This document shows positions 1-64,000 of a stretch of 64,000 bases of DNA, piece by piece. The notes beneath the pieces are model-generated. The model had not been told where the DNA came from. It was given only the letters and a program-made list of their open reading frames with translations, and made no database searches. Positions within the stretch are counted from its first letter, which is position 1, and the number at the start of each line of letters is the position of its first letter. Both the position numbers and the translations under genes were made by a program. Source of the stretch: Halobellus litoreus (GTDB lineage Archaea; Halobacteriota; Halobacteria; Halobacteriales; Haloferacaceae); assembly GCF_024464595.1 (NCBI RefSeq), contig NZ_JANHAW010000002.1, forward strand, positions 496,001-560,000, read 5' to 3'.

Positions 1-2
1 GG

Positions 3-1346
3 GTCGGGTCGGTCGGGAAACTCGTGACGTACACCGCCGTTATGCAGGGTGTTGAACGAGGCGTGCTCGACCTTGACGCCGACATCACCACGTATCTCGA
101 CGACTCACCAGTTACTGTCCCGGCTACCTACGATGAGCCGGTGACCCTTCGGCATCTCGGCACACACACCGCTGGGTTCGAATCCACGCTCGATCCCGAG
201 CTCGTCGCTGATCCAGATGCTCTCGACTCGCTGGAGACCGTCCTGGTCGATCAGCAACCCCCGCGTATCCGTCGACCTGGTGAACTCGTCGGGTATTCCA
301 ACTACGGCGCGGCACTCGCTGGTCACGTCGTAGCTGAGGCACACGACACGACGTTCACGGAATACGTCCAATCGGAAGTTTTCGATCCGCTCGGAATGTC
401 CCACAGTACGTTCGCCCAGCCCGTCCCCGACAACCATCCGGGAAATCTCGCTGCACCGCACGTCCGCAACGATGCGTCGTTCACCGTGGCCGACGACGTC
501 TACATCAATATGCGGCCCGCAGGGTCGCTGAGCGCGACCGCAACAGAGATGGCCGCATTTATGCAGGCACATCTCGGCAATGGGGCCGTCAGCGGCACGC
601 GGATCCTCAACGCGGCGACTACCGAGCGGATGCATAGTCGCCATCACGTGCGCCATCCAGCAGTCACGAACTGGCGGTACGGCTTCCACGAGTACGGGAG
701 CCCGGATGCGAACCTCCTCGCCCACTCGGGTGCGACGGTCAACTTCACGAGCCACTTGGCACTCGCACCAGATCACGAGACCGGGATCTTCGTGGCGTAC
801 AACAGCAATCCCAGCGGGCTTCCGGCGGCTGTCGTCGATGAAATCATCGCTGAGTATGATCTCCAACCCGCGCCACCCACTCCAACTCCCACCTCGAAAC
901 CAGGTAGGCGGGAGCGCGCTGAAACCGTCGCCGGCGAGTACAGTCTTTCGTCCCTCCCAGCGAGCGGTCCTCTGCAGGTCGCCGACCAACTCGCACACCT
1001 TTCTGTCGAATCTGCAGACGATAGCCGTCTCCGCACATCCACTCTCGACGGCGACACCCGGGAGTGGATCGAGACCGACCCGTACGTGTATCACGAGGTT
1101 GGTGGTCACGAGGTCCTCGCTTTCGAGGTTACAGACGGGGAAGTGGAGGGGCTGAATATGAGCGGCGAACCGACTGGCGTCTACCAACCGGTTCCGTTCC
1201 ACGAACGACAGCTCGTCACTGGCGGTGTCCTCGGGACAACAGTATCTGGCTTCGGGCTATCGCTCGCTGGCAGGGTTGCATACGGCACCCTACAACAGTG
1301 GAAGCAGCGTCGGACTGGCAGTGAACCTGAGGTGGGTCCTGAATGA
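3..1346 (+). CDS. Serine beta-lactamase-family hydrolase, 5' end outside window
   Basis: The reading frame is open to the left edge, so the true start lies outside the window. The frame opens with a Ser-Val-Gly-Lys motif (codons at 9-20), which fits the catalytic SxxK of class C beta-lactamase/DD-peptidase/esterase relatives. A Tyr-Ser-Asn motif near 294-302 fits the second YxN motif, and an LAHSG segment fits the usual third-motif position. A Pro/Thr-rich stretch near 865-900 separates the catalytic domain from a beta-rich C-terminal part, followed by a short hydrophobic segment near the end. Its stop overlaps the start of the next gene (ATGA). In haloarchaea such proteins are usually secreted or membrane-attached hydrolases of unknown substrate. 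Family is clear; substrate is not. Confidence 0.85.
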   Translation, partial: VGSVGKLVTYTAVMQGVERGVLDLDADITTYLDDSPVTVPATYDEPVTLRHLGTHTAGFESTLDPELVADPDALDSLETVLVDQQPPRIRRPGELVGYSNYGAALAGHVVAEAHDTTFTEYVQSEVFDPLGMSHSTFAQPVPDNHPGNLAAPHVRNDASFTVADDVYINMRPAGSLSATATEMAAFMQAHLGNGAVSGTRILNAATTERMHSRHHVRHPAVTNWRYGFHEYGSPDANLLAHSGATVNFTSHLALAPDHETGIFVAYNSNPSGLPAAVVDEIIAEYDLQPAPPTPTPTSKPGRRERAETVAGEYSLSSLPASGPLQVADQLAHLSVESADDSRLRTSTLDGDTREWIETDPYVYHEVGGHEVLAFEVTDGEVEGLNMSGEPTGVYQPVPFHERQLVTGGVLGTTVSGFGLSLAGRVAYGTLQQWKQRRTGSEPEVGPE

Positions 1347-1750
1347 CGGATCAACACGTCTCGCACCAACAGACAGACCAACTCCAGGAATCAGACGACG
1401 AGAGTCGGATCACGCGAGACGTCACGGGCGGGGTCACGAGGCTCCCGTGGCTCGCTCGGGCAGCAGCCGTCGGGCTGAGCGCTGTCTCTCTGGGGTTCGT
1501 CGTCCTGTTTAGTCTCATCGTTGGTACGGGCGGCAGTCTGACGCTCGTCACGCGACCGCTGGCGATGCAGATCGCACTCACGCTCCCGTATCTTGTGGTA
1601 CTCCTCACGCTAGTGACTAACGTCGGTGCCGTACTCTCGTGGCGAAACGGCTACTGGTCACTGTCTGCACGCGTCCACCAGACGCTGTTGGCACTTCTCG
1701 GACTTGCATTTAGCTGGTTACTCTCTAATCTCGGCTTCTTCACTGTGTGA
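1343..1750 (+). CDS. Small integral membrane protein coupled to the beta-lactamase-like gene
   Basis: A 135-residue protein with about three hydrophobic helices (roughly residues 34-57, 68-92 and 108-133) after a polar N-terminus. It starts inside the stop of the upstream hydrolase gene, so translation is probably coupled. Many beta-lactamase-family proteins carry a C-terminal block of membrane helices in the same polypeptide; here that block sits in a separate overlapping frame. It may therefore anchor the hydrolase, or the pair may be a split form of a longer fused gene. No other function can be read from it. Confidence 0.65.
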   Translation: MTDQHVSHQQTDQLQESDDESRITRDVTGGVTRLPWLARAAAVGLSAVSLGFVVLFSLIVGTGGSLTLVTRPLAMQIALTLPYLVVLLTLVTNVGAVLSWRNGYWSLSARVHQTLLALLGLAFSWLLSNLGFFTV

Positions 1751-1846
1751 GTCGCCTCGGGGCCAAGCCCCGAGCCGATTGACCAGACAGATTTCCCCGT
1801 TCGTCTCTTTCGCCATTCACATAACGACCGATAAAATAGATAACAT

Positions 1847-2533
1847 ATGGGACTCGTTGCTGAGTTCGATATCCACTGTCAGGCGTTACCGCTCGCTGGC
1901 GTCGCGGAACGGGCGTCTGAAGCCACGCTGGTCTTAGAGATGCAGTACAATCATGGGAACCGGCCGCTATTTCTCGTCACTGTTCAGGACGGGTCGCAAG
2001 CGACCGTTGAGGCTGCCTTCACGGATGCATACGACGTTGGGGAGTGGACGCTCGTCGGACAGGCGGGCGATACCCGTCGATACCAGGTCCTCCCAGCGCT
2101 CAGTCTGGAAGAACAGCTCGGAGACCACCTCGACGATCTTGCGGGTCTCGAAGCGCTCGCAACGGCTGACGCGATTATCGAGCGGATTGACGTCGTCCCA
2201 GGCGGGTGGCGACAGACCGGTTGGTTCGCCGACCGAGACGCGTTCAACAAGTTCTCCTCGTTCTGGCAGCGGAATGCCGGGTTCCGCTTGCACCGTCTCA
2301 CCCGAGACGGGGAGTCCGAACCGCCGGGTGATGGACTCACCGACCGTCAACACGAGGCACTCCGAACCGCGTACGAACTGGGGTATTTCGACATCCCGCG
2401 GAAAGCGTCCCTAGAGGATGTCGCCGCAGAACTTGGGATTTCGCCGTCGTCCGTCTCTGAGCGACTGCGGCGAGCCCAAACGCAGCTCATCGAGGAGACC
2501 GTGGCGACGACGTGGCCCCCACTCCCCAACTAA
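1847..2533 (+). CDS. Bat-type (HTH-10) transcriptional regulator
   Basis: A 228-residue protein with the classic bacterio-opsin-activator layout: an N-terminal sensor-like domain (residues 1-155) and a C-terminal HTH-10. The latter begins at LTDRQHEALRTAYELGYF and contains AAELGISPSSVSERLRRA as recognition helices (about residues 165-222). Family members are haloarchaeal one-component regulators. The gene precedes an ABC exporter on the same strand, so local control of that exporter is plausible but inferred. The ATG at 1847 follows an AT-rich stretch (near 1828-1846) that could carry the promoter. Confidence 0.85.
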   Translation: MGLVAEFDIHCQALPLAGVAERASEATLVLEMQYNHGNRPLFLVTVQDGSQATVEAAFTDAYDVGEWTLVGQAGDTRRYQVLPALSLEEQLGDHLDDLAGLEALATADAIIERIDVVPGGWRQTGWFADRDAFNKFSSFWQRNAGFRLHRLTRDGESEPPGDGLTDRQHEALRTAYELGYFDIPRKASLEDVAAELGISPSSVSERLRRAQTQLIEETVATTWPPLPN

Positions 2534-2567
2534 CGGAGACCCAGCGCCCTCTCTGATCGGGAGAGGG

Positions 2568-2575
2568 ACTTAAAC
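2568..2575 (+). promoter_or_regulatory. Probable TATA element of the ABC exporter operon
   Basis: ACTTAAAC lies about 60 bp before the ATG at 2632, in the GC-rich gap after the Bat-type regulator. It fits the archaeal TATA pattern. No mapped start supports it. Confidence 0.4.
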
Positions 2576-2631
2576 GCCCGCACAGATTCGAGAATTCCCT
2601 ACCCGGAGGCGGCTCGACGTTTTACTCGCCT

Positions 2632-3690
2632 ATGGTATTGCAACAGGCGCAACGACAATCTGAGAACGAGGCGGGTACCGCTGTGCGGCACTCCGCGATC
2701 CGCGCTGACGATGTCCACGTCACGTATGACGATGGGACCGAAGCGGTCCGGGGCGTCTCCCTGGACGTCGAAGAAGGCGAATTCTTCGGCTTCCTCGGCC
2801 CCAACGGAGCTGGCAAAACAACCACGATCAAGACCCTCGTCACGTTGCTGCATCCAACGCAGGGATCAGTCCGGATCAACGGCTACGATACGAAGACCGA
2901 TGCACGGGCTGTCCGCGAATCGATCGGCTATATGGCCCAAGAAACAAGCATCGACTTTGAGCTCACACCCTGTGAGAACCTCCGTATTGCCTGTCGAATG
3001 TATGGCGTGCCGAAAGATCAGCGCGACGAACGCATCGAAGAACTGCTCGACCTCGTCGATCTCCGAGACGTAGCGGACAAGCGAGCGGAAACGTTCTCGG
3101 GCGGAATGCAGAAACGGCTCGATACGGCGACCGTCCTCGTGCATCGTCCCCCGGTGGTTTTCCTCGACGAACCGACTACCGGGCTGGATCCCGAGGCACG
3201 GCTCCGTGTCTGGAACTACTTCGAGAAGATCAACGATCAGGGAACGACGGTGTTCCTCACGACACAGTATCTCGAAGAAGCGAACGAGTTGTGTGACCGC
3301 CTCGGCCTCCTCCAAGATGGACGGATTACCCACACCGGCACCCCGGACGCACTCAAATCAGCCGTAGGGACGGACACTGTCACACTCACCCTGAAGAACC
3401 CGTCCGATGGGACACGCCGTCGTGCCGTAAACGCGGTTCGTCGCCTCAAAGACCTCGATACGGCGACTATCGAACGAACTGCCGACGGCCTCACCATCGA
3501 AGCCGACAACGCTCGCTCAACCACGAGCGAACTGTTCACTGAACTAGCCGCAGCGGACGTCGAAGTCACTGATTTCGACATCCAATCACCGACGCTTGAT
3601 GACGTCTTCCTCACACTGGCCGGTGAGGATGATAGTAGCGACACCAGCACGAAGGACGATACAGTGAGTGCTCGGGCGGTGGCGCGATGA
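2632..3690 (+). CDS. ABC exporter ATP-binding protein, DrrA-like
   Basis: A 352-residue nucleotide-binding subunit. Walker A is GPNGAGKTT (about 56-64), the signature is FSGGMQKRL (about 155-163), Walker B is VVFLDEPTTGLD (about 175-186), and a Q-loop (MAQE) lies near residue 101. The C-terminal 100 residues resemble the extra domain of daunorubicin-resistance (DrrA) type ATPases. The next gene overlaps by 4 bp and encodes the permease, so the two form an exporter. Substrate cannot be read from sequence; drugs, lipids or polysaccharide are typical for this class. Confidence 0.92.
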   Translation: MVLQQAQRQSENEAGTAVRHSAIRADDVHVTYDDGTEAVRGVSLDVEEGEFFGFLGPNGAGKTTTIKTLVTLLHPTQGSVRINGYDTKTDARAVRESIGYMAQETSIDFELTPCENLRIACRMYGVPKDQRDERIEELLDLVDLRDVADKRAETFSGGMQKRLDTATVLVHRPPVVFLDEPTTGLDPEARLRVWNYFEKINDQGTTVFLTTQYLEEANELCDRLGLLQDGRITHTGTPDALKSAVGTDTVTLTLKNPSDGTRRRAVNAVRRLKDLDTATIERTADGLTIEADNARSTTSELFTELAAADVEVTDFDIQSPTLDDVFLTLAGEDDSSDTSTKDDTVSARAVAR

Positions 3691-4604
3691 GCAGCGTCCC
3701 TGCCGAACGGAACGCCACCGAGAGTGGCTCGGTGACGAGAGCCTCTGGGAACAACTCCGTGACTGACGCCTGGATCAGCTTCAAACGGTGGCTCGTCAAG
3801 ACCTCCCGCAATCCGTACGTGACGTTCACGTCGTTGATCCAGCCGGTCATCTTCTTCGTCCTGATGGCGGAAGTACTCGGTGCCATCGCAGGAGGAACAA
3901 TCGCCCAAACAGTACAGAGTGATATAACGTACGTGACGTACCTCACACCCGCAATAATCATTCAGTCAACACTGGCCGCGGCGGCTGTCTCCGGGATCGG
4001 GCTCGTTGACGATATGGAGACAGGAATGTTCGACAAGACGTTGATTTCCCCGATGAATCGAGCTGCGATGTTCGTCGGGAAAGCACTGTCTGAAGTGGTT
4101 CGCATCACTGCCCAGACGGGAATCATTCTCACTCTCGGGTACCTGCTGGTAGTTCTTAAGCCAGGGGCACCTGCCGCGCAGTATCTCCAGACAGGAGCGG
4201 TTGGTGTCCTCGGTATCGTCGTCGTGACCGTCATCTTCGGCGGCGTCTTTATGGCGTACTCGAATATTGTCGCGCTCGTTACTCGTGATCGAGAAGCGAC
4301 AGTGATGATCGCCAATCTCCTGACCTTCCCGTTGCTGTTCATTTCGAGTGCGTTCCTTCCACTCGAGATCCTTCCTGGCTGGATTCAAAGCGTTGCAGTC
4401 GCCAATCCCATCACGTACGGTGTCGATGGCATCCGAGCACTGATGCTCGGACAGGACGTGATGTCGGTTTTCGAGGTAACGGCGTTCGCTGGGCTTTGGA
4501 ACACGGTTCTCCCTGCTGTTGTCGTTCTTTTCGGATTCAACATTGCTCTTGGTGGTATTGCCGTCGGCCTCCTCAAGCGGGCTTCCAAGGCCGCGGTTCA
4601 GTAA
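3687..4604 (+). CDS. ABC-2 type exporter permease, DrrB-like
   Basis: A 305-residue protein with about six hydrophobic helices after a 40-residue polar N-terminus. It carries the pattern of the ABC-2 family, including a TPLL-like loop region (SAFLPLEILPGWIQ) and a helix before NPITYGVDGIRAL, typical of DrrB permeases. It overlaps the ATPase gene by 4 bp and should form the membrane channel of that exporter. Confidence 0.9.
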   Translation: MSSVPAERNATESGSVTRASGNNSVTDAWISFKRWLVKTSRNPYVTFTSLIQPVIFFVLMAEVLGAIAGGTIAQTVQSDITYVTYLTPAIIIQSTLAAAAVSGIGLVDDMETGMFDKTLISPMNRAAMFVGKALSEVVRITAQTGIILTLGYLLVVLKPGAPAAQYLQTGAVGVLGIVVVTVIFGGVFMAYSNIVALVTRDREATVMIANLLTFPLLFISSAFLPLEILPGWIQSVAVANPITYGVDGIRALMLGQDVMSVFEVTAFAGLWNTVLPAVVVLFGFNIALGGIAVGLLKRASKAAVQ

Positions 4605-4685
4605 CCCCTTAGTTCTACTATTCGACGGGCCACGCCTACATCGCCCCTCTTCTAAGAGCACGCATCGGTCATCCTGCCACGGCCC

Positions 4686-4694
4686 TATTTAAAA
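4686..4694 (+). promoter_or_regulatory. TATA box for the alpha/beta hydrolase gene
   Basis: TATTTAAAA is a good archaeal TATA match about 60 bp before the ATG at 4753. The preceding operon ends at 4604, so this gene is likely transcribed separately. Confidence 0.5.
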
Positions 4695-4752
4695 CGCCGG
4701 ACGACTGAGAGTCACTCACTCTTCGGTTACACCCCAACGATACAACGCATCA

Positions 4753-5559
4753 ATGCAGACTGTGATTTCCGCAGACGGGACCAGTATCGCATACGAACAG
4801 TACGGAGAAGGCCCGCCGCTCATTCTCCTTCACGGCGGGTCGTCTCCCGAGTACTGGAAGCCAATCGTTCCTCACTTCGCTGAGGACTACACGGTCGTTG
4901 TTCCCCACCGACGCGGCGTTGGGGAAAGCGGCGACTCTGAGGAGTATCGCCTCGAACGTGGTGTCGAAGACGTTCAAGCAGTTATCGATGCAGTCGAAGG
5001 AACGCCGGTCCTGTTCGGGCACTCGTTCGGTGGTCTGTTAGCGATCGAAACCGCTCGGAAAGCATCGGTCAAGAAGCTCATCGCGTATGAGCCGGCGGTT
5101 CTCGTCGACGACTATGGAGAACAAGCCGAACTCGCAGCGCGGATGCAGGAACGAATCGACGACGGCGATCGACGCGAGGCAATGAAGTTCTATATCCGAG
5201 AGGTGATGCACGGTGGCGAGATCGATGATCTCGATAGTTGGCTCGCTGAGTGGCCGCCGTGGCCCGAAATCGTCGCTTTGACCGAAAACATCGCGCGAAT
5301 CAATCGCGCGATCGAGCAGTACCAACTTCCGGACGCACTTGAGATCGACGCGCCAGTCCTCTTACTGACCGGGACTGCGGGACCGCCTCATCTTCGAGAT
5401 GGCATCCGTGCAGTGGACGCCGCCCTTTCGAGCAGTCAGTTCGTAGAATTCGATGACGTCGGTCACGGTGGTCCGACGGAAGCCCCTGATCGCATCATAG
5501 CGACGGTACACAGTTTCATCGACGACGAAGCGACGCCAATGCCGGAATCTGGCTTCTGA
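4753..5559 (+). CDS. Alpha/beta-fold hydrolase
   Basis: A 268-residue soluble hydrolase. The oxyanion-hole segment LLHGGS lies at about 25-30, the nucleophile elbow is GHSFGG (Ser at about 91), a conserved Arg-Arg-Gly-Val-Gly loop follows strand 4, and a late DVGHGG supplies the likely catalytic His. The family covers esterases, haloperoxidase-like enzymes and lactonases, and the substrate is unknown. It stands alone, with its own promoter and with decayed gene fragments downstream. Confidence 0.9.
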   Translation: MQTVISADGTSIAYEQYGEGPPLILLHGGSSPEYWKPIVPHFAEDYTVVVPHRRGVGESGDSEEYRLERGVEDVQAVIDAVEGTPVLFGHSFGGLLAIETARKASVKKLIAYEPAVLVDDYGEQAELAARMQERIDDGDRREAMKFYIREVMHGGEIDDLDSWLAEWPPWPEIVALTENIARINRAIEQYQLPDALEIDAPVLLLTGTAGPPHLRDGIRAVDAALSSSQFVEFDDVGHGGPTEAPDRIIATVHSFIDDEATPMPESGF

Positions 5560-5594
5560 TTGAGATCGCCTTTCGGTTCGCCAGAACGTAGTAT

Positions 5595-5745
5595 TCACAG
5601 TACTACTGGATGATCTCCGTAGAGCGACACAAGTCGCGCTTCTGCCTTCCGCAGGTGGTCTGCGACGGTGCTTTCCGAGCAATCCATCTCGTCGGCGATC
5701 TCTCGGACGCTTGTCTGCCGCGGGATCTCATAATATACGATAGGC
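5595..5745 (-). pseudogene. C-terminal fragment of a Bat-type HTH regulator
   Basis: Read on the minus strand, this stretch encodes YYEIPRQTSVREIADEMDC followed by SESTVADHLRKAEARLV and a stop at 5595-5597. That is the HTH-10 recognition region of a bacterio-opsin-activator family protein. Everything upstream of it is missing, and the frame runs into unrelated sequence at about 5745, where a plus-strand fragment of another gene begins. It is a truncated remnant. Confidence 0.7.
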
Positions 5746-5871
5746 GCGATTGCGGGCGCAGTCGCCGGGGCACGGTTCGGCGCGCCACAACTCCCGGATC
5801 GATGGGTGAGTGCGATTGATGAGGTCGACGAACTCGAAACGCTGGCAACGCACCTCGTGGACCTAGCGTAA
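5746..5871 (+). pseudogene. C-terminal fragment of an ADP-ribosylglycohydrolase
   Basis: In the plus strand the frame reads GAIAGAVAGARFGAPQLPDR, then WVSAIDEVDELETLATHLVD, and stops at 5869-5871. AGAxAGARFG followed by P..W is the C-terminal signature of ADP-ribosylglycohydrolases (DraG family). Only about 40 residues remain. The TAA overlaps the ATG of the next gene by one base, as expected for an old operon whose first gene was deleted. The left break abuts the HTH fragment on the other strand. Confidence 0.6.
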
Positions 5872-6296
5872 TGTACGCCTTAGCGTTCGATCGGGACTGG
5901 ACGGTCGACGTGAACCCCCATCCGCAGCGGGACGCAGTGCCGCTTTCGTGGTCCGGTACTGGGCGCACGAGATCGGCCACGAGGGCTGGGCGGTCGGGAA
6001 TCAAGAACCTCGTTGACGAAGCAGCTATTCCAGGGACAGTGGGGTCGATTCGGCGTCGTGACGGGCATATTGATGCGCTCGGCGAGCAGAACGAGTACGG
6101 GTATTACGAGTGGTGGCCGGACCGTAAAGAACGGCTTCGGATTCTTCGAGAGTTGTTCCCCAATGCCGAGGGCCATCTCGTGGTTGATGATCTCGATTTA
6201 GGACACGTCGATGGCTGGGACCACTATTACGCGTGGGACTTCGTTGAGCACGTTCAGCACGGAGATCTCGCGCTGTCAGTCCCACCGAGCAGGTGA
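5871..6296 (+). CDS. Conserved haloarchaeal protein with two compensating frameshifts
   Basis: A 141-residue protein of unknown function. It starts MYALAFDRDWTVDVNPHP and ends with a conserved DDLDLGHVDGWDHYYAWDF segment; the FDRDWT start is reminiscent of HAD-like phosphatases. Codons from about 5951 to 6002 are out of frame. In the other frame this stretch reads VRYWAHEIGHEGWAVGNQ, which is what the family context calls for. A one-base loss near 5951 and a one-base gain near 6002 would explain it. The product therefore carries about 17 wrong residues, or the sequence has two errors. Whether it still works is unknown. Confidence 0.6.
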   Translation: MYALAFDRDWTVDVNPHPQRDAVPLSWSGTGRTRSATRAGRSGIKNLVDEAAIPGTVGSIRRRDGHIDALGEQNEYGYYEWWPDRKERLRILRELFPNAEGHLVVDDLDLGHVDGWDHYYAWDFVEHVQHGDLALSVPPSR

Positions 6297-6359
6297 GGCG
6301 GCTCCAGCCGAGAGGTGAGCGCAACAGGCGCTGGTAGCAGTGGTCACCACAGGACGAAC

Positions 6360-7157
6360 TCAGACACGAAGGAGTGTCAGCCGGGACTCGTTTTCCAGAT
6401 TCTCCGTGGTAGCTGCGGTAAAGAGTTCCAGCCCACCTCTGGATTTGACTTGGGTCGTGATTTCGTCCCGTACTGCTTCAGCGTCTCTCAGTGTCAGATC
6501 GGTTCCAGCCTGAAGGAAGCTGACGCACTCCTCAGTGTGGGTACGGTCGTTGGTGTAGACCGGATTCTCAAGCGTATTGGTGACGAGGGTTTCTGCGAAG
6601 TCGTGTACCGACACCCCCGAGTCGACGTTTTTCTCCTGTCCCCGGAATCCTTGCATTAGCCCGGCAGTTTGTAGTTCCTGGTAGAGTTGTGGAGGTGGTG
6701 AGATCTGGATTTGTGCAGTCAGAATGGTTAACAAGTCTGTTGCCAGTTCTTGCACGAGTGTCTGGGCGCAGGGGACCGTGGCGTCAACAGCATCAATCTC
6801 GTGAGGTCTGGTGTCGTCTACAGGGACGGGAATGGCGATACTGGTGGTTTCTTCAGGTAGTGTGTCCCCGATTCTTTCTCCGAGGCGATGGCAGTCCGTG
6901 CTACCGGTAAGGATGACAAAGTCTGCTTCTGTCGCAGCAGTTGGGAAGTCTTCCAACTCTTGTACACCGTATGTGTGTGCCTCCGAGTATCTGCGATGTG
7001 GGTAGCGGGAGTCCCAGCCTTGTTGAGCGATTTGTGCACCGAGATCACCGTATCCGAGAAGGAGAGACAGGGGCTCTCCGAACTCGTCGACAGCTGTGTC
7101 AGTGTCGTGGGGCGGACCTGCTTGAGATTCCAGCATATCCGCAATCATATCATCCAT
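6360..7157 (-). CDS. Divergent FtsZ/tubulin-like protein lacking the GTPase signature (tentative)
   Basis: A 265-residue protein. Its layout resembles FtsZ/CetZ: a first strand and Gly-rich turn LLLGYGDLG (32-40), a strand ADFVILTG (78-85) where FtsZ has ADMVFITAGMGGGTGTG, a long central helix, and a late AGTDLTLRDAEAVRDEI (217-233) resembling the SDLTL.E segment of FtsZ. The GGGTG(T/S)G phosphate loop is absent; GSTDCHRLG follows instead, so GTP hydrolysis is unlikely. The gene stands alone on the minus strand between decayed fragments. It may be a non-polymerising relative or only a similar Rossmann-like fold. The protein itself looks real; the family call is a guess from pattern. Confidence 0.5.
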   Translation of the reverse strand: MDDMIADMLESQAGPPHDTDTAVDEFGEPLSLLLGYGDLGAQIAQQGWDSRYPHRRYSEAHTYGVQELEDFPTAATEADFVILTGSTDCHRLGERIGDTLPEETTSIAIPVPVDDTRPHEIDAVDATVPCAQTLVQELATDLLTILTAQIQISPPPQLYQELQTAGLMQGFRGQEKNVDSGVSVHDFAETLVTNTLENPVYTNDRTHTEECVSFLQAGTDLTLRDAEAVRDEITTQVKSRGGLELFTAATTENLENESRLTLLRV

Positions 7158-7286
7158 ATCCGGTGATTACGAGGTCATCTGTGATAGAACTCCGTCAGAC
7201 CCTCGGTTCTATGGGCGGTGGAAAAAGCTGGTGTGGAGACCCGCTGGGACACCAGTTCAGGGACGCCTGCTCGAACGGCCAACAAT

Positions 7287-7597
7287 TCACTGCATCGGCG
7301 ACGCCGCTGCCGAACCGACGAGCGAGTACTCTCGATCCCGACTCGTCCCCTCCGCCTCGATGAGGTTGTACTGCTCCATCTTCGAGAGGTATGTGCGGAT
7401 AGTCCGCTTCGTCCGTGGGCCATCGGCGTCCTCGGTATAGCCCTCGTGAATCTCGCTCGGCCCGACCGGGCCGTGCTCGCGAACGGTGTCGTACACGGCG
7501 CGCTGGTATGGCGTTAGTGAATCGAGACTTTTCTGCTTGATCTGGGCCTGAGCATCCTCCGCGGCGTCTAGGAGGATGTCGTCGGTGATGCACTCGT
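7287..7597 (-). pseudogene. C-terminal fragment of Orc1/Cdc6 replication initiator
   Basis: The minus-strand frame reads ECITDDILLDAAEDAQAQIK and continues through SLTPYQRAVYDTVREHG and GPRTKRTIRTYLSKMEQYNL to a stop at 7287. This is the C-terminal helical linker and winged-helix DNA-binding domain of plasmid- or island-type haloarchaeal Orc1/Cdc6 proteins, ending in the usual EGTSRDREYSLV. The AAA+ part is missing; the frame breaks at about 7597, exactly where a helicase fragment begins on the other strand. It is a remnant of a former replicon or integrated plasmid. Confidence 0.7.
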
Positions 7598-8337
7598 GGT
7601 TCTACGATACGCCTGAGATCCAGGCGCTCAGAACCTGCTTCGGGCACTTGGTGATCCACAGGACAACGTCTCGCTCTATGGGGTGCTTCGATCGCCGCTG
7701 TTCGGCTTCACCGATGACTGCCTCGCACCGGCTGTCGCAGAGACCGATTCAGTGTTGGACGCGTTCGCCGAGACGGACGATCCACAGCTCGCAGATGCCT
7801 TCGACCTCCTCACGACGTGGCGGACCCTTAGTGGCTGCGCGACGCCGTCTGAGGATGGCGTACTCCCGTGGAACCGTCTGTTGTCCCGAGTGATCGACGA
7901 CACGGGGTATCTGGCGAGTGTGAGTGCTGACGAACACGGTCAGCAGGCCGTCGCGAACGTCGAGAAGTTCCGCGACCAGGTCCGCACTTGGAGCGAGAAC
8001 GGTGTCCACACAGCTGCCGGGTTGCGCCATCGGATCGACCGCCAAGCTGAGATCGACCCCCGAGAAGGGGTAGGCTGACATTCCAGGAGATGTTGAGGGC
8101 GTTCGGATAACGACGATTCACGCAGCAAAGGGACTCGAGTTCCCGATCGTAACCGTCCCTGATCTCGGAAGTGACCTCAATTTCGGGCGGTCCGTCGACG
8201 ACCACGGCTATGTCCGCCTCGTCGGGGGGACGACTGATGCCCTCCTACGAACCGTCGTGGAGGAAGACCTCGTGGATGAAGTGGTCGAACGGTTCGAACA
8301 AGCCCGCGAGTCTGCTTCTTCAGAATCGACTGAATAG
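7598..8337 (+). pseudogene. Remnant of a UvrD/RecB-type helicase-exonuclease
   Basis: Three consecutive plus-strand frames join into one protein: FYDTPEIQAL (from about 7601), a one-base shift near 7628, then NLLRALGDPQDNVSLYGVLR through to RQAEIDPREG, another shift near 8070, then ADIPGDVEGVRITTIHAAKG followed by LEFPIVTVPDLGSDL. TTIHAAKGLEFP is motif V/VI-region sequence of superfamily 1 UvrD/RecB/AddA helicases. The N-terminal half with the Walker A box is missing. The last 35 residues before the stop at 8337 do not resemble the family and may belong to another gene. Frameshifted, truncated and surely inactive. Confidence 0.7.
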
Positions 8338-8483
8338 CGTGCTATTCTGAAATAGAATACTATTCTACAATATCTTGATAGGTGTCTCAGAAGTGCCGGA
8401 TCCTTCCTCAGTACGGTGGACTCAGTTGGAACCGCCGACTCACAGTAGTTGAGACTAATGGTCTCAATGCATACGGCCAACAC

Positions 8484-8495
8484 AATATAATATAT
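8484..8495 (+). promoter_or_regulatory. AT-rich promoter region of the CBS-domain gene
   Basis: AATATAATATAT lies in a strikingly AT-rich stretch about 95 bp before the ATG at 8586. The 248-bp gap from 8338 holds no reading frame of note. An imperfect inverted pattern of TATTCT/AGAATA occurs near 8341-8366. Confidence 0.35.
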
Positions 8496-8585
8496 CGCAT
8501 AACCATTATTTCACACTTCCCTCCCTCTACAGTCAGTGGTGGGACAGGCATAACCGGCCTGCGCCCCTCTCACTAGAGAGTTACT

Positions 8586-9791
8586 ATGGATATTTCCGAA
8601 ATCCTCTCACCGAAATTCACCGAGTTCGACATCGGAACCCCGCTCTCGAAGGTCGCTGGGGCATTCGAGAACCAGGAACTCGATGCTGTCGTCGTCACGG
8701 ACGGCGACGAGTATCGCGGCGTCGTCAGTCGCCGTCAGTTGGCGTCCTCGTCCAACCAACCGTCTGCGAAGGTCGGTTCACAGGTACAGCACGTCCCGAC
8801 GGTTGACCGCACCGAGGACGTCCGCGAGGTCGCGCGACTTATGATCGGGAGCGACGCCAAGACGCTCCCCGTCCTTGACGACGACCGTGTCATCGGTGTC
8901 GTGACCGGCGATGCCGTGCTCGAGGCAGTCCGGCCGTTTCTTGATGCGGCGACTGTCGACGACGCGTTCACGGCGGAATTAGTCAGCGCAACCCCTGAAA
9001 CCACGATCGGGAAAGCGCTCAATATGCTTCGAGAGGCTGGCATCGCCCACCTCCCAGTCGTCGACGAGGACGGCCTCGTGGGAATGGTGAGCCTGTACGA
9101 CGTCATTGAGTTCACGACGCGCGGCGGCACCAAGAGCCAGGGTGGGTCGTCAAGCGGCTTTGGTGGTCGTGGCGGGGGGCAGAACCGCGGCGGGTTCGGC
9201 GCGCGTGAGGGCGACGCCGACCGGATGCTCGATCTGCCGGTACGGAACCTGATGTCCGACGCGATCGCGACGGTCGAGCGGAGTGCACCGCTCGACGAGG
9301 TCGTCGCGACGATGTTCGAACAGGAGATATCTTCGCTCGTCGTCACGGCAGACGACACCGACGAGCCGGTCGGGATCATCACGAAGACGGACCTCATCGA
9401 GGCGCTCACCTGGGAGCGCGAGGACCGGAACGCCGTGCAGGTGTTCGGGCTCGACCTGCTCGAAGGGATGGACTACGACGACGTCTCCGCGCTGATCGAG
9501 CGTATGACCTCGAAGTACGGTGAGATGAGCGTGATCAAGGCCAGCATCGAACTGCAGGAGCACAAGGAACAGAACAGGGGCGTGCCGCTGGTACTGGCAC
9601 GGATTCGGCTGGTCACCGACCGTGGCTACTTCACTGCCGACGGAGAGGGGTACGGTGCCTCCCACGCCCTCCGTCTCGCAGCGAACGCCGTCGAACGCCA
9701 GCTGCTCAAGGGGAAAACCTACGGCCAGTCGAAGAAGCGGCCGAACGCGGAGGAGCAAGAACAGCTCTACGGCTGGTGGCTCGGTGGGTAA
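8586..9791 (+). CDS. Four-CBS-domain protein with a ribosome-hibernation-like C-terminal domain
   Basis: A 401-residue protein. Four CBS motifs lie at about 1-55, 63-115, 126-180 and 212-275; the second pair is split by a Gly-rich linker (about 180-208). CBS pairs usually bind adenine nucleotides or SAM. The C-terminal part (about 295-378) has GVPLVLARIRLVTDRGYF and later ASHALRLAANAVERQLLKGK, a beta-alpha pattern like the S30AE/HPF fold that binds the 30S subunit. This suggests a nucleotide-sensing ribosome hibernation or dimerisation factor. The CBS part is certain; the HPF-like part is inferred from pattern only. Confidence 0.85.
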   Translation: MDISEILSPKFTEFDIGTPLSKVAGAFENQELDAVVVTDGDEYRGVVSRRQLASSSNQPSAKVGSQVQHVPTVDRTEDVREVARLMIGSDAKTLPVLDDDRVIGVVTGDAVLEAVRPFLDAATVDDAFTAELVSATPETTIGKALNMLREAGIAHLPVVDEDGLVGMVSLYDVIEFTTRGGTKSQGGSSSGFGGRGGGQNRGGFGAREGDADRMLDLPVRNLMSDAIATVERSAPLDEVVATMFEQEISSLVVTADDTDEPVGIITKTDLIEALTWEREDRNAVQVFGLDLLEGMDYDDVSALIERMTSKYGEMSVIKASIELQEHKEQNRGVPLVLARIRLVTDRGYFTADGEGYGASHALRLAANAVERQLLKGKTYGQSKKRPNAEEQEQLYGWWLGG

Positions 9792-9936
9792 ATACGCGAG
9801 GTTCAGCCCACCTCTCGATGGCTGTCCAGAGTAGCCGGTAATCGGACAATCTGCGATACGGATCGATGGGTCCAACAGCGCGAACGCGGTTATGATTCGG
9901 ACCACTCCCCGACGTTGTGTGTCACTCGGTTCCTCC

Positions 9937-9954
9937 TCACACGATCTTTTGTGA
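9937..9954 (+). promoter_or_regulatory. TCACA/TGTGA inverted repeat before the FAD oxidase gene
   Basis: TCACACGATCTTTTGTGA is an inverted repeat 57 bp before the chosen ATG at 10012. It ends in TGTGAAAAT, a half-site also found in the two operators at 14799 and 16479. The spacing differs, so a common regulator is only a possibility. Confidence 0.3.
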
Positions 9955-10011
9955 AAATGGCACACACCTATGTCCCATCTCGGCGTAGTTGATAGAGAAC
10001 GTGATTCGAGA

Positions 10012-11409
10012 ATGTCACTAGAAACATCCAAAATAGACAACGACGCACTCGACGAATTCTCTGGGTCACTGCGTGGATCCCTCCTCCGGCCAGACGACGA
10101 GGGCTACGACGAGGCTCGGGCAGTCTGGAACGCGATGATCGACGAACGCCCGGCCTTCATCGTTCGATGCGCTGGCGTAGCTGACGTCATCAGCGCCGTG
10201 ACGTTCGCCAAGGAACACGACCTCCCCATCTCGGTGAAAGGTGGCGGACACAACATCGCCGGCAGGGCCGTCGAGGACGATGCCCTTATGATGGACCTCT
10301 CGCCGATGAAATCCGTACGGGTCGATCCGGACGCGAAGACGGCTCGCGTCGAACCTGGCGTGGTGCTCAACGAACTGGACCACGAAACCCAGGCCTTCGG
10401 ACTTGCCACGCCCGTGGGGTACAACTCCACGACCGGTATCGCCGGGTTGACGCTCGGCGGCGGGTGGGGATGGCTCTCCCGGAAGCACGGATTGACCGTC
10501 GACAATCTCATCTCGGCCGATGTCGTCACCGCAGACGGCGAATTGGTACACGCTAGCGAGGACGAAAACGAAGATCTCTTCTGGGGGATTCGTGGCGGCA
10601 GTGGCAACTTCGGGATCGTCACCTCATTCGAGTTCCAACTGCATGAGGTCGGGCCGACCGTGTTGTCCGGCCCGATCGTCCATCCCTTCGACGACGCTAA
10701 GACGGTTCTCGAAGGCTACCGGAAGTTCGCCGCCGATGCACCCAACGATGCGACGGTCTGGTGTGTCATCCGGCACGCACCCCCACTGCCGTTCATCCCT
10801 GAGGAGTGGCACGGCCGGAAGGTCGTCATTCTGGCGACGTTCTACGCTGGTGATATGGAGGAGGGCGAGGAGGTACTTCAGCCGATCCGTGATGTCGGTG
10901 ATCCGATCGCCGACGCGGTCGGTCCACACCCCTACACCGGCTGGCAACAGGCGTTCGACGGTCTGGCTCCGGCTGGCAATCGGAACTACTGGAAGTCCCA
11001 CAACTTCGACGAGATGACTGACGGAATGATAGAGACGTTCATCGAGTACGGGAAGACGATCCCGACCCCGGAGACGGAGATCGCCATTCCACACCTCGGC
11101 GGGGCGATGAACGAGAAACCCGTCGACGCGACGGCCTACCCCCACCGAAACTTCGAGTTCACGATGGTCCTCCACACACAATGGACGGATCCCGAACAGG
11201 ACGAGGAGTGTATCGCGTGGACGAGGGAGATGCACGAGGCGATGGCTCCTCATGCGACCGGCGGCGTCTACGCCAACTTCGTCCCCGAGGAGGACGGTGA
11301 CCAGCAGGCTGCCTACGGCGAGAACTACGATCGACTGGTCGAGGTCAAAAACAAGTGGGATCCTGAGAACCTGTTCCAACTCAACCACAACGTCGAACCG
11401 ACGGAGTAG
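10012..11409 (+). CDS. FAD-linked oxidase, berberine-bridge-enzyme type
   Basis: About 465 residues. The FAD-binding PCMH domain holds VKGGGHNIAG (about 76-85), whose His is the usual 8-alpha FAD attachment site, and GIAGLTLGGGWGW (about 147-159). The Cys that gives a second FAD bond in plant-type enzymes is not seen. The C-terminal BBE domain ends with the typical YDRLVEVKNKWDPENLFQLN. Members oxidise sugars, alcohols or other small substrates, releasing H2O2. The ATG at 10012 is preferred because known relatives begin with an MS-type start near the DALDEF segment; 9970 is a possible earlier start. A flavin monooxygenase gene follows 62 bp later. Confidence 0.9.
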   Translation: MSLETSKIDNDALDEFSGSLRGSLLRPDDEGYDEARAVWNAMIDERPAFIVRCAGVADVISAVTFAKEHDLPISVKGGGHNIAGRAVEDDALMMDLSPMKSVRVDPDAKTARVEPGVVLNELDHETQAFGLATPVGYNSTTGIAGLTLGGGWGWLSRKHGLTVDNLISADVVTADGELVHASEDENEDLFWGIRGGSGNFGIVTSFEFQLHEVGPTVLSGPIVHPFDDAKTVLEGYRKFAADAPNDATVWCVIRHAPPLPFIPEEWHGRKVVILATFYAGDMEEGEEVLQPIRDVGDPIADAVGPHPYTGWQQAFDGLAPAGNRNYWKSHNFDEMTDGMIETFIEYGKTIPTPETEIAIPHLGGAMNEKPVDATAYPHRNFEFTMVLHTQWTDPEQDEECIAWTREMHEAMAPHATGGVYANFVPEEDGDQQAAYGENYDRLVEVKNKWDPENLFQLNHNVEPTE

Positions 11410-11471
11410 TCCAGTGCTCGAACGCCAAAATTCACTCATAAACGACAACAAAAGCGACGGACAATAGCGCA

Positions 11472-12719
11472 ATGACCGAACACCGGGATGTCGTCGTCAT
11501 CGGCGCCGGGCAGGCGGGGCTGGCGACGAGTTACTACCTGACGGAAGCCGGCTGTGACCACGTCGTCCTCGAACGTGATCGGGTCGGCGAGCGCTGGTGC
11601 AGCGAGCGATGGGACTCGTTCACGCTGGTGACGCCGAACGTGATGAGCCGCCTTCCGGGCTTCCCCTCCGATGGCGACGACTCCGACGGCTACCTCACTC
11701 GTGACGAGGTCGTCGAGTATCTCGAGGCTTACGTCGATCGCTTCGATCCCCCACTCAGGACTGGTGTCGAGGTGCTGGCGGTTCGGCAGCACGACGCCGG
11801 CCATACCGTCGAGACGGCCGACACTACCTACGGGACGACCAACGTGGTCGTGGCGACCGGCCCGTTTCAACGCCCACGAATCCCCGAGTTCGGCGCCGAT
11901 TTCCCGTCGTCCGTTCGGCAGCTACACACCAGCGAATATCGGAACCCGGACAAGCTCGATCCCGGTGGGGTGCTCGTGGTCGGTTCCGGCCAGTCGGGCA
12001 CCCAGATCGCCGTGGAGCTCCACGAGAGCAGGCGTGACGTGTCCCTCTCGGTCGGGAAGGCAGCGAAGGCGCCCCGTCGGTACCGCGGGAAGGACATCGT
12101 CTGGTGGATGGTCGCCCTGGGTGGACTCGACGCGGTCGTCGATGGCCTGGACTCGCCCGCCGACCGGTTCGGGCCTAACCCCTACGTCTCGGGCAAGGAC
12201 GGCGGTCAGGAGATCGACCTGCTTGATCTTGCCGCTGACGGTATGACGCTGCTCGGCCGCGGCGAGGGAGTCGAGGACGGCCGGCTCGTCGTTGCCGGTG
12301 ACCTCGAGGAGAATCTCCGGAACGCGTCTCGCTTCTACGCCGGCATACTCGGTCAGATCGACGACCTCATCGAAACCGAGGAAATCGACGCTCTGGACCC
12401 GAGGTTTGTCTCCAGGGATCCGGAGGCAATCTCGGTCGAGAGCGTTCGAGAGCTCGACCTCAAGGCGGCGAACGTTCGGACCGTAATCTGGGCGACCGGG
12501 TTCCAGTTCGACTTCAATTGGGTCGAGCCCACGACGTTCGACGAGTACGGCTACCCTGGCCACGACCGTGGCGTGACTGACAGTCCCGGGCTCTGTTTCC
12601 TCAGGCTGCCGTGGTTGCCTACGGCGGGATCATCGCTCCTATTCGGCGTAGGCGGCGACGCGAAATACGTGACTGACCACATTCTCAGCCGGCTAGAGCA
12701 GGCCACCCCAAGCATATGA
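11472..12719 (+). CDS. Flavin-containing monooxygenase, NAD(P)/FAD-dependent
   Basis: A 415-residue two-dinucleotide-binding flavoprotein. The FAD Rossmann motif is GAGQAG (11-16) followed by the WCSERWDSFTLVTPN segment typical of FMO/CzcO-like enzymes. The second Rossmann motif is VVGSGQSGTQIA, for NAD(P)H, and VIWATGF is the late FMO ATG motif. Members oxygenate amines, sulfides or ketones. It follows an FAD oxidase and precedes a hydrolase on the same strand, perhaps a small oxidation pathway. Substrate unknown. Confidence 0.9.
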   Translation: MTEHRDVVVIGAGQAGLATSYYLTEAGCDHVVLERDRVGERWCSERWDSFTLVTPNVMSRLPGFPSDGDDSDGYLTRDEVVEYLEAYVDRFDPPLRTGVEVLAVRQHDAGHTVETADTTYGTTNVVVATGPFQRPRIPEFGADFPSSVRQLHTSEYRNPDKLDPGGVLVVGSGQSGTQIAVELHESRRDVSLSVGKAAKAPRRYRGKDIVWWMVALGGLDAVVDGLDSPADRFGPNPYVSGKDGGQEIDLLDLAADGMTLLGRGEGVEDGRLVVAGDLEENLRNASRFYAGILGQIDDLIETEEIDALDPRFVSRDPEAISVESVRELDLKAANVRTVIWATGFQFDFNWVEPTTFDEYGYPGHDRGVTDSPGLCFLRLPWLPTAGSSLLFGVGGDAKYVTDHILSRLEQATPSI

Positions 12720-12831
12720 ACGCTATGCCCAGACCGTATGCTGTCCGTTCAGCAAGGACAAGATGGTTACCCACGTACCAGGAATTCCGGTCTCACAGGA
12801 GCGTCTGCTCGACCGTTTCGCGGAGGAACCA

Positions 12832-13746
12832 ATGAAACGAGACGTGACCTTCGACTCGGAAGGGGCAGAGGTGAGTGGCTGGTACTACTCGCCCGACACG
12901 GCGCCACCGTGGCCCCTGGTCGTCATGGCCCACGGGTTCTCCGCAACCAAAGAGATGGTTGCTGACAGGTACGCAGAGGTGTTCGTCGAGGCAGGCCTGG
13001 CCGTGTTGTTGTACGACCATCGGGGCTTCGGGGCAAGCGAAGGCGAACCCCGCCAGCAGATCAATCCCTGGATGCAGGCACGGGGGTATCGCGACGCGAT
13101 CTCGTTTGCGGCCACGCTCGACGATGTCGATTCGTCCCGGATCGCCGTGTGGGGCGATAGTTACAGTAGTGGTGCTGCGCTGGTCGTGGCCGCCCTGGAT
13201 GATCGGGTGGCAGCACTGGTCGTTCAGGTCCCGGCTCTTGGAGAGGAAGTACCGCCGGACGATCCAGATGGATCCCTCCGTGACGCGATCGAGGAGACGG
13301 TTCGCTCGGGATCAATCGAACCGACTGCGGACGAGATCCGTGGGCCGATGCCGGTCGTATGGGACGACCAGGAACGGCGTTCCTCGGCCCTGAAACCGGA
13401 GACGGCATTTCGCTGGTTCACCGGCTACGGGACTCGCTCGGACACGAACTGGACGAACGAGGTCACGCTCGTCCGTCCAGAGCACCCCGTCCAGTGGTAT
13501 CCTGGCCTGTGTGCCTCGGACGTGTCGTGTCCGGCCCTATTCGTGGTCTCCCCCGACGACGAGATGGTCCGGTCGTCCCCTGCTGTAGCCCGCGACGCGT
13601 ACGAGCGACTGGTCGGGCCGAAAGAGTGGGTAGAGATTCCCGGTGGGCATTTTGGGCTGCTGTATTATCCGAGCGAGACGTTCGACAGAGCGTCATCGGC
13701 ACAAGTGCGGTTCCTTACAGAGACTCTGCTGTCAGAGGATGGTTGA
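12832..13746 (+). CDS. Alpha/beta hydrolase, dienelactone-hydrolase-like
   Basis: About 304 residues. VVMAHGFSATKEM is the oxyanion segment, AVWGDSYSSGAA the nucleophile elbow (Ser in GDSYS), and a Val-Ser-Pro-Asp-Asp-Glu segment and GGHFGLL give the likely Asp and His. The start at 12832 (MKRDVTFDSEG) matches how relatives begin; 12763 would add 23 residues. Relatives act on esters or short acyl groups. The stop at 13746 almost touches the downstream DMT transporter gene, suggesting one transcript. Confidence 0.85.
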   Translation: MKRDVTFDSEGAEVSGWYYSPDTAPPWPLVVMAHGFSATKEMVADRYAEVFVEAGLAVLLYDHRGFGASEGEPRQQINPWMQARGYRDAISFAATLDDVDSSRIAVWGDSYSSGAALVVAALDDRVAALVVQVPALGEEVPPDDPDGSLRDAIEETVRSGSIEPTADEIRGPMPVVWDDQERRSSALKPETAFRWFTGYGTRSDTNWTNEVTLVRPEHPVQWYPGLCASDVSCPALFVVSPDDEMVRSSPAVARDAYERLVGPKEWVEIPGGHFGLLYYPSETFDRASSAQVRFLTETLLSEDG

Positions 13747-13759
13747 AGACGAGTTATCT

Positions 13760-14674
13760 ATGTCTCGCAACCGGACGGTGGGGTTGTTCCTCCTCGTCAC
13801 GCTCCTGTTCGGGTCAGCCTTCCCGGCAGTGAAGACCGGCTTGTCGTTCATCCCACCGCTTATCTTCGCAGCGACCCGAAGTTACCTGGCTGCCGCGCTT
13901 CTGCTGGCCTACGTCGGCGTGACGACGGAGTACTGGTATCCCCGCTCTCGACGGGACGTGACAGCGGTGCTCGCCGGGGGACTGTTTCTGGTCGGCGGGA
14001 CGGGTGTCGGCTTCGTCGCCCAGCAGTTCATCACCGCAGGCGTCGCTGCGATCATCTTCAGTCTCGCCCCGATCATTACTGCGGTGCTCGCGTGGCCGCT
14101 CCTCCCCGCGGAGCGACTGGTCGGCCGCGACTACGTCGGCGTGGTTCTGGGCTTCATCGGGATCGTCGTCGTCATCCGCCCGGACCCTACGGGCCTCCTC
14201 GATCCGGAACTCGTCGGGAAACTGCTCTTTTTCGGCGCCCTGATCGTCGTCGAACTCGGGGCCGTCCTCATCCGACGGAGCAGGACATCGATGCCGATCC
14301 CGGCGCTCACCGGCTGGGCGATGGTGCTCGGGGGGACCGTCCACGTCGTCCTGGCTGTCGGCATCGGCGAGTCCATTGCGAACATTCAGGTGACCCCGCT
14401 GTCAGTGGCGATAGTGCTCTATCTCAGCGTCTTCATCGGGGCTTTCGGGCTGGTGATATATCTCGTGCTGATGGGCGAGGTGGGGCCGTTGAAGGCGAAT
14501 ATGACGACCTATCTCACTCCCATCGTCGCCCTGGCGATCGGGTTCGTACTACTGGGCGAACGCATTCACCCGCTGACGCTCGTCGGCTTCGGGATCATCG
14601 TCGCCGGATTCGCGCTACTGGAGAGTCGGGAGATCAGCGCCGAACTCGTCAAGTACCGTAGCCTGTTCCGGTAA
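13760..14674 (+). CDS. EamA/DMT-family transporter
   Basis: About 304 residues with ten hydrophobic helices in two EamA repeats. The start region GLFLLVTLLFGSAFPAVKTG is typical of the family, and the second repeat ends with VPLG-like LGERIHPLTLVGFGIIVAGF. Such permeases usually export amino acids or metabolites. The ATG at 13760 is chosen because relatives begin right before the first helix; an ATG at 13739 that overlaps the upstream stop is also possible. It is the last gene of the oxidase/monooxygenase/hydrolase run. Confidence 0.88.
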   Translation: MSRNRTVGLFLLVTLLFGSAFPAVKTGLSFIPPLIFAATRSYLAAALLLAYVGVTTEYWYPRSRRDVTAVLAGGLFLVGGTGVGFVAQQFITAGVAAIIFSLAPIITAVLAWPLLPAERLVGRDYVGVVLGFIGIVVVIRPDPTGLLDPELVGKLLFFGALIVVELGAVLIRRSRTSMPIPALTGWAMVLGGTVHVVLAVGIGESIANIQVTPLSVAIVLYLSVFIGAFGLVIYLVLMGEVGPLKANMTTYLTPIVALAIGFVLLGERIHPLTLVGFGIIVAGFALLESREISAELVKYRSLFR

Positions 14675-14798
14675 TTGAGTTCGGCTCGCAGTGTCGGGTA
14701 TCGAGGGACGCCAGAAACCGAGACGCGGAGAGTACGATCTCCAGTCGTGGGAAGAAGTCAGTGCAGGAGTTAACCGGCATCCTCGCCGATCGCGTCAC

Positions 14799-14827
14799 TC
14801 ACATAATGAAAATCCCGACTTATGTGA
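14799..14827 (+). promoter_or_regulatory. 29-bp operator-like element before the stomatin-like gene
   Basis: TCACA and TGTGA half-sites are separated by 19 bp. The inside starts TAATGAAAAT and the right side continues AAAAT. Nearly the same element, with identical spacing, stands before the HTH gene at 16550. The distance to the ATG is 43 bp here and 42 bp there, which also argues for the ATG at 14871 as the start. Confidence 0.5.
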
Positions 14828-14870
14828 AAATATCGTCCTTTGATACAGTCACGGAGTGAACGTAGAACGT

Positions 14871-15971
14871 ATGCACGACCCGATCACGCTGCAGATCTCC
14901 ACCCTCGGATTATGGATTGTCGGTCCGCTCGTACTGGTGCTGGCAGTTGTGACGGTCTGGCAGATGGTGCGGTTCGTAGACGCCTACGACAAACAGGCGC
15001 TCACCGTGTTCGGCGAGTATCGCGGCCTGCTCGAACCGGGAATCAACTTCATTCCCCCGTTCGTCTCGCGCACGTTCACGTTCGACATGCGAACGCAGAC
15101 GATGGACGTGCCTCGCCAAGAGGCGATCACGCGTGACAACTCCCCCGTGACAGCGGATGCAGTCGTTTATCTCCGTGTGATGGATGCGAAGAAGGCCTTC
15201 CTCGAGGTGGAAGACTACAAGACGGCAGTCTCGAACCTCGCCCAGACCACGCTCCGGGCTGTAATCGGCGATATGGAATTGGACGACACGCTGAACAAGC
15301 GTCAGGAGATCAACGCTCGCATCCGCAAGGAACTAGACGAGCCCACCGACGAATGGGGGATCCGCGTCGAGTCAGTCGAGGTGCGAGAGGTCAATCCCAG
15401 CCAGGAAGTGCAGCACGCGATGGAACAGCAGACCGGCGCGGAGCGGAGACGCCGGGCCACCATTCTCGAAGCACAGGGGGAACGCCGGAGTGCAGTCGAG
15501 AAAGCCGAAGGAGACAAACAGTCGAACATTATCCGAGCGCAGGGCGAAAAACAGAGCCAGATCCTCGAGGCACAGGGCGACGCGATCTCGACGGTGCTGC
15601 GAGCGAAATCCGCCGAGTCGATGGGCGAACGCGCCATCATCGACAAAGGAATGGACACGCTCGAAGCGATCGGGCAGGGCGAGTCGACGACGTTCGTCCT
15701 CCCCCAGGAACTCACCTCGCTGGTGGGTCGCTACGGCAAGCACCTCACGGGCAGTGACGTGGCGGCCAACGGACACCAGCTAGACAGCCTGCAATTCGAC
15801 GCCGAGACGCGCGAACTCATCGGTCTCGACGACATCAAGGAGATCCTCGGCGAAATCGGCCAGGCGGCTGAGTTGGATGTCGAAGAGTTAGAGCAACAGG
15901 CCAAGGCGGTCAAGGACGGGACACCCGAGAGTGCCGACCACGCCGATAAGCAGATCAACGACCCAGCATGA
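14871..15971 (+). CDS. SPFH/Band-7 (stomatin/prohibitin-like) membrane protein
   Basis: About 366 residues. An N-terminal membrane helix (about 10-32) precedes the Band-7 domain (AYDKQALTVFGEYRGLLEPG, then the VPRQEAITRDNSPVTADAVV core). A charged coiled coil follows with repeated AEGDKQS/AQGEKQS/AQGDA units, then an acidic tail. Members form membrane-bound cages or scaffolds that organise microdomains or proteases. The next gene overlaps by 4 bp, so the two are co-expressed. The start was set by comparing the shared upstream element with that of the gene at 16550; a GTG at 14856 is the alternative. Confidence 0.9.
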   Translation: MHDPITLQISTLGLWIVGPLVLVLAVVTVWQMVRFVDAYDKQALTVFGEYRGLLEPGINFIPPFVSRTFTFDMRTQTMDVPRQEAITRDNSPVTADAVVYLRVMDAKKAFLEVEDYKTAVSNLAQTTLRAVIGDMELDDTLNKRQEINARIRKELDEPTDEWGIRVESVEVREVNPSQEVQHAMEQQTGAERRRRATILEAQGERRSAVEKAEGDKQSNIIRAQGEKQSQILEAQGDAISTVLRAKSAESMGERAIIDKGMDTLEAIGQGESTTFVLPQELTSLVGRYGKHLTGSDVAANGHQLDSLQFDAETRELIGLDDIKEILGEIGQAAELDVEELEQQAKAVKDGTPESADHADKQINDPA

Positions 15972-16243
15972 CTTCCGAACGAAACCCTCCGACAGGATGG
16001 GTGTTGGAAACCGAGCGGACGACACACGACGAACTCATGGGTCGGGACTATACCACGGTTCTCTATCGCCAGGAACACTCCAGAAAGGCGGTATACATCA
16101 ATGAGGTCATCGACGGAAGGAACGTCTGGGAATACAATGTGCATCACTCGGGGCGGGACGGTGACCTTGGAACCGCTGCTGACCTGGAAACAGCGAAGCA
16201 GATCGCGTACGTGTTTATGAGCGACTCCGTCGCCAGAGTGTGA
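15968..16243 (+). CDS. Small hypothetical protein coupled to the stomatin-like gene
   Basis: A 91-residue acidic protein without membrane segments or cysteines. It overlaps the SPFH gene by 4 bp, so translational coupling is likely, and it may work with that scaffold. Mixed strand-rich middle (TTVLYRQEHSRKAVYINEVI) and a C-terminal helix can be seen. Not recognised. Confidence 0.6.
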   Translation: MTSERNPPTGWVLETERTTHDELMGRDYTTVLYRQEHSRKAVYINEVIDGRNVWEYNVHHSGRDGDLGTAADLETAKQIAYVFMSDSVARV

Positions 16244-16478
16244 TATCGACCGCTTCTCGTGCTCGGCGCCGCGTTTCTCGACGCGATCGGAACGGATTTC
16301 GTACTATGTGTATTCTCTCCGCTGGTGTGCGGATACCGAGACTAACGCTCACCAATTGCATCAAGCGACCACATTTTAACGAGCAAACAATTTTTGATTA
16401 ACTGGGTTACGTGAGCTTTGAGAGCCTACGACGACCAATGTAATAATACGGCAGATATGTGCACTCAGTAAGTGTAAC

Positions 16479-16507
16479 TCACATAATCAAAATGTCCTCA
16501 AGTGTGA
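16479..16507 (+). promoter_or_regulatory. 29-bp operator-like element before the HTH gene
   Basis: TCACA and TGTGA half-sites 19 bp apart, starting TAATCAAAAT inside; this is a near copy of the element at 14799-14827. It lies 42 bp before the ATG of a small HTH protein, which may bind both sites. The whole 306-bp gap from 16244 is AT-rich and has no other gene; it also holds poly-A/T stretches near 16374-16400. Confidence 0.5.
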
Positions 16508-16549
16508 AAATCGACACAATTGATGCACCTCGGTAGAGAGTGACGCACT

Positions 16550-16885
16550 ATGACGAACCAGAGTTTTGACGCGTGTCTCCGCCTTGTCGCCGACCAGCAC
16601 CGACGTCGGATTATCCACCACCTGCGCCACGAGGCTACCGGAACCACGACATTCGAGGACCTCGTCGATCAGATACACAGGCGAGCTTCCGACTCCAAAA
16701 ACGGTCCACAGCAGGACCGTGAAGAACTCGCTATCCAACTCCAACACTCCCATCTGCCGAAGTTAGCAGACTACGGCGTCGTCGAATTCGAACACACAAC
16801 TGGTGCCGTCCGGTACCATCCTGACGAACAGGTGGAAACGGTACTTGACTCGCTCCCTGGAGAAGTATCGCTGCCGAATCCTTGA
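16550..16885 (+). CDS. Small winged-helix regulator, DUF7344-like
   Basis: A 111-residue protein. It begins with the FDACLRLVADQHRRRIIHHL helix common to haloarchaeal DUF7344-type winged-helix proteins, followed by a charged middle, the recognition region LQHSHLPKLADYGVVEFEH, and a wing TGAVRYHP. Such proteins are thought to be transcription regulators. The shared operator before this gene and before the SPFH operon makes it a candidate autoregulator of both, which is inference. Confidence 0.75.
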   Translation: MTNQSFDACLRLVADQHRRRIIHHLRHEATGTTTFEDLVDQIHRRASDSKNGPQQDREELAIQLQHSHLPKLADYGVVEFEHTTGAVRYHPDEQVETVLDSLPGEVSLPNP

Positions 16886-16996
16886 TTAGCAAACGAAGCC
16901 ATTCTTTCAGCTGGGGTGCTCTCAGGTAGCTGACAGACCCTCCGTCCAAGCTCCACAGTGCGTACTTTGCTCACGGTCCTCATTTTGTGGACTCAC

Positions 16997-17242
16997 TCAG
17001 TTACGCTCAACATCATCTCCCCGTGAAAACGCTACCAATTCATATGGGTGGGCCATTGCTGTTGTAGGCCCACCCATTGAGGAACTCCTCCAACGCTCCC
17101 CGAACAGCGCGTCGGCATCATCGATGACTTCGACGTCGAGGCCGGCGAGATTCGACCGCCTCCAGCTCTCGGAGTTGCTCACCCACTCCAAGACATACTC
17201 GATAGGCGCTTCTATCTCGATTTCGTGGTCAAGGGATATCAT
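16997..17242 (-). pseudogene. Truncated SRPBCC-domain remnant
   Basis: Minus-strand frame of 81 residues. The first 45 (MISLDHEIEIEAPIEYVLEW, then VSNSESWRRSNLAGLDVEVI) look like the start of an SRPBCC/polyketide-cyclase-like ligand-binding domain. After that the likeness is lost and the frame soon stops, where a normal member would run to about 140 residues or more. Truncation and a frameshift are the likely causes. Confidence 0.45.
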
Positions 17243-17279
17243 GGGTGTACAACTCCACCGCTACGTTCTCGTCGGTCGC

Positions 17280-17717
17280 TCAGGCACCTATGTTCGCCAC
17301 CATCTCGGCGAACTCGGCGTGGAAATCGGCGTGGTGATGGACGACTTTCCACTCGCCGTTCTCTTTCCGGTAGACGTTGGTCGCCCGGCCCTCCAGGGAG
17401 AGCTGATCACTCGCAATGGTCATCGACGCCGACTCGGTGCAGAGTTCGTATGCAAGGTCGCCGTTGACGCGAATGACCTGGTCCGTACGGGTGACCTCCC
17501 CACCCTCACTCATTGATGCGACTCCTTCCCAGGACCCGTTGACAGCGTCCCAGCTCTCTTCCCGTCCACCGATCGGGTGCATAGTCGTCACGTCGTCCTC
17601 GTGTGACCAGACGTCCGCCATAGAACTGGCATCGCCTTTCGCCATCTCGTCCAGTGCACTCGGCGGATTTCGCCTCGGTCTCCTCGAGGATGTACACTTC
17701 CGGTTCGCTGATGACAC
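17280..17717 (-). CDS. SnoaL-like/DUF4440 domain protein, N-terminus disturbed
   Basis: The C-terminal 115 residues match the SnoaL-like (NTF2 fold) family of SgcJ/EcaC type: ALDEMAKGDASSMADVWSH, then DVTTMHPIGGREESWDAV, and a final RKENGEWKVVHHHADFH. The first 20 residues are Arg-rich and come from a reading of the upstream gene in another frame. About 20 residues of the usual N-terminus are missing. A shorter protein from the ATG at 17642 is possible. It overlaps the monooxygenase-domain gene by more than 200 bp on the same strand, so a deletion seems to have fused two neighbours. Confidence 0.55.
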   Translation of the reverse strand: MSSANRKCTSSRRPRRNPPSALDEMAKGDASSMADVWSHEDDVTTMHPIGGREESWDAVNGSWEGVASMSEGGEVTRTDQVIRVNGDLAYELCTESASMTIASDQLSLEGRATNVYRKENGEWKVVHHHADFHAEFAEMVANIGA

Positions 17718-17946
17718 CGAACTCTCCCATCTTTTCCGTGACGTCGGACTCTTCCATAAACTGCTGGAACGCCTCCGCGCTCTCCCATTCCCCGATCATC
17801 ACGATTTCATTCGGGTTTCCGGCCTCGTGAAACAGGCGGTAGTCCTCGGCGGAGCCGTACTCTTCACGGGTGCTCGCGTGGTCGTCGAATCCTGGTTTCC
17901 ACGAGTCGTAGTCCTCTACGGTGTGTTTGAGGAAGATTGTCGTCAT
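17506..17946 (-). CDS. Antibiotic-biosynthesis-monooxygenase-like (ABM) domain protein with foreign tail
   Basis: Starts MTTIFLKHTVEDYDSWKPGF and runs through FHEAGNPNEIVMIGEWESAE to EVYILEETEAK, a complete dimeric alpha-beta-barrel (ABM-like) domain of about 85 residues. Relatives end there. Here the frame continues for about 55 Arg-rich residues that are the SnoaL-like gene read out of frame. The product is likely made with a meaningless tail. The ATG at 17946 is preferred over 17964 because the domain begins with MTTIFLK. Confidence 0.55.
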   Translation of the reverse strand: MTTIFLKHTVEDYDSWKPGFDDHASTREEYGSAEDYRLFHEAGNPNEIVMIGEWESAEAFQQFMEESDVTEKMGEFGVISEPEVYILEETEAKSAECTGRDGERRCQFYGGRLVTRGRRDDYAPDRWTGRELGRCQRVLGRSRINE

Positions 17947-18126
17947 TGTTGTGCCCATACTCATACAGGACGCTCAGCTATGCGAAATAGTAGCACTTTC
18001 ACATTGGGAGTGTTACGAGCAACTGAGTGACACACGACCACCCAGACGGGACGCGTGGTGAAGATGTGCACTGTATACACCACGACCGTGAAACCTATCG
18101 CTGATTGAGGATTTCACCGAGGCCCG

Positions 18127-18924
18127 TCAATTAGGATCCTCCGCGTCAAGTCGCCAGGTAAAAATCGCCTTCAGCACCACGACCAGACTGTTCGTGTCGC
18201 CCTCGCCCCAGATGGCAGTCTCCGAGCGCGGGCCGGACGGACTCGCGTCCGCGCCGTTGACGAGCGCACTTACGAGGGTTTTGCGCCCGTCGACCATCAT
18301 GAGCCGTCCCGCCGACGTATCCGACCAGACCCACAGCGACTCGAACATCGTCGCGCCGGGGATCTCGTCCTGAATGCGCTCCTGGACCTCCGTCGACACG
18401 CCAGCGAGCTTGATCGAAACGCTCCGCTCTGCGGCCTCGCTTAATCCCTCGATAAGGTCCTCGGTAATGAGATCCTCGACGGTCATGTAGACGATTTCAT
18501 CGTCCGCGTCGGCGAAGAACTCCAAGACCCGTTCCGTGACCGCAGTCTGCCCGTCGACCGTCCAGACGCCGCGCTGTTCGGCCTGTCGTTCGACGGGTTC
18601 GAGTTCACTCAGCGCCGTCCGGAGGAGTTCCGTGCGGTGCTGGAGTTCGTGTTCGAACGTCCGGCTCGCAGTTTCGGCGGAAATCGCCCAGAACTCCTTG
18701 GGCGAGGATTGCTGAATATCGACGAGTCCCCGGTCGTGTAACTCGTCGATCGCGTCGTATACGCGAGTGCGCGGCACCTCCGACACCTGGCTGACGTCTC
18801 TGGCCGTCCCCGTGCCGAGGCTCGCAAGCGCGACGAACGTCCGGGCGGCGTAGGCACTCAACCCGAACCGTTCGAGTTGCTTGATCGCGGCGGTCTGTGG
18901 GTCTTCGACTGGATCACTGCTCAT
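18127..18924 (-). CDS. TrmB-family transcriptional regulator
   Basis: A 265-residue protein. The N-terminal winged helix reads AIKQLERFGLSAYAARTFVA and VPRTRVYDAIDELHDRGLVD (about 15-70), then a coiled segment and a C-terminal sensor domain similar to the effector domain of TrmB-like proteins. TrmB proteins control sugar transport and central metabolism in archaea. It is divergent from a second TrmB gene at 19314, with a palindrome between them. No obvious sugar genes are next to it. Confidence 0.88.
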   Translation of the reverse strand: MSSDPVEDPQTAAIKQLERFGLSAYAARTFVALASLGTGTARDVSQVSEVPRTRVYDAIDELHDRGLVDIQQSSPKEFWAISAETASRTFEHELQHRTELLRTALSELEPVERQAEQRGVWTVDGQTAVTERVLEFFADADDEIVYMTVEDLITEDLIEGLSEAAERSVSIKLAGVSTEVQERIQDEIPGATMFESLWVWSDTSAGRLMMVDGRKTLVSALVNGADASPSGPRSETAIWGEGDTNSLVVVLKAIFTWRLDAEDPN

Positions 18925-19146
18925 CGATGTGGCGAATGTGGGGCATTGTGAGCCCAGCCACGAAGAGTGGCCGGGCCGACACGCAACAGTGCGGTGGTTG
19001 GGACACAGAACTGGACTGCGTGCCGATAGAAGAATTAGTTTCCACCCGGTATATCCTTTTTGTGATTAAACGGGTGACTTTTTTTCTCCCGATTATATAC
19101 ACTTCTGAGCGATGAACTCCTAAGCTATCTACTGTCACTGAAAATA

Positions 19147-19163
19147 TCACAACAATTTTGTGA
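19147..19163 (+). promoter_or_regulatory. 17-bp palindrome between the divergent TrmB genes
   Basis: TCACAACAATTTTGTGA has perfect 6-bp arms and a 5-bp centre. It lies in the 389-bp AT-rich gap between two divergent TrmB genes. That gap also has T-rich and TATA-like stretches near 19076-19098 but no reading frame. It is a good operator candidate for one or both TrmB proteins. Confidence 0.4.
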
Positions 19164-19313
19164 AGCTCGTCTGTGAAGCGGACTCAGGCGAGTATTTTGC
19201 CCGTAGCACGTCTCATCCGTACTAGCCGTTATGACAGGAGTGACAATACCTATCCGTGTCGGGAGCAAACCATTTAGAGAACCACTGGGGAACTCCCCGT
19301 GAGGTTGGGACAT

Positions 19314-20117
19314 ATGATCACTGATAATAGTCTGGAGGAAGCGATCGAAGTCCTCCAGCAACTCGGCCTGAAAGAATACGAGGCGCGATGCTTCGTCGGC
19401 CTGTCCCGTCTCCACACGGGTACAGCGAAGCAATTGAGTGAGATGACGGAGGTTCCCCGGACGCGTGTGTACGATGCGATTCGAGTGCTGGAGGCACAAG
19501 GCCTGGTCGAGATCCAGCATTCGAGCCCGCAGCAGTTCCGGGCGGTTCCGCTCGGGGAGGCGACTGAGACCCTGCGTGACCAGTACGAAGACCGCGTCGA
19601 GCGCTTCCACGATGCGCTGGACACGGTCGAAATCGTCGAACAAGACGACGAAACCCCCGTCCAGCAGATATGGGCGATGTCCGGGCGTGCCGCGATCGAA
19701 AATCGGACGGACCAACTCATTGAGGATGCGGCCGAGGAGGTCGTATTGGTCGTGGGGGACGAGTCACTGCTGACCGAGGATCTCGTTGCCACCCTCAACG
19801 ACGTCGGTAACGGGGTCGACCTTCTCATCGGCGCGCTGACGGAGTCGCTTCAAGACCAGATCCAGACGGCCGTGCCGGACGCGACGACGTTCATCTCTGG
19901 CCTCGAGTGGCTACACGGCGAGGACGCTACTGAAAACGAGACGGCGATCGGCCGGCTCCTTCTGGTCGACCGCTCGACGATTCTTGTGAGTTCACTTATG
20001 CCCGACACCAAGGAGGAACAAGCGATATTCGGCGAAGGATTCGGAAATGGGCTGGTCGTCATCGCTCGGCGACTCATGGCACAGGGGTTGTTGATCGCCC
20101 GTGATCCCAGGCAGTGA
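19314..20117 (+). CDS. TrmB-family transcriptional regulator
   Basis: A 267-residue paralogue of the divergent neighbour. The winged helix holds VLQQLGLKEYEARCFVGLSR and VPRTRVYDAIRVLEAQGLVE; the C-terminal part is a sensor domain with strands such as EEVVLVVGDESLL. The ATG at 19314 is preferred to a GTG at 19299 because the helix-turn-helix begins right after it. The two paralogues may bind the palindrome at 19147 and regulate each other. Confidence 0.88.
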   Translation: MITDNSLEEAIEVLQQLGLKEYEARCFVGLSRLHTGTAKQLSEMTEVPRTRVYDAIRVLEAQGLVEIQHSSPQQFRAVPLGEATETLRDQYEDRVERFHDALDTVEIVEQDDETPVQQIWAMSGRAAIENRTDQLIEDAAEEVVLVVGDESLLTEDLVATLNDVGNGVDLLIGALTESLQDQIQTAVPDATTFISGLEWLHGEDATENETAIGRLLLVDRSTILVSSLMPDTKEEQAIFGEGFGNGLVVIARRLMAQGLLIARDPRQ

Positions 20118-20147
20118 TCTCGCGACGAGCGACTATTAGCTACTCCG

Positions 20148-20450
20148 TCAGCGGACGCAACTGTCAGAGGGTTCTTGATCGCGTTCGTCGCAAAACCGGC
20201 CTTCGAGCAACTGGAGAGTGAGATACTCGCCATTGTCGACCGTGATGCAACAATCGTTGTATACGAACGAGAGGCGTCCGCCTGTCCGAGGAGTTCCGTC
20301 GTCCCGCGGGTCGAACAACGAATCTAACGCAGTCGGATCGACGACATCCGCCAGCGGTCGGAGAGAGCATAGTTCACGGCCTTCAACTGCGCTCACCGCG
20401 CGTACGACGGCCGTGCTGACCGATTCTTCCGGCCCGATTTCGTACTCCAC
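20148..20450 (-). CDS. HalOD1-domain protein
   Basis: About 100 residues from a GTG at 20450 (a longer form from 20552 would add 34 basic residues). It shows the HalOD1 output-domain pattern: a start EYEIGPEESVSTAVVRAVSA, then LRPLADVVDPTALDSLF, and a strand pair GRLSFVYNDCCITVDNGEYL. HalOD1 is a small haloarchaeal output domain often found alone or after response-regulator receivers. Role unknown. Confidence 0.7.
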   Translation of the reverse strand: MEYEIGPEESVSTAVVRAVSAVEGRELCSLRPLADVVDPTALDSLFDPRDDGTPRTGGRLSFVYNDCCITVDNGEYLTLQLLEGRFCDERDQEPSDSCVR

Positions 20451-20680
20451 AGTTCTGATTCGTGCTAGACGACGAAAAGCTCCGAAGTTTTTCACCCGAG
20501 TTATCAAAATAGGTTTCAGATTGACACGCTGAAGGCGCGTGTTGACATACACTCGGTCGGTGGAGTGAAACGAAATCTAAAGATGCTGTAACTTCCGTTC
20601 GGATAGTTAAGCTAGTGTTCTTATCGAAGCAGATGCGTCGGAGCCATCACGCCACCTAATTGGTTGTGGTACCATTGCTG

Positions 20681-21507
20681 ATGGTTCTAATCCATAACTC
20701 TCGACGTGCCGTCTTTCGTTATATCGCGCAGGCTCCGTATACGGAGTGGCCTGCCTATGATTCGACGCCACTCTACAATCGGAGTTCACTCGATGCGCTT
20801 CAGGAGGATGTCCGAACTGTTGGGCAGTGATGGTTCAAACACGACCATCACGGGTCGCTGGAAGACTTTGTATGTCAATACCCACTGGCCTACTTCCGGT
20901 TCAACGCTCACGACCGTTATGAAAGCTCGATACGATACAAGGTGGACACCCTCTTTCGGGTGTTGTTCTGAAAGAACTCCATAGGTGGGAGCACGAAACT
21001 GCACTCGTCGACTACCTCGATCACCGATCTGGACTCTGCGAGAAACTGGAGTTCGAGACGATTCCGGACCAGTCGACGCTGTGGCGCAGCTGGCACGAGC
21101 GTTTCACTGCTGACCTCCGAGAGACAGTCGAGACGGCGGCTCGAACGATCCTCATCAAAGCCCAGAATGCAGGTGTCGCGGTTCCGCGTAAACCCGAACG
21201 ACAACTCCAGCACCACGATGACGAGGCTGGTGAGTCAAAACCAGCTGATCAACCTACTTTGGTGCAGGCAGAGAAGACCACAGACCACGTCAGCCGCATC
21301 GTTTTCCGGCGTTTTCACTGGGTTCGTGGGAACGGCTGTGAGATACACGAGAACGCCTACTGGGACCTGCAGACGTACCTCGGACTTCGCGAGAGTCTCG
21401 CTGCAAATGAGGGGGCTTGCAGTTTCGTCCACGAGTCGACCCGTGAGACCGTTGATGATTTTGTTGTCTTTCTGGAGAATCCCGCATCAACTACCCCAGG
21501 TGATTAG
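20681..21507 (+). pseudogene. Truncated, mutated IS transposase gene
   Basis: A plus-strand frame starts at the ATG at 20681 (SRRAVFRYIAQAPYTEWPAY). An in-frame TGA lies at about 20827 where Arg is expected (VGQ-stop-WFKHDHHG), then comes YPLAYFRFNAHDRYESS. A frameshift near 20970 leads to LKELHRWEHETALVDYL, IPDQSTLWRSWHERFTADLR and IHENAYWDLQTYLGLRESLA. This looks like the N-terminal 270 residues of a haloarchaeal DDE transposase. The catalytic part is missing; the sequence stops just where the IclR gene on the other strand ends. The exact IS family is not certain. Confidence 0.7.
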
Positions 21508-22265
21508 GAAAGAGATACGCGGAGTTCATACTCGTTTGTGACACCGAGAAGTATCTGGGGGAGTTCGTCGGTCAGTCGGTCTCCGCTCAGACGGTTCGAA
21601 GGTCCAGACACACTAAATGCCCCAACAACTTCGCCCGTGTCGTCTTTGACAGGTGCACCCACCGCGTTAACGCCCTCAATCTGCTCTTCTTTGTTGAAAG
21701 CGTAGCCGCGGTCTCTAATCTGTTCTATCGCGTCATTGAGTTGTTTTTTCGAAGTTATCGTCTGTTCTGTCTTTGCTTTGAGCCCGTTTTCGATGACTTG
21801 TTTTACTTTCTTTTTTGGAAAGTGAGCAAGTAGAGCCTTGCCACCTGCAGTCGCGTGGAGCGGGATTCGTTTCCCGATCGTCGATTGAGTCCAGACACTG
21901 TGGCTTCCCGGTGACGTATAGAGGTAGATCCCTTGGAGACCTTCTTCGACGATGAAAGTCGATCTGCACCCGCTTTCGTCGGCGAGCATAGTGGTGTACT
22001 TTTCAGCACTCGTGTAGACGTCTTTTCGAGTGCGTGCTTGCTCGCCGAACGCAAGGAATTTTAGAGCCAGATGGTAGACGCCGTCTTCCTTCACAAGATA
22101 GCCGTCGTCTACCATCGTTTTGAGATACCGATGGGCAGTACTCGAACTTACACCCAACAGGTCACTGATCTCCGTCGGCCGTCCGCCGTTATTTTTGTGA
22201 ATCCATTCAAGGATATCGAAACTATTCTTCAATGTCGCCAGTCCTTCTTCGTTCGATTTACTCAT
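21504..22265 (-). CDS. IclR-family transcriptional regulator
   Basis: About 253 residues from the ATG at 22265 (MSKSNEEGLATLKNSFDILE). The winged helix includes GRPTEISDLLGVSSSTAHRY and LKTMVDDGYLVKEDGVYHL; the effector domain follows, with GKRIPLHATAGGKALLAHFP and a C-terminal NAVGAPVKDDTGEVVGAFSV. IclR proteins sense small catabolic substrates. It is divergent from a complete dipeptide-type ABC operon and is likely its regulator. Its codon use is more AT-rich than the chromosomal genes further right. Confidence 0.92.
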   Translation of the reverse strand: MSKSNEEGLATLKNSFDILEWIHKNNGGRPTEISDLLGVSSSTAHRYLKTMVDDGYLVKEDGVYHLALKFLAFGEQARTRKDVYTSAEKYTTMLADESGCRSTFIVEEGLQGIYLYTSPGSHSVWTQSTIGKRIPLHATAGGKALLAHFPKKKVKQVIENGLKAKTEQTITSKKQLNDAIEQIRDRGYAFNKEEQIEGVNAVGAPVKDDTGEVVGAFSVSGPSNRLSGDRLTDELPQILLGVTNEYELRVSLS

Positions 22266-22408
22266 ATGTACAGCAACTTTCACCCCTGCAGTATTGTACC
22301 ACATAGCGGGATTAATAATTTTATTATGAATATTCTACACTTTCTTTAGTATTGCAGTTATACTGCTTCTATACCGATTCAACTGAATTTGAGTCCAAAA
22401 ACATTAAT

Positions 22409-22431
22409 GGACAAACACGACTAATTTGTCC
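22409..22431 (+). promoter_or_regulatory. GGACAAA/TTTGTCC operator between IclR gene and ABC operon
   Basis: A perfect 7-bp inverted repeat with a 9-bp centre (GGACAAA, then TTTGTCC). A GTCC 12 bp further left (22394-22397) also mirrors the GGAC at 22409-22412, making overlapping repeats. It sits in the 314-bp AT-rich divergent gap, which otherwise holds only TATA-like runs (22440-22560). The place and symmetry suit IclR binding. Confidence 0.45.
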
Positions 22432-22579
22432 CGTAGAGTAGAGCTATTAGTATATATTCCCATATAGTATTATTTTCAATGTTATACTAGTCGTAATATA
22501 CGCCAAAATATTCTATAATACATATGCTATTAATGCTAAACTATTTGTTATTAGGGGAGCAGAGTGGTACCAAGCCACT

Positions 22580-24220
22580 ATGACTAATGGCAAACTCACA
22601 CGGCGAAAAATACTGGCAGCAACTGGCGCAGCACTTCCTGTCGGATTAGCTGGGTGTTCAAGCAACAGCTCAGACGACAGTACTGACGATTCTAGCGATT
22701 CCGGTGGGGGAGAAACAGCAACTGAATCTTCCGGGTCGTCATCACAGACTCGGCTGAACGTGGGTCAGGCACTCGAACCAACCCGGTTTGATCCGATACT
22801 TCAGTTTTCGAACCCCGATGCACTGGTCGGAAACCGGGTCTTCAGTAAGTTGTACACGTACACGGAAGGAACAGATACGACGACAGACGTCGCAGCATCC
22901 GAACCGGAGATCACTCGTAACAACACGCGCTACGTCATCCCACTTCGAGAAGACGTAACGTTCCACAACGGAGATCAGCTCACCGCGGAGGACGTAACGT
23001 ACTCATTTACTGCACCGATCGAGGAAGAAACCCCGCTGGCGGGAATCTTCTCCGTTATTGATAGCGCGACAGCAGTCGACGAGTATACCGTTCAGTTCGA
23101 CCTGAACAACCCGTTCGCGATGTTCGACGATCTGCTCACGCATCAGATCGTTCCGAAAGCAGTTCGTGAGGACGATCCAGAAGCATTCAATACCGAACAG
23201 CCAATCGGTTCGGGTCCATTCAGATTCGTTGATTGGGAGCAGAACTCCTACGTGAACCTCGAACGCTGGGACGACTACTGGGGAGAACCACAACCGAACG
23301 TTTCGGAGGTCAGGTTCGTCCCAATTACGGAGTCAACGACCCGGGTCACAGAGCTCAACACTGGTAATCAGGACCTCATCGAGACGATCCCACCCAGACT
23401 ATGGACAACCGTCGAAGAGATGCAGGACGCAAGTATCGAGTCAGTGGAGAGTATCGGCTACTTCTACGTCGCGTTTAATCTAAACGAGGGGCCGACGACC
23501 GATATCAGAGTCCGTGAAGCGATCGATTACAGCTTCTCAATGGATGATGCTGTCGAGCGCTTCATTGAGCCCTCGGGGCTTCGACAGTACAGCCCGATGC
23601 CGGGCCCAATAAACGAGGATTGGGGATTCCCGGTAGAGCAGTGGCAGGACATCCCGAATGACAAGGATATCGAACAGGCACAGCAACTCTTTTCGGAGGC
23701 CGGCGTTCCCTCTGACTGGAACTGTAAAATCATCGTCCCACCGGACGATAACAGGGAGAACATCGGCGTCTCGATTGCCAATGGAATTCAGGAAGCTGGA
23801 TACGATGCGAACGTCCAGCGCCTCGACTGGGGAACGATGCTCAGTCAGGCATACACAGGCAATGCAGACGACTACAACATCTACGTCCTCGGCTGGGTTC
23901 GATACCCGGACCCGGACGACTTTATGTTCAACCTCTTTCATATGGACGCGGCCGGCGCAAACCAGGGCGTCTACTACGAGAACGAAGAGGTTATGGAGCA
24001 GATCTCGCAAGCGCGGAGCTCAATTGACCGCGCAGAGCGAAAAGAGCTCTACACTAACGCCATCACGACGATCCTCGAGGACAAAGTGCATCTTCCGGCA
24101 TTCAACTACAAAAACGCCTACGGAGCGCGGTCCAGAGTCCATGATTTCAACGTCCATCCGGTCTCCCCGATCAACCCACGGATTTCGGGAGCAAGCGGAA
24201 ACCTCTCGCTTCAAGATTAA
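22580..24220 (+). CDS. Peptide/opine-type ABC transporter substrate-binding lipoprotein
   Basis: A 546-residue SBP_bac_5 (DppA/OppA) family protein. The N-terminus has a twin-Arg start (LTRRKILAATG) and a lipobox LAGC with the Cys at about residue 26, followed by a Ser/Asp-rich linker, so it is a Tat-exported lipoprotein. VTFHNGDQLTAEDVTYSF is a family signature and GSGPFRFVDWEQNSYVNLER another. It delivers its ligand to the two permeases encoded next. SBP_bac_5 proteins bind di- and oligopeptides, nickel chelates or related compounds; the ligand here cannot be read. Confidence 0.93.
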   Translation: MTNGKLTRRKILAATGAALPVGLAGCSSNSSDDSTDDSSDSGGGETATESSGSSSQTRLNVGQALEPTRFDPILQFSNPDALVGNRVFSKLYTYTEGTDTTTDVAASEPEITRNNTRYVIPLREDVTFHNGDQLTAEDVTYSFTAPIEEETPLAGIFSVIDSATAVDEYTVQFDLNNPFAMFDDLLTHQIVPKAVREDDPEAFNTEQPIGSGPFRFVDWEQNSYVNLERWDDYWGEPQPNVSEVRFVPITESTTRVTELNTGNQDLIETIPPRLWTTVEEMQDASIESVESIGYFYVAFNLNEGPTTDIRVREAIDYSFSMDDAVERFIEPSGLRQYSPMPGPINEDWGFPVEQWQDIPNDKDIEQAQQLFSEAGVPSDWNCKIIVPPDDNRENIGVSIANGIQEAGYDANVQRLDWGTMLSQAYTGNADDYNIYVLGWVRYPDPDDFMFNLFHMDAAGANQGVYYENEEVMEQISQARSSIDRAERKELYTNAITTILEDKVHLPAFNYKNAYGARSRVHDFNVHPVSPINPRISGASGNLSLQD

Positions 24221-24244
24221 GGAAAGAAGAGCTTCTATTCGAAT

Positions 24245-25246
24245 ATGAGTTTGGTTCGATATGTTGCGCGGCGGTTGGGGCAATCAGTCTTCACGCTCCT
24301 CGGCGTCGTTACACTCACGTTCTTGCTCGTCAACGCGGCACCCGGCGATCCGATTCGGATCTTTATTGGACCGAGTGCCGACGCGGCAACCGTCGAAGCC
24401 ATCCGAACGAGATTCGGGCTTAATCAGCCGCTCCACGTGCGGTACTTCAAATATATCATCAACGTACTGCAGGGGGATCTCGGGCAGAGTATCAATTATC
24501 GGGTGCCAGTCACGCAGAAGATCTTCGAGCGCTTACCAGCAACGCTGCTCCTCGTGGCCTCCAGTTTCACTTTCGCGGTGTTGACGGCAATCCCAATTGG
24601 GGTGCTCTCCGCAAAAAAACGGAATCAACTCTCAGATCACGTCTTTCGCGTTCTGGGACTTGTCGGAGTCAGTACTCCTAGCTTCTGGATCGGACTGCTC
24701 CTCATCATTCTCTTTACTTATCACCTTGGTCTCCTGCCGGCGACCGGACTCATTATGCCGTGGGCAGCCCCGGCCGCAGTCGACAACGCGACTACCCGCA
24801 TAGACGTCCTTTATCAGTCCGCTATTCACCTAATAATGCCAACACTGACACTCGGGACGCTCCAGATGGCTGCGATTATGCGTATCGAACGATCCTCGAT
24901 GCTTGAAGTTCTCAACCAAGAATACGTCACGCTAGCCCGTGCGTTCGGCGTCAAAGAGTGGACGCTGCTCCGCAAACACGCCTTCAGGAACGCACAGCTT
25001 CCAGTGCTGACGGTTGTCGGTCTTCAACTAACAACCGCGCTCGGAGGATCAGTCCTCACCGAGACCGTTTTCAGCATCAGCGGGATCGGGACGCTAATCA
25101 TCACCGGGGTGAATGCTCGAGACTACCCCCTCATTTTGGGGACCACGCTGTTCTATGCGACGATGTTCGTCGTTGGTGTTCTCATCACTGATCTCCTGTA
25201 CGCGTACCTAGACCCACGGATATCCTACGGAGGGGGTGATGACTGA
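24245..25246 (+). CDS. Dipeptide-type ABC transporter permease, DppB-like
   Basis: A 333-residue inner-membrane subunit with six helices. It starts with the typical YVARRLGQSVFTLLGVVTLT and has the GDPIR and FGLNQPL motifs of DppB, and the cytoplasmic EAA loop (YVTLARAFGVKEWTLLRKHA). It lies 24 bp after the binding-protein gene and overlaps the second permease by one base, so it is part of a tight operon. Confidence 0.94.
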   Translation: MSLVRYVARRLGQSVFTLLGVVTLTFLLVNAAPGDPIRIFIGPSADAATVEAIRTRFGLNQPLHVRYFKYIINVLQGDLGQSINYRVPVTQKIFERLPATLLLVASSFTFAVLTAIPIGVLSAKKRNQLSDHVFRVLGLVGVSTPSFWIGLLLIILFTYHLGLLPATGLIMPWAAPAAVDNATTRIDVLYQSAIHLIMPTLTLGTLQMAAIMRIERSSMLEVLNQEYVTLARAFGVKEWTLLRKHAFRNAQLPVLTVVGLQLTTALGGSVLTETVFSISGIGTLIITGVNARDYPLILGTTLFYATMFVVGVLITDLLYAYLDPRISYGGGDD

Positions 25247-26193
25247 TGAACGGCTCTGATGATGATTCCTCGTCACCGCAGCCGTCACAATCTGGATGGG
25301 CAGACGTCACCCCGCAACTTCGCCAGAACTCCACCTCGCGGTGGGGGCTATACATCATCGCCGTCGTCATTGCGGTCGCGATCTGGGCATTCATCGACGG
25401 CGTCTTACTCGGGTACCACTTTGCGGAAACGTACTGGTACAGCCCGGTAACTGCGGAACCGGGTGCCCGCAGTTTGCTTCCGCCGGTCGGAATTACGAAC
25501 GAGTTCGGGACAGGAGTGTGGGCACATCCGCTCGGAACAGATCACCGGGGGCGTGATATACTAGCTCGCCTCGTGTACGGCACGCGGATCGCCATTCAAA
25601 TCGGGATCGTTGCGACCGGCCTCGGTGCTGTTGTCGGCACGATCATTGGCGCTATCTCCGGGTACTACGGCGGATGGATTGACGACGTCCTCCAGCGACT
25701 CGTCGAGACTTTCTACGCCATCCCGTTCATCGTGCTGATGATCGCGATTATGTCCACGTTCGGACGTAATCTCTGGATTGCGATCGTCGGCGTAAGCGTC
25801 ATCACAACCCCTGTATTCGCCCGGTTGATTCGTTCAGAGGTTCTCAGTGTCCGCGAAGAGGAGTACATCGAAGCGGCGAAAGCAGCCGGCGTCCGCGATC
25901 GCAACATAATCAGACGCCACGTCATTCCGAACAGCCTAGCGCCTGTGTTAGTTCAAGCAACCCTACAGGTTGGCGTGAACATCCTCATCGTCGCAGCGCT
26001 CTCCTTCTTAGGATTCGGTGCGCAACCACCGACGCCGTCGTGGGGGGCGATGCTTGCTCAGTCGCGGACCTATATGCTCCCGAACCCGTGGTTCAGCTTC
26101 TGGCCCGGGCTGGCCATTCTGGTGACCGTAGTCGGGTTCAATCTTATCGGGGATGGACTGCGCGATGCCTTCGACCCGCGACTTGACGACTAA
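25246..26193 (+). CDS. Dipeptide-type ABC transporter permease, DppC-like
   Basis: A 315-residue second permease with five to six helices. It has HPLGTDHRGRDILARLVYGT, the DppC signature after the first helix, the EAA loop YIEAAKAAGVRDRNIIRRHV, and a late ALSFLGFGAQPPTPSWGAML. It starts one base before the end of the DppB-like stop (TGATG) and pairs with it. Confidence 0.94.
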   Translation: MNGSDDDSSSPQPSQSGWADVTPQLRQNSTSRWGLYIIAVVIAVAIWAFIDGVLLGYHFAETYWYSPVTAEPGARSLLPPVGITNEFGTGVWAHPLGTDHRGRDILARLVYGTRIAIQIGIVATGLGAVVGTIIGAISGYYGGWIDDVLQRLVETFYAIPFIVLMIAIMSTFGRNLWIAIVGVSVITTPVFARLIRSEVLSVREEEYIEAAKAAGVRDRNIIRRHVIPNSLAPVLVQATLQVGVNILIVAALSFLGFGAQPPTPSWGAMLAQSRTYMLPNPWFSFWPGLAILVTVVGFNLIGDGLRDAFDPRLDD

Positions 26194-26215
26194 TATACTA
26201 ACAAGACACACAACT

Positions 26216-27313
26216 ATGAGTGACACTCCACTGCTGAAAGTTGAGAACCTGAAGACACAGTTTTTCACGGACGCCGGAACCGTCCGTGCGGTCGACAGTG
26301 TTTCCTTTACTGTCGAGCGCGGAGAGATCGTCGGACTCGTCGGCGAGTCTGGGGCCGGCAAAAGTGTTGCCGTTCAAAGCATCCTTCGCCTCGTCGATTC
26401 CCCCGGACGTATCGTCGGTGGCGAGATCACATTCGACGGGAAGACTATTGTCGGATTCGAAGAAGACACCGACGAGACAGAGAACCCGGTTAGACGTGAA
26501 GAGATGCTCTCGGACTCGGAGATGCGTTCACAGATCCGCGGCAACGAGATCGCGCTCATCTTCCAGGATCCGATGGAGAGTCTCAATCCGGTGTTCACGG
26601 TCGGTGAGCAACTCTGTGAGTTCATCGAACTCAATCGGGGGCTCACCGGGAAAGACGTACGCGAACGTGCGATCGAAATCCTCCGCGAAGTGGGAATCCC
26701 TCAGCCCGACGAACGGTTCGACGATTACCCGCACCAGTTCTCGGGAGGGATGCGCCAGCGGGTCCTCATTGCGATGGCGCTTGGCTGCGAGCCGAAGCTT
26801 ATCATCGCAGACGAGCCCACGACTGCACTAGACGTGACGGTTGAGGGGCAGATCATCGACCTCGTATACGATCTCCAGAAGGAGTACGACACGAGTTTCC
26901 TCTGGGTGACTCACGATATGGGTATCGTCGCGGAGATCTGCGACCGGGTCAACGTGATGTACCTCGGAGAGCTAATCGAGCGTGCAGGGGTCGATGATCT
27001 GTTCTATGACCCACAGCATCCATACACCGAGGCTCTATTGAACTCGATTCCTCGTCCGAACCAGGCTGGCGAGCTACAGCCGCTGAAAGGGTCGATGCCG
27101 GAAGCGATCGATCCGCCGTCTGGCTGTCGGTTTCACGACCGCTGTCCCGACGCAACCGAAGCCTGTACCCGGACGCATCCGAACCTCCGGCGAGTCACCG
27201 AAGACGAGCAGTGGGCAGCCTGCATCAAACACGATGTGTTCGAGGCGGGCTATGAGACGAGCCGTCAACTCTCATCCGAGGGGGTTTCTGTGGTAGGTGA
27301 GAACAGTGAGTAG
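26216..27313 (+). CDS. Dipeptide-type ABC transporter ATP-binding protein, DppD-like
   Basis: About 365 residues from the ATG at 26216. Walker A is GESGAGKSV, the signature FSGGMRQRV, Walker [15 protein letters not shown]. The C-terminal oligopeptide-transporter domain has a [14 protein letters not shown] segment with paired cysteines, usual for DppD. It is the fourth gene of the operon and overlaps the DppF-like gene by up to 17 bp. Confidence 0.94.
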
Positions 27314-28619
27314 ATCAGAAACAGATCCGCTGGTCCGTATCTCAGGTCTGTCAAAGCACTTTAACAACTCAAGTGGGTTGTTTGGCGGATACGAGTTTTC
27401 ACCGGACGGATTGAGCTTTCCGTTCGAGTACGATCCGGACGTGGTCCGCGCTGTCGATGACGTTTCTTTCCAGATCGATCGGGGGGAAACGCTCGGCTTA
27501 GTAGGCGAATCAGGCTGTGGGAAGTCGACGCTCGCCCGCGTCGTCCTGCAGCTCCTGCGACCCACCGAGGGAGACATTTACTTCGATGATGACAATCTTG
27601 CAGACCTGAGTGACGAGGCGCTCCGCCAGCGACGGAAGGACATCCAGATTATCTTTCAGGATCCGCAGTCGAGCCTGGATCCTCGGATGAAGGTCGGATC
27701 AATCATCGAAGAACCAATGCAGGCCCACGGGATGTACGACGCTGACGGCCGCGAGGAGCGAACCAAAGAGCTCCTGGATGCCGTCGGGTTGGAACCGCAG
27801 TATTATGACCGCTATCCCCACGAGTTCTCCGGCGGACAGCGTCAACGAGTCAACCTCGCGCGGGCGCTTTCGGTTGATCCAGAGTTCGTCGTCCTCGATG
27901 AACCGACGAGTGCGTTGGACGTCTCGATCCAGGCACAGATATTGAACACGCTGGACGATCTCCAAGACGAGTTCGGCCTGACGTACTTGTTCATCAGTCA
28001 CGACCTCTCCGTTATCCGGCATATCAGCGATCGTGTCGCGGTGATGTATCTCGGCGAGATTGTCGAGATCGGAGACGTAGAGGTCCTCTTCGAGGATCCG
28101 AAGCATCCGTACACGAGAGCACTGCTATCTTCGATTCCCGTTCCGGACCCGCGTAATAGGGGACAACGAAGCGTGTTAGTGGGTGACGTTCCCAGTCCGA
28201 TTAATCCCCCGAGTGGCTGTCGGTTCCGCACACGCTGTCCATCCCTCATTGCACCCGAAGAATACGACCTGAGTGAGGACGAGTGGACCAACGTTAGGGA
28301 TTTCACCCGGGCCGTTGACCGACGCTCCTTCGATGCTGAAGATGTTGACTCCGTCTACGAGCGCTTTCTCGACGGCCCTCTCTCGGATTCGACGTGTGAA
28401 AGTGTGGTGTACGAGGCGATCGAGCTCATTGTCACCGATCGCTGGGAGGAGGCGTCTGAGCTGCTACGGCGCCAGTTTGCTGCAAAGAGCATCTGTGCGA
28501 ACACAGCCCCGTCGCTCGAACAGTCCGGAGATAACGATCCCAGTCGGGAGGTTGCGTGTCACCTCCACCAACCGAATGAGAGTCTCACGACAAATCAAGA
28601 AACGGGCGGGAGGATGTAG
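27297..28619 (+). CDS. Dipeptide-type ABC transporter ATP-binding protein, DppF-like, with long C-terminal extension
   Basis: A 440-residue protein. Walker A is [12 protein letters not shown], the signature FSGGQRQRV, Walker [15 protein letters not shown], and a cysteine-bearing CRFRTRCP segment follows. After that come about 100 residues (from [16 protein letters not shown]) without clear likeness to DppF, including an acidic helical part. The start is a GTG at 27297 or 27306. With the DppD-like subunit it energises the importer. Confidence 0.92.
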
Positions 28620-28676
28620 CCGGCTTTTGTCCTTCCGGTCGGTCGCACCGCAAACCAAGAATCTACGAAACCAACT

Positions 28677-30092
28677 ATGACCAAAGATACCATACACGAA
28701 CGGATAGAAGAGCGCCGGACTGATCTCGTTTCGCTGACCCGGGAGCTCTGGGAAAACCCCGAACTCGGGCTTCAGGAGACGGAATCTGCAGAGCTACTCG
28801 CGACGCGACTCGCCGACGAAGGATTCACCGTCAACCGGGGCGTCGGCGGGATGCCAACAGCATTTGTGGCCTCATACGGGAATGGAGGACCAACAATCGG
28901 GATCCTCGGGGAATACGACGCGTTGCCCGGCCTGTCTCAAAAATCGATCGCTCGAAAGGAACCGGTTGATGAAGGCGGGCCGGGCCACGGATGCGGACAT
29001 AATCTCTTCGGGGTCGGGAGCCTTGGTGCAGCGGTCGCAGTCAAGGAAGCGATCGAACGTGGCGACGTCGATGGCACGATTCGGTATTACGGCTGTCCGG
29101 CGGAGGAGACACTCGTCGGGAAGGTCTATATGGCTCGTGCTGGCGTCTTCGACGATCTTGATGCAGCACTAACGTGGCATCCGAGTCACGTGTCGGCGCC
29201 GTGGAAGGCACGCTCCCTCGCAATGAACTCCATCGAGTACTCATTCTCCGGGCAGTCGGCCCACGCGGCAGATTCCCCGGAATCCGGGCGGAGTGCGCTG
29301 GATGCAGTCGAGTTAATGAACACGGGAGTGGAATTTATGCGAGAGCATATCATCGACGACGCGCGTATCCACTATTCGATTACGAACGGAGGGGGTGCAC
29401 CGAACGTCGTCCCCGCTGAGGCGTCTGTCTGGTACTTCGTCCGTGCCCCAACCCGGAAGGGTGTCGACCGAATTACGGACTGGCTGGATGAAGTTGCCGA
29501 GGGAGCAACGTTGATGGCGCAGACGACGGTCGACCGTCGCTTCCTCACAGGTTGTTATGACTACATTGCGAGCGATACGCTGTCAGATGTTCTCCTATCA
29601 AATATGCGTGATCTCGGAACGATCCCGTACTCGGACGCCGACCGGGCGTTCGCCACCGAGCTTCAAGAGACACTCGACGAATCCACGATCGAGAACCGCC
29701 TTAGTGGGTTGCCCGAACAGCGACGCGCGGAGGCTCGAGAACAGGCACTGTACTCGAATCCGATGGAATCGTTTGATGAAGGGACGGTATTGAGCGGTTC
29801 GACGGACGTTGGCGACGTCAGTTGGATCACTCCCGTGGCACAGTTCTGGGGTGCCGCCTGGCCTGTAGGGACACCGTCGCATTCCTGGCAGGCAGTCGCA
29901 GCTAACGGAGATTTCGCTGCTAAGGCGGCGGTCTACGCCGCAAAAGTACTTGCCGGGACGGCATACGACCTTCTCTCGACTCCATCGATAGTCGAGGCAG
30001 CGGCTGAAGAACTCAGATCGACGCGGTCACACGATTACGAGAGCCCGCTCCCAGAAACTGCGGAACCACCTGCAGATATGGGTGTGAACTGA
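28677..30092 (+). CDS. M20-family metallo-amidohydrolase, AbgB-like
   Basis: A 471-residue enzyme. It has GEYDALPGL, a GHGCGHNLFG metal-binding loop, AEET with the likely catalytic Glu, and a dimerisation domain near SFSGQSAHAADSPESGRSAL. The order fits the AbgB/aminoacylase branch of M20, which cleaves N-acyl or p-aminobenzoyl amino acids. It follows the importer by 58 bp and probably hydrolyses an imported amide. Metal ions would be Zn or Mn by family knowledge. Confidence 0.9.
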   Translation: MTKDTIHERIEERRTDLVSLTRELWENPELGLQETESAELLATRLADEGFTVNRGVGGMPTAFVASYGNGGPTIGILGEYDALPGLSQKSIARKEPVDEGGPGHGCGHNLFGVGSLGAAVAVKEAIERGDVDGTIRYYGCPAEETLVGKVYMARAGVFDDLDAALTWHPSHVSAPWKARSLAMNSIEYSFSGQSAHAADSPESGRSALDAVELMNTGVEFMREHIIDDARIHYSITNGGGAPNVVPAEASVWYFVRAPTRKGVDRITDWLDEVAEGATLMAQTTVDRRFLTGCYDYIASDTLSDVLLSNMRDLGTIPYSDADRAFATELQETLDESTIENRLSGLPEQRRAEAREQALYSNPMESFDEGTVLSGSTDVGDVSWITPVAQFWGAAWPVGTPSHSWQAVAANGDFAAKAAVYAAKVLAGTAYDLLSTPSIVEAAAEELRSTRSHDYESPLPETAEPPADMGVN

Positions 30093-30093
30093 A

Positions 30094-30234
30094 ATGTGCG
30101 TTCTACCAGATCCTGATCTTCCGATGACTGAATCCTACAAATCAACGATCGACAAAGACGGCGGCGACGAGAACAAGATGTCCACACAGACGGCAATTGT
30201 CAGCGATACAGCGGAGGGAGACTGTGATGAGTGA
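30094..30234 (+). CDS. Possible 46-residue small protein
   Basis: A short frame starts one base after the M20 gene stop and ends inside the first codons of the creatininase gene (8-bp overlap). It would give MCVLPDPDLPMTESYKSTID plus 26 acidic residues. Its position between two genes at coupling distance suggests a translated linker that carries ribosomes across the gap. No family is seen; it may be a chance frame. Confidence 0.3.
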   Translation: MCVLPDPDLPMTESYKSTIDKDGGDENKMSTQTAIVSDTAEGDCDE

Positions 30235-30970
30235 ACGCACCCGGTACCGGCTCGAACAGATGACCTGGGAAGAGGCTGAGGAGGCATTCGAGACCGCTGA
30301 CTACGTCGTCCTTCCGTGTGGAAGCACGGAACAGCACTCGCTGCATCTCCCGACGTCAGTGGATACGCTGCGTTCATCCCATCTCACGGATGAACTTGCG
30401 GAACGTGCGCCGGACCACGGACTCGAACTGTTAGTGCTGCCGCCGCTGCCGTACGGGTATTCGGAGCATCACCTTCCGTTCTCTGGGACAATCACGCTTG
30501 ACGCCGAGACGTACTGTGAAGTCATCGTGGATATCGGTCGATCGGTGAAGAAACACGGAGGGAAGCGATTCCTTATCACGAATTTCCACGCCGGCAACAT
30601 TGAACCGCACAAGCTTGCGATCGATCGCCTCCAGCGCGAGTATGATCTCCCGACACGCTACGTCAACTGGACAGACTTCGCTCGCGACAAGCTCGAAGCC
30701 CGCTTCGGTGACAAGTGGGGACACGCTGGCGAACACGAGACGAGCGTGATAGAACACTATCGACCGGAACTGGTACGGCAGGGGAAAAAGCAGCCACAGA
30801 CCTTACACGATGTTGCCGAGTCCGAACAGTTTCGGTATTTCGATGATCTCACGGTGGAAGGTGGACTCGGCGATCCGACCGACTCCGACCCGGCGTTCAT
30901 AGCCGACATTATCGAAGAGACAACGGACAAAGTTCTCAGCGACCTCAAAACCGGGAATCAAGATGTTTAG
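30227..30970 (+). CDS. Creatininase-family metallo-amidohydrolase
   Basis: About 247 residues from the ATG at 30227. CGSTEQHSLHLPTSVDT (31-47) puts Glu35, His37 and Asp46 at the metal-ligand spacing of creatininase; ITNFHAGN (118-124) and GHAGEHETS (165-173) supply His and Glu ligands seen in the family. Members open cyclic amides (creatinine, formamidopyrimidine-type rings) or act in cofactor pathways such as MftE. In this operon, ring opening or amide cleavage of an imported compound fits best, but the substrate is inferred. Confidence 0.9.
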   Translation: MSERTRYRLEQMTWEEAEEAFETADYVVLPCGSTEQHSLHLPTSVDTLRSSHLTDELAERAPDHGLELLVLPPLPYGYSEHHLPFSGTITLDAETYCEVIVDIGRSVKKHGGKRFLITNFHAGNIEPHKLAIDRLQREYDLPTRYVNWTDFARDKLEARFGDKWGHAGEHETSVIEHYRPELVRQGKKQPQTLHDVAESEQFRYFDDLTVEGGLGDPTDSDPAFIADIIEETTDKVLSDLKTGNQDV

Positions 30971-31045
30971 TAGGACCACCGGTCGTCGGCAGACGATGGT
31001 TTTCAAACAGAGAGCTACCGAGAGGGTAGTTGTGGGGACCGTCTG

Positions 31046-31867
31046 ATGGCTCGAGCCAACGTATGTCTCACAGTGGATTTCGATGCAGTTTCCTCTTGGA
31101 TTCATTCGTTCGACGAGGCCGATAGTGCGCGAAATCTCTCCCGCGGTTTGTTTGGGGTGGATGTGGGTGCACCACGTCTTCTCGAAATCTTCGACGACCA
31201 CGACATTACGACAACTTGGTTCGTGCCCGGGCACACCGTCGAGAGTTTCCCAGACGCCGTCGAAGCTGTCTGGGCTGACGGGACAGGACACGACATCCAG
31301 CACCACGGGTGGTCGCATACTCGCCCCTCAACGTACGCCGATAAACCAAGCGAACGGGCGGATATCGAGCGTGGAATCGAGGCAATACAAGGACTCACCG
31401 GACGACAGCCAGTCGGATACCGGTCTCCTTCCTGGGATTTCTCGTCTAATACGCTCTCTCTGCTCGAAGAATTTGGGTTTGAGTGGGACTCCAGTCAAAT
31501 GGCCACCGAGTTTCACCCCTATTTCCTTCGGCAGGGGTGGGAGGCACCGGTGGATGCTCCGTACGAGCGTGGGGATAAGACCGAGATAGCCGAAGTGCCG
31601 GTGTCGTGGCAGCGTGATGACTTCCCTGCCTTCGCATTTAGTCGTCAGCGCGGCTATGCGAACGAACGGGCAATCTTCGAGATGTGGGAATCCCAGTTTG
31701 ATTGGATGTACCGTAACGTAGAGAACGGCACATATGTATTAACGATGCATCCCCAAATTATGGGATATTCCCACCGAATTAGTCACTTAGAATCACTCAT
31801 TGCGACTCTGGAGTCATATCCTGATGTCGAATTTACCACTGTAGACGCCGTTGCATCTGAACTGTAG
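31046..31867 (+). CDS. Polysaccharide-deacetylase-family (NodB/PuuE-like) hydrolase
   Basis: A 273-residue protein. CLTVDFDAVS gives the Asp pair of motif 1, DIQHHGWSHTRP the His motif 2, and GYRSPSWDFSSNTLSLLEEF motif 3 with its Arg. The late THTVDA-like FTTVDAVASEL end is also usual. Length and lack of a signal peptide suit the cytoplasmic branch with PuuE allantoinase and HpPgdA-like enzymes rather than chitin deacetylases. It probably cleaves a C-N bond in the same pathway as the M20 and creatininase proteins. Confidence 0.87.
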   Translation: MARANVCLTVDFDAVSSWIHSFDEADSARNLSRGLFGVDVGAPRLLEIFDDHDITTTWFVPGHTVESFPDAVEAVWADGTGHDIQHHGWSHTRPSTYADKPSERADIERGIEAIQGLTGRQPVGYRSPSWDFSSNTLSLLEEFGFEWDSSQMATEFHPYFLRQGWEAPVDAPYERGDKTEIAEVPVSWQRDDFPAFAFSRQRGYANERAIFEMWESQFDWMYRNVENGTYVLTMHPQIMGYSHRISHLESLIATLESYPDVEFTTVDAVASEL

Positions 31868-31940
31868 GAGTAACCCACAAAACCGCGGCAAGCCCCGATA
31901 GCGTTCCTACTCTCTGTTGTTGGATCTATCCGGGCGAATC

Positions 31941-32669
31941 TTATACGAGTCCCGACCCGCCGTCGACGTTCACAACACTTCCAGTCATATAGGCACTACC
32001 TTCCCCACAGAGAAAGTGAACGACTCGCGCGACTTCGTCCGGTTCGCCGAGGCGATTGGTCGGGAGTCGGTCGATGAATGCAGCTAATTCCTCGTCGGAC
32101 CACAGATCGGAATCCGTTACCAGAGGAGTGTCGATAAGCCCCGGAACGACACAATTCACCTTGACAGAAGGCGCTAGTTGCTTTGCGAGTCCCTTTGTAA
32201 GGCCGAAGATCCCGGCCTTCGAGGCAGAATAGTGAACGCCCGCGCTTGCACTACCACGCTGCCCCGCTGTTGAGGAGATGTTCACGATCGCGCCCTCCTC
32301 ACGCTCAAACATACGTGGTCCAACCGCGTGGGCGATGTTATACTGTCCTGTGAGATTGATATCAATAACTTCGTGCCATTCCTCAGGCGTGAGATCTCCG
32401 AGCCAGACGTACCGTGAGACTGCGGCGTTGTTCACCAGCGCAGTGATATTATGCTTATTTTCGATGTCATCAACAGCCTCGTGTACCGCCTCGTGGTCAC
32501 GTACATCGACGTCATACGTCGAAACATCGTCGTCGTCAAATACGGTCTGGACAGTCGAATCGACGTCAAATGCAGCAACGTGATCGAGAGACTCGTCGAC
32601 TCTGAATCGGTCAACGACTGCACGACCAATTCCAGAGGCGGCACCGGTAACAAGAGCACAGGTCGACAT
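31941..32669 (-). CDS. Short-chain dehydrogenase/reductase
   Basis: About 242 residues from the ATG at 32669 (MSTCALVTGAASGIGRAVVD). TGAASGIG is the cofactor loop (8-15), NNAAVS the structural motif, and HYSASKAG holds the active Tyr and Lys; the end MTGSVVNVDGGSGLV is typical. It is convergent with the hydrolase operon. An NAD(P)-linked oxidation of a product alcohol or ketone is plausible. Classic SDR; substrate not known. Confidence 0.92.
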   Translation of the reverse strand: MSTCALVTGAASGIGRAVVDRFRVDESLDHVAAFDVDSTVQTVFDDDDVSTYDVDVRDHEAVHEAVDDIENKHNITALVNNAAVSRYVWLGDLTPEEWHEVIDINLTGQYNIAHAVGPRMFEREEGAIVNISSTAGQRGSASAGVHYSASKAGIFGLTKGLAKQLAPSVKVNCVVPGLIDTPLVTDSDLWSDEELAAFIDRLPTNRLGEPDEVARVVHFLCGEGSAYMTGSVVNVDGGSGLV

Positions 32670-32828
32670 AGGTGATAACCCTCTCAGGTACACTTAATCT
32701 GCCACCATTCTCTGGTTACTCACCAATCCCATTCCGAGCATACGTACACGAATCAGCCATCTGCTAGTGCTGTTGGCTCGTGTTACTCGGCTATTTTACT
32801 CGGTCTCAATATATTTGGAGACAGCATT

Positions 32829-32853
32829 ACGGGCCTCACGCCCGTAGGCGTGC
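32829..32853 (+). repeat. Two mutually exclusive small hairpins in a gene-free stretch
   Basis: ACGGGC-ctcac-GCCCGT (32829-32845) and CACGCC-cgta-GGCGTG (32838-32853) overlap, so only one can form. They stand in the 303-bp gap between the SDR start and the broken integrase. The rest of the gap is AT-rich without a gene; near 32955-32970 the sequence TGTTGAATAGATTCTG recalls ends of haloarchaeal IS elements. Could be SDR leader structure or the end of a lost element. Confidence 0.3.
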
Positions 32854-32972
32854 GATGATTTCCTATCATACTCCATTTTCGTACCAAGCACGCCTGTTTC
32901 AAGAGTTCCGTCAGAGTTTTGATTTTCTCATTTCTGAATTTATTACTCTGTTGAATAGATTCTGAGACACGG

Positions 32973-33317
32973 TTACAGCGGCTCACACAGCGATTCTATG
33001 TTGATGATGGCGAACATCAGGATAATTTCACGGAACTGGCGATACCAGCCGAGCGCGATAGGATCTCCGTCTAACGAATGGGGCGTAGTGTAGCCTCCGT
33101 TGCTCTCCCAGACGAACCGATAGAACGCGTCCATTCGATGTGCGCGTGGTTTTACGGTCTCGAATGCGTATCCCTCTCCCTTCTTCGGCATGATACCAAA
33201 GACGAGCAACCACGAGAGACAATCTTCCCGGACTGACTCGTAATCGAGGCGTTACCGTCGATTGAGGTATTCAGCGGAGGGTTCCGGAACGTGGGTAATC
33301 CCGTCGAGATCAACCAT
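32973..33317 (-). pseudogene. Broken tyrosine integrase gene, N-terminal part
   Basis: The minus strand has GGAGG, then ATG at 33317: MVDLDGITHVPEPSAEYLNR, R, an in-frame TAA (33252-33254) where CAA is expected, then RLDYESVREDCLSWLLVFG, and later AFETVKPRAHRMDAFYRFVW and NGGYTT. This is the SAM-like core-binding domain found at the start of haloarchaeal tyrosine integrases. The catalytic domain with R..HxRxxxY is missing. The last 30 residues (GWYRQFREIILMFAIINIES) differ and may be a transposase end. The start lies 161 bp from the 3' end of tRNA-Glu, the usual place of an integrase. Confidence 0.65.
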
Positions 33318-33477
33318 CGTATTCCTCCGAAGTGATCCGGCGAATCCGGTTGGCAAAGCAATTCGAAAACTACACGACAGCGTCGGGGTTGTACTTCCGT
33401 CGAGTGTAATTGCCCTGATGCGACATTGTGACTCTCCATTCGCAATGGGCAAAACCGCCAGACGGCGTCGGGAGAAG

Positions 33478-33552
33478 TGCTCCGTCAGGGATTCGAACCC
33501 TGGTCCTTGCCGTGAGAGGGCAAGATGATTGGCCGGACTACACCAACGGAGC
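33478..33552 (-). tRNA. tRNA-Glu (anticodon CTC)
   Basis: The 75-nt minus-strand sequence folds as a complete cloverleaf: acceptor GCTCCGT pairs with ACGGAGC, discriminator A; anticodon stem TTGCC/GGCAA around the loop CTCTCAC with anticodon CTC; T arm CAGGG-TTCGAAT-CCCTG. No CCA is encoded and no intron is seen. It marks the change from accessory genes (lower coordinates, at its 3' side) to core genes and is the likely attachment site of the broken integrase. Confidence 0.95.
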
Positions 33553-33652
33553 CATCTTGCATTCTTCGGTATCGCCGGGATGTGTAAAACGGTTCCGTTT
33601 TGGCCCCGCCGTGCGGTGGTGTCCCGAACGGCGTCCGGCGGAAACGGCGGCG

Positions 33653-34399
33653 CTATTCGCTATCTTCGGCGTCTTCGTCGGCCGATCCGTATTCGTCGAT
33701 CACCTCGGCGATCTCGTCTTCGGAAACCGGCCGATAGCCGTCGGCCGTGATCGTGGCGACGGTCACGCTCGCGGCGTCGAGGTCGTCGTTGTTCGCAAGG
33801 AGGGCTCGGACCGCGATCTCGACACCGTCGTCGACGGAGAGCGCTTCGGACCAGTTGGATTCGAGGAACTCCTGGATGTCGTCGCGACCGGATCCGATAG
33901 CGACCGCCCGCCACTCTTGGGGTGCACCCGAGGGATCGGTCTGATAGAGTCGCGGTTCCGAGCCCGAGTCGTCCATCCCCGCGATCAGGAGTGCGGCCCC
34001 GAACGGTCTCGTCCCGCCGTACTGCGTCGTCTCCTGAATCTCGTCGGAGAGCGTCTTCGTGAGCGTTTCGACGCCGAGCGGTTCGCCGTAGCGAAGGCGG
34101 TTCCGCTGGGCGGCCGTCCGCGCCCCGTCGATCAGTCGGCGGGCGTCGGCGACGTGGCCGGCCGAGGCCGCTCCCAGGAAGTCGTCGAGTTTGTGGAGTT
34201 TCTCGATGCTGTCGCCCTCCATCAGCGAGGAACTGGTCCGGCGCTGTGCGGCGAGTACGACGCCGTCGGCGGTCCGAATCCCGAGGCTCGGTGCACCGCG
34301 CTTGACCGCTTCGCGAGCGTACTCGACCTGATAGATGCGTCCGTCGGGAGAGAAGAGCGAGGTCCCCCGGTCGTACGCCTGCTGGTCGTTTCGGTTCAT
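33653..34399 (-). CDS. psmC: 20S proteasome alpha subunit, second paralogue
   Basis: A 248-residue protein with the alpha-subunit N-terminal signature (YDRGTSLFSPDGRIYQVEYA, then REAVKRG) and ASAGHVADARRLID. It lacks a propeptide and active Thr, as expected for alpha subunits, and forms the outer rings of the 20S core. Divergence in LAAQRRTSSSLMEGDSIEK and its place beside a YegP-like gene match the second alpha paralogue of Haloferax (PsmC, alpha2) rather than alpha1. The acidic tail is typical. A CTTTATCC stretch upstream of the ATG on this strand may be the TATA box. Confidence 0.93.
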   Translation of the reverse strand: MNRNDQQAYDRGTSLFSPDGRIYQVEYAREAVKRGAPSLGIRTADGVVLAAQRRTSSSLMEGDSIEKLHKLDDFLGAASAGHVADARRLIDGARTAAQRNRLRYGEPLGVETLTKTLSDEIQETTQYGGTRPFGAALLIAGMDDSGSEPRLYQTDPSGAPQEWRAVAIGSGRDDIQEFLESNWSEALSVDDGVEIAVRALLANNDDLDAASVTVATITADGYRPVSEDEIAEVIDEYGSADEDAEDSE

Positions 34400-34477
34400 C
34401 TATCCCCACTCCGATCCGTGGACGGATAAAGCCACCACCGGCACACGTTTTTACCGGAATCGGAGCCCATCTTCGGT

Positions 34478-34663
34478 TCAGGAATCAGTCTCCACGACGT
34501 CGGCTTCGGGCGCGTTTTGCTTGACGCTCTCGATTCCCTGCGTCGCCTTCTGTTTGGTCGCGTAGCCCTCACCGCTGTCGGCGATGATGTTGCCGTTGTC
34601 GTGGACGAGCCGCCAGCGGTACTTCCCGGAGCGGTCCTCGTACACCTCGAACGTGGCGCTCAT
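34478..34663 (-). CDS. YegP/UPF0339 (DUF1508) small protein
   Basis: A 61-residue protein, MSATFEVYEDRSGKYRWRLV followed by DNGNIIADSGEGYATKQKAT. This is one DUF1508 repeat, the same size and place (next to the proteasome alpha2 gene) as in Haloferax volcanii. Function unknown; the fold is a small beta-sheet with a helix. Confidence 0.92.
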   Translation of the reverse strand: MSATFEVYEDRSGKYRWRLVHDNGNIIADSGEGYATKQKATQGIESVKQNAPEADVVETDS

Positions 34664-34768
34664 ACGGCCGACCGTTGTGCCGCGTGTCGCAAAAGCGTAC
34701 TCCCGGTGGCGATGCGGACTGCTCGTCTCCGGGCGACGCGGACCGCCTGCCCCCGGAGACCGCGGCCC

Positions 34769-35374
34769 TCAGCCGTCGACGCGCTCGTACGTGACAAAGT
34801 CGAACTCGTCGCGAGAGTCGCGATCCGCCTCGATCCACTCGTCGTCGTCCGGGACCGGAAAGCGCGTGTCGCCGTCGTAGGTCCCGTGAATCTCCGTGAG
34901 CACGAGGCGCGTCGCGTGCGGGAGGAACTGCTCGTAAATTCGACCGCCGCCCGCGACGTACGCCGTCTCGACGCCCCGTTCGGCGGCGTCGGCTTCGGCT
35001 CGTTCGACGGCCTCCGCGACGGAGTTCGCGAGCACCGCCCCCTCGGGAAGTTCCAGCGACTGGGAGGAGAGCACGACGCTCGTCCGGCCCGGGAACGGTT
35101 CCCCGAGGGCGTCGACGACCGTCTCGTAGGTCTTGCGTCCGACGATCACCGGGTGCCCGGTCGTCGTCCGTTTGAAGTGTTTCAGGTCCTCGGCGTAGTG
35201 CCAGGGCATTCCGCCGTCGCGGCCGATCACGCCGTTCTCGGCGACTGCGGCGATCAGGACGATTTCGAGGTCGGTGTCGAGGCTCTCGTCTGCGGCGTCC
35301 CCAGCGTCGGCCCGGGGGCCGGCGTCGACGTCGGAATCGGCGGTCTCAGAGGCGGCGTCCGTCTCCGAGGTCAT
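34769..35374 (-). CDS. folA: Dihydrofolate reductase
   Basis: About 201 residues. After a 35-residue acidic N-terminal extension the enzyme reads IAAVAENGVIGRDGGMPWHY with the substrate loop, AEDLKHFKRTTTGHPVIVGR with NADPH contacts, and AYVAGGGRIYEQFL near the end. It makes tetrahydrofolate from dihydrofolate. The ATG (35374) overlaps the thymidylate synthase stop by one base, so the two are translated together. This suits function: ThyA produces the dihydrofolate that this enzyme recycles. The long acidic extension is unusual. Confidence 0.95.
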   Translation of the reverse strand: MTSETDAASETADSDVDAGPRADAGDAADESLDTDLEIVLIAAVAENGVIGRDGGMPWHYAEDLKHFKRTTTGHPVIVGRKTYETVVDALGEPFPGRTSVVLSSQSLELPEGAVLANSVAEAVERAEADAAERGVETAYVAGGGRIYEQFLPHATRLVLTEIHGTYDGDTRFPVPDDDEWIEADRDSRDEFDFVTYERVDG

Positions 35375-36372
35375 CACTCGGCCACCGCGAAGCGGATTCC
35401 GGGCGCGGGATCGTACCCCGACAGTTCGACGTCGTCGAAGGCGAGTTCGTCGAGGGGAACGTCGGCCACGTCGATGGCGGGCCGCTCGCGCGGCTCGCGT
35501 GCGCACTGTTCGAGCAGGCCGGGGACGTGATCGTACCGCTCCTCGCCGTCGGCCTCCGGTGGAGCCGCGTCTTCGAGCCACTCACGGACCTCGCGGTACT
35601 CGGACCGCTCCTCAACGGCCGCGACCCGCGACTGCAACGCGTCGAGGTTGTCGGCGTACCACGCGCCGCGTTCGCCGGCCCCGCAGTAGATGTGCGAATC
35701 GACGACCGAGTGCGCGAACCGTCCCGGCTCGAAGCCGGTCCGCTGCGCGATGGCGGTCGCCAGCAGCGAGTACGCCGCGATGTTGAACGGGATCCCGAGC
35801 GCGACGTCGCCGGACCGCTGGTGCAGGTGCACGTTCAGTTCGTCGCCCTGAACGTTGAGCACGAACGTGTAGTGACACGGCGGCAGCGTCGAGACGGCGG
35901 CGTTCGCCGGGTGCCACGCGTTGACGACGATGCGCCGGGAGTTGGGGTTCTCGCGCAACTGATCGAGGACGTACTGGATCTGATCGAACGTCCCCTCGTC
36001 GTTCATCCAGCGGTGGTCGTCGTCGGGCCACGACTCGCCGGGGAGCCCCTCCTCGGGAACGGGGAACCGACGCCAGAAGCGCCCGTAGGCGGTGTCGAGA
36101 TGCCCCGCCTCGTCGGCCCAGGCGTCCCAGATTCCGGTCTCCTCGCGGAGGCTCCGGATGTGTTCCTCGCCGGAGAGGTACCAGACGAACTCGTGGATCA
36201 GCGAGTTCCACCGCGCCCCCGAGAGGTCCTTCGTCGTGAGCAGCGGGAACCCCGCCGAGAGGTCGACTTCGTAGTGGCGGCTGAACGCGGATATCGTGTC
36301 CACGCCGGTGCGGTTCGGCTTGTGTCCCCCGGTTTCGAGGACGTCGGTGACGAGATCGAGGTACTGACGCAT
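35374..36372 (-). CDS. thyA: Thymidylate synthase
   Basis: About 332 residues from the ATG at 36372 (MRQYLDLVTDVLETGGHKPN). It has the catalytic loop LPPCHYTF with the active Cys, RSGDVALGIPFNIAAYSLLA for dUMP and folate binding, and an early RTGVDTIS. A GTG at 36447 would add 25 residues that relatives lack. It converts dUMP and methylene-tetrahydrofolate to dTMP and dihydrofolate and is coupled to the folA-like gene. Confidence 0.96.
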   Translation of the reverse strand: MRQYLDLVTDVLETGGHKPNRTGVDTISAFSRHYEVDLSAGFPLLTTKDLSGARWNSLIHEFVWYLSGEEHIRSLREETGIWDAWADEAGHLDTAYGRFWRRFPVPEEGLPGESWPDDDHRWMNDEGTFDQIQYVLDQLRENPNSRRIVVNAWHPANAAVSTLPPCHYTFVLNVQGDELNVHLHQRSGDVALGIPFNIAAYSLLATAIAQRTGFEPGRFAHSVVDSHIYCGAGERGAWYADNLDALQSRVAAVEERSEYREVREWLEDAAPPEADGEERYDHVPGLLEQCAREPRERPAIDVADVPLDELAFDDVELSGYDPAPGIRFAVAE

Positions 36373-36477
36373 AAGGATCGGGTTGGCGTACGTTGCTCGC
36401 CCCGCAATCTTGAATCGTTCGGGTGGTCGGGAACCGTCGTCCGACACTTAAGTGACCGCGCCGCAAACGGCTCCCCG

Positions 36478-37704
36478 ATGGCGACGCTCGCAGAGCCCGC
36501 GGTGCTCGCCGCCGCGAAGGACGCGCTGTACCCCGACCTCGAAAACCGAGACGATCAGTACGCAGTCACGGAGTCGCAGTTCACGGCCGACTCGTGGGGT
36601 GGGTGGTGCGTCCCCGACGACATCCGCGATCGGCTCCGCCCGTTCAATTCGATCCGGCTCGAGTCGGGCGAGCCGGACCTGCTCGGCGTCGGTCCCCCCG
36701 CCGGCGAGGTTCTCGACGGGTCCGTCGCGAGTGCGCCCGTCGTCGCGGTCGAAGCGAAGGGCCGTCGCGAGAACGGGACTGTCGACGTCGCGCGCGGCAT
36801 CGAGCAGGCCCACGCCCGGCTCTCGGAGGTGAACCTCGGCTACGTCGCCTCGCCCGCCGCGAGCGTGACCGAGACGGCACGGTCGCTGGCGCGGGAACTG
36901 AACGTCGGCGTCGTCGGCGTCGAGGGCGCCGAGACCGCGTCGGTCCTCGAACCCCCGCGCGTGACTGGGGCGGGCGAGTTCGCCACGGGCGTCGAGGCGA
37001 TCCGGTTCCGGGCGCGTACCCATCGGCTGACAGACGGGAGCTTTCCGGTGAATCACCCGAAGAACTACCTCGGCTATCCGCTCGCGCTCGCGGTCGACGA
37101 CGACACCGACGCGGTCTACGAGGAGCACGTCATCCGACTCGCGGGGGACGGCCGCCGGGGCGCGATCCTCCTCGGCCTCGTGGAGGGCAGCGGCGTCGAC
37201 CGACTCACGCACCTCGGCCGCGAGGTCGTCCGCTTCGCACGCACCGAGTGCGGGAGCGTCGAGTCGGCGCTGGCCCGCTTCGATTCGTGGACGGGACGAT
37301 CCACGCGATTCACCGAACTCGCCCCCCGCTGGGCGCAACTCGCCCGGAGCGTGACGATGGGCTACGAGCCGACGCGGCTCGTGGTCGAGGCGCTGGAGCG
37401 GCTCCACGCCGACGGCGTCCGACCGGCGACCCTTCCCGAAGTCGCGGCGACGGCCTGCGAGATCAACCGCCCGCTGGCCGTCGAGGTGTTCTTCACCGAG
37501 GGCGGCCGCGACGCCGTGCTCAGACGCGACGGGACCCTCCGAGAGGCGGCGCTCGACGATCCGAGCGTGTACAAGTCGGGGATCCACTTCCAGTACAAAG
37601 CACAGCTCTACCACGTCGGCCTCGTGACCGACCGCGGGACCGACGACAAGGCCGCCGCGCTGGCGGACGCGTGGGCGCTCGAACACCCGGTCGGACCGCG
37701 GTAG
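36478..37704 (+). CDS. Haloarchaeal protein with a PD-(D/E)xK nuclease-like signature
   Basis: About 408 residues from the ATG at 36478. The N-terminal third has GEPDLLGVG (Asp67) followed by VVAVEAKGR (Glu92, Lys94) and a Gln-containing helix (Gln110), the order of a restriction-endonuclease-like D...ExK site. The rest contains long helices and a likely winged helix near LEALERLHADGVRPATLPEV. Function is not described for this family as far as I can tell. It is divergent from thyA. Confidence 0.75.
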   Translation: MATLAEPAVLAAAKDALYPDLENRDDQYAVTESQFTADSWGGWCVPDDIRDRLRPFNSIRLESGEPDLLGVGPPAGEVLDGSVASAPVVAVEAKGRRENGTVDVARGIEQAHARLSEVNLGYVASPAASVTETARSLARELNVGVVGVEGAETASVLEPPRVTGAGEFATGVEAIRFRARTHRLTDGSFPVNHPKNYLGYPLALAVDDDTDAVYEEHVIRLAGDGRRGAILLGLVEGSGVDRLTHLGREVVRFARTECGSVESALARFDSWTGRSTRFTELAPRWAQLARSVTMGYEPTRLVVEALERLHADGVRPATLPEVAATACEINRPLAVEVFFTEGGRDAVLRRDGTLREAALDDPSVYKSGIHFQYKAQLYHVGLVTDRGTDDKAAALADAWALEHPVGPR

Positions 37705-37782
37705 CGTGTGTCCGGTCGGACCGGGGTAGCGAGTGTCCGGTCGGACCGGGGTAGCGAGTGTCCGGTCGGACCGCGGTGGCGG
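37683..37782 (+). repeat. Four tandem 25-bp repeats, each with a 13-bp palindrome
   Basis: Units at 37683, 37708, 37733 and 37758 share GGTCGGACCG; the middle two are identical and hold CCGGTCGGACCGG, a palindrome with 6-bp arms. The first copy contains the last codons and stop of the upstream gene. Terminator, protein-binding array or replication-slippage product are all possible. Confidence 0.85.
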
Positions 37783-37822
37783 GTCCGCAGGTATACGTAC
37801 CAGAAGGAGGCCAGACCCGCCG

Positions 37823-38116
37823 ATGACACGGAGGCTCCAGGTCGTCGGCGACGACCGATCGTTCACGATCACCGGCGTCGACAGCGACGAGTGGGAGGGG
37901 ATGCGCGACCCGTGCCCGACGTGCGGCAGTCGTGGCTTCGAGCACGTCTCCGCAAGGGGCGGATACTACGGCGTCCGCGACGGCACCGTCGTACTGCGGT
38001 CGGACGTCTGGGACGCCGACCGGGCGATCCGCACGCGCTGTCGAGCCTGCGGAACGGTGCTCCACAAGCACCCGGCGTTCGACCTGTTGTTCGATCACGG
38101 TCCTGACGAGCCGTAG
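37823..38116 (+). CDS. Small zinc-finger-like protein
   Basis: A 97-residue protein with two CxxC pairs (CPTC near 35 and CRAC near 75), enough for one zinc site. The part between carries RGGYYGVRDGTVVLRSDVWD. Not recognised beyond that; small CxxC proteins are common in haloarchaea. The start at 37823 avoids reading the tandem repeat as protein. Confidence 0.7.
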   Translation: MTRRLQVVGDDRSFTITGVDSDEWEGMRDPCPTCGSRGFEHVSARGGYYGVRDGTVVLRSDVWDADRAIRTRCRACGTVLHKHPAFDLLFDHGPDEP

Positions 38117-38157
38117 CAACCGATCGCTGTCGGGGGAGAACGTCGGGTCGACCGCCA

Positions 38158-38165
38158 AAAATTAT
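38158..38165 (+). promoter_or_regulatory. TATA box of the MFS gene
   Basis: AAATTATA about 26-33 bp before the GTG at 38191 in a GC-rich neighbourhood. The distance predicts a leaderless or nearly leaderless transcript, which supports the GTG start. Confidence 0.55.
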
Positions 38166-38190
38166 ACCTCGCCCTTTCGTTCCGACGCCC

Positions 38191-39624
38191 GTGAGCGAAT
38201 TCGGCGGGGAAACAGACGACACCGGGGGGCCGGAACCGACTGCGAGGGGAGTGACCGAGGACTCCGACGACGGCGACGACCGACCGGGAACCGACGGGTG
38301 GCTCTACGGGTGGGCGCTCGGCTACGCGGCGATCGGGGCGGCGTCGCTTCTCGTGCCGCTGTACGCCATCGACCTCGGTGCCGGGGCGCTCGTGGTCAGC
38401 CTGATCGCCGCGACGGCCGCCTTCGCCGGGGTCCCCGGAGCGATTCTGTGGGGGCGACTGGTGACGCGGACCCGGCGGCGACGCCCCTTCATCCTGGTCG
38501 CGCTCGGACTCACGGCGGGCGTCTTCCTCTCACTCCCGTTTCTGAACTCGCCGTGGACGGTCCTCGCCGCCAACGCGGTGCTGTGGTTCGTCGTCGCCGC
38601 CGCCGCCCCGGTGTTGAACGTCATCGTCGTCGAGGGGTACGATCCCGCGCAATGGACGCAGCGGTTCGGGCTGCTGAACCACTACCAGGGCTACGGCTGG
38701 CTCGTCGGACTCGTCGCCGGCGGTCTGTGGTCGACCGTCGCCGGCGCGCGGTTCGCACTCACGGCGCTCGCGGCGAAGCGACTGTTTTTCGTGCTCAGCG
38801 CGGTCGTCGCGCTCGGCGGCGTCGCCGTCGTGCTCCTCCGATACCCGGAGGCCACCACGATCACCGACCAGCGGTTCGGACGGCTCTCGCGTCGGTTCCG
38901 ACCCGCGAACGGGACGGCTGCGCGCTCGACGCGGGCGGTCCCCTTCGGTCCCGGCCGGATCTACTGGGCGTTTCGCGACCTCGGATTCGGGCGGACCGGC
39001 GGCGCGAGACGGACGACGCGGGGCGTCGTCTCGCGGCTTCGACGCCGGTTCTCCGGCTCGCTGCTCCGGTATCTCCTCGGGGCGGTCGTCTTCTTCGCCG
39101 GCTTCTCGGCGTTCTTCGGGCCGCTTCCGGCCTACCTCGTCGACGCGGGCTACGCCACCGACGAGGTGTTCGCGCTGTTCATCCTGAGTTCGGCGGCGTC
39201 GGCGGTGGCGTACACCGCCGCCGGGGCGGCCGCAGCGAAATACGAACCGTTCCGTCTGCAGGCCGGCGCGCTCCTCTTCCGAGCGGGGGCGTTCCCCGTC
39301 GTCGCCGTAACCGGCGCCGCCGTCGCCCCGCCCGTGGGACCGATCGTCGTGGGGACACTCTTCCTCGCGATCGGCGGCTCCTGGGCGGTCATCGCGGTGA
39401 CCGCGACGGGGCTGGTCTCGCGACTCGCTCCCGATTCGGTCCGCGCGGAGGCGCTCGGCGTGTACACGGCGGTCGGGAGTCTGGGCGGCGGCGTTGGGAG
39501 CGTGTTCGGCGGTGCGATCGCCGACTGGATCGGCTACCTCCCCGCGTTCGTCGTCGCCGGCGGGTTCGTCGTCGTCGGCTTCCTCGTGGCCGCGAGCGCC
39601 GGGTCGGCGTCGACGCCGACGTGA
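38191..39624 (+). CDS. MFS transporter
   Basis: A 477-residue protein with twelve predicted helices after an acidic 35-residue N-terminus. The central loop is Arg-rich (about 225-290). The loop between helices 2 and 3 has GRLVTRTRRRRPFI, the G-x-x-x-D/R-R motif of the major facilitator superfamily. Substrate unknown. It converges with cheW; the two stops are adjacent (39624/39625). Confidence 0.88.
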   Translation: MSEFGGETDDTGGPEPTARGVTEDSDDGDDRPGTDGWLYGWALGYAAIGAASLLVPLYAIDLGAGALVVSLIAATAAFAGVPGAILWGRLVTRTRRRRPFILVALGLTAGVFLSLPFLNSPWTVLAANAVLWFVVAAAAPVLNVIVVEGYDPAQWTQRFGLLNHYQGYGWLVGLVAGGLWSTVAGARFALTALAAKRLFFVLSAVVALGGVAVVLLRYPEATTITDQRFGRLSRRFRPANGTAARSTRAVPFGPGRIYWAFRDLGFGRTGGARRTTRGVVSRLRRRFSGSLLRYLLGAVVFFAGFSAFFGPLPAYLVDAGYATDEVFALFILSSAASAVAYTAAGAAAAKYEPFRLQAGALLFRAGAFPVVAVTGAAVAPPVGPIVVGTLFLAIGGSWAVIAVTATGLVSRLAPDSVRAEALGVYTAVGSLGGGVGSVFGGAIADWIGYLPAFVVAGGFVVVGFLVAASAGSASTPT

Positions 39625-40113
39625 TCAGGTCGCGCTATCGGTCTTCGTGGGCGAGATCCAGACGACGAGTTCGTCCTCCCGGCGGACGATGCCCTCGATG
39701 AAGTCGCTGCGCTCCATCGGCGGGTCCTCGACGTCGTCCATCGAGACGCGGAGGACCTGATCGACCTCGTCGACGAGCCAGCCGATCGCGGCCTCGTCCT
39801 CGAAGCGCTTCGCGTCGAAGATCACGATCCGGTTCGCCTCGCCCGTATCGTCGACGTTCAACAGCGTCTTCGGATTGACGATCGACGTGGTTCGGCCCCG
39901 GAGGTCCATCACGCCCTCGACGAACTCGGGGGCGTTCGGGACGGACGTGAGCGATCCTCGGTCGACGATCTCGGAGACGTAGTCGATGTCCACGCAGTAC
40001 GTCTCGCCCCCCAGCTCGAATTCGAGCACCTGCATCTGGCGGGCGGTGGCGTCGCCGTCGTCTGTCGCGGCGGGGTTCGATGCGCCCGCCGCGACGGGTT
40101 GTTCCTGGGACAT
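39625..40113 (-). CDS. cheW: Chemotaxis coupling protein CheW
   Basis: About 162 residues from the ATG at 40113. The CheW fold shows MQVLEFELGGETYCVDIDYV, NAPEFVEGVMDLRGRTTSIV with the conserved Arg-Gly, and a final DDELVVWISPTK. It links transducer tips to the CheA kinase. It is divergent from cheB with about 200 bp between. Confidence 0.95.
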   Translation of the reverse strand: MSQEQPVAAGASNPAATDDGDATARQMQVLEFELGGETYCVDIDYVSEIVDRGSLTSVPNAPEFVEGVMDLRGRTTSIVNPKTLLNVDDTGEANRIVIFDAKRFEDEAAIGWLVDEVDQVLRVSMDDVEDPPMERSDFIEGIVRREDELVVWISPTKTDSAT

Positions 40114-40223
40114 AGTGGCGTCGCCGGAGACCCGACGGGTCACCGGTTGCTACGTCGTGCTGGCGGGCAGACCGACAATAAATGTACGCACGCTATTATC
40201 ACGGCTGATTCTCGCCGGCGAGC

Positions 40224-40230
40224 GCTTAAG
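40224..40230 (+). promoter_or_regulatory. TATA element of the cheB operon
   Basis: GCTTAAG lies about 28-34 bp before an ATG at 40258 that opens a 22-codon frame ending in the cheB start. If it is the promoter, the transcript begins just before that ATG. Confidence 0.45.
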
Positions 40231-40257
40231 TCCCCCTCTCCGGAAAATCCGGTAGAG

Positions 40258-40326
40258 ATGCGCGGGTACGAACACGCCGTCGAGTGGTCGGACGACGGCG
40301 ACGAAGACGGGAGCAGCGGGCGATGA
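40258..40326 (+). CDS. Possible 22-residue leader peptide before cheB
   Basis: ATG at 40258 to TGA at 40324-40326: MRGYEHAVEWSDDGDEDGSS followed by GR. The stop overlaps the cheB ATG as ATGA. Its ATG would be the first on the transcript from the TATA-like element at 40224. It could couple cheB translation, or be a true microprotein. Confidence 0.4.
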   Translation: MRGYEHAVEWSDDGDEDGSSGR

Positions 40327-41708
40327 GTGCGGCCTCTGAACCGGGAGGCGGCGACGGTCCGACGCGGGCGGTCATCGTCGACGACTCGCGGTTCATGCGG
40401 ACGCTCATCCGGAACCTGCTCGAGGAGGGCGGCATCGAGGTCGTCGGCGAGGCGAAAGACGGGTCGGCGGCGCTCGAGACGGTTCGCGAGCACGACCCCG
40501 ACGTCGTGACGATGGACATCGAGATGCCGACGATGAACGGCCTCGAAGCGGTCGAGGCCATTATGGACGATCACCCGACGCCCGTACTGATGCTGTCGGC
40601 GCACGCCGAGGAGAACGCCGACGTGACGTTCGAGGCGCTGGATCGTGGCGCGGTCGACTTCGTGACCAAGCCGGGCGGAGAGGTCACGTCGTCGATGCCG
40701 CGCGTGAAGAAGGAACTCGTCGAGAAGGTCGAATCCGCCGCGCGGGTCGACCTCTCGGCGAACGCCCGGGCCTCGATCGGTGATCGGGGGACGGCTTCGT
40801 CGGGGACCGACCGCGAGGCGAGCCCCGCGGGGACCGACCGCGACACCAGCGGCCGCGGTGTCGACTCCACGTCCGGTCGCGCCGGGGCGACTCGGGAGCG
40901 GCGCGGTGGCACGGACGGTACGGGAGCGTCCGCGACGGCGTCGGGGGCTGCACCGGACTCGGGACCGGCGACGAACTCGGGGGCTGCACCCGACCGTTCG
41001 GGAACGGACGCCCCTGGCGCGACACGGCCCGCGTCGGCGAACGAGTCCGCAGCGGCGGACCGCTCGACGCTCGGATCCGACGGGGCGTCAGCGGCGACCC
41101 CGGAAGCCGACGCCGGGCGGACCTACCCGGACGCGGGGACCCTGATCGTCGGGGCGTCGACCGGCGGCCCGAACGTCGTCGAGCGCGTTCTCGCGGGACT
41201 CCCCCGAGCGGCGAACCTCCGAGTGCTCGTCGTCCAGCACATGCCCGAGGGGTTCACGTCCCGGTTCGCCACGCGGCTCGACGAACGGTCGGCCTACACC
41301 GTTCGCGAGGCGGAATCGGGCGAGCGGATCGAAGCCGGAGAGGCCCGGGTCGCTCCCGGCGGCACGCACCTCCTCGTCACGGGCGACCGCGGCGGGCGGC
41401 TGAAACTCGAACTGACCGACACGGAACCGATTCACGGCGTTCGGCCGGCGATCGATCTGACGATGGCGTCGGCCGTCGAGACCGTGACCGGACCCCTGTG
41501 CGGGGCGCTGCTCACCGGGATGGGTCGCGACGGCGTCGACGGGATGGAACGGATCGGCCGCAACGGCGGCCACACCATCGCGCAGGACGAGGCGACGTCG
41601 GCGATCTTCGGGATGCCGCGTCGAGCGATCGACACGGGCTGCGTCGAGGTCGTCGCGCCCGCCGAGGAGATCGCCGAGAACGCGCTGGAGTACTTCGCGG
41701 AGGAGTGA
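40323..41708 (+). CDS. cheB: Chemotaxis methylesterase CheB
   Basis: About 461 residues. The receiver domain (1-125) has Asp20-Asp21, the phospho-site Asp65 in VVTMDIEMP, and Lys in FVTKPGG. A long Ser/Thr/Asp/Gly linker (about 150-265) holds repeated TDR and GAAPD units. The methylesterase domain follows with GASTGGP (Ser), VQHMPEGF (His) and TGMGRDGVDGM (Asp). It removes methyl groups from transducers when phosphorylated by CheA. The linker is much longer than in bacteria. Confidence 0.96.
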   Translation: MSAASEPGGGDGPTRAVIVDDSRFMRTLIRNLLEEGGIEVVGEAKDGSAALETVREHDPDVVTMDIEMPTMNGLEAVEAIMDDHPTPVLMLSAHAEENADVTFEALDRGAVDFVTKPGGEVTSSMPRVKKELVEKVESAARVDLSANARASIGDRGTASSGTDREASPAGTDRDTSGRGVDSTSGRAGATRERRGGTDGTGASATASGAAPDSGPATNSGAAPDRSGTDAPGATRPASANESAAADRSTLGSDGASAATPEADAGRTYPDAGTLIVGASTGGPNVVERVLAGLPRAANLRVLVVQHMPEGFTSRFATRLDERSAYTVREAESGERIEAGEARVAPGGTHLLVTGDRGGRLKLELTDTEPIHGVRPAIDLTMASAVETVTGPLCGALLTGMGRDGVDGMERIGRNGGHTIAQDEATSAIFGMPRRAIDTGCVEVVAPAEEIAENALEYFAEE

Positions 41709-41711
41709 CAG

Positions 41712-44279
41712 ATGGACGACGAACTATACCAGGAATTCATCACCGAGTCCGAGGAGAGCATCACGCAGTTGAACAACTCGCTGCTGGATCTCGAATCGAA
41801 CCCAGACGACACCGAGGCGATCGACGACATCTTCCGGCAGGCTCACACGCTGAAAGGGAACTTCGGCGCGATGGGATTCGACAACGCCGCGAAGGTCGCC
41901 CACGCCGTCGAGGACCTGCTCGACGCGGTCCGCAACGGCGAGATCGAGGTCACTCACGAGCGGATGGACCTCGTCTTCGATGGGATGGACGAGATCCTCG
42001 ACATCCTCCACGAGATCGAATCCGAGGGCGAGTCCCAGCGGGATCCCAGCGGCCTCGTCGAAGACATCCGAGCGGCCGCATCGCCGGACGGGGAGTCGGC
42101 CGCCGACCCCGACGACGAGGGACACGAGACCGCCGCGGGGAGTGATACAGCGGCCGAAGCGGACCCGGACGCCGCCGCCGACGAGGCGCTCGAACGCGCG
42201 GCGGACGTCCTCGACCTCGACGACCCCGAAGTCGCGGACGCGGACGACCTCTATCACGCGCGAATCGAGCTCGACGCGGGCGATATGAAGGGCGTCGACG
42301 CGGGGTTGTTCGTCGGTGGTCTCCCGGACGACCTCGCGGTGGTCGGAGCGGACCCGAGCCTGGAGCGGATCGAGGAGGGCGAGTTCGACGAGGACTTCGT
42401 CGTCTACGTCGCCGACGTCCCCGAGTTGGAACTCGAACCGCTTCTCGAAGACCTCTGGAAGGTCGATTCGGTGACGCTGACGGACGTCTCCTCGCTCGTC
42501 GGCGGGGCGGGTGCGACCGCGGACGAGGACGATGCGACGCACGGGGGCGCAGACGAGCGCGAGTCGACGGGCGCGAGCGAGACGAGTGAGAACGAACCGA
42601 CGTCGGAGGAGCCTGGCACGGAGACGGCTGCCTCGACGGAGCGCGCGTCTTCGAGCGCAGACTCGGTCGCGGCGGATCCCGATGCGGCGGCCGGCGACGT
42701 CGACGCCGATTCCGCCGCCGCCGCGGTCGACGCCGTGGTCGACGCCTACACCTCGGGCGGTTCGTCGGCCGACGGAACAGGAGAGAGCGGTCGAGACGCT
42801 GAATCCGCGAGAACCGACTCGGAAACCTCCCCTGCGGAGAGCAGTTCCGGTGACAGCGGGACGGACTCCCACGAAGCCGACCGTAGTGAGACGGGCACTG
42901 ATGCCGGCGACGACGAACCCAGTGGGACCGACGACGAGCCGGAATCCGCCGGTCGAGACGAACCGACGGGATCCGGGGGCGACGGGAAAGACGACGGCGG
43001 CGGATCGAAACGTTCCGACGGCACCGACGACGATGACGACGACGAGGAAGAGACGCCGTCGATTCAGGAGGTGAAGTCCGTCCGGGTCGACGTCGACCAA
43101 CTGGACGAACTCCACAGCCTCGTCGAGCAGTTGGTCACCAGTCGTATCAAACTGCGCCAGGCGGTCGGGGAGGACGAGACCGCCGGGCGGGACACGCTCG
43201 ACGAGCTCGACAAGATCTCCTCGAACCTCCAGGACACCGTGATGGACATGCGGCTGATCCCGCTGAAGAAGGTGTTCGACAAGTTCCCGCGGCTGGTCCG
43301 CGACCTCGCTCGCGAGGAGGAAAAGCGGGTCAGCTTCTCCGTCGAGGGCCAGGACATCGAACTGGACCGGACGATCCTCGACGAGATCTCCGACCCGCTG
43401 ATGCACGTGCTCCGGAACGCCGTGGACCACGGCATCGAACCGCCCGAGGAGCGGGAGGCCGCCGGCAAGTCAAAGACCGGGTCGGTCGAGTTGCGCGCCG
43501 AGCGCGAGCACGACACGGTCGTCATCACCGTCGAGGACGACGGGGCCGGTATCGACGCCGACGTGATCAGAGAGAAGGCCGCCGAGAAGGGCATCCGACC
43601 CCGAGACGAACTGGCGGAACTCCCGGACGAGGAGATCTACGAGTACATCTTCCATCCCGGCTTCTCCACCAACGAGGAGATCACGGACGTCAGCGGCCGC
43701 GGGGTCGGGATGGACGTCGTCAAGACGACCGTCGAGTCCCTCGACGGGTCGGTGAACGTCGACAGCACCCTCGGGGAGGGGACCGAAATCTCGATCCGGC
43801 TACCCGTGTCGGTCGCGATCATCAAGGTGCTGTTCGTGCAGGTCGGCGACCGGGAGTTCGGCGTCCCGATCAAGTACATCGACGAGATCTCCCGACAGAC
43901 GCGGATCCAGCGGGTCGACGGCGCGGAGGTGATCGTCCACGAGGAGCAGATCTTCCCGCTCATCCGGCTCCGCGAAGCGCTGGAACTCGGGTCCGCGCGC
44001 ACCGATTCGGGGATGATCGTTCGGATCCGACCCGCGGATCGACAGGTCGCGCTCCGCTGTGACGGCGTCGCGCGACAGGAGGAAGTCGTCGTCACCCCGC
44101 TACAGGGACCGCTCCGGGGGACAGACGGCCTCTCGGGGACCGCCGTCGTCGGCGACGGCAACGTCGTCCCGATCCTGGACGTCAACTCCCTGCCGATCCC
44201 CGACGAGGGCAAGCAGGCGCGTCGGCAGTGGGTACCGCCGGAAGACGACGGTGCCGAGACCGAGGGGGCCGCGGACTGA
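41712..44279 (+). CDS. cheA: Chemotaxis histidine kinase CheA
   Basis: An 855-residue kinase. The Hpt domain has phospho-His45 in FRQAHTLKGN; a P2-like domain lies about 170-255; an acidic linker rich in Ser/Thr/Asp covers about 270-455. Dimerisation and ATPase domains follow (N box HVLRNAVDHGIEPPEER, G1 VEDDGAGI, G2 GRGVGMDVV), then a CheW-like P5 domain. It phosphorylates CheY and CheB. The gene starts 4 bp after cheB and overlaps cheR by one base. Confidence 0.97.
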   Translation: MDDELYQEFITESEESITQLNNSLLDLESNPDDTEAIDDIFRQAHTLKGNFGAMGFDNAAKVAHAVEDLLDAVRNGEIEVTHERMDLVFDGMDEILDILHEIESEGESQRDPSGLVEDIRAAASPDGESAADPDDEGHETAAGSDTAAEADPDAAADEALERAADVLDLDDPEVADADDLYHARIELDAGDMKGVDAGLFVGGLPDDLAVVGADPSLERIEEGEFDEDFVVYVADVPELELEPLLEDLWKVDSVTLTDVSSLVGGAGATADEDDATHGGADERESTGASETSENEPTSEEPGTETAASTERASSSADSVAADPDAAAGDVDADSAAAAVDAVVDAYTSGGSSADGTGESGRDAESARTDSETSPAESSSGDSGTDSHEADRSETGTDAGDDEPSGTDDEPESAGRDEPTGSGGDGKDDGGGSKRSDGTDDDDDDEEETPSIQEVKSVRVDVDQLDELHSLVEQLVTSRIKLRQAVGEDETAGRDTLDELDKISSNLQDTVMDMRLIPLKKVFDKFPRLVRDLAREEEKRVSFSVEGQDIELDRTILDEISDPLMHVLRNAVDHGIEPPEEREAAGKSKTGSVELRAEREHDTVVITVEDDGAGIDADVIREKAAEKGIRPRDELAELPDEEIYEYIFHPGFSTNEEITDVSGRGVGMDVVKTTVESLDGSVNVDSTLGEGTEISIRLPVSVAIIKVLFVQVGDREFGVPIKYIDEISRQTRIQRVDGAEVIVHEEQIFPLIRLREALELGSARTDSGMIVRIRPADRQVALRCDGVARQEEVVVTPLQGPLRGTDGLSGTAVVGDGNVVPILDVNSLPIPDEGKQARRQWVPPEDDGAETEGAAD

Positions 44280-45127
44280 TGGCCCTCGAAACCGACACGG
44301 ACGGCGCAGACGGCTTCGACGACCTCCTGGCGTTCGTCGAGTCGTCGCTCTCCTTCGCGACGAGTTCGTACAACCGCTCGTACCTCGATCGACGGATCTC
44401 GGCGCGGATGCGGCGTCGCGACGTCGAGGAGTACGACGCCTACCAGGCGCTGCTCGAAGACGACGAGGAGGAACAGGAAGCGCTGTTGAACGCCCTCAGC
44501 GTCAACGTCACGAGCTTCTTCCGGAACCCGGAGGTCTGGGAGGGCCTCAGAGAGATCATCGCGGAGCTGAGCGAGGCGGGTCGGACCCGGATCTGGAGCG
44601 CCGCCTGTTCGGACGGCCGGGAGGCGTACTCCGCGGCGATGCTGGCGCTCGACGACGACCGGATCGACGACACCCGGGTCGAGATCCTCGGGACCGACAT
44701 CAAGCCCGAGATCCTCCGCGCGGCGCGTCGGGGCGAGTATCACGCCTCGGAGACCAACGATCTCGACGAACAGCTCGAACCGCTGGCCGACAGCGACCGG
44801 TACGTCGAACAGGAGGGCGACACCTACCGCGTCACCGACGAAGTCCGGGACCTCGTCTCGTTCAGGCGACACGACCTCGTCCAGGAGGATCCGCCGCGGA
44901 CGTTCGACCTCGTGATCTGCCGGAACCTGTTCATCTACATCAACAAGGGGGCCAAGGAGGCCATCTTCGAGACGCTCGGCTCGGCCGTCGAACCGGGCGG
45001 GTATCTGACGATCGGGATGACCGAGACCGTCCCGGCTTCGTGTCGGGACCGGTTCGAACCGGTGAAGAAACGGCTCAGAATCTACCGCGACACGGCGAAG
45101 AAAGAGGCGTCGCGTTCCCGGAGGTGA
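44279..45127 (+). CDS. cheR: Chemotaxis methyltransferase CheR
   Basis: About 282 residues. The N-terminal helical domain has SYNRSYLDRRISARMRRR for receptor contact; the SAM domain shows VNVTSFFRNPEVWEGL, IWSAACSDGREAYSAAMLA and FDLVICRNLFIYI. It methylates transducer Glu residues. It starts at the A of the cheA TGA (TGATG). Confidence 0.96.
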   Translation: MALETDTDGADGFDDLLAFVESSLSFATSSYNRSYLDRRISARMRRRDVEEYDAYQALLEDDEEEQEALLNALSVNVTSFFRNPEVWEGLREIIAELSEAGRTRIWSAACSDGREAYSAAMLALDDDRIDDTRVEILGTDIKPEILRAARRGEYHASETNDLDEQLEPLADSDRYVEQEGDTYRVTDEVRDLVSFRRHDLVQEDPPRTFDLVICRNLFIYINKGAKEAIFETLGSAVEPGGYLTIGMTETVPASCRDRFEPVKKRLRIYRDTAKKEASRSRR

Positions 45128-45128
45128 G

Positions 45129-46028
45129 GTGACGGTGAAACCCGGCGAAACGAAGATCGCGGACTCGCGCGGGCGGTTCCTCCAGGCTCTCCGAAACGGC
45201 CGCGAGCGGAACGACGCCGCGTGGACCAACGGTCGCATCCTGCTGTCGAACCGCCGGATCGTGCTGGCGGGCACCGGCGGGAAGCGGACGTTCGCGCTCT
45301 CGGACATCGAGCACATCGGCGGGCGATTCGACGTGAACCAGCGCGTCGCGACCGTCGCCGACTACCTCGCACTCCAGTTCGACGGCGGCGAGGACGTGAT
45401 CCTCGTCGCGCCGGCGGAGTTCGAGGAGTTCAAGCTGGATCTCTACGACGCGATCCTCTCCTCGACGCAGTTTCTCGTCCGTCACCCCGCCGTCGAGGGC
45501 GGCGTCGTGCAGAACACCGAGTGGGTCGGTGCGCGGATCAAGGTCGAGGGGGACGCGGAAACCCAGGCGGTGAACATCGCGACGGTCACGGGAACATTCG
45601 TCGAGATCCCGCTCGACGACATCGGCGACATCTCGATCGGGCGACGGACCGTCAGGGAGGAGCAGCGCAAGGTCGTCGAAGTCGAACACTCGGACGAATC
45701 GACGAGCGTCCAGACGTACGTTTCCGGCCCCGAACGGCCGGTCGGGGTCCTGAGCTCGCTCCTGCGCATCGGCGAGGAACAGGCCGAGACGTCGCTGGAC
45801 CTCTCGCGGCAGGACAAACAGGTCCTGATGGCGTTGTACTCCGGGGTCTCGCCGTTCGACATCCCGCAGTTTCTCGGGATCGACGTCGACCAGGTCGAGG
45901 AGCTGTTCGTCCGCCTGATCGACCACGACGTCCTCGACGAAGTTCGGGTCCGCCACGAGGTGGAACTGAACGCCCGCGGTCGCTCGATCGCGGCCGACGC
46001 CATCGACGAACAGGGCGCGGAGATGTGA
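45129..46028 (+). CDS. cheF: Archaeal taxis protein CheF
   Basis: A 299-residue protein of the haloarchaeal CheF (DUF439) family. It begins GETKIADSRGRFLQALRNGR and ends with a winged-helix-like part (DKQVLMALYSGVSPFDIPQF). CheF connects CheY and the archaellum motor; knowledge comes from Halobacterium. It starts with GTG one base after the cheR stop. It is the last gene of cheB-A-R-F. Confidence 0.92.
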   Translation: MTVKPGETKIADSRGRFLQALRNGRERNDAAWTNGRILLSNRRIVLAGTGGKRTFALSDIEHIGGRFDVNQRVATVADYLALQFDGGEDVILVAPAEFEEFKLDLYDAILSSTQFLVRHPAVEGGVVQNTEWVGARIKVEGDAETQAVNIATVTGTFVEIPLDDIGDISIGRRTVREEQRKVVEVEHSDESTSVQTYVSGPERPVGVLSSLLRIGEEQAETSLDLSRQDKQVLMALYSGVSPFDIPQFLGIDVDQVEELFVRLIDHDVLDEVRVRHEVELNARGRSIAADAIDEQGAEM

Positions 46029-46055
46029 GCGGGAGCGCGACCCCCGCGCGGCCGA

Positions 46056-46439
46056 TCACCCCCGCGCGATCGACAGGATCTCCGTCCGCGCGTCGCTGGC
46101 GCAGTCGCGACCGCCGCGGCCGAAATGGAGCGTGTTCGCGTTCACCGGGTCGCTGAGCAACCCGCCGCTGTCGACCGGAACGCCCGTCTGCTCGATCTGA
46201 AGGTAGCCGATCGTGAGGCCCTTCGAGAGGTCGACCCCGAGGATTTCGTCGGCCGGAATGGTCTTATCGTCGAACCGGGACCGCTCGACGCGTTCGATGT
46301 AGACGCGGTCGTCGTAGACGATCAGGGTTCCGTCCTGGAACTCACAAATGAGGGTTGCTTCCGGGTGGCGCTCGGCGGGAGCGGCGTCGTCGCCGTCGCG
46401 GCTGTCGTCGTCGCGTCCCCACGGGAAGAGGCCCATCAC
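46056..46439 (-). CDS. PH-like-domain hypothetical protein
   Basis: A 127-residue acidic protein. The middle reads ILCEF-like ATLICEFQDGTLIVYDDRVY, then ERSRFDDKTIPADEILGVDL and KGLTIGYLQIEQTG, a pattern of bacterial PH-type domains (DUF4429-like). The C-terminal part has a conserved LHFGRGGRDCA. Function unknown; it converges with cheF. Confidence 0.65.
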   Translation of the reverse strand: MMGLFPWGRDDDSRDGDDAAPAERHPEATLICEFQDGTLIVYDDRVYIERVERSRFDDKTIPADEILGVDLSKGLTIGYLQIEQTGVPVDSGGLLSDPVNANTLHFGRGGRDCASDARTEILSIARG

Positions 46440-46577
46440 CCGCTCCTACTCCCGTCGTTCGCAAAAGCGTTCGCCCGGTTTCTGCCGTGAGTCGATCGCC
46501 GAACGATCGATACCGAGCACCGATCGAACGCGTCCTCCGCGACGACGAACGTTTATATCCGAACGGGCGGCCAGACG

Positions 46578-46650
46578 GGCCGTGACGTAGGAGACGTCCC
46601 GCGTCGGGCAGCGGTCGTTCGGCACGTCGACGCGGGTTCAGAGCGAACAG
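46578..46650 (+). ncRNA. Candidate structured RNA with its own promoter
   Basis: TTTATATCC at 46552-46560 is a strong TATA-like box in a GC-rich area; initiation would fall near 46578. The following sequence has no gene on this strand, but holds a perfect 9-bp stem CCCGCGTCG (46598-46606) / CGACGCGGG (46628-46636) around a 21-nt loop. It lies in the 306-bp gap between a minus-strand PH-like gene and the 3' end of the MutS-like gene. Evidence is promoter plus fold only. Confidence 0.25.
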
Positions 46651-46745
46651 CCACCGATCGCTCGTATGTGCCGACTGTTAGCAATTACGACTGTACCACG
46701 CCAATCGCGACTGCACTATGCGGGATCGGCGGCCGGCGTGTGCTC

Positions 46746-48488
46746 TCACTCACCCGCCCACTCGGCGTCCGACAGCGTCCGCTGGACGGCCTCCTCGCCG
46801 ACGGCGAACGCCAGGGCCTCGAAGCCGCGCCGCTCCGCACGGTCCCGGGCGTTGGCGACGAGTCGGGAGACGATGAACTCCGGCGTCGACTTCCCGACCG
46901 TCCCGAACCGCGGCTGGTAGTCGACGCGGAGCGCCAGGTCCTCGGTCAACCCCTCCGCGAAGATGCCGTCGATGCGCGCCGCCGGCGGGAGCGGACTAAG
47001 GTCCTCCGCCAGGTGCGTCACGTACACGCCGAGAGCGTCGCGGTCGACGGTCAGGTCGACGAGCCCGTTCAGCAGATCCGCGGCCCGACCGGGTTCGGTG
47101 ATCGCCTCGAACTCGTCGACGAGCATCAGCGTCCGCTCGCCGGTCGACAGCGGCGGCACGATCGACTTCAGCGTCGACTCGAGCACGCCCGCGTTGAAGC
47201 TGGCGTGCCGGCGGTGGAACACTACCGTGTCGAACCGTCCGATGTCGGCGCGTTCCGCGGGGACAGGGAGCCCCATCGAGGCCAGAAGCGCGACCTGCGC
47301 GAGCGTCTCCAAGAGCGTCGTCTTCCCGCCCGAATTCGCCCCGGTGAGCACGGCGACCCGGTCACCCGAGGGCGGGCTTGGATCGCCGCCGACGTCGTGC
47401 GTTCCGACGCCGTACGTCACGGGTTGCACGTCGCCCGAGAGTGTGAGGTTCCGCGCGCCCGCCACCGCGAGTCCGTCGTCGACGAGCCGCGGCCTCGTCA
47501 GGTCGTAGGCGGCCGCGAACCGTCCCAGCGAGAGTTCGAACGCGATGTCGGAGACCGCGTCGACGGCGACGTCGACGTCCTCGCGTGCGGCCGCCACGTC
47601 CTCGCGTAACTCGGCGGCGACGGCCGACTCCCGTTCCGCCACGTCGGCGTCCAGTTCGGCTAGGAGAGACCGGAGCGACGTCGACGCGAAGTCCGCCTCG
47701 TCGTGGGCGTCGTCGGCCACCGCGGCCTGCACCCGGCCCCGTCGAACGGCCGTCTCGCCCGCGACGTATTCGACGAAGCCGGATCGGAACTCCTCGAAAC
47801 TCCGGACCCCACGTTCCCGAACGGTTTCGAGGACGTCGAGCGCGTTCGCCTCCAGGTCGGCGACGGCGTCGCGGCGCTCGCGGAGCCGGTCGAGTTCCGC
47901 GTCGGTGCCGGGTGCGACGGAGCCGTCCTCGTCGACGGTGCCGAGCGCGTCGACGGCGGTTCGCAGCGCCTCGTCGTCCAGGTCCTCCAACGTCTCGAAC
48001 GTATCGCCCCGGAGACCGACCTCCCGGAGCGTCAGCGCCGTCTCGACCGCGACGCGTTCGGTACCGCCGGCGTCGTCGTAGGCGTCGAACGCCGAGCGGA
48101 TCGCCCCGCGCTCGTCGTCAGTGAGATCGTCCCACGCGTCACGAGCAGTCAGGACGCGATCGAGTCGGGCCTCGCGCGCATCGACGTCGGCGAGCGGCGT
48201 CAACACCCGGATCCGATCGGCGGCGTGTTCTGTGAGCGCGTGCTCGCTCGCGAGCGTCAACAGGTCGTCGTAGACGTCGCGAGCGTCGCGCGTCCCGAGC
48301 GTCTCGATGCCGGCCGCACCGTTCGCTCGCCGGAGGATCCGCACCGCCCGGCCCCGGGAGATGCCCGCGTCGGCGAGCGCGCGGATGTTCGCGCTCTCGA
48401 TGGCTTCGATCGCCTGCTCGACGCCGAGCGCCTCCCGGAGCCGTTCGCTCGTCTTTGGGCCGACCCCCCAGTAGTCCTCCAGTCGCAT
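46746..48488 (-). CDS. MutS-family ATPase with N-terminal helix-hairpin-helix
   Basis: About 580 residues from the ATG at 48488. It starts with YWGVGPKTSERLREALG, a helix-hairpin-helix. A long helical, coiled-coil-like middle resembles the MutS lever/clamp domains. The ATPase has Walker A TGANSGGKTTLLETL and Walker B TLMLVDEFEAIT, plus a late HLAEDLSPL His switch. Mismatch-recognition domains I and II are missing, so it is of the MutS2/MutS5 type rather than a mismatch repair MutS. It may act on recombination intermediates or stalled ribosomes; both are known for relatives. Confidence 0.85.
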   Translation of the reverse strand: MRLEDYWGVGPKTSERLREALGVEQAIEAIESANIRALADAGISRGRAVRILRRANGAAGIETLGTRDARDVYDDLLTLASEHALTEHAADRIRVLTPLADVDAREARLDRVLTARDAWDDLTDDERGAIRSAFDAYDDAGGTERVAVETALTLREVGLRGDTFETLEDLDDEALRTAVDALGTVDEDGSVAPGTDAELDRLRERRDAVADLEANALDVLETVRERGVRSFEEFRSGFVEYVAGETAVRRGRVQAAVADDAHDEADFASTSLRSLLAELDADVAERESAVAAELREDVAAAREDVDVAVDAVSDIAFELSLGRFAAAYDLTRPRLVDDGLAVAGARNLTLSGDVQPVTYGVGTHDVGGDPSPPSGDRVAVLTGANSGGKTTLLETLAQVALLASMGLPVPAERADIGRFDTVVFHRRHASFNAGVLESTLKSIVPPLSTGERTLMLVDEFEAITEPGRAADLLNGLVDLTVDRDALGVYVTHLAEDLSPLPPAARIDGIFAEGLTEDLALRVDYQPRFGTVGKSTPEFIVSRLVANARDRAERRGFEALAFAVGEEAVQRTLSDAEWAGE

Positions 48489-48582
48489 ACCGGCATCTCC
48501 AGCGGGACCGCCTTGTAGGTTGGCGGTCCCAAGACGGGGAGCGTCGGTGTGGACACCCCGAGCGGGGACGCTGCGCCGAAGG

Positions 48583-48747
48583 CTATAGCGACGAGACGCG
48601 TCGCGATCGGGCGTCGCGAACGGCCGCCCCCTCTCTGATCGCATCTTCGCAGTGTGGGCAGACGCGCGCGTTCTCGAACCCGTCGGGGGCGAACACTCTG
48701 ACGTAGTCGCGTGAGACGAACGAGCCGCAGTTCTCACACTCAGGCAC
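48583..48747 (-). CDS. DUF7563-like small zinc-ribbon protein
   Basis: A 54-residue protein from a GTG at 48747: PECENCGSFVSRDYVRVFAP, then FENARVCPHCEDAIREGA. Two CxxC pairs form a zinc ribbon; the whole fits the short haloarchaeal DUF7563 family. Too short to appear in many gene calls. Function unknown. Confidence 0.75.
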   Translation of the reverse strand: MPECENCGSFVSRDYVRVFAPDGFENARVCPHCEDAIREGAAVRDARSRRVSSL

Positions 48748-48886
48748 GGGACTCCACCTCGGTGACGGTTCGGTCGGTCATATCCATCTGTGTCGAGGAG
48801 TCCCATACCCCTAACACGGGACCCTACGTCATTAGGCCTCCTCGGCCGACCGGCGTATTCGCCGAGTGAGGGGCAACTATTTGTCG

Positions 48887-50740
48887 ATGGAATCGCTTTC
48901 CTCGCTATACGCAGTGATGCTATCTGAGGGAGTGTCGGGCGACGTGGAGGTGACCTCCGACCCCGGAGACACGGAATCGGATCCGGTCGTCCTCGTCGTC
49001 GACGACGACAGGGACCTCGCGGACACCTGCGAGTACTGGCTCCGCGACGACTACGAAGTCCGCGTGGCGTACGGCGGCGAGTCTGCGCTCGATCTGATGG
49101 ACGACGCCGTCGACGTCGTTCTCCTGGACCGCAGGATGCCCGACCGCTCCGGCGACGAGGTGCTCGAAGAAATCGACGCGCGAGGGTTCGACTGTCGCGT
49201 CGCAATGATGACCGCGGTCGAACCCGACACGGACATCGTCGAGATGCCGTTCGACGAGTACCTCGTCAAGCCGGTCGACGAAGACGACCTCAGAGAGACC
49301 GTCGAGGAGCTACTGGTTCGCTCGGAGTTCGACGATCGGATCAGGGAGTACTTCGCGCTGGTGTCGACCGAGACGGTCCTCGGCGAACGCGACGTGAGCG
49401 AACTGGGGAACCCCGACGTCCTCGACGATCTGACCGAGCGCGTCCGGCGGCTCAGAGACGAGCGCGAGTCGGAGATCCGCGAGCGCGAGCGGCAACTGGA
49501 CCGGATCCGACGGATCAACGGGTTCCTCAGAGAAGTCGACCGGGCGCTGGTCGACGCGACGACCCGGGGCGACATCGCGGACAGCGTCTGTGCGACCTTC
49601 GAGGCGTCCCCGTACGAGGGCGCGTGGGTCGCCCGGTACAACCAGGCGATCGACACCGTCGAGTGCCAGTCGGCCTCGGAATCGATCGCCTCGCCGTTCG
49701 GCGACGACGCCGGCGGGCCGCCCGTCGAAGGCACGAGCACCGCTCCCGGTGACGTGGTTCGGGAGGCCGTCGATACCAGCGCCGTCGTGACCGCGACCGT
49801 CCCACCCGAGCACGCCGCGGTGGTGTTGGCAGACGCCGACCCGCCGGAGGCCGAGCGAACCGTCGTCGCGGTGCCGATCAGGTACCGCGAGACGGTCTAC
49901 GGTGCGTTAGTCGTCTACGTCCGCGGGACCGTGACCGACGAAGAGCGGTCGATGCTTGGGGACGTCGGCGAAACGGTCGGACACGGCATCAACGCCGCGG
50001 AGTCGAAGCAGTTGCTCTACAGCGATACGGCGGTCGAACTGGAGTTCGACCACGCGGACACCCGCGACCTGATCGTGGACCTCTCACTGGAGTTCGAGAC
50101 GACCGTCCGACTGGAGGGGACGGCCCTGGCCGACGGCGGCGTCGTCTCCTGCTACGTCGCCGTCGAAGGGACGGACCCGTCGGCGGTACTGTCCGCGATT
50201 GCCCCGCTGGAGGCACTGGTGGACGCCCGCATCGTCTCCGTGGACGACGACGAGGCGGTGGTCGAACTCCGACTGACCGAGGCGTCGGTGGCGGTGACGC
50301 TCGTCGAACTGGGAGCGAGCATCGAGTCGTTTACCGCCACTCGCGGCGAGGGTCGACTCGTCGTCAGGGTACCGACTGGGTCGGATCTCAGAGCGCTCAC
50401 GAACGCGGTTCAGTCGTCGTACCCGGACGTCTCGGTCGTGGCGAAACGGGAGGTCGAAGACGAGATGCAGTCGACGTCGTCGTTCCGGCGACAGCTCGAG
50501 GAAAAGTTGACCGACAGACAGCGCGACGTGATGGAGACTGCACTCGCTTCGGGATACTTCGAGTGGCCGCGGGGAAGCACGGCCGAAGAGGTCGCCACGT
50601 CCCTGGGAATCGCCGCGCCGACGTTCCACGAACACCTCCGGTCGGGGGAACGGAAACTCATCGAGGCGTTCTTTTCGGAGTCCTCGGAGGGACGGCAGTT
50701 TGGTGACCGAGACGCCGACGCAGCGGTCGACGAGCGCTGA
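48887..50740 (+). CDS. Response regulator with REC, HalX, GAF-like and Bat HTH-10 domains
   Basis: About 617 residues. The receiver (PVVLVVDDDRDLADTCEYWL, with DVVLLDRRMP for the phospho-Asp, and VKPV) is followed by a HalX segment (EYFALVSTETVLGERDVSEL), a GAF-like domain, a bacterio-opsin-activator domain (HADTRDLIVDLSLEFETTVR), and HTH-10 (LTDRQRDVMETALASGYFEW ... EEVATSLGIAAPTFHEHLRS). A histidine kinase input and a DNA output can be expected. ATG at 48887; GTG at 48866 is also possible. No kinase lies next to it. Confidence 0.9.
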   Translation: MESLSSLYAVMLSEGVSGDVEVTSDPGDTESDPVVLVVDDDRDLADTCEYWLRDDYEVRVAYGGESALDLMDDAVDVVLLDRRMPDRSGDEVLEEIDARGFDCRVAMMTAVEPDTDIVEMPFDEYLVKPVDEDDLRETVEELLVRSEFDDRIREYFALVSTETVLGERDVSELGNPDVLDDLTERVRRLRDERESEIRERERQLDRIRRINGFLREVDRALVDATTRGDIADSVCATFEASPYEGAWVARYNQAIDTVECQSASESIASPFGDDAGGPPVEGTSTAPGDVVREAVDTSAVVTATVPPEHAAVVLADADPPEAERTVVAVPIRYRETVYGALVVYVRGTVTDEERSMLGDVGETVGHGINAAESKQLLYSDTAVELEFDHADTRDLIVDLSLEFETTVRLEGTALADGGVVSCYVAVEGTDPSAVLSAIAPLEALVDARIVSVDDDEAVVELRLTEASVAVTLVELGASIESFTATRGEGRLVVRVPTGSDLRALTNAVQSSYPDVSVVAKREVEDEMQSTSSFRRQLEEKLTDRQRDVMETALASGYFEWPRGSTAEEVATSLGIAAPTFHEHLRSGERKLIEAFFSESSEGRQFGDRDADAAVDER

Positions 50741-50764
50741 GAACCCGTCGCCCTCGGCGACCGC

Positions 50765-50965
50765 TCAGGCGTCGTTCATCCGCTGGGTGCGTTCGTCGCC
50801 GCAGGCGCGACACTTCGTCACCCGGTAGGGCTCGCGGGAGAACGCGCGGTTCGTCTCCTTCTTGCTCTCGGTCTTGAGTTCGATCGAAACCTCGTGTGGC
50901 GTTCGGGATCCGCACTCCTCGCAGAACTCGGTAAGTTCGGTCAGCGTCGACTGGCTCTTTGACAT
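50765..50965 (-). CDS. Small two-CxxC zinc-ribbon protein
   Basis: A 66-residue protein with CEECGSRTPHEV and a second CRACGDERTQRM pair, joined by a basic stretch. Such DUF7835-like short zinc ribbons are common in haloarchaea. It converges with the response regulator gene. Function unknown. Confidence 0.75.
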   Translation of the reverse strand: MSKSQSTLTELTEFCEECGSRTPHEVSIELKTESKKETNRAFSREPYRVTKCRACGDERTQRMNDA

Positions 50966-51089
50966 TGTGGTTCAGTACTTCGAAGAACGGGCGAGATCCC
51001 AATGACTCCAGACCCTACATCGTTAGGGTTCAGTGTCGACCGTGACTCTTCCCGAAGGCGAGTGGATCCGAGCGTCGGTCGTGACCGGC

Positions 51090-52241
51090 TCAGACGCCGC
51101 CCTGCCGGTAGATGAGGTTGCGTTGGATCTCGTTGGCGCCCTCGTAGATGACGGGGATCCGGACGTCCCGGTAGACCCTCGAGATCGGGTACTCCTCGAG
51201 GACCGAGCGCCCGCCGTGGAGTTGCATCCCGCGTTCGGCGCAGTCCATCGCCGTCTCGGTGGACTTCGTCTTGGTCGCGGCGGCCCAGAAACCGGCGTCC
51301 TGGCCCGTTTCGACCTTGTGCGCCGCCCGCCAGTTGAGCGCTCGCGCGGCCTCGAACTCCATCCGCATATCCGCGAGGATGTGCTGGGTGGACTGGAAGT
51401 CGGCGATGTTTCGTCCGAAGGCCTCCCGGTCGTGGACGAAGGACCACGTCTCTTCGATGGCCCGCGCGGCGAGACCGATACCGTGGCCGCCCACGACGAC
51501 GCGGCCGTGGTTGAAGAAGTCCGCGAGCACGTAGAAGCCGCCGCCCTCGGTGCCGACGAGGTTCTCCTCGGGGACCTCGCAGTCGTCGAAGACGATGTGT
51601 CCCTGCTTGGAGGCGCGCATCCCGATCTTCTCCGGGATGTGCTCGGCCTCGTACCCCGGCGTGTCGGTCTCGACGATGAACATCGAGTAGTTCGAGTACC
51701 GGTCGTCGCCGTCGCCCGTCTTCGCGTACACCGTCAGCCAGTCGGCCTCCACGGCGTTCCCGACCCAGTACTTCTCGCCGTTGAGCACCCAGCCGTCGTC
51801 GGTCCGTTCGGCGGTCGTCGTCATCCCGGCCATATCCGACCCGGTCTGCGGTTCCGACACCGCGAGCCCCGAAATCTGCTCGTTCGCCGCGACCGGTCGG
51901 AGGTACTTCTCCTTCTGTTCCTCGGAGCCGTACTGCTCGACGATCTCACAACCGAAGGACGCGAGCATCAGCGTCAGTGCGATGCCGGCGTCGGCGGCGT
52001 AGAACTCCTCGTTGATCGCGAGGATCTGTTCGAGGTCGTACCCCTTCCCGCCGTACTCCTCTCCGATGTCCTGGGCGACCAATCCGGCGTCCATCCCCGC
52101 CTCCAGGACGTCCCAGGGGTACTCCGCCGACTCGAAGTAGGCCTCGGCGTTCGGTCGGATGTGCTCGTCGGCGAACTCGCGAGCCTCGCGTTTTACCTCC
52201 CGGGCGTGCTCCGGAACCACCGATTCGTCGAGAAGGTCCAT
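51090..52241 (-). CDS. Acyl-CoA dehydrogenase
   Basis: A 383-residue flavoenzyme. It shows GSDMAGMTTTAERTDDGWVL in the FAD/acyl-CoA middle domain, VGNAVEADWLTVYAKTG and a C-terminal helical domain with VIYEGANEIQRNLIYRQ. The Glu in YEGANE is the catalytic base in short-chain members. It oxidises acyl-CoA to enoyl-CoA in beta-oxidation. It shares a strand with the MenE-like, epimerase and mutase genes, though a promoter-like palindrome lies between it and MenE. Confidence 0.94.
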   Translation of the reverse strand: MDLLDESVVPEHAREVKREAREFADEHIRPNAEAYFESAEYPWDVLEAGMDAGLVAQDIGEEYGGKGYDLEQILAINEEFYAADAGIALTLMLASFGCEIVEQYGSEEQKEKYLRPVAANEQISGLAVSEPQTGSDMAGMTTTAERTDDGWVLNGEKYWVGNAVEADWLTVYAKTGDGDDRYSNYSMFIVETDTPGYEAEHIPEKIGMRASKQGHIVFDDCEVPEENLVGTEGGGFYVLADFFNHGRVVVGGHGIGLAARAIEETWSFVHDREAFGRNIADFQSTQHILADMRMEFEAARALNWRAAHKVETGQDAGFWAAATKTKSTETAMDCAERGMQLHGGRSVLEEYPISRVYRDVRIPVIYEGANEIQRNLIYRQGGV

Positions 52242-52281
52242 ACGGCACGCTCACGTGCCACGAGCAAATAACTCTCGGAAC

Positions 52282-52297
52282 TTTGAAAAACTTCAAA
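52282..52297 (-). promoter_or_regulatory. TTTGAA/TTCAAA operator-like palindrome before the acyl-CoA dehydrogenase gene
   Basis: TTTGAAAAACTTCAAA has perfect 6-bp arms and lies 41 bp before the minus-strand ATG at 52241. Directly further upstream is an A/T run (AAAAATAAAAAC on the minus strand) suited as TATA region. A fatty-acid responsive repressor could bind here. Confidence 0.4.
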
Positions 52298-52304
52298 CGA
52301 GTTT

Positions 52305-54473
52305 TTATTTTTCTTTGCGGGGGTCAGTTCCGTCTCCGCCGTCAGCCGCGCCGTGTTCCTCGGTGTCCGGGGCGCGATGGCCGTCGACGTCGTCGCTGTC
52401 GGTGGACGCTCTCTCCTCAGCGACTTCGTTCGCCGCTCTCTCCTCAGCGGCGTCGTCCGTTCCGCCTTCGGATCCGTCGCCGCCGGCCGTTCCGTCCTCT
52501 TCGGGCCGAGCGCTTCGCTCCCCACTGTCTCCGCCGCCGCTCGAAGACGCTCCGTTCGTCTCGGGGTGCTCCCCGTCAGCACCAGGCGGCACCGCATCGG
52601 AATCGACGGGTTCGCCGTTTCCGGTGCTCTCCACACGGTCGTCCGCCGTGGTTCCCGCGGACTCGGTCGCCTCCACGTCGTCACGGCGTGCACCATCGGC
52701 CGCGTCCGACAGCGCCTCCCGAACCGCCTCCCGATCGACCGTCCCGGAGACGGTCCGCGGCAGCGACTCCGAGACGGCGAGCGTCTTGGGCAGTTTGAAG
52801 CCGGCGAGTCGCTCGCGAGCGAATTCGAGCAGTCCGGCGCGGTCGACCGAATCGGCCTCGGGGACGACCATCGCCGACACGCGTTCGCCCCACTGGGCGT
52901 CCGGAACGCCGACGACGGCCGCCTCGCGGACCTCCGGATGCGAACTGAGGACGTCGACCACCTCGCCGGGTTCGACGTTCTCCCCGCCGGTGACGATGCG
53001 GTCGTCGAGGCGGTTCAACACCGTGATCGCCCCGCGGTCGTCGAGGACGCCGACGTCGCCGGTGTGCAGTCCGAACGGGCCGAAGGCCTCCGCGTTCGCC
53101 GCCTCGTTTCCGTAGTAGCCGGGGGTCACGGTCGGGCCGTCGACGACGAGTTCCCCGGGTTCGCCCGACGGGAGCGGCGTCCCCTCGTCGTCGACGACGG
53201 TCACCCCGGTGAGAAAGAGCGGCCGGCCGACGCTCTCGGGGTTCGCGAAGGCCTCTCTGGGACGCGCGGTGGCGACCTGCGAGGCGGTCTCGGTCATTCC
53301 GTACGTCGGATACACCGGGACCGAGTAGTTCCGGCACCGCTCGATGAGTTCCGTCGGGGCCGGCGCGCCGCCGAGCAGGACGACGCGAAGCGACTCCGAG
53401 AGCGTCCCCCGCCGGTCGAGCATCCGGCGGAGCATCGTCGGGACGAGCGAGACGGCGGTGGCCTCGTACCGTTCGAGGTCGTCCGCGGTCCCTCCGGCGT
53501 CGAATCCCTCGCGAAAGACGAGCGTCATCCCGTACAGGGGCATTCGCAGGACGGGCGCGATGCCGCCCATATGGTGCAGCGAGAGCGTCACCAACCATCG
53601 GTCGTCGGGGTCGAATCCGAGCCGGAAGACCGAGGAGACGGCGCTGGAAAGGAGGTTCCCGGTCGTCAGTTGGACCGGTTTCGGTGCGCCCGTCGTTCCG
53701 GACGTGAAGAGCACGAGTTGTCGGTCGTCGAGCGACCACTCCGCGGGCGAGACGGCCTCGGCGCGGACGCCGGAGAGGGGCTCTGCGACCTCCGTCAACG
53801 GCTCGTCGACAGTCAGTACGTGTGCGATACCTGTGGCCCGAGCCGCTCCGCCGGAAGCCTCAATCGTGGGATCCTGGCTCTCCTCAGCCGTAATGCCGTC
53901 CGTGTCGTCATCGTTGTCTGTCTCGTCATCGTTGTCTGTCTCGTCGTCGTCGTTGTCTGCCCCACTGTCGTCCGTCCCATCCGCGCCCTCGTCCCGTTCC
54001 GCTTCGACACCGCCCTCGTACGGTTCGCTGTCGGCCCCGGCGTCCGCTTCCGCACCGTCGGGCCCGGCGTCCGCACCCTTGCTATTGCCTTCGTCGTTCC
54101 CCGAACCGTCGGACGCGGCGCGTACGACGGCATCGACGACCGTCGCCTCGGTCTCGCCGCCGCAGACGACCGTCGAAACGTCCGCGGCGTCGATCTGCCC
54201 GGCCAGTTCCCGAGCGGTGAGCGACTCGCCCATCGGGACGAGCGTGACGCCGAGACGCATCGCCGCGTGGACGAGACAGACGTACTCGAGGCGTGAATCC
54301 AGTACCGCGCCGAGGTGCGTACCGGGACCGACGCCCGCGGCGGCGAGCCGGCCGGCGAGGTCGTCGACCAGCGTGTCGAGGTTCCCGAAGGTGTAGACGT
54401 CGCCCGTCGCTGCGGCGACGAGCGCCTCGCCGTCCGGCTCGATCTGAGCGCGGTGAGAGAGCCAATCGCGCAT
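52305..54473 (-). CDS. menE: o-Succinylbenzoate-CoA ligase-like acyl-CoA synthetase (MenE type)
   Basis: A 722-residue adenylate-forming enzyme. Motifs: VLFTSGTTGAPKPV (P-loop), YPTYGMTETASQVA, HTGDVGVLDDRG, DDRIVTGGENV and the C-terminal GTVDRE. The order fits MenE, which activates o-succinylbenzoate in menaquinone synthesis, but other acyl acids are possible as no other men genes are near. Two foreign acidic regions stand out: an insert at about 125-205 with DNDDDETD repeats and a 130-residue tail after the enzyme. Usual length is about 500. Confidence 0.8.
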   Translation of the reverse strand: MRDWLSHRAQIEPDGEALVAAATGDVYTFGNLDTLVDDLAGRLAAAGVGPGTHLGAVLDSRLEYVCLVHAAMRLGVTLVPMGESLTARELAGQIDAADVSTVVCGGETEATVVDAVVRAASDGSGNDEGNSKGADAGPDGAEADAGADSEPYEGGVEAERDEGADGTDDSGADNDDDETDNDDETDNDDDTDGITAEESQDPTIEASGGAARATGIAHVLTVDEPLTEVAEPLSGVRAEAVSPAEWSLDDRQLVLFTSGTTGAPKPVQLTTGNLLSSAVSSVFRLGFDPDDRWLVTLSLHHMGGIAPVLRMPLYGMTLVFREGFDAGGTADDLERYEATAVSLVPTMLRRMLDRRGTLSESLRVVLLGGAPAPTELIERCRNYSVPVYPTYGMTETASQVATARPREAFANPESVGRPLFLTGVTVVDDEGTPLPSGEPGELVVDGPTVTPGYYGNEAANAEAFGPFGLHTGDVGVLDDRGAITVLNRLDDRIVTGGENVEPGEVVDVLSSHPEVREAAVVGVPDAQWGERVSAMVVPEADSVDRAGLLEFARERLAGFKLPKTLAVSESLPRTVSGTVDREAVREALSDAADGARRDDVEATESAGTTADDRVESTGNGEPVDSDAVPPGADGEHPETNGASSSGGGDSGERSARPEEDGTAGGDGSEGGTDDAAEERAANEVAEERASTDSDDVDGHRAPDTEEHGAADGGDGTDPRKEK
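53905..53960 (-). repeat. 18-bp tandem repeat coding for an acidic Asp/Asn/Thr insert
   Basis: TCGTCATCGTTGTCTGTC occurs twice exactly (53905-53922, 53923-53940) and a third time with a 3-bp insertion. On the coding strand it gives DNDDETDNDDE-like peptides within the MenE-like gene. Replication slippage is the likely origin. Confidence 0.8.
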
Positions 54474-54575
54474 CGTCCGTACCTGAGCGGCGGCGGCCTA
54501 AACTGTACCCCTGTCGATCTTCGGGATCGGACGACCGGTCCGTGTCGCTGCGGCTGGCGGGGACCGGGCCGATCC

Positions 54576-54977
54576 TCACGTCCGCTCGCCGCGCTGGACG
54601 TACTCGACGAGGACACCGCCGGTCGACTTGGGGTGTAGAAAGGCGACTTCGTGGCCCCAGGCACCCGGTCTGGGCTCCTCGTCGACGAGTTCGACGCCGA
54701 CGTTCCGCGCTCTGTCCAGAGCGGCGCCGACGTCGTCGGTCCGGAGCGCGACGTGGTGGATCCCGGGACCCCGACGGTCGAGAAACCGGGCTATCGTGCC
54801 GTCCTCGGCGGGTTCGAGAAGCTCGAAGTAGCCCCCGTCGAGTTCGAGAAACCGGACGGCCATCCCGTCGAAGGTCTCCTCGTGGACCACGGAGGCGTCG
54901 AAGAGCGCCTCGAACGTCGCCGCGAGGTCGGCCCCGTCGGTCGTCGCGATCCCCACGTGATCGAACGCCATCGTCAT
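54576..54977 (-). CDS. mce: Methylmalonyl-CoA epimerase
   Basis: A 133-residue VOC-fold protein. FDHVGIATTD gives the first metal His, HHVALRTDDVGAAL the second, and VLVEYVQ the Glu. It converts (S)- to (R)-methylmalonyl-CoA. The mutase large subunit gene stands 107 bp upstream on the same strand, which confirms the role. Confidence 0.92.
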   Translation of the reverse strand: MTMAFDHVGIATTDGADLAATFEALFDASVVHEETFDGMAVRFLELDGGYFELLEPAEDGTIARFLDRRGPGIHHVALRTDDVGAALDRARNVGVELVDEEPRPGAWGHEVAFLHPKSTGGVLVEYVQRGERT

Positions 54978-55084
54978 ACGCGAACCGTCGCGGGAACGGG
55001 AGATAAACGTGGTCCCGAGTGGACCTCGTGGCCGTCGTCAACGCCGTCCCCGCGGTCGGCGGCGGTCTCGGAGAACCGCCGCCG

Positions 55085-56761
<1,677 letters not shown>

Positions 56762-56884
56762 ACTCGATGATGAGCGTCCGCCGGGTATTGAAGCTGTCCG
56801 ACGGGTCCGCACCCGCCCGGTGCGGCCGTTCGATCGCGGAGCGAAGGGAACAGGTCCATTACGGAAGCCGACGAACGGCGATCC

Positions 56885-57352
56885 ATGTCCGAAGAAGTCG
56901 ACCCCGACCGAGTCCGCGGCGGTCAGATGACCGACGCGGAGATTGACGCCTTCCTGCAGGAACAGGGGGCCGGCGTGCTCTCCCTGGCCGACGGCGGTCG
57001 GGCGTACGCCGTCCCGATCTCGTTCGGGTACGAGCGGGGCCGCGCCGTGTTCGCCTACTGGCAGTTCAGGCCCGACAGTCAGAAGGTCGCCTACAGCGAG
57101 GCGACGGAGCGTGCGTGTCTGGCGGTGTACGACATCGAATCCCAGCGCGACTGGCAGAGCGTGCTGGCGTTCGGCCCGCTTCGGGAACTCACCACCGGCG
57201 AGTGGGGCGACGTGGGCGAACTGCTCGACGAGAACGCGTGGTCGCCTGACCTCACTGGCGTCGGCCGGCGACAGCTCTCGATCGTCGGCTACGAGATGGA
57301 GATCGAGGACGTGACCGGCCTGCAGCGCCGGCCCGAGGCGGCGGGGGAGTGA
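56885..57352 (+). CDS. Pyridoxamine 5'-phosphate oxidase-family flavin protein
   Basis: A 155-residue protein. [20 protein letters not shown] begins the split-barrel domain, followed by [19 protein letters not shown] and [14 protein letters not shown]. It is the common haloarchaeal type that binds FMN or F420. Substrate unknown. It is divergent from the mutase gene. Confidence 0.88.
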
Positions 57353-57487
57353 CGCGGAGTACGGAGACGGGACCCGCAGTGCGACCGTCGCTGACGCGGT
57401 GACTCCAACCGGGTCGACGAGGCGATTCACCTGCCCGACGCGCGTTCGCCACGCTTTTGCTATCGGCCGCCCTCGCATCGAGCAACT

Positions 57488-57883
57488 ATGTTTGGCGGAG
57501 GCGGTATGAACCCGCGGAAGATGCAGCAGATGATGGAACAGATGGGAATCGACGTCACCGAACTCGACGTCGAAGAGGTCGTCATCAAGACGGCCGACGA
57601 GGACCTCGTGTTCTCCGACGCGCAGGTGACCCGGATGGACGCCCAGGGCCAGCAGACCTACCAGGTCGTCGGCGAACCGGAGTCCCGGGCGTCGACGGCC
57701 GGCGACTCCGCTGACTCGACGAGCGAACTCGAAGGCGACGCCGGGGAGAGCGAGGACGAGGGGATCCCGGAGGAGGACGTCGAACTCGTCGCCCAGAAGG
57801 CCGGAGTCGGCTCCGAAACGGCCCGCGAAGCGCTCGAAGCGACCAACGGCGACCTGGCGGCAGCCATCGCTCGGCTGGAGTGA
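57488..57883 (+). CDS. nac: Nascent polypeptide-associated complex protein
   Basis: A 131-residue protein. It begins [20 protein letters not shown], holds the NAC domain ([20 protein letters not shown] with YQVVG), an acidic linker and a UBA domain ([20 protein letters not shown]). It binds emerging chains at the ribosome exit. The next gene starts within its stop (GTGA), as usual for NAC and TrmI. Confidence 0.95.
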
Positions 57884-58611
57884 GCTTTCTCCTCGTCCAC
57901 GACGACCGGGAGTACCTCCGCGCGCCGGGCGACGAACTGCAGACCGATCTCGGCGTCTTAGACGTCCCCGAAGACGCCGAACCCGGCGACGTCTTGGAGA
58001 CGCATCTGGGCGAACCGTTCGTCGTCCGCCGGCTCCGCGGCCCGGACCTGTTCAACCACTTCGAGCGGACGGGCGCGCCGATGATGCCCCGTGACGTCGG
58101 GCTCATCGTCGGTCACACCGGCATCGCCGCGGGCGACCGCGTGCTCGACGCCGGAACCGGAACGGGCGTCCTCGCCGCCTACCTCGGGCGGATGCACGCC
58201 GACGTGGTCTCCTACGAGATCGATCCCGACTTCGCCGAGGTCGCCCGCGAGAACATGCGACTGGCGGGCGTCGAAGACCGGGTCGACGTCAGGACGGGCG
58301 ACCTCGCGGCGGAACTCGACGCCGCCGTCGGCGACGGGCCGTTCGACGCGCTAACGCTCGACACCGGCGACGCCCCCGACGTCGTGGCTCGCGCGCCGGA
58401 CCTCCTCGCCGCCGGCGGCCACGTCGCGGTCTACTCGCCGTTCGTCGAGAACAGCCGCGAGTCGGTGCGGGCCGCCCGCGAGGCCGGCCTCGTCGACGTC
58501 GAGACCTACGAGACGATCCAGCGGGAGATGGACTTCGGCGAACGCGGCTCCCGGCCCTCGACGGCGGGCGTCGGTCACACTGGCTATCTGACCTTCGCGC
58601 GGAACGAGTGA
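57880..58611 (+). CDS. trmI: tRNA (adenine-N1)-methyltransferase TrmI
   Basis: A 243-residue enzyme with a GTG start that overlaps the nac stop. The N-terminal part is a small barrel; [20 protein letters not shown] precedes the SAM motif [17 protein letters not shown], and [18 protein letters not shown] follows. The family methylates A57/A58 of tRNA. Linked to translation with nac. Confidence 0.93.
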
Positions 58612-58692
58612 CTACCCGTTCGGACGCTTCGCGCGCCCCGACACCTCTTCTATCCCGGATTTTGGCCGCTCCGACGACACGTCGAATCCGCC

Positions 58693-59292
58693 CTACCGGA
58701 TCGACCGCAGCATCGAGAACAGGTCGTCGCGAGCGGCTTCGGGATCGAACGACTCGGGGTCGGGGACCGAGAGCGGATACGCGCCGCCGCCGAGGAGGAA
58801 CTCGCCGTCTCCCCCCGCCCACGCCGCGAAGTACGCCTCGACCGGCACCGACCGGTCGTCGAAGCGAACGCTGGCGCGGTAGCGCGTCGCCTCTGTCGTC
58901 GGGCGACCGGAGTCCCCGCTCGCGCGAGCGGGGGCGTCCTGACCCGCTCCGAGATCGAACCGTCGGCTGTCGGCGCGGTCGATCGACTCGAAGCCCCGCT
59001 CTGCGAGCACGTCGACGAACCGCGAGTTGGCGCGATCGGTGACCAACGCAGAGAGCGCCCGCGACGGCGGGTTCGCCGGGCGGATTCGGAGCCGACTCGC
59101 GAAGACGAACCGCCACGTCGCCGCCGTGTCGGTCACGTCGGCGAGACGCTCGCGAAGGGCCACGTCCTCGTAGATCCGCGTGTTCGCGGTGACGGTCACG
59201 ACGCGAACGTCGAACGGCGTCGTGAGCTCCTCCGAGACGAGTCGCCAGCCGTCGGGGACGTCGAGCGTCGGCGGCGGGACGTCGAGAGACAC
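58693..59292 (-). CDS. Conserved haloarchaeal protein of unknown function
   Basis: A 199-residue soluble protein starting MSLDVPPPTLDVPDGWRLVS. The middle (RFVFASRLRIRPANPPSRAL, then SRFVDVLAERGFESI) and a late GGDGEFLLGGGAYPLSVPD are seen. No cysteines, signal or membrane helix. It is divergent from the UbiA gene. Not recognised. Confidence 0.65.
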   Translation of the reverse strand: MSLDVPPPTLDVPDGWRLVSEELTTPFDVRVVTVTANTRIYEDVALRERLADVTDTAATWRFVFASRLRIRPANPPSRALSALVTDRANSRFVDVLAERGFESIDRADSRRFDLGAGQDAPARASGDSGRPTTEATRYRASVRFDDRSVPVEAYFAAWAGGDGEFLLGGGAYPLSVPDPESFDPEAARDDLFSMLRSIR

Positions 59293-59444
59293 AGTGACAG
59301 GTGGACGGCGCGGAACTTATACTGTCGGACGGTATCGGCGGGGTCGGTCGTCTGCACCCCCGGACGACAGGCCGCTCGAACGGCTTCGAGTCCCGGATCC
59401 GCTCGCTGACCAACCCTTTTGCGATCCGAGTTCGTGTTAGTGAT

Positions 59445-60605
59445 ATGGCAATCGCACGCCACGGAACGGGTTCCCGAGCGGCCGCCGCGGCGCTGGCCTC
59501 GCAGGTCCATCCGGTCTTTATGCTCCCGCCGCTCGCCGCGAGCGTCTTCGGGGCGGTCCTGGCGGGGCGGTTCGCGCCCGCCGCGCTCGGACTTCACGCC
59601 GCCGCCACCTTCTTCGCGGTCTATACGGCGCACCTGAAGGACGGCTACGTCGATTTCTACCGGCGCGGAGAAGACGACGACCACCCGCTGACGGAAGCGG
59701 GCTGCCGGTGGGCGCTGGCCGGCGCGACGCTCTGGTTCGTCGCCGTGACTGGGGCGCTCGGGGTCGTCGCCGGCCCCGTGACGGCCCTGCTCACGGCCCC
59801 GATGTGGGTCCTCGGCTACCTCCACGCCCCGCAGTCTGACACCAACCCGGTGACCACGACCCTCGGGTATCCGAGCGGCATCGCGCTGGCGATCGTCGGC
59901 GGGCACCACGCCCAGTTCGGTGCGGTCGCCGTCGAACCGCTCGCGTTCGGCCTCGTCTTTCTCGTCGCGCTCGCCGGCGTGAAGATCATCGACGACTCGA
60001 CCGACTACGCGTACGATCGGTCCATCGCGAAGCGGACGGTCGCGGTGGCACTCGGCGTTCGCCGCGCTCGGCGACTGGCCTACGCGCTGCTGTACGCCGG
60101 GTTCACGCTCGTCCTCGTCTTCGCCGTCGACGGCGTGTTTCCCCCTTCGAGTCCGCTCGCGGCCGTCGCGTTCGGCCTCGTCGCCGTCGCCGCGGCGGGT
60201 GCCGGCCCGTCGGTGGCGACGATGCTGCTCGTGCGGGGCGCGTACGTGTTTCTCGCGGGCCTCGTCGTCGCCGTCTGGTTCCGGCCGCTGTCGGGCCTCC
60301 CGCTCCCCGACATCGGCGTGCTCGGTCCCTACACCTATCTTGCGACAGAGGTGGTGTTCGGCGGCATGGCGCTGGCGCTGCTCCGACGGGCCGACGCCGT
60401 GTGGCGAGCGGCGCGCACCGTCCTCGCGCTGTATCCCATCGCCTTCGTCTGGGACTGGTACACGCTAACGGTCGGCGTGTTCGCCATTCCGCTCCGAACC
60501 GGCGTCGACGTCGCCGGGATCCCCCTCGAAGAGCACCTGTTTATGGTCGTCGTGCCCGCGCTCGTCGTGGGCGTCCACGAGACGCTCTCGGTCCCGAAGG
60601 ACTGA
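59445..60605 (+). CDS. UbiA-family prenyltransferase fused to a lycopene-cyclase-like domain
   Basis: About 386 residues, with around ten helices, from the ATG at 59445. The N-terminal UbiA half has an Asp-rich region (LKDGYVDFYRRGEDDDH) and a second one (KIIDDSTDYAYDRSI). The C-terminal 120 residues have WDWYTLTVGVFAIPLRTGVD followed by GIPLEEHLFMVVVPALVVGV, the signature of the heterodimeric (CrtYc/d) type lycopene cyclase. This suggests a role in bacterioruberin or retinal carotenoids. The exact reaction is open. Confidence 0.82.
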   Translation: MAIARHGTGSRAAAAALASQVHPVFMLPPLAASVFGAVLAGRFAPAALGLHAAATFFAVYTAHLKDGYVDFYRRGEDDDHPLTEAGCRWALAGATLWFVAVTGALGVVAGPVTALLTAPMWVLGYLHAPQSDTNPVTTTLGYPSGIALAIVGGHHAQFGAVAVEPLAFGLVFLVALAGVKIIDDSTDYAYDRSIAKRTVAVALGVRRARRLAYALLYAGFTLVLVFAVDGVFPPSSPLAAVAFGLVAVAAAGAGPSVATMLLVRGAYVFLAGLVVAVWFRPLSGLPLPDIGVLGPYTYLATEVVFGGMALALLRRADAVWRAARTVLALYPIAFVWDWYTLTVGVFAIPLRTGVDVAGIPLEEHLFMVVVPALVVGVHETLSVPKD

Positions 60606-60661
60606 TTCGTCACCGTCGGCGCGAGCAGGGGATTCGGCCGGTCCAGCCCCGCCGACGGCTC

Positions 60662-60743
60662 ATACTGAATACTCTCGTCTCTTCCCGCCGAGCGCCACTC
60701 CCGTTGACGGCGCTCGGCGGGAAGAAGTGAGAGTAATCAGTAT
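60662..60743 (+). repeat. 82-bp near-perfect inverted repeat (35-bp arms, 12-nt loop)
   Basis: Left arm 60662-60696 and right arm 60709-60743 match at 31 of 35 places, with an inner 17-bp perfect part (CTTCCCGCCGAGCGCC region). It fills the gap between the UbiA stop and the TFS stop on the other strand. It may be a bidirectional terminator or a small mobile (MITE-like) hairpin. Confidence 0.8.
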
Positions 60744-61066
60744 CAGTGGTCGTCCTCGCGCCACTTGTGGCCGCACTCGACGCAGGTGAAGAATCGGGTC
60801 TCGGACTCGTCGGCAGATCGGATCTGTTTCATCTCGTAGCGCGCGCGGTCGTGTCCGCACTCGGGGCAGATGACCGTCGTCGTGGGACCGATCTCCGCGT
60901 CGTCGACGTCGGACATATCCACGACCTCGCTGTCCTCGCGCTCCGCCGTCGAGGTCATCTCGGCCTCCTTGGCCGCGTCGCGGGGTTTCTCGTATCCGCA
61001 ACTCCCGCAGACCCAGACGTCGCCGTCGGTCTTCATCATCGAGCCGCATTCGTCGCAGAACTCCAT
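60743..61066 (-). CDS. tfs: Transcription elongation/cleavage factor TFS
   Basis: A 107-residue protein with two zinc ribbons: FCDECGSMM ... WVCGSCGYEKP near the start and VICPECGHDRARY ... FTCVECGHKW at the end. The acidic hairpin RSADESETRFF has the Asp-Glu pair that triggers RNA cleavage in RNA polymerase. The stop codon lies at the edge of the 82-bp hairpin. Confidence 0.95.
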   Translation of the reverse strand: MEFCDECGSMMKTDGDVWVCGSCGYEKPRDAAKEAEMTSTAEREDSEVVDMSDVDDAEIGPTTTVICPECGHDRARYEMKQIRSADESETRFFTCVECGHKWREDDH

Positions 61067-61211
61067 TATACCCCGACGGAAGACGCTTCACAGACTTAAA
61101 CAACCGGATCGAACGCGCACCGGACCCGTCTCGCTGCGTCGAGGCCGACGGGGCAAGTCGTTCTCCGACGAATGTTGAAACGTCTTAGTACCGGCGTGCG
61201 AACGACGGGGT

Positions 61212-61733
61212 GTGACAGAGAATCGAGCCCTCTCGGAGGAGGCCAAAGAACGGCTCGCCGACGTCGTCCGCCTACAGCCGACGAAGAACAAGGAACTGCA
61301 GGAGCGGTGGGGGATGGACTCCGGAAGCGAGGTCCACCAGTACCTCGAAAGCGAACTCAAGGACTACTACTACCGCGACGACAACAGCCTCATCCGCGCG
61401 TCGGACGAGGCGGCCGACCTCGTCGACGTCGAGCCCGGCGTCGAGGGCGGCGACGAAGCGGGCGGCGGCGTCCCCTCGGTGATCCGGGTGCCGAAGCTCG
61501 AAGCGCGGGTGTTCGAGGTCCTCGCCGGCCCCGAAGAACGATCGGAGAGCGTCGTGAGCGTCCTCAACAAAGTCCGCGACGCGTTCGACGAGGACCCGCC
61601 GGTCGACGACGTCCGCGGGGCGCTGCAGAGCCTCCGCCGGAAGGGGGCCGTCGAAGTGATCTACCGGACGGTACCGACCTTCCGCCTCGCCGCCCCCCGG
61701 GCGGAAATCGACGTCGAAGTGACGGACTCGTGA
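61212..61733 (+). CDS. DUF5797 family protein
   Basis: A 173-residue protein from a GTG at 61212. It begins LSEEAKERLADVVRLQPTKN with a winged-helix look (KELQERWGMDSGSEVHQYLE), then an acidic linker and a second winged-helix-like part (VLNKVRDAFDEDPPVDDVRG). It fits the haloarchaeal DUF5797 family. DNA or RNA binding is likely, but not shown. Confidence 0.8.
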   Translation: MTENRALSEEAKERLADVVRLQPTKNKELQERWGMDSGSEVHQYLESELKDYYYRDDNSLIRASDEAADLVDVEPGVEGGDEAGGGVPSVIRVPKLEARVFEVLAGPEERSESVVSVLNKVRDAFDEDPPVDDVRGALQSLRRKGAVEVIYRTVPTFRLAAPRAEIDVEVTDS

Positions 61734-61789
61734 CGACAGCGGGGTGAGTGACACCCGGCGTGGCCGGTCGTCCGTCGAGCCGCGACCCG

Positions 61790-62818
61790 TCAGTCGGTGT
61801 CGATCGCTCGCTCCCGAACGTCCGCGCGTCGCCGGCGGAGCAACCGCTTGATCCCCTTTCCGGGCCCGCCCTCGATGGGCCACCCGCGGCTCCGCCAGGC
61901 GGGCGGTTCGGGTTCGAACTCCGGACACGACCCCGCGCACTCGGCCGCGGTCTGCGACCGGCGCTTCGCGGCGCAGTGCGGGACGAGCGCGCGACCGAAT
62001 CGCCGGAGCTCGAAGTGGCGGCAGTCGGGCCGCATCGTCTCGTGGTAGGAGCGCCAGCCCCGGCCGTAGGCGCGCTCGGCGAGTTCGAGGCGTCGCCGCC
62101 GCCGCTCCGCGTCGCGTCCGGCGTCGGCGGGCGTCACCTCGCTGGGATACCACTCGACCGTGCCGGTGGGATCGGGTTCGGCCCCCTCTGCCTCGCCGGC
62201 CGCACCGACGTCGTCGTCGAACGAGAGCGTCAGGATGCCCACGTCGACGGGCAGATCCTCGAGGAGCGCCGGTTCGATGCGGCTCCCGGTGGACTCGGTC
62301 GCCACCCACACCTCGTCGGCGAGGGCGGTCTCGACGTCGTGCTCCAACTGTCCGGAGAGCGCCCGCGCCGCCGACGCGTCGAGGTCGGGCTTGTTCTCGA
62401 CCGCGACGATCCGCCGGACCCAGTCGGGATACGGCGCGACGCGTCTGATCTCGATCCGGTTGCCCCGCCGCCGCGTCTCGACGACCTCGCGGTCGGCCGC
62501 GCGGTGGACGGCGGCGCGGACGTAGCGCCACGGGTACCCCGGATGCGGTAGCGCGTCCCGGTACCACGACCACTCGGCGGGGGCGTTGCGGACGACGTGC
62601 AGGAGGTCCGAATCCAGTTCGCGCTCGCCGAAACGCCGGCGGGCCGCGAGACCCTCGGGGTCGCACTCGACGACGACAGTGTCCCAGCGACGCTCCCGGG
62701 TGCCGAGCTGTCGGGAGACGAGGACGGCGCTCCGGCGGGTCGACTCGGGCGGCCACGACGTCTCCACCCAGCGACAGACGAGTAGCTCGAATCCGAACTC
62801 GGCGTCTCCGGGGTACAC
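61790..62818 (-). CDS. DUF5787 family protein with nuclease-like and four-cysteine signatures
   Basis: A 342-residue protein. PDWVRRIVAVENKPD (131-145) offers Pro-Asp...Glu-x-Lys (132, 141, 143), followed by a Gln (157), as in PD-(D/E)xK nucleases. The C-terminal part has Cys266, Cys282, Cys294 and Cys298 (DCRHFE, HCAAK, ECAGSCPEF), reminiscent of the Fe-S clusters of Cas4 and AddB. The tail is strongly basic. No function is known to me for this family; a nuclease in repair is a reasonable guess. It follows the NUDIX gene on the same strand by 18 bp. Confidence 0.75.
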   Translation of the reverse strand: MYPGDAEFGFELLVCRWVETSWPPESTRRSAVLVSRQLGTRERRWDTVVVECDPEGLAARRRFGERELDSDLLHVVRNAPAEWSWYRDALPHPGYPWRYVRAAVHRAADREVVETRRRGNRIEIRRVAPYPDWVRRIVAVENKPDLDASAARALSGQLEHDVETALADEVWVATESTGSRIEPALLEDLPVDVGILTLSFDDDVGAAGEAEGAEPDPTGTVEWYPSEVTPADAGRDAERRRRRLELAERAYGRGWRSYHETMRPDCRHFELRRFGRALVPHCAAKRRSQTAAECAGSCPEFEPEPPAWRSRGWPIEGGPGKGIKRLLRRRRADVRERAIDTD

Positions 62819-62836
62819 GGGTGTCGACTCCGGCGT

Positions 62837-63298
62837 CTACGCGAGGTACTTCCCGTCCTCGGCCTCGCCGTTCTCCGCGGCCAGTTGATCCAGGTACTCG
62901 TGGGCCCGCTCGAATATCTCGCGGGGACCGTCCTGCGTGATCGTGTTGAGCGCCTGCTCGTAGTCGCGCCACTGGAGGTCGCGGTGTTCGTTCGAGAGCT
63001 CGGCGCTCGCCTCGAAGGAGCGCGCGATGAACAGGTGAACGGTCTTGTGGATCGTCTTGCCGTTGGCCTCGAAGACGTAGTCGTACTCCTCGCGGAACCC
63101 GTCGATGAGGCGGAAATCCTCGATCCCCGCCTCCTCTTTCACTTCACGAATCGCCGTCTGCTGGAGCTCCTCTTCGCCCTCGACCCCGCCTTTGGGGAAC
63201 TCCCAGTCCCCCGGTCGGCTCTTCAGGAGCAAATACTCCCGTTCGCCGCGGGTGTCGCGGAAGAGGATCGCTCCAGCGCTTACCGCTTCCACTGTCAT
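62837..63298 (-). CDS. NUDIX hydrolase, diadenosine-tetraphosphatase-like
   Basis: A 153-residue protein. It begins SAGAILFRDTRGEREYLLLK and contains the full Nudix box GGVEGEEELQQTAIREVKEE-AG (about 37-58). The layout fits bis(5'-nucleosyl)-tetraphosphatases of the Ap4A type. An added C-terminal segment contains HEYLDQLAAENGEAEDGKYL. Likely co-transcribed with the DUF5787 gene. Confidence 0.9.
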   Translation of the reverse strand: MTVEAVSAGAILFRDTRGEREYLLLKSRPGDWEFPKGGVEGEEELQQTAIREVKEEAGIEDFRLIDGFREEYDYVFEANGKTIHKTVHLFIARSFEASAELSNEHRDLQWRDYEQALNTITQDGPREIFERAHEYLDQLAAENGEAEDGKYLA

Positions 63299-63555
63299 TA
63301 GCTACACAAACCAGACAGGACGTTAAGAGGCTATCGGACGTTGGAGGAAGACGACCCCGGCACGCGGCCGCGTACCCGCCACTCCGAGACGAGGATCGAA
63401 TCGATATGCGATCGTGCGGTCAGGGGGGTCGTGCCGGAGGAGTCACCCCGCGTCCGCCGCGGTTGCTCGGCACGCCGGCGCGGGAACGACGGTCCGATGG
63501 ATGTACTTTTACCGCTCGGTGCCGACGTCTCTCCTAACCCAGCGAGATCCCAGCT

Positions 63556-63888
63556 ATGACCTTCGTCACGAAACTCCGCTTCCAGTCGGGGAACCGACAC
63601 GAACTGGAATCGGAAGTCTCAGACCTCAAATCGATGCTCGAACGCAAGGGCGCGGAGTGCAAGGGGCCGCACGCCGACCCGCCCGAGCGAATCACCGTCC
63701 CGCAGTACAAGTCGCTGCAGCCCGGCGACGCGTTCTCGGCGTGGGACTACACCGTCTACTCGCGACACCTGGAGATCCACGGCAACGACCACATCGCCCG
63801 CGAGGTCGGCCACATGGACTTCCCGGAGAGCCTCCACGTCGAAATCGAGGTCGAACAGCAGAAGCCCGCCGGTCACCTGCGGAAGTAG
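63556..63888 (+). CDS. S10-like (uS10 family) protein
   Basis: A 110-residue protein: MTFVTKLRFQSGNRHELESE, then LERKGAECKGPHADPPERIT and VYSRHLEIHGNDHIAREVGH. It has the uS10 fold but differs from the main archaeal S10; haloarchaea have such a second protein. A TACTTTTACC stretch near 63503-63512 may be its promoter. Position 63889-64000 holds no gene start that I can support. Confidence 0.8.
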   Translation: MTFVTKLRFQSGNRHELESEVSDLKSMLERKGAECKGPHADPPERITVPQYKSLQPGDAFSAWDYTVYSRHLEIHGNDHIAREVGHMDFPESLHVEIEVEQQKPAGHLRK

Positions 63889-64000
63889 CGCAGCGCGGGA
63901 GCCAACGGTCGAACCGCGGCGTCGACAACGACAACCGAACCGCGGGATCCGCGTCGACGTCGGCGCGTCCCGACGAGGGGGCGGCGACGACGACCGAAGC

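Follow-up and report, generated by a model that had tools for sequence, protein, structure and literature searches.

The window analysed here, that is, the whole 64-kb stretch of DNA shown above (G000:C2:496001-560000), comes from the Halobellus litoreus genome, which comprises 3.86 Mb in 10 contigs. Positions refer to the window, and negative values lie to the left of it. The window contains an intact tRNA-Glu(CTC) gene on the minus strand (33477..33552, ARAGORN), whose 3' half serves the intact elements of congeners as their attachment core. To the right of this gene (33653..64000; Pfam, GC content), an adjoining proteasome alpha gene is followed by core chromosome. To its left lie two copies of a 19-bp repeat, the remnant of a tyrosine integrase gene, a 31-bp patch, one end of an IS and an accessory tract.

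The integrase remnant (33085..33317, minus strand), which was recognised by homology, corresponds to the opening fifth of the gene (codons 1 to ~77) and covers the N-terminal SAM-like, core-binding region without the catalytic domain. Its ATG (33315-33317) lies on the same strand as the tRNA and 159 bp from the tRNA 3' end, a distance given as 161 bp in the original prediction. Direct reading of the sequence places a Shine-Dalgarno-like GGAGG at 33324..33328, and codon 22 of the frame is a TAA (33252..33254). All three signals, already noted originally on the minus strand, were confirmed by the sequence and the frame, which translates as MVDLDGITHVPEPSAEYLNRR*RLDYESVREDCLSWLLVFG... (the asterisk being the TAA) or, in a longer reading of the same frame, as MVDLDGITHVPEPSAEYLNRR*RLDYESVREDCLSWLLVFGIMPKKGEGYAFETVKPRAHRMDAFYRFVWESNGGYTT.

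In the search of family genomes, ~75 residues of the remnant matched integrases with E-values down to 7e-29 and a top identity of 63%, so that the match is not due to chance. The fragment was matched in 93 of the 170 family genomes searched, and the best matched integrase frames were mostly open for 370-440 aa. Both PF13495 and PF00589 were found by Pfam in one of the matched intact integrases (L031). The fragment on its own gave nothing usable with Pfam and NCBIfam, and it has no second match anywhere in the H. litoreus genome. The integrase sequence stops at 33085, and the catalytic domain with its nucleophilic tyrosine is therefore missing; a search with four intact proteins recovered no catalytic or C-terminal half in the surrounding 304 kb. 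Truncation as well as the nonsense codon thus killed the gene. The earlier description of an integrase with one nonsense change was right about the homology and the TAA but overlooked the truncation, and the lower part of the interval that it had assigned to the integrase (32973-33084) is actually made up of the patch and the IS end. By its sequence, the locus belongs to the tRNA-Glu(CTC)-associated haloarchaeal tyrosine integrases as a pseudogene and not as a working member.

Among the 29 best-match loci of the family, a tRNA-Glu was located nearby in 18 (14 CTC and 4 TTC). A second search of named genomes, which shares some species with the first, found tRNA-Glu(CTC) upstream of the integrase at 33 of 45 loci, while the remaining loci had tRNA-Glu(TTC) (4), tRNA-Met (1), tRNA-Arg (1) or no recognised tRNA (6). 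The integrase subfamily linked to tRNA-Glu(CTC) is spread over many genera. On a tree of the fragment and 29 relatives, the tRNA-Glu(CTC) and tRNA-Glu(TTC) labels formed clusters (of 500 shuffles, 0 and 4, respectively, scored as low), and the H. litoreus fragment was placed without firm support. Identities to the fragment ranged from 51 to 63% within the family, and the closest relative, locus L119 in a Haloarculaceae genome, showed 82% amino acid identity across 78 residues. The L119 integrase begins 160 bp behind tRNA-Glu(CTC), its frame is open up to the contig end, and its DNA can be aligned with that of H. litoreus all along the stretch from the tRNA to the integrase. The position of L119 and of most named homologs behind tRNA-Glu(CTC) indicates that the locus was rightly read as an element that inserted into a tRNA gene and whose integrase is now dead.

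The presence of an N-terminal piece only might also recall an SSV-type suicidal integrase, whose gene is split into int(N) and int(C) upon integration. However, the attachment core lies in the tRNA, outside and 5' of the integrase gene, and no int(C) was found within the same 304 kb. The intact relatives beside the same tRNA are whole genes, which already refutes this explanation, and we give it practically no credence. Short integrase fragments were found elsewhere at the same tRNA (172 aa in L019, 77 aa in L046 and 120 aa in L035), which, with the start, ribosome site and binding-region motifs retained in H. litoreus, would be consistent with a domesticated small DNA-binding protein that still targets the repeats or newly arriving elements. 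However, codon 22 is a stop, the frame runs into IS DNA, and the fragments elsewhere differ in length and end, making domestication highly improbable.

Two congeners carry intact elements at this tRNA. G089 has an intact 375-aa integrase after the tRNA, and the tRNA 3' half recurs 5.1 kb on as an exact 43-bp copy. In G093, a 49-bp copy (96% identity) is found 42 kb on. These far-end repeats represent attR sites and thus define the attachment core as the tRNA 3' half. The small element of G089 (L073 14504-19544, on G089:C18; ~5.1 kb) encodes a 459-aa ATPase-like ORF besides its integrase. On the original prediction, the far side of the island should carry the tRNA 3' end as a direct repeat, but neither the H. 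litoreus genome nor the 304 kb around the locus yielded one. BLAST of the tRNA and its flank matched only tRNA-Glu(TTC) elsewhere in the genome, a whole-genome search with a 22-mer allowing up to 3 mismatches gave no second copy of the tRNA end, and exact matches of at least 12 bases and short-word BLAST over the 304 kb gave chance matches only. The integration event is therefore seen from one side only. A 12-bp T-loop match at position 174 was rejected, as it lies on the other strand and belongs to the common T-arm consensus.

Beyond the integrase sequence lies the 31-bp patch (33054..33084, minus strand), which matches part of a DUF7342 gene of the H. litoreus contig C4 at all but one base. 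No further copy with up to 3 mismatches was present in 167 family genomes, nor was the patch found in viral contigs. Its C4 counterpart is in the frame of the DUF7342 gene (PF24033, E-value of 8e-59 for the portion preceding the patch). A mobile insert in the C4 gene was considered as the origin of the patch and rejected, because the frame shows that the patch belongs to that gene. The DUF7342 gene (G000:C4:23760-24680, L172) has an in-frame stop inside the shared 31-bp stretch, and both copies have this stop. C4 is a contig of 229 kb that also encodes an Orc1/Cdc6 protein and is therefore probably a secondary replicon.

The patch adjoins the right end (111 bp) of an IS with a DDE transposase (32946..33056, minus strand), which shows 86-92% DNA identity to congener copies. 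It consists of the transposase C-terminus ...ALGWYRQFREIILMFAIINIESLCEPL* and the terminal sequence ...CTATTCAACAGAG. Four of the five congener matches stop at 33056, and two congener IS copies gave matches just below the cut-off to PF01609 (DDE_Tnp_1) and DUF772. Congener copies of the 111-bp right end (L108 1514-1962, L109 1322-1549) have different upstream DNA with nearly the same junction point, and in L108 this DNA is an N-terminal piece of a transposase, which gives the impression that IS copies with internal deletions are common. The 31-bp patch and the IS end could stem from one or several events.

The GC content is ~69% to the right of the tRNA and 46-63% (~57%) to its left. The tRNA together with the proteasome alpha gene gave a single match in 12 of the 17 genus genomes and split matches in others. 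On the core side, frames at ~37600-37900 repeat VRPDTRYPGPTGH(S/T)LPRSDRT, reflecting a short tandem DNA repeat between genes. The low-GC accessory tract, whose right part occupies 1..32945 and which extends to ~17 kb left of the window, is not found beside the tRNA in G088, the closest congener. There, ~0.3 kb separates the tRNA from a block that is located at -18.3 to -19.0 kb in H. litoreus, in inverted orientation, and beyond this block the two genomes are largely collinear from -19.9 kb to past -79 kb. This layout implies that ~50 kb (-17.2 to 33.4 kb) are either extra in H. litoreus or lost in G088. At G000:C2:477000-478800, which is ~19.0 to 17.2 kb to the left of the window, a 1.7-kb segment is inverted relative to both G088 and G089.

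Backbone that is shared from about -78 to -79 kb of H. litoreus onwards is reached 2 kb from the tRNA in G092, 11 kb in G087, 12 kb in G085 and 57 kb in G093, and the site is empty or otherwise occupied in G088, G092, G089 and G093. The tRNA thus forms the right border of a variable zone, whose length within the genus ranges from 2 to 112 kb. The border between accessory and core DNA that had been claimed at the tRNA is thus upheld by the GC shift, the synteny break and the variable left side, and in the comparison with relatives, of which G088 is without ~50 kb here, synteny across the border was not kept.

Relatives of the accessory tract are scattered over other contigs. Those of 21.5-32.7 kb (72-76% identity) are on G093:C2, G090:C1 and G086:C10, those of 1-5.7 kb on G088:C3, and those of 7.6-9.8 kb on C4 of the H. 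litoreus genome and elsewhere. The cluster at 21504-32693, found at other places in three congeners, encodes an IclR regulator, parts of a peptide-type ABC transporter (SBP_bac_5 and two ATPases with oligo_HPY), an M20 peptidase-like amidohydrolase, members of the creatininase and polysaccharide deacetylase families, and a short-chain dehydrogenase, and may form a catabolic operon that acts on a cyclic amide or a peptide-like compound.

Owing to the intervening scar of IS and DUF7342 DNA and the relatives scattered on other replicons, the accessory genes cannot be assigned to the dead integrase as its island, as the original prediction had it. A single large island, in which ~50 kb to the left (about -17 to 32.9 kb) would be the cargo of the integrase and the far repeat would merely have decayed, agrees with the absence of this DNA at the same place in G088, with the low GC right up to the tRNA and with the 42-kb element of such a kind at the same tRNA in G093. 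However, no decayed copy of the tRNA end stood out above chance in the 304 kb or, at up to 3 mismatches, genome-wide; the scar separates the integrase from the supposed cargo, and this cargo has its relatives elsewhere. We regard a single island as rather unlikely. It is moderately probable that the element was mostly deleted and that the accessory tract came later and piecemeal to a permissive site, through exchange with secondary replicons that was IS-linked or homologous. The composite junction of integrase, DUF7342 and IS sequence argues for such a history, as do the location of the only near-identical copy of the patch on C4, the scatter of the relatives over other contigs and the varying length of the zone across the genus. 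However, no IS was identified at the left border, and the scattered relatives may merely reflect the mobility of the genes themselves.

The N-terminal SAM-like region of haloarchaeal tRNA-associated tyrosine integrases (PF13495 and PF00589, XerC/D-like) is homologous to the H. litoreus fragment, which shares their position and orientation behind the tRNA 3' end; in contrast to the intact integrases, the fragment has no catalytic half and a stop at codon 22. PF13495 and PF00589 make up the domains of the SNJ2 type, and the SNJ2 att site is 13 bp (PMC8371274). The likeness to SNJ2 is one of domain make-up, whereas the tRNA-Glu repeats of the compared elements are 43-49 bp. The same N-terminal region is recognisable in the integrase of a Natrinema thermotolerans plasmid (CP031304, 49%) and in those of the tailed haloviruses HSTV-2/HRTV (35-42%). 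The chromosomal tRNA-Glu integrases (51-82%) are closer to the fragment than these plasmid and virus homologs. Haloarchaeal islands borne by tRNA genes, such as that of Halorubrum ezzemoulense (PMC11078007), likewise have a low-GC variable tract at a tRNA and traces of an integrase. However, the H. litoreus locus differs from them in the absence of a far repeat and in a content that is not tied to the integrase.

Between the tRNA and the integrase start, the two 19-bp repeats lie on the minus strand at +5 after the tRNA (repeat 1, CCGACGCCGTCTGGCGGTT, 33453..33471, 26.0 bits) and at +90 (repeat 2, CCGACGCTGTCGTGTAGTT, 33368..33386, 17.2 bits). They were scored with a matrix trained without this genome, and only three sites on both strands of the window exceeded 16 bits, namely these two and one at 38735. 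Relatives have a directional 19-bp repeat in the same stretch (consensus CCGACGCCGTCTTGCGATT), which at up to 5 mismatches occurred 41 times in 24 loci and never on the opposite strand, versus 0.08 expected from shuffles, a count that is circular by itself since the pattern was derived from the same sequences. The 33 named loci at tRNA-Glu(CTC) overlap in some species with the loci used to train the matrix. Of these 33, 23 had a site at +4 to +8 and 29 had one at +90 to +96, and a third site was often located near +152 to +163. L119 has sites at +6 and +91 only, as in H. litoreus. The array is also present with integrases at tRNA-Pro and tRNA-Gly, so it is the integrase, not the tRNA, that it accompanies.

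The inner side of attR in G089 and G093, the two elements checked, did not show the array. A strong repeat occurs beyond the attR of G089 at +7 (22.5 bits), which suggests that the newer element is stacked on an older one behind it. The native tRNA terminator was rejected as the source of the repeats, because G096, G085 and G087 have no strong sites just after the same tRNA, and it is also ruled out by the arrays at tRNA-Pro and tRNA-Gly integrases. An inverted repeat, TTTTGCCC ... GGGCAA, is present between the two repeats (33400-33455, minus strand), and similar inverted pairs occur at the same place in several relatives.

The pattern leads us to propose, tentatively and with somewhat less than even confidence, that integrases of this haloarchaeal tRNA group may use arm-type sites, formed by a 19-bp array at ~+7, +94 and +152 on the integrase side only, across the tRNA targets Glu, Pro and Gly. 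Such a role appears the most likely one for the array, ahead of the alternative that the repeats serve the control of the integrase gene. The arms of lambda-type attP likewise contain several short directional repeats at fixed spacing between the attachment core and the integrase gene. However, in the two elements checked the putative haloarchaeal sites flank only one side, and Pfam recognised no separate arm-binding domain. No arm-type sites are described for archaea in the 2021 review of archaeal tyrosine recombinases (PMC8371274), where the term itself is absent and lambda Int is the only integrase for which binding to arms is mentioned; according to the review, the archaeal integrases characterised so far work without a directionality factor. 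The repeats beside the tRNA may be integrase landing sites so far undescribed in archaea.

Taken as a whole, the locus is very probably attL, the integrase-side junction of an element once integrated in tRNA-Glu(CTC) and since destroyed, and the tRNA-Glu(CTC) sites of the homologs, the bounding repeats in congeners and the synteny break all bear out the original prediction in this respect. By analogy with the intact elements of the two congeners, an intact integrase would have recombined the tRNA 3' half with the element's own copy, rebuilding a whole tRNA beside the integrase gene. The gene would later have acquired the nonsense codon, and a deletion or rearrangement would have fused codon ~77 to the DUF7342 shred and the IS end, with loss of the catalytic domain. 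The same deletion or rearrangement probably removed much of the element, and the far attachment site is gone. The accessory DNA to the left forms part of the plastic zone building up at the tRNA and need not be cargo of the element.

The find itself is a routine genome fossil, and it marks the tRNA-Glu(CTC) gene beside the proteasome alpha gene as a busy integration site. The locus illustrates how little of an old element suffices for recognition. The repeat array can outlast the integrase gene and could flag former integrations at which no integrase is left. Should the repeats prove to be arm sites, a lambda-like branch would have to be added to the Cre-like view of archaeal integration.
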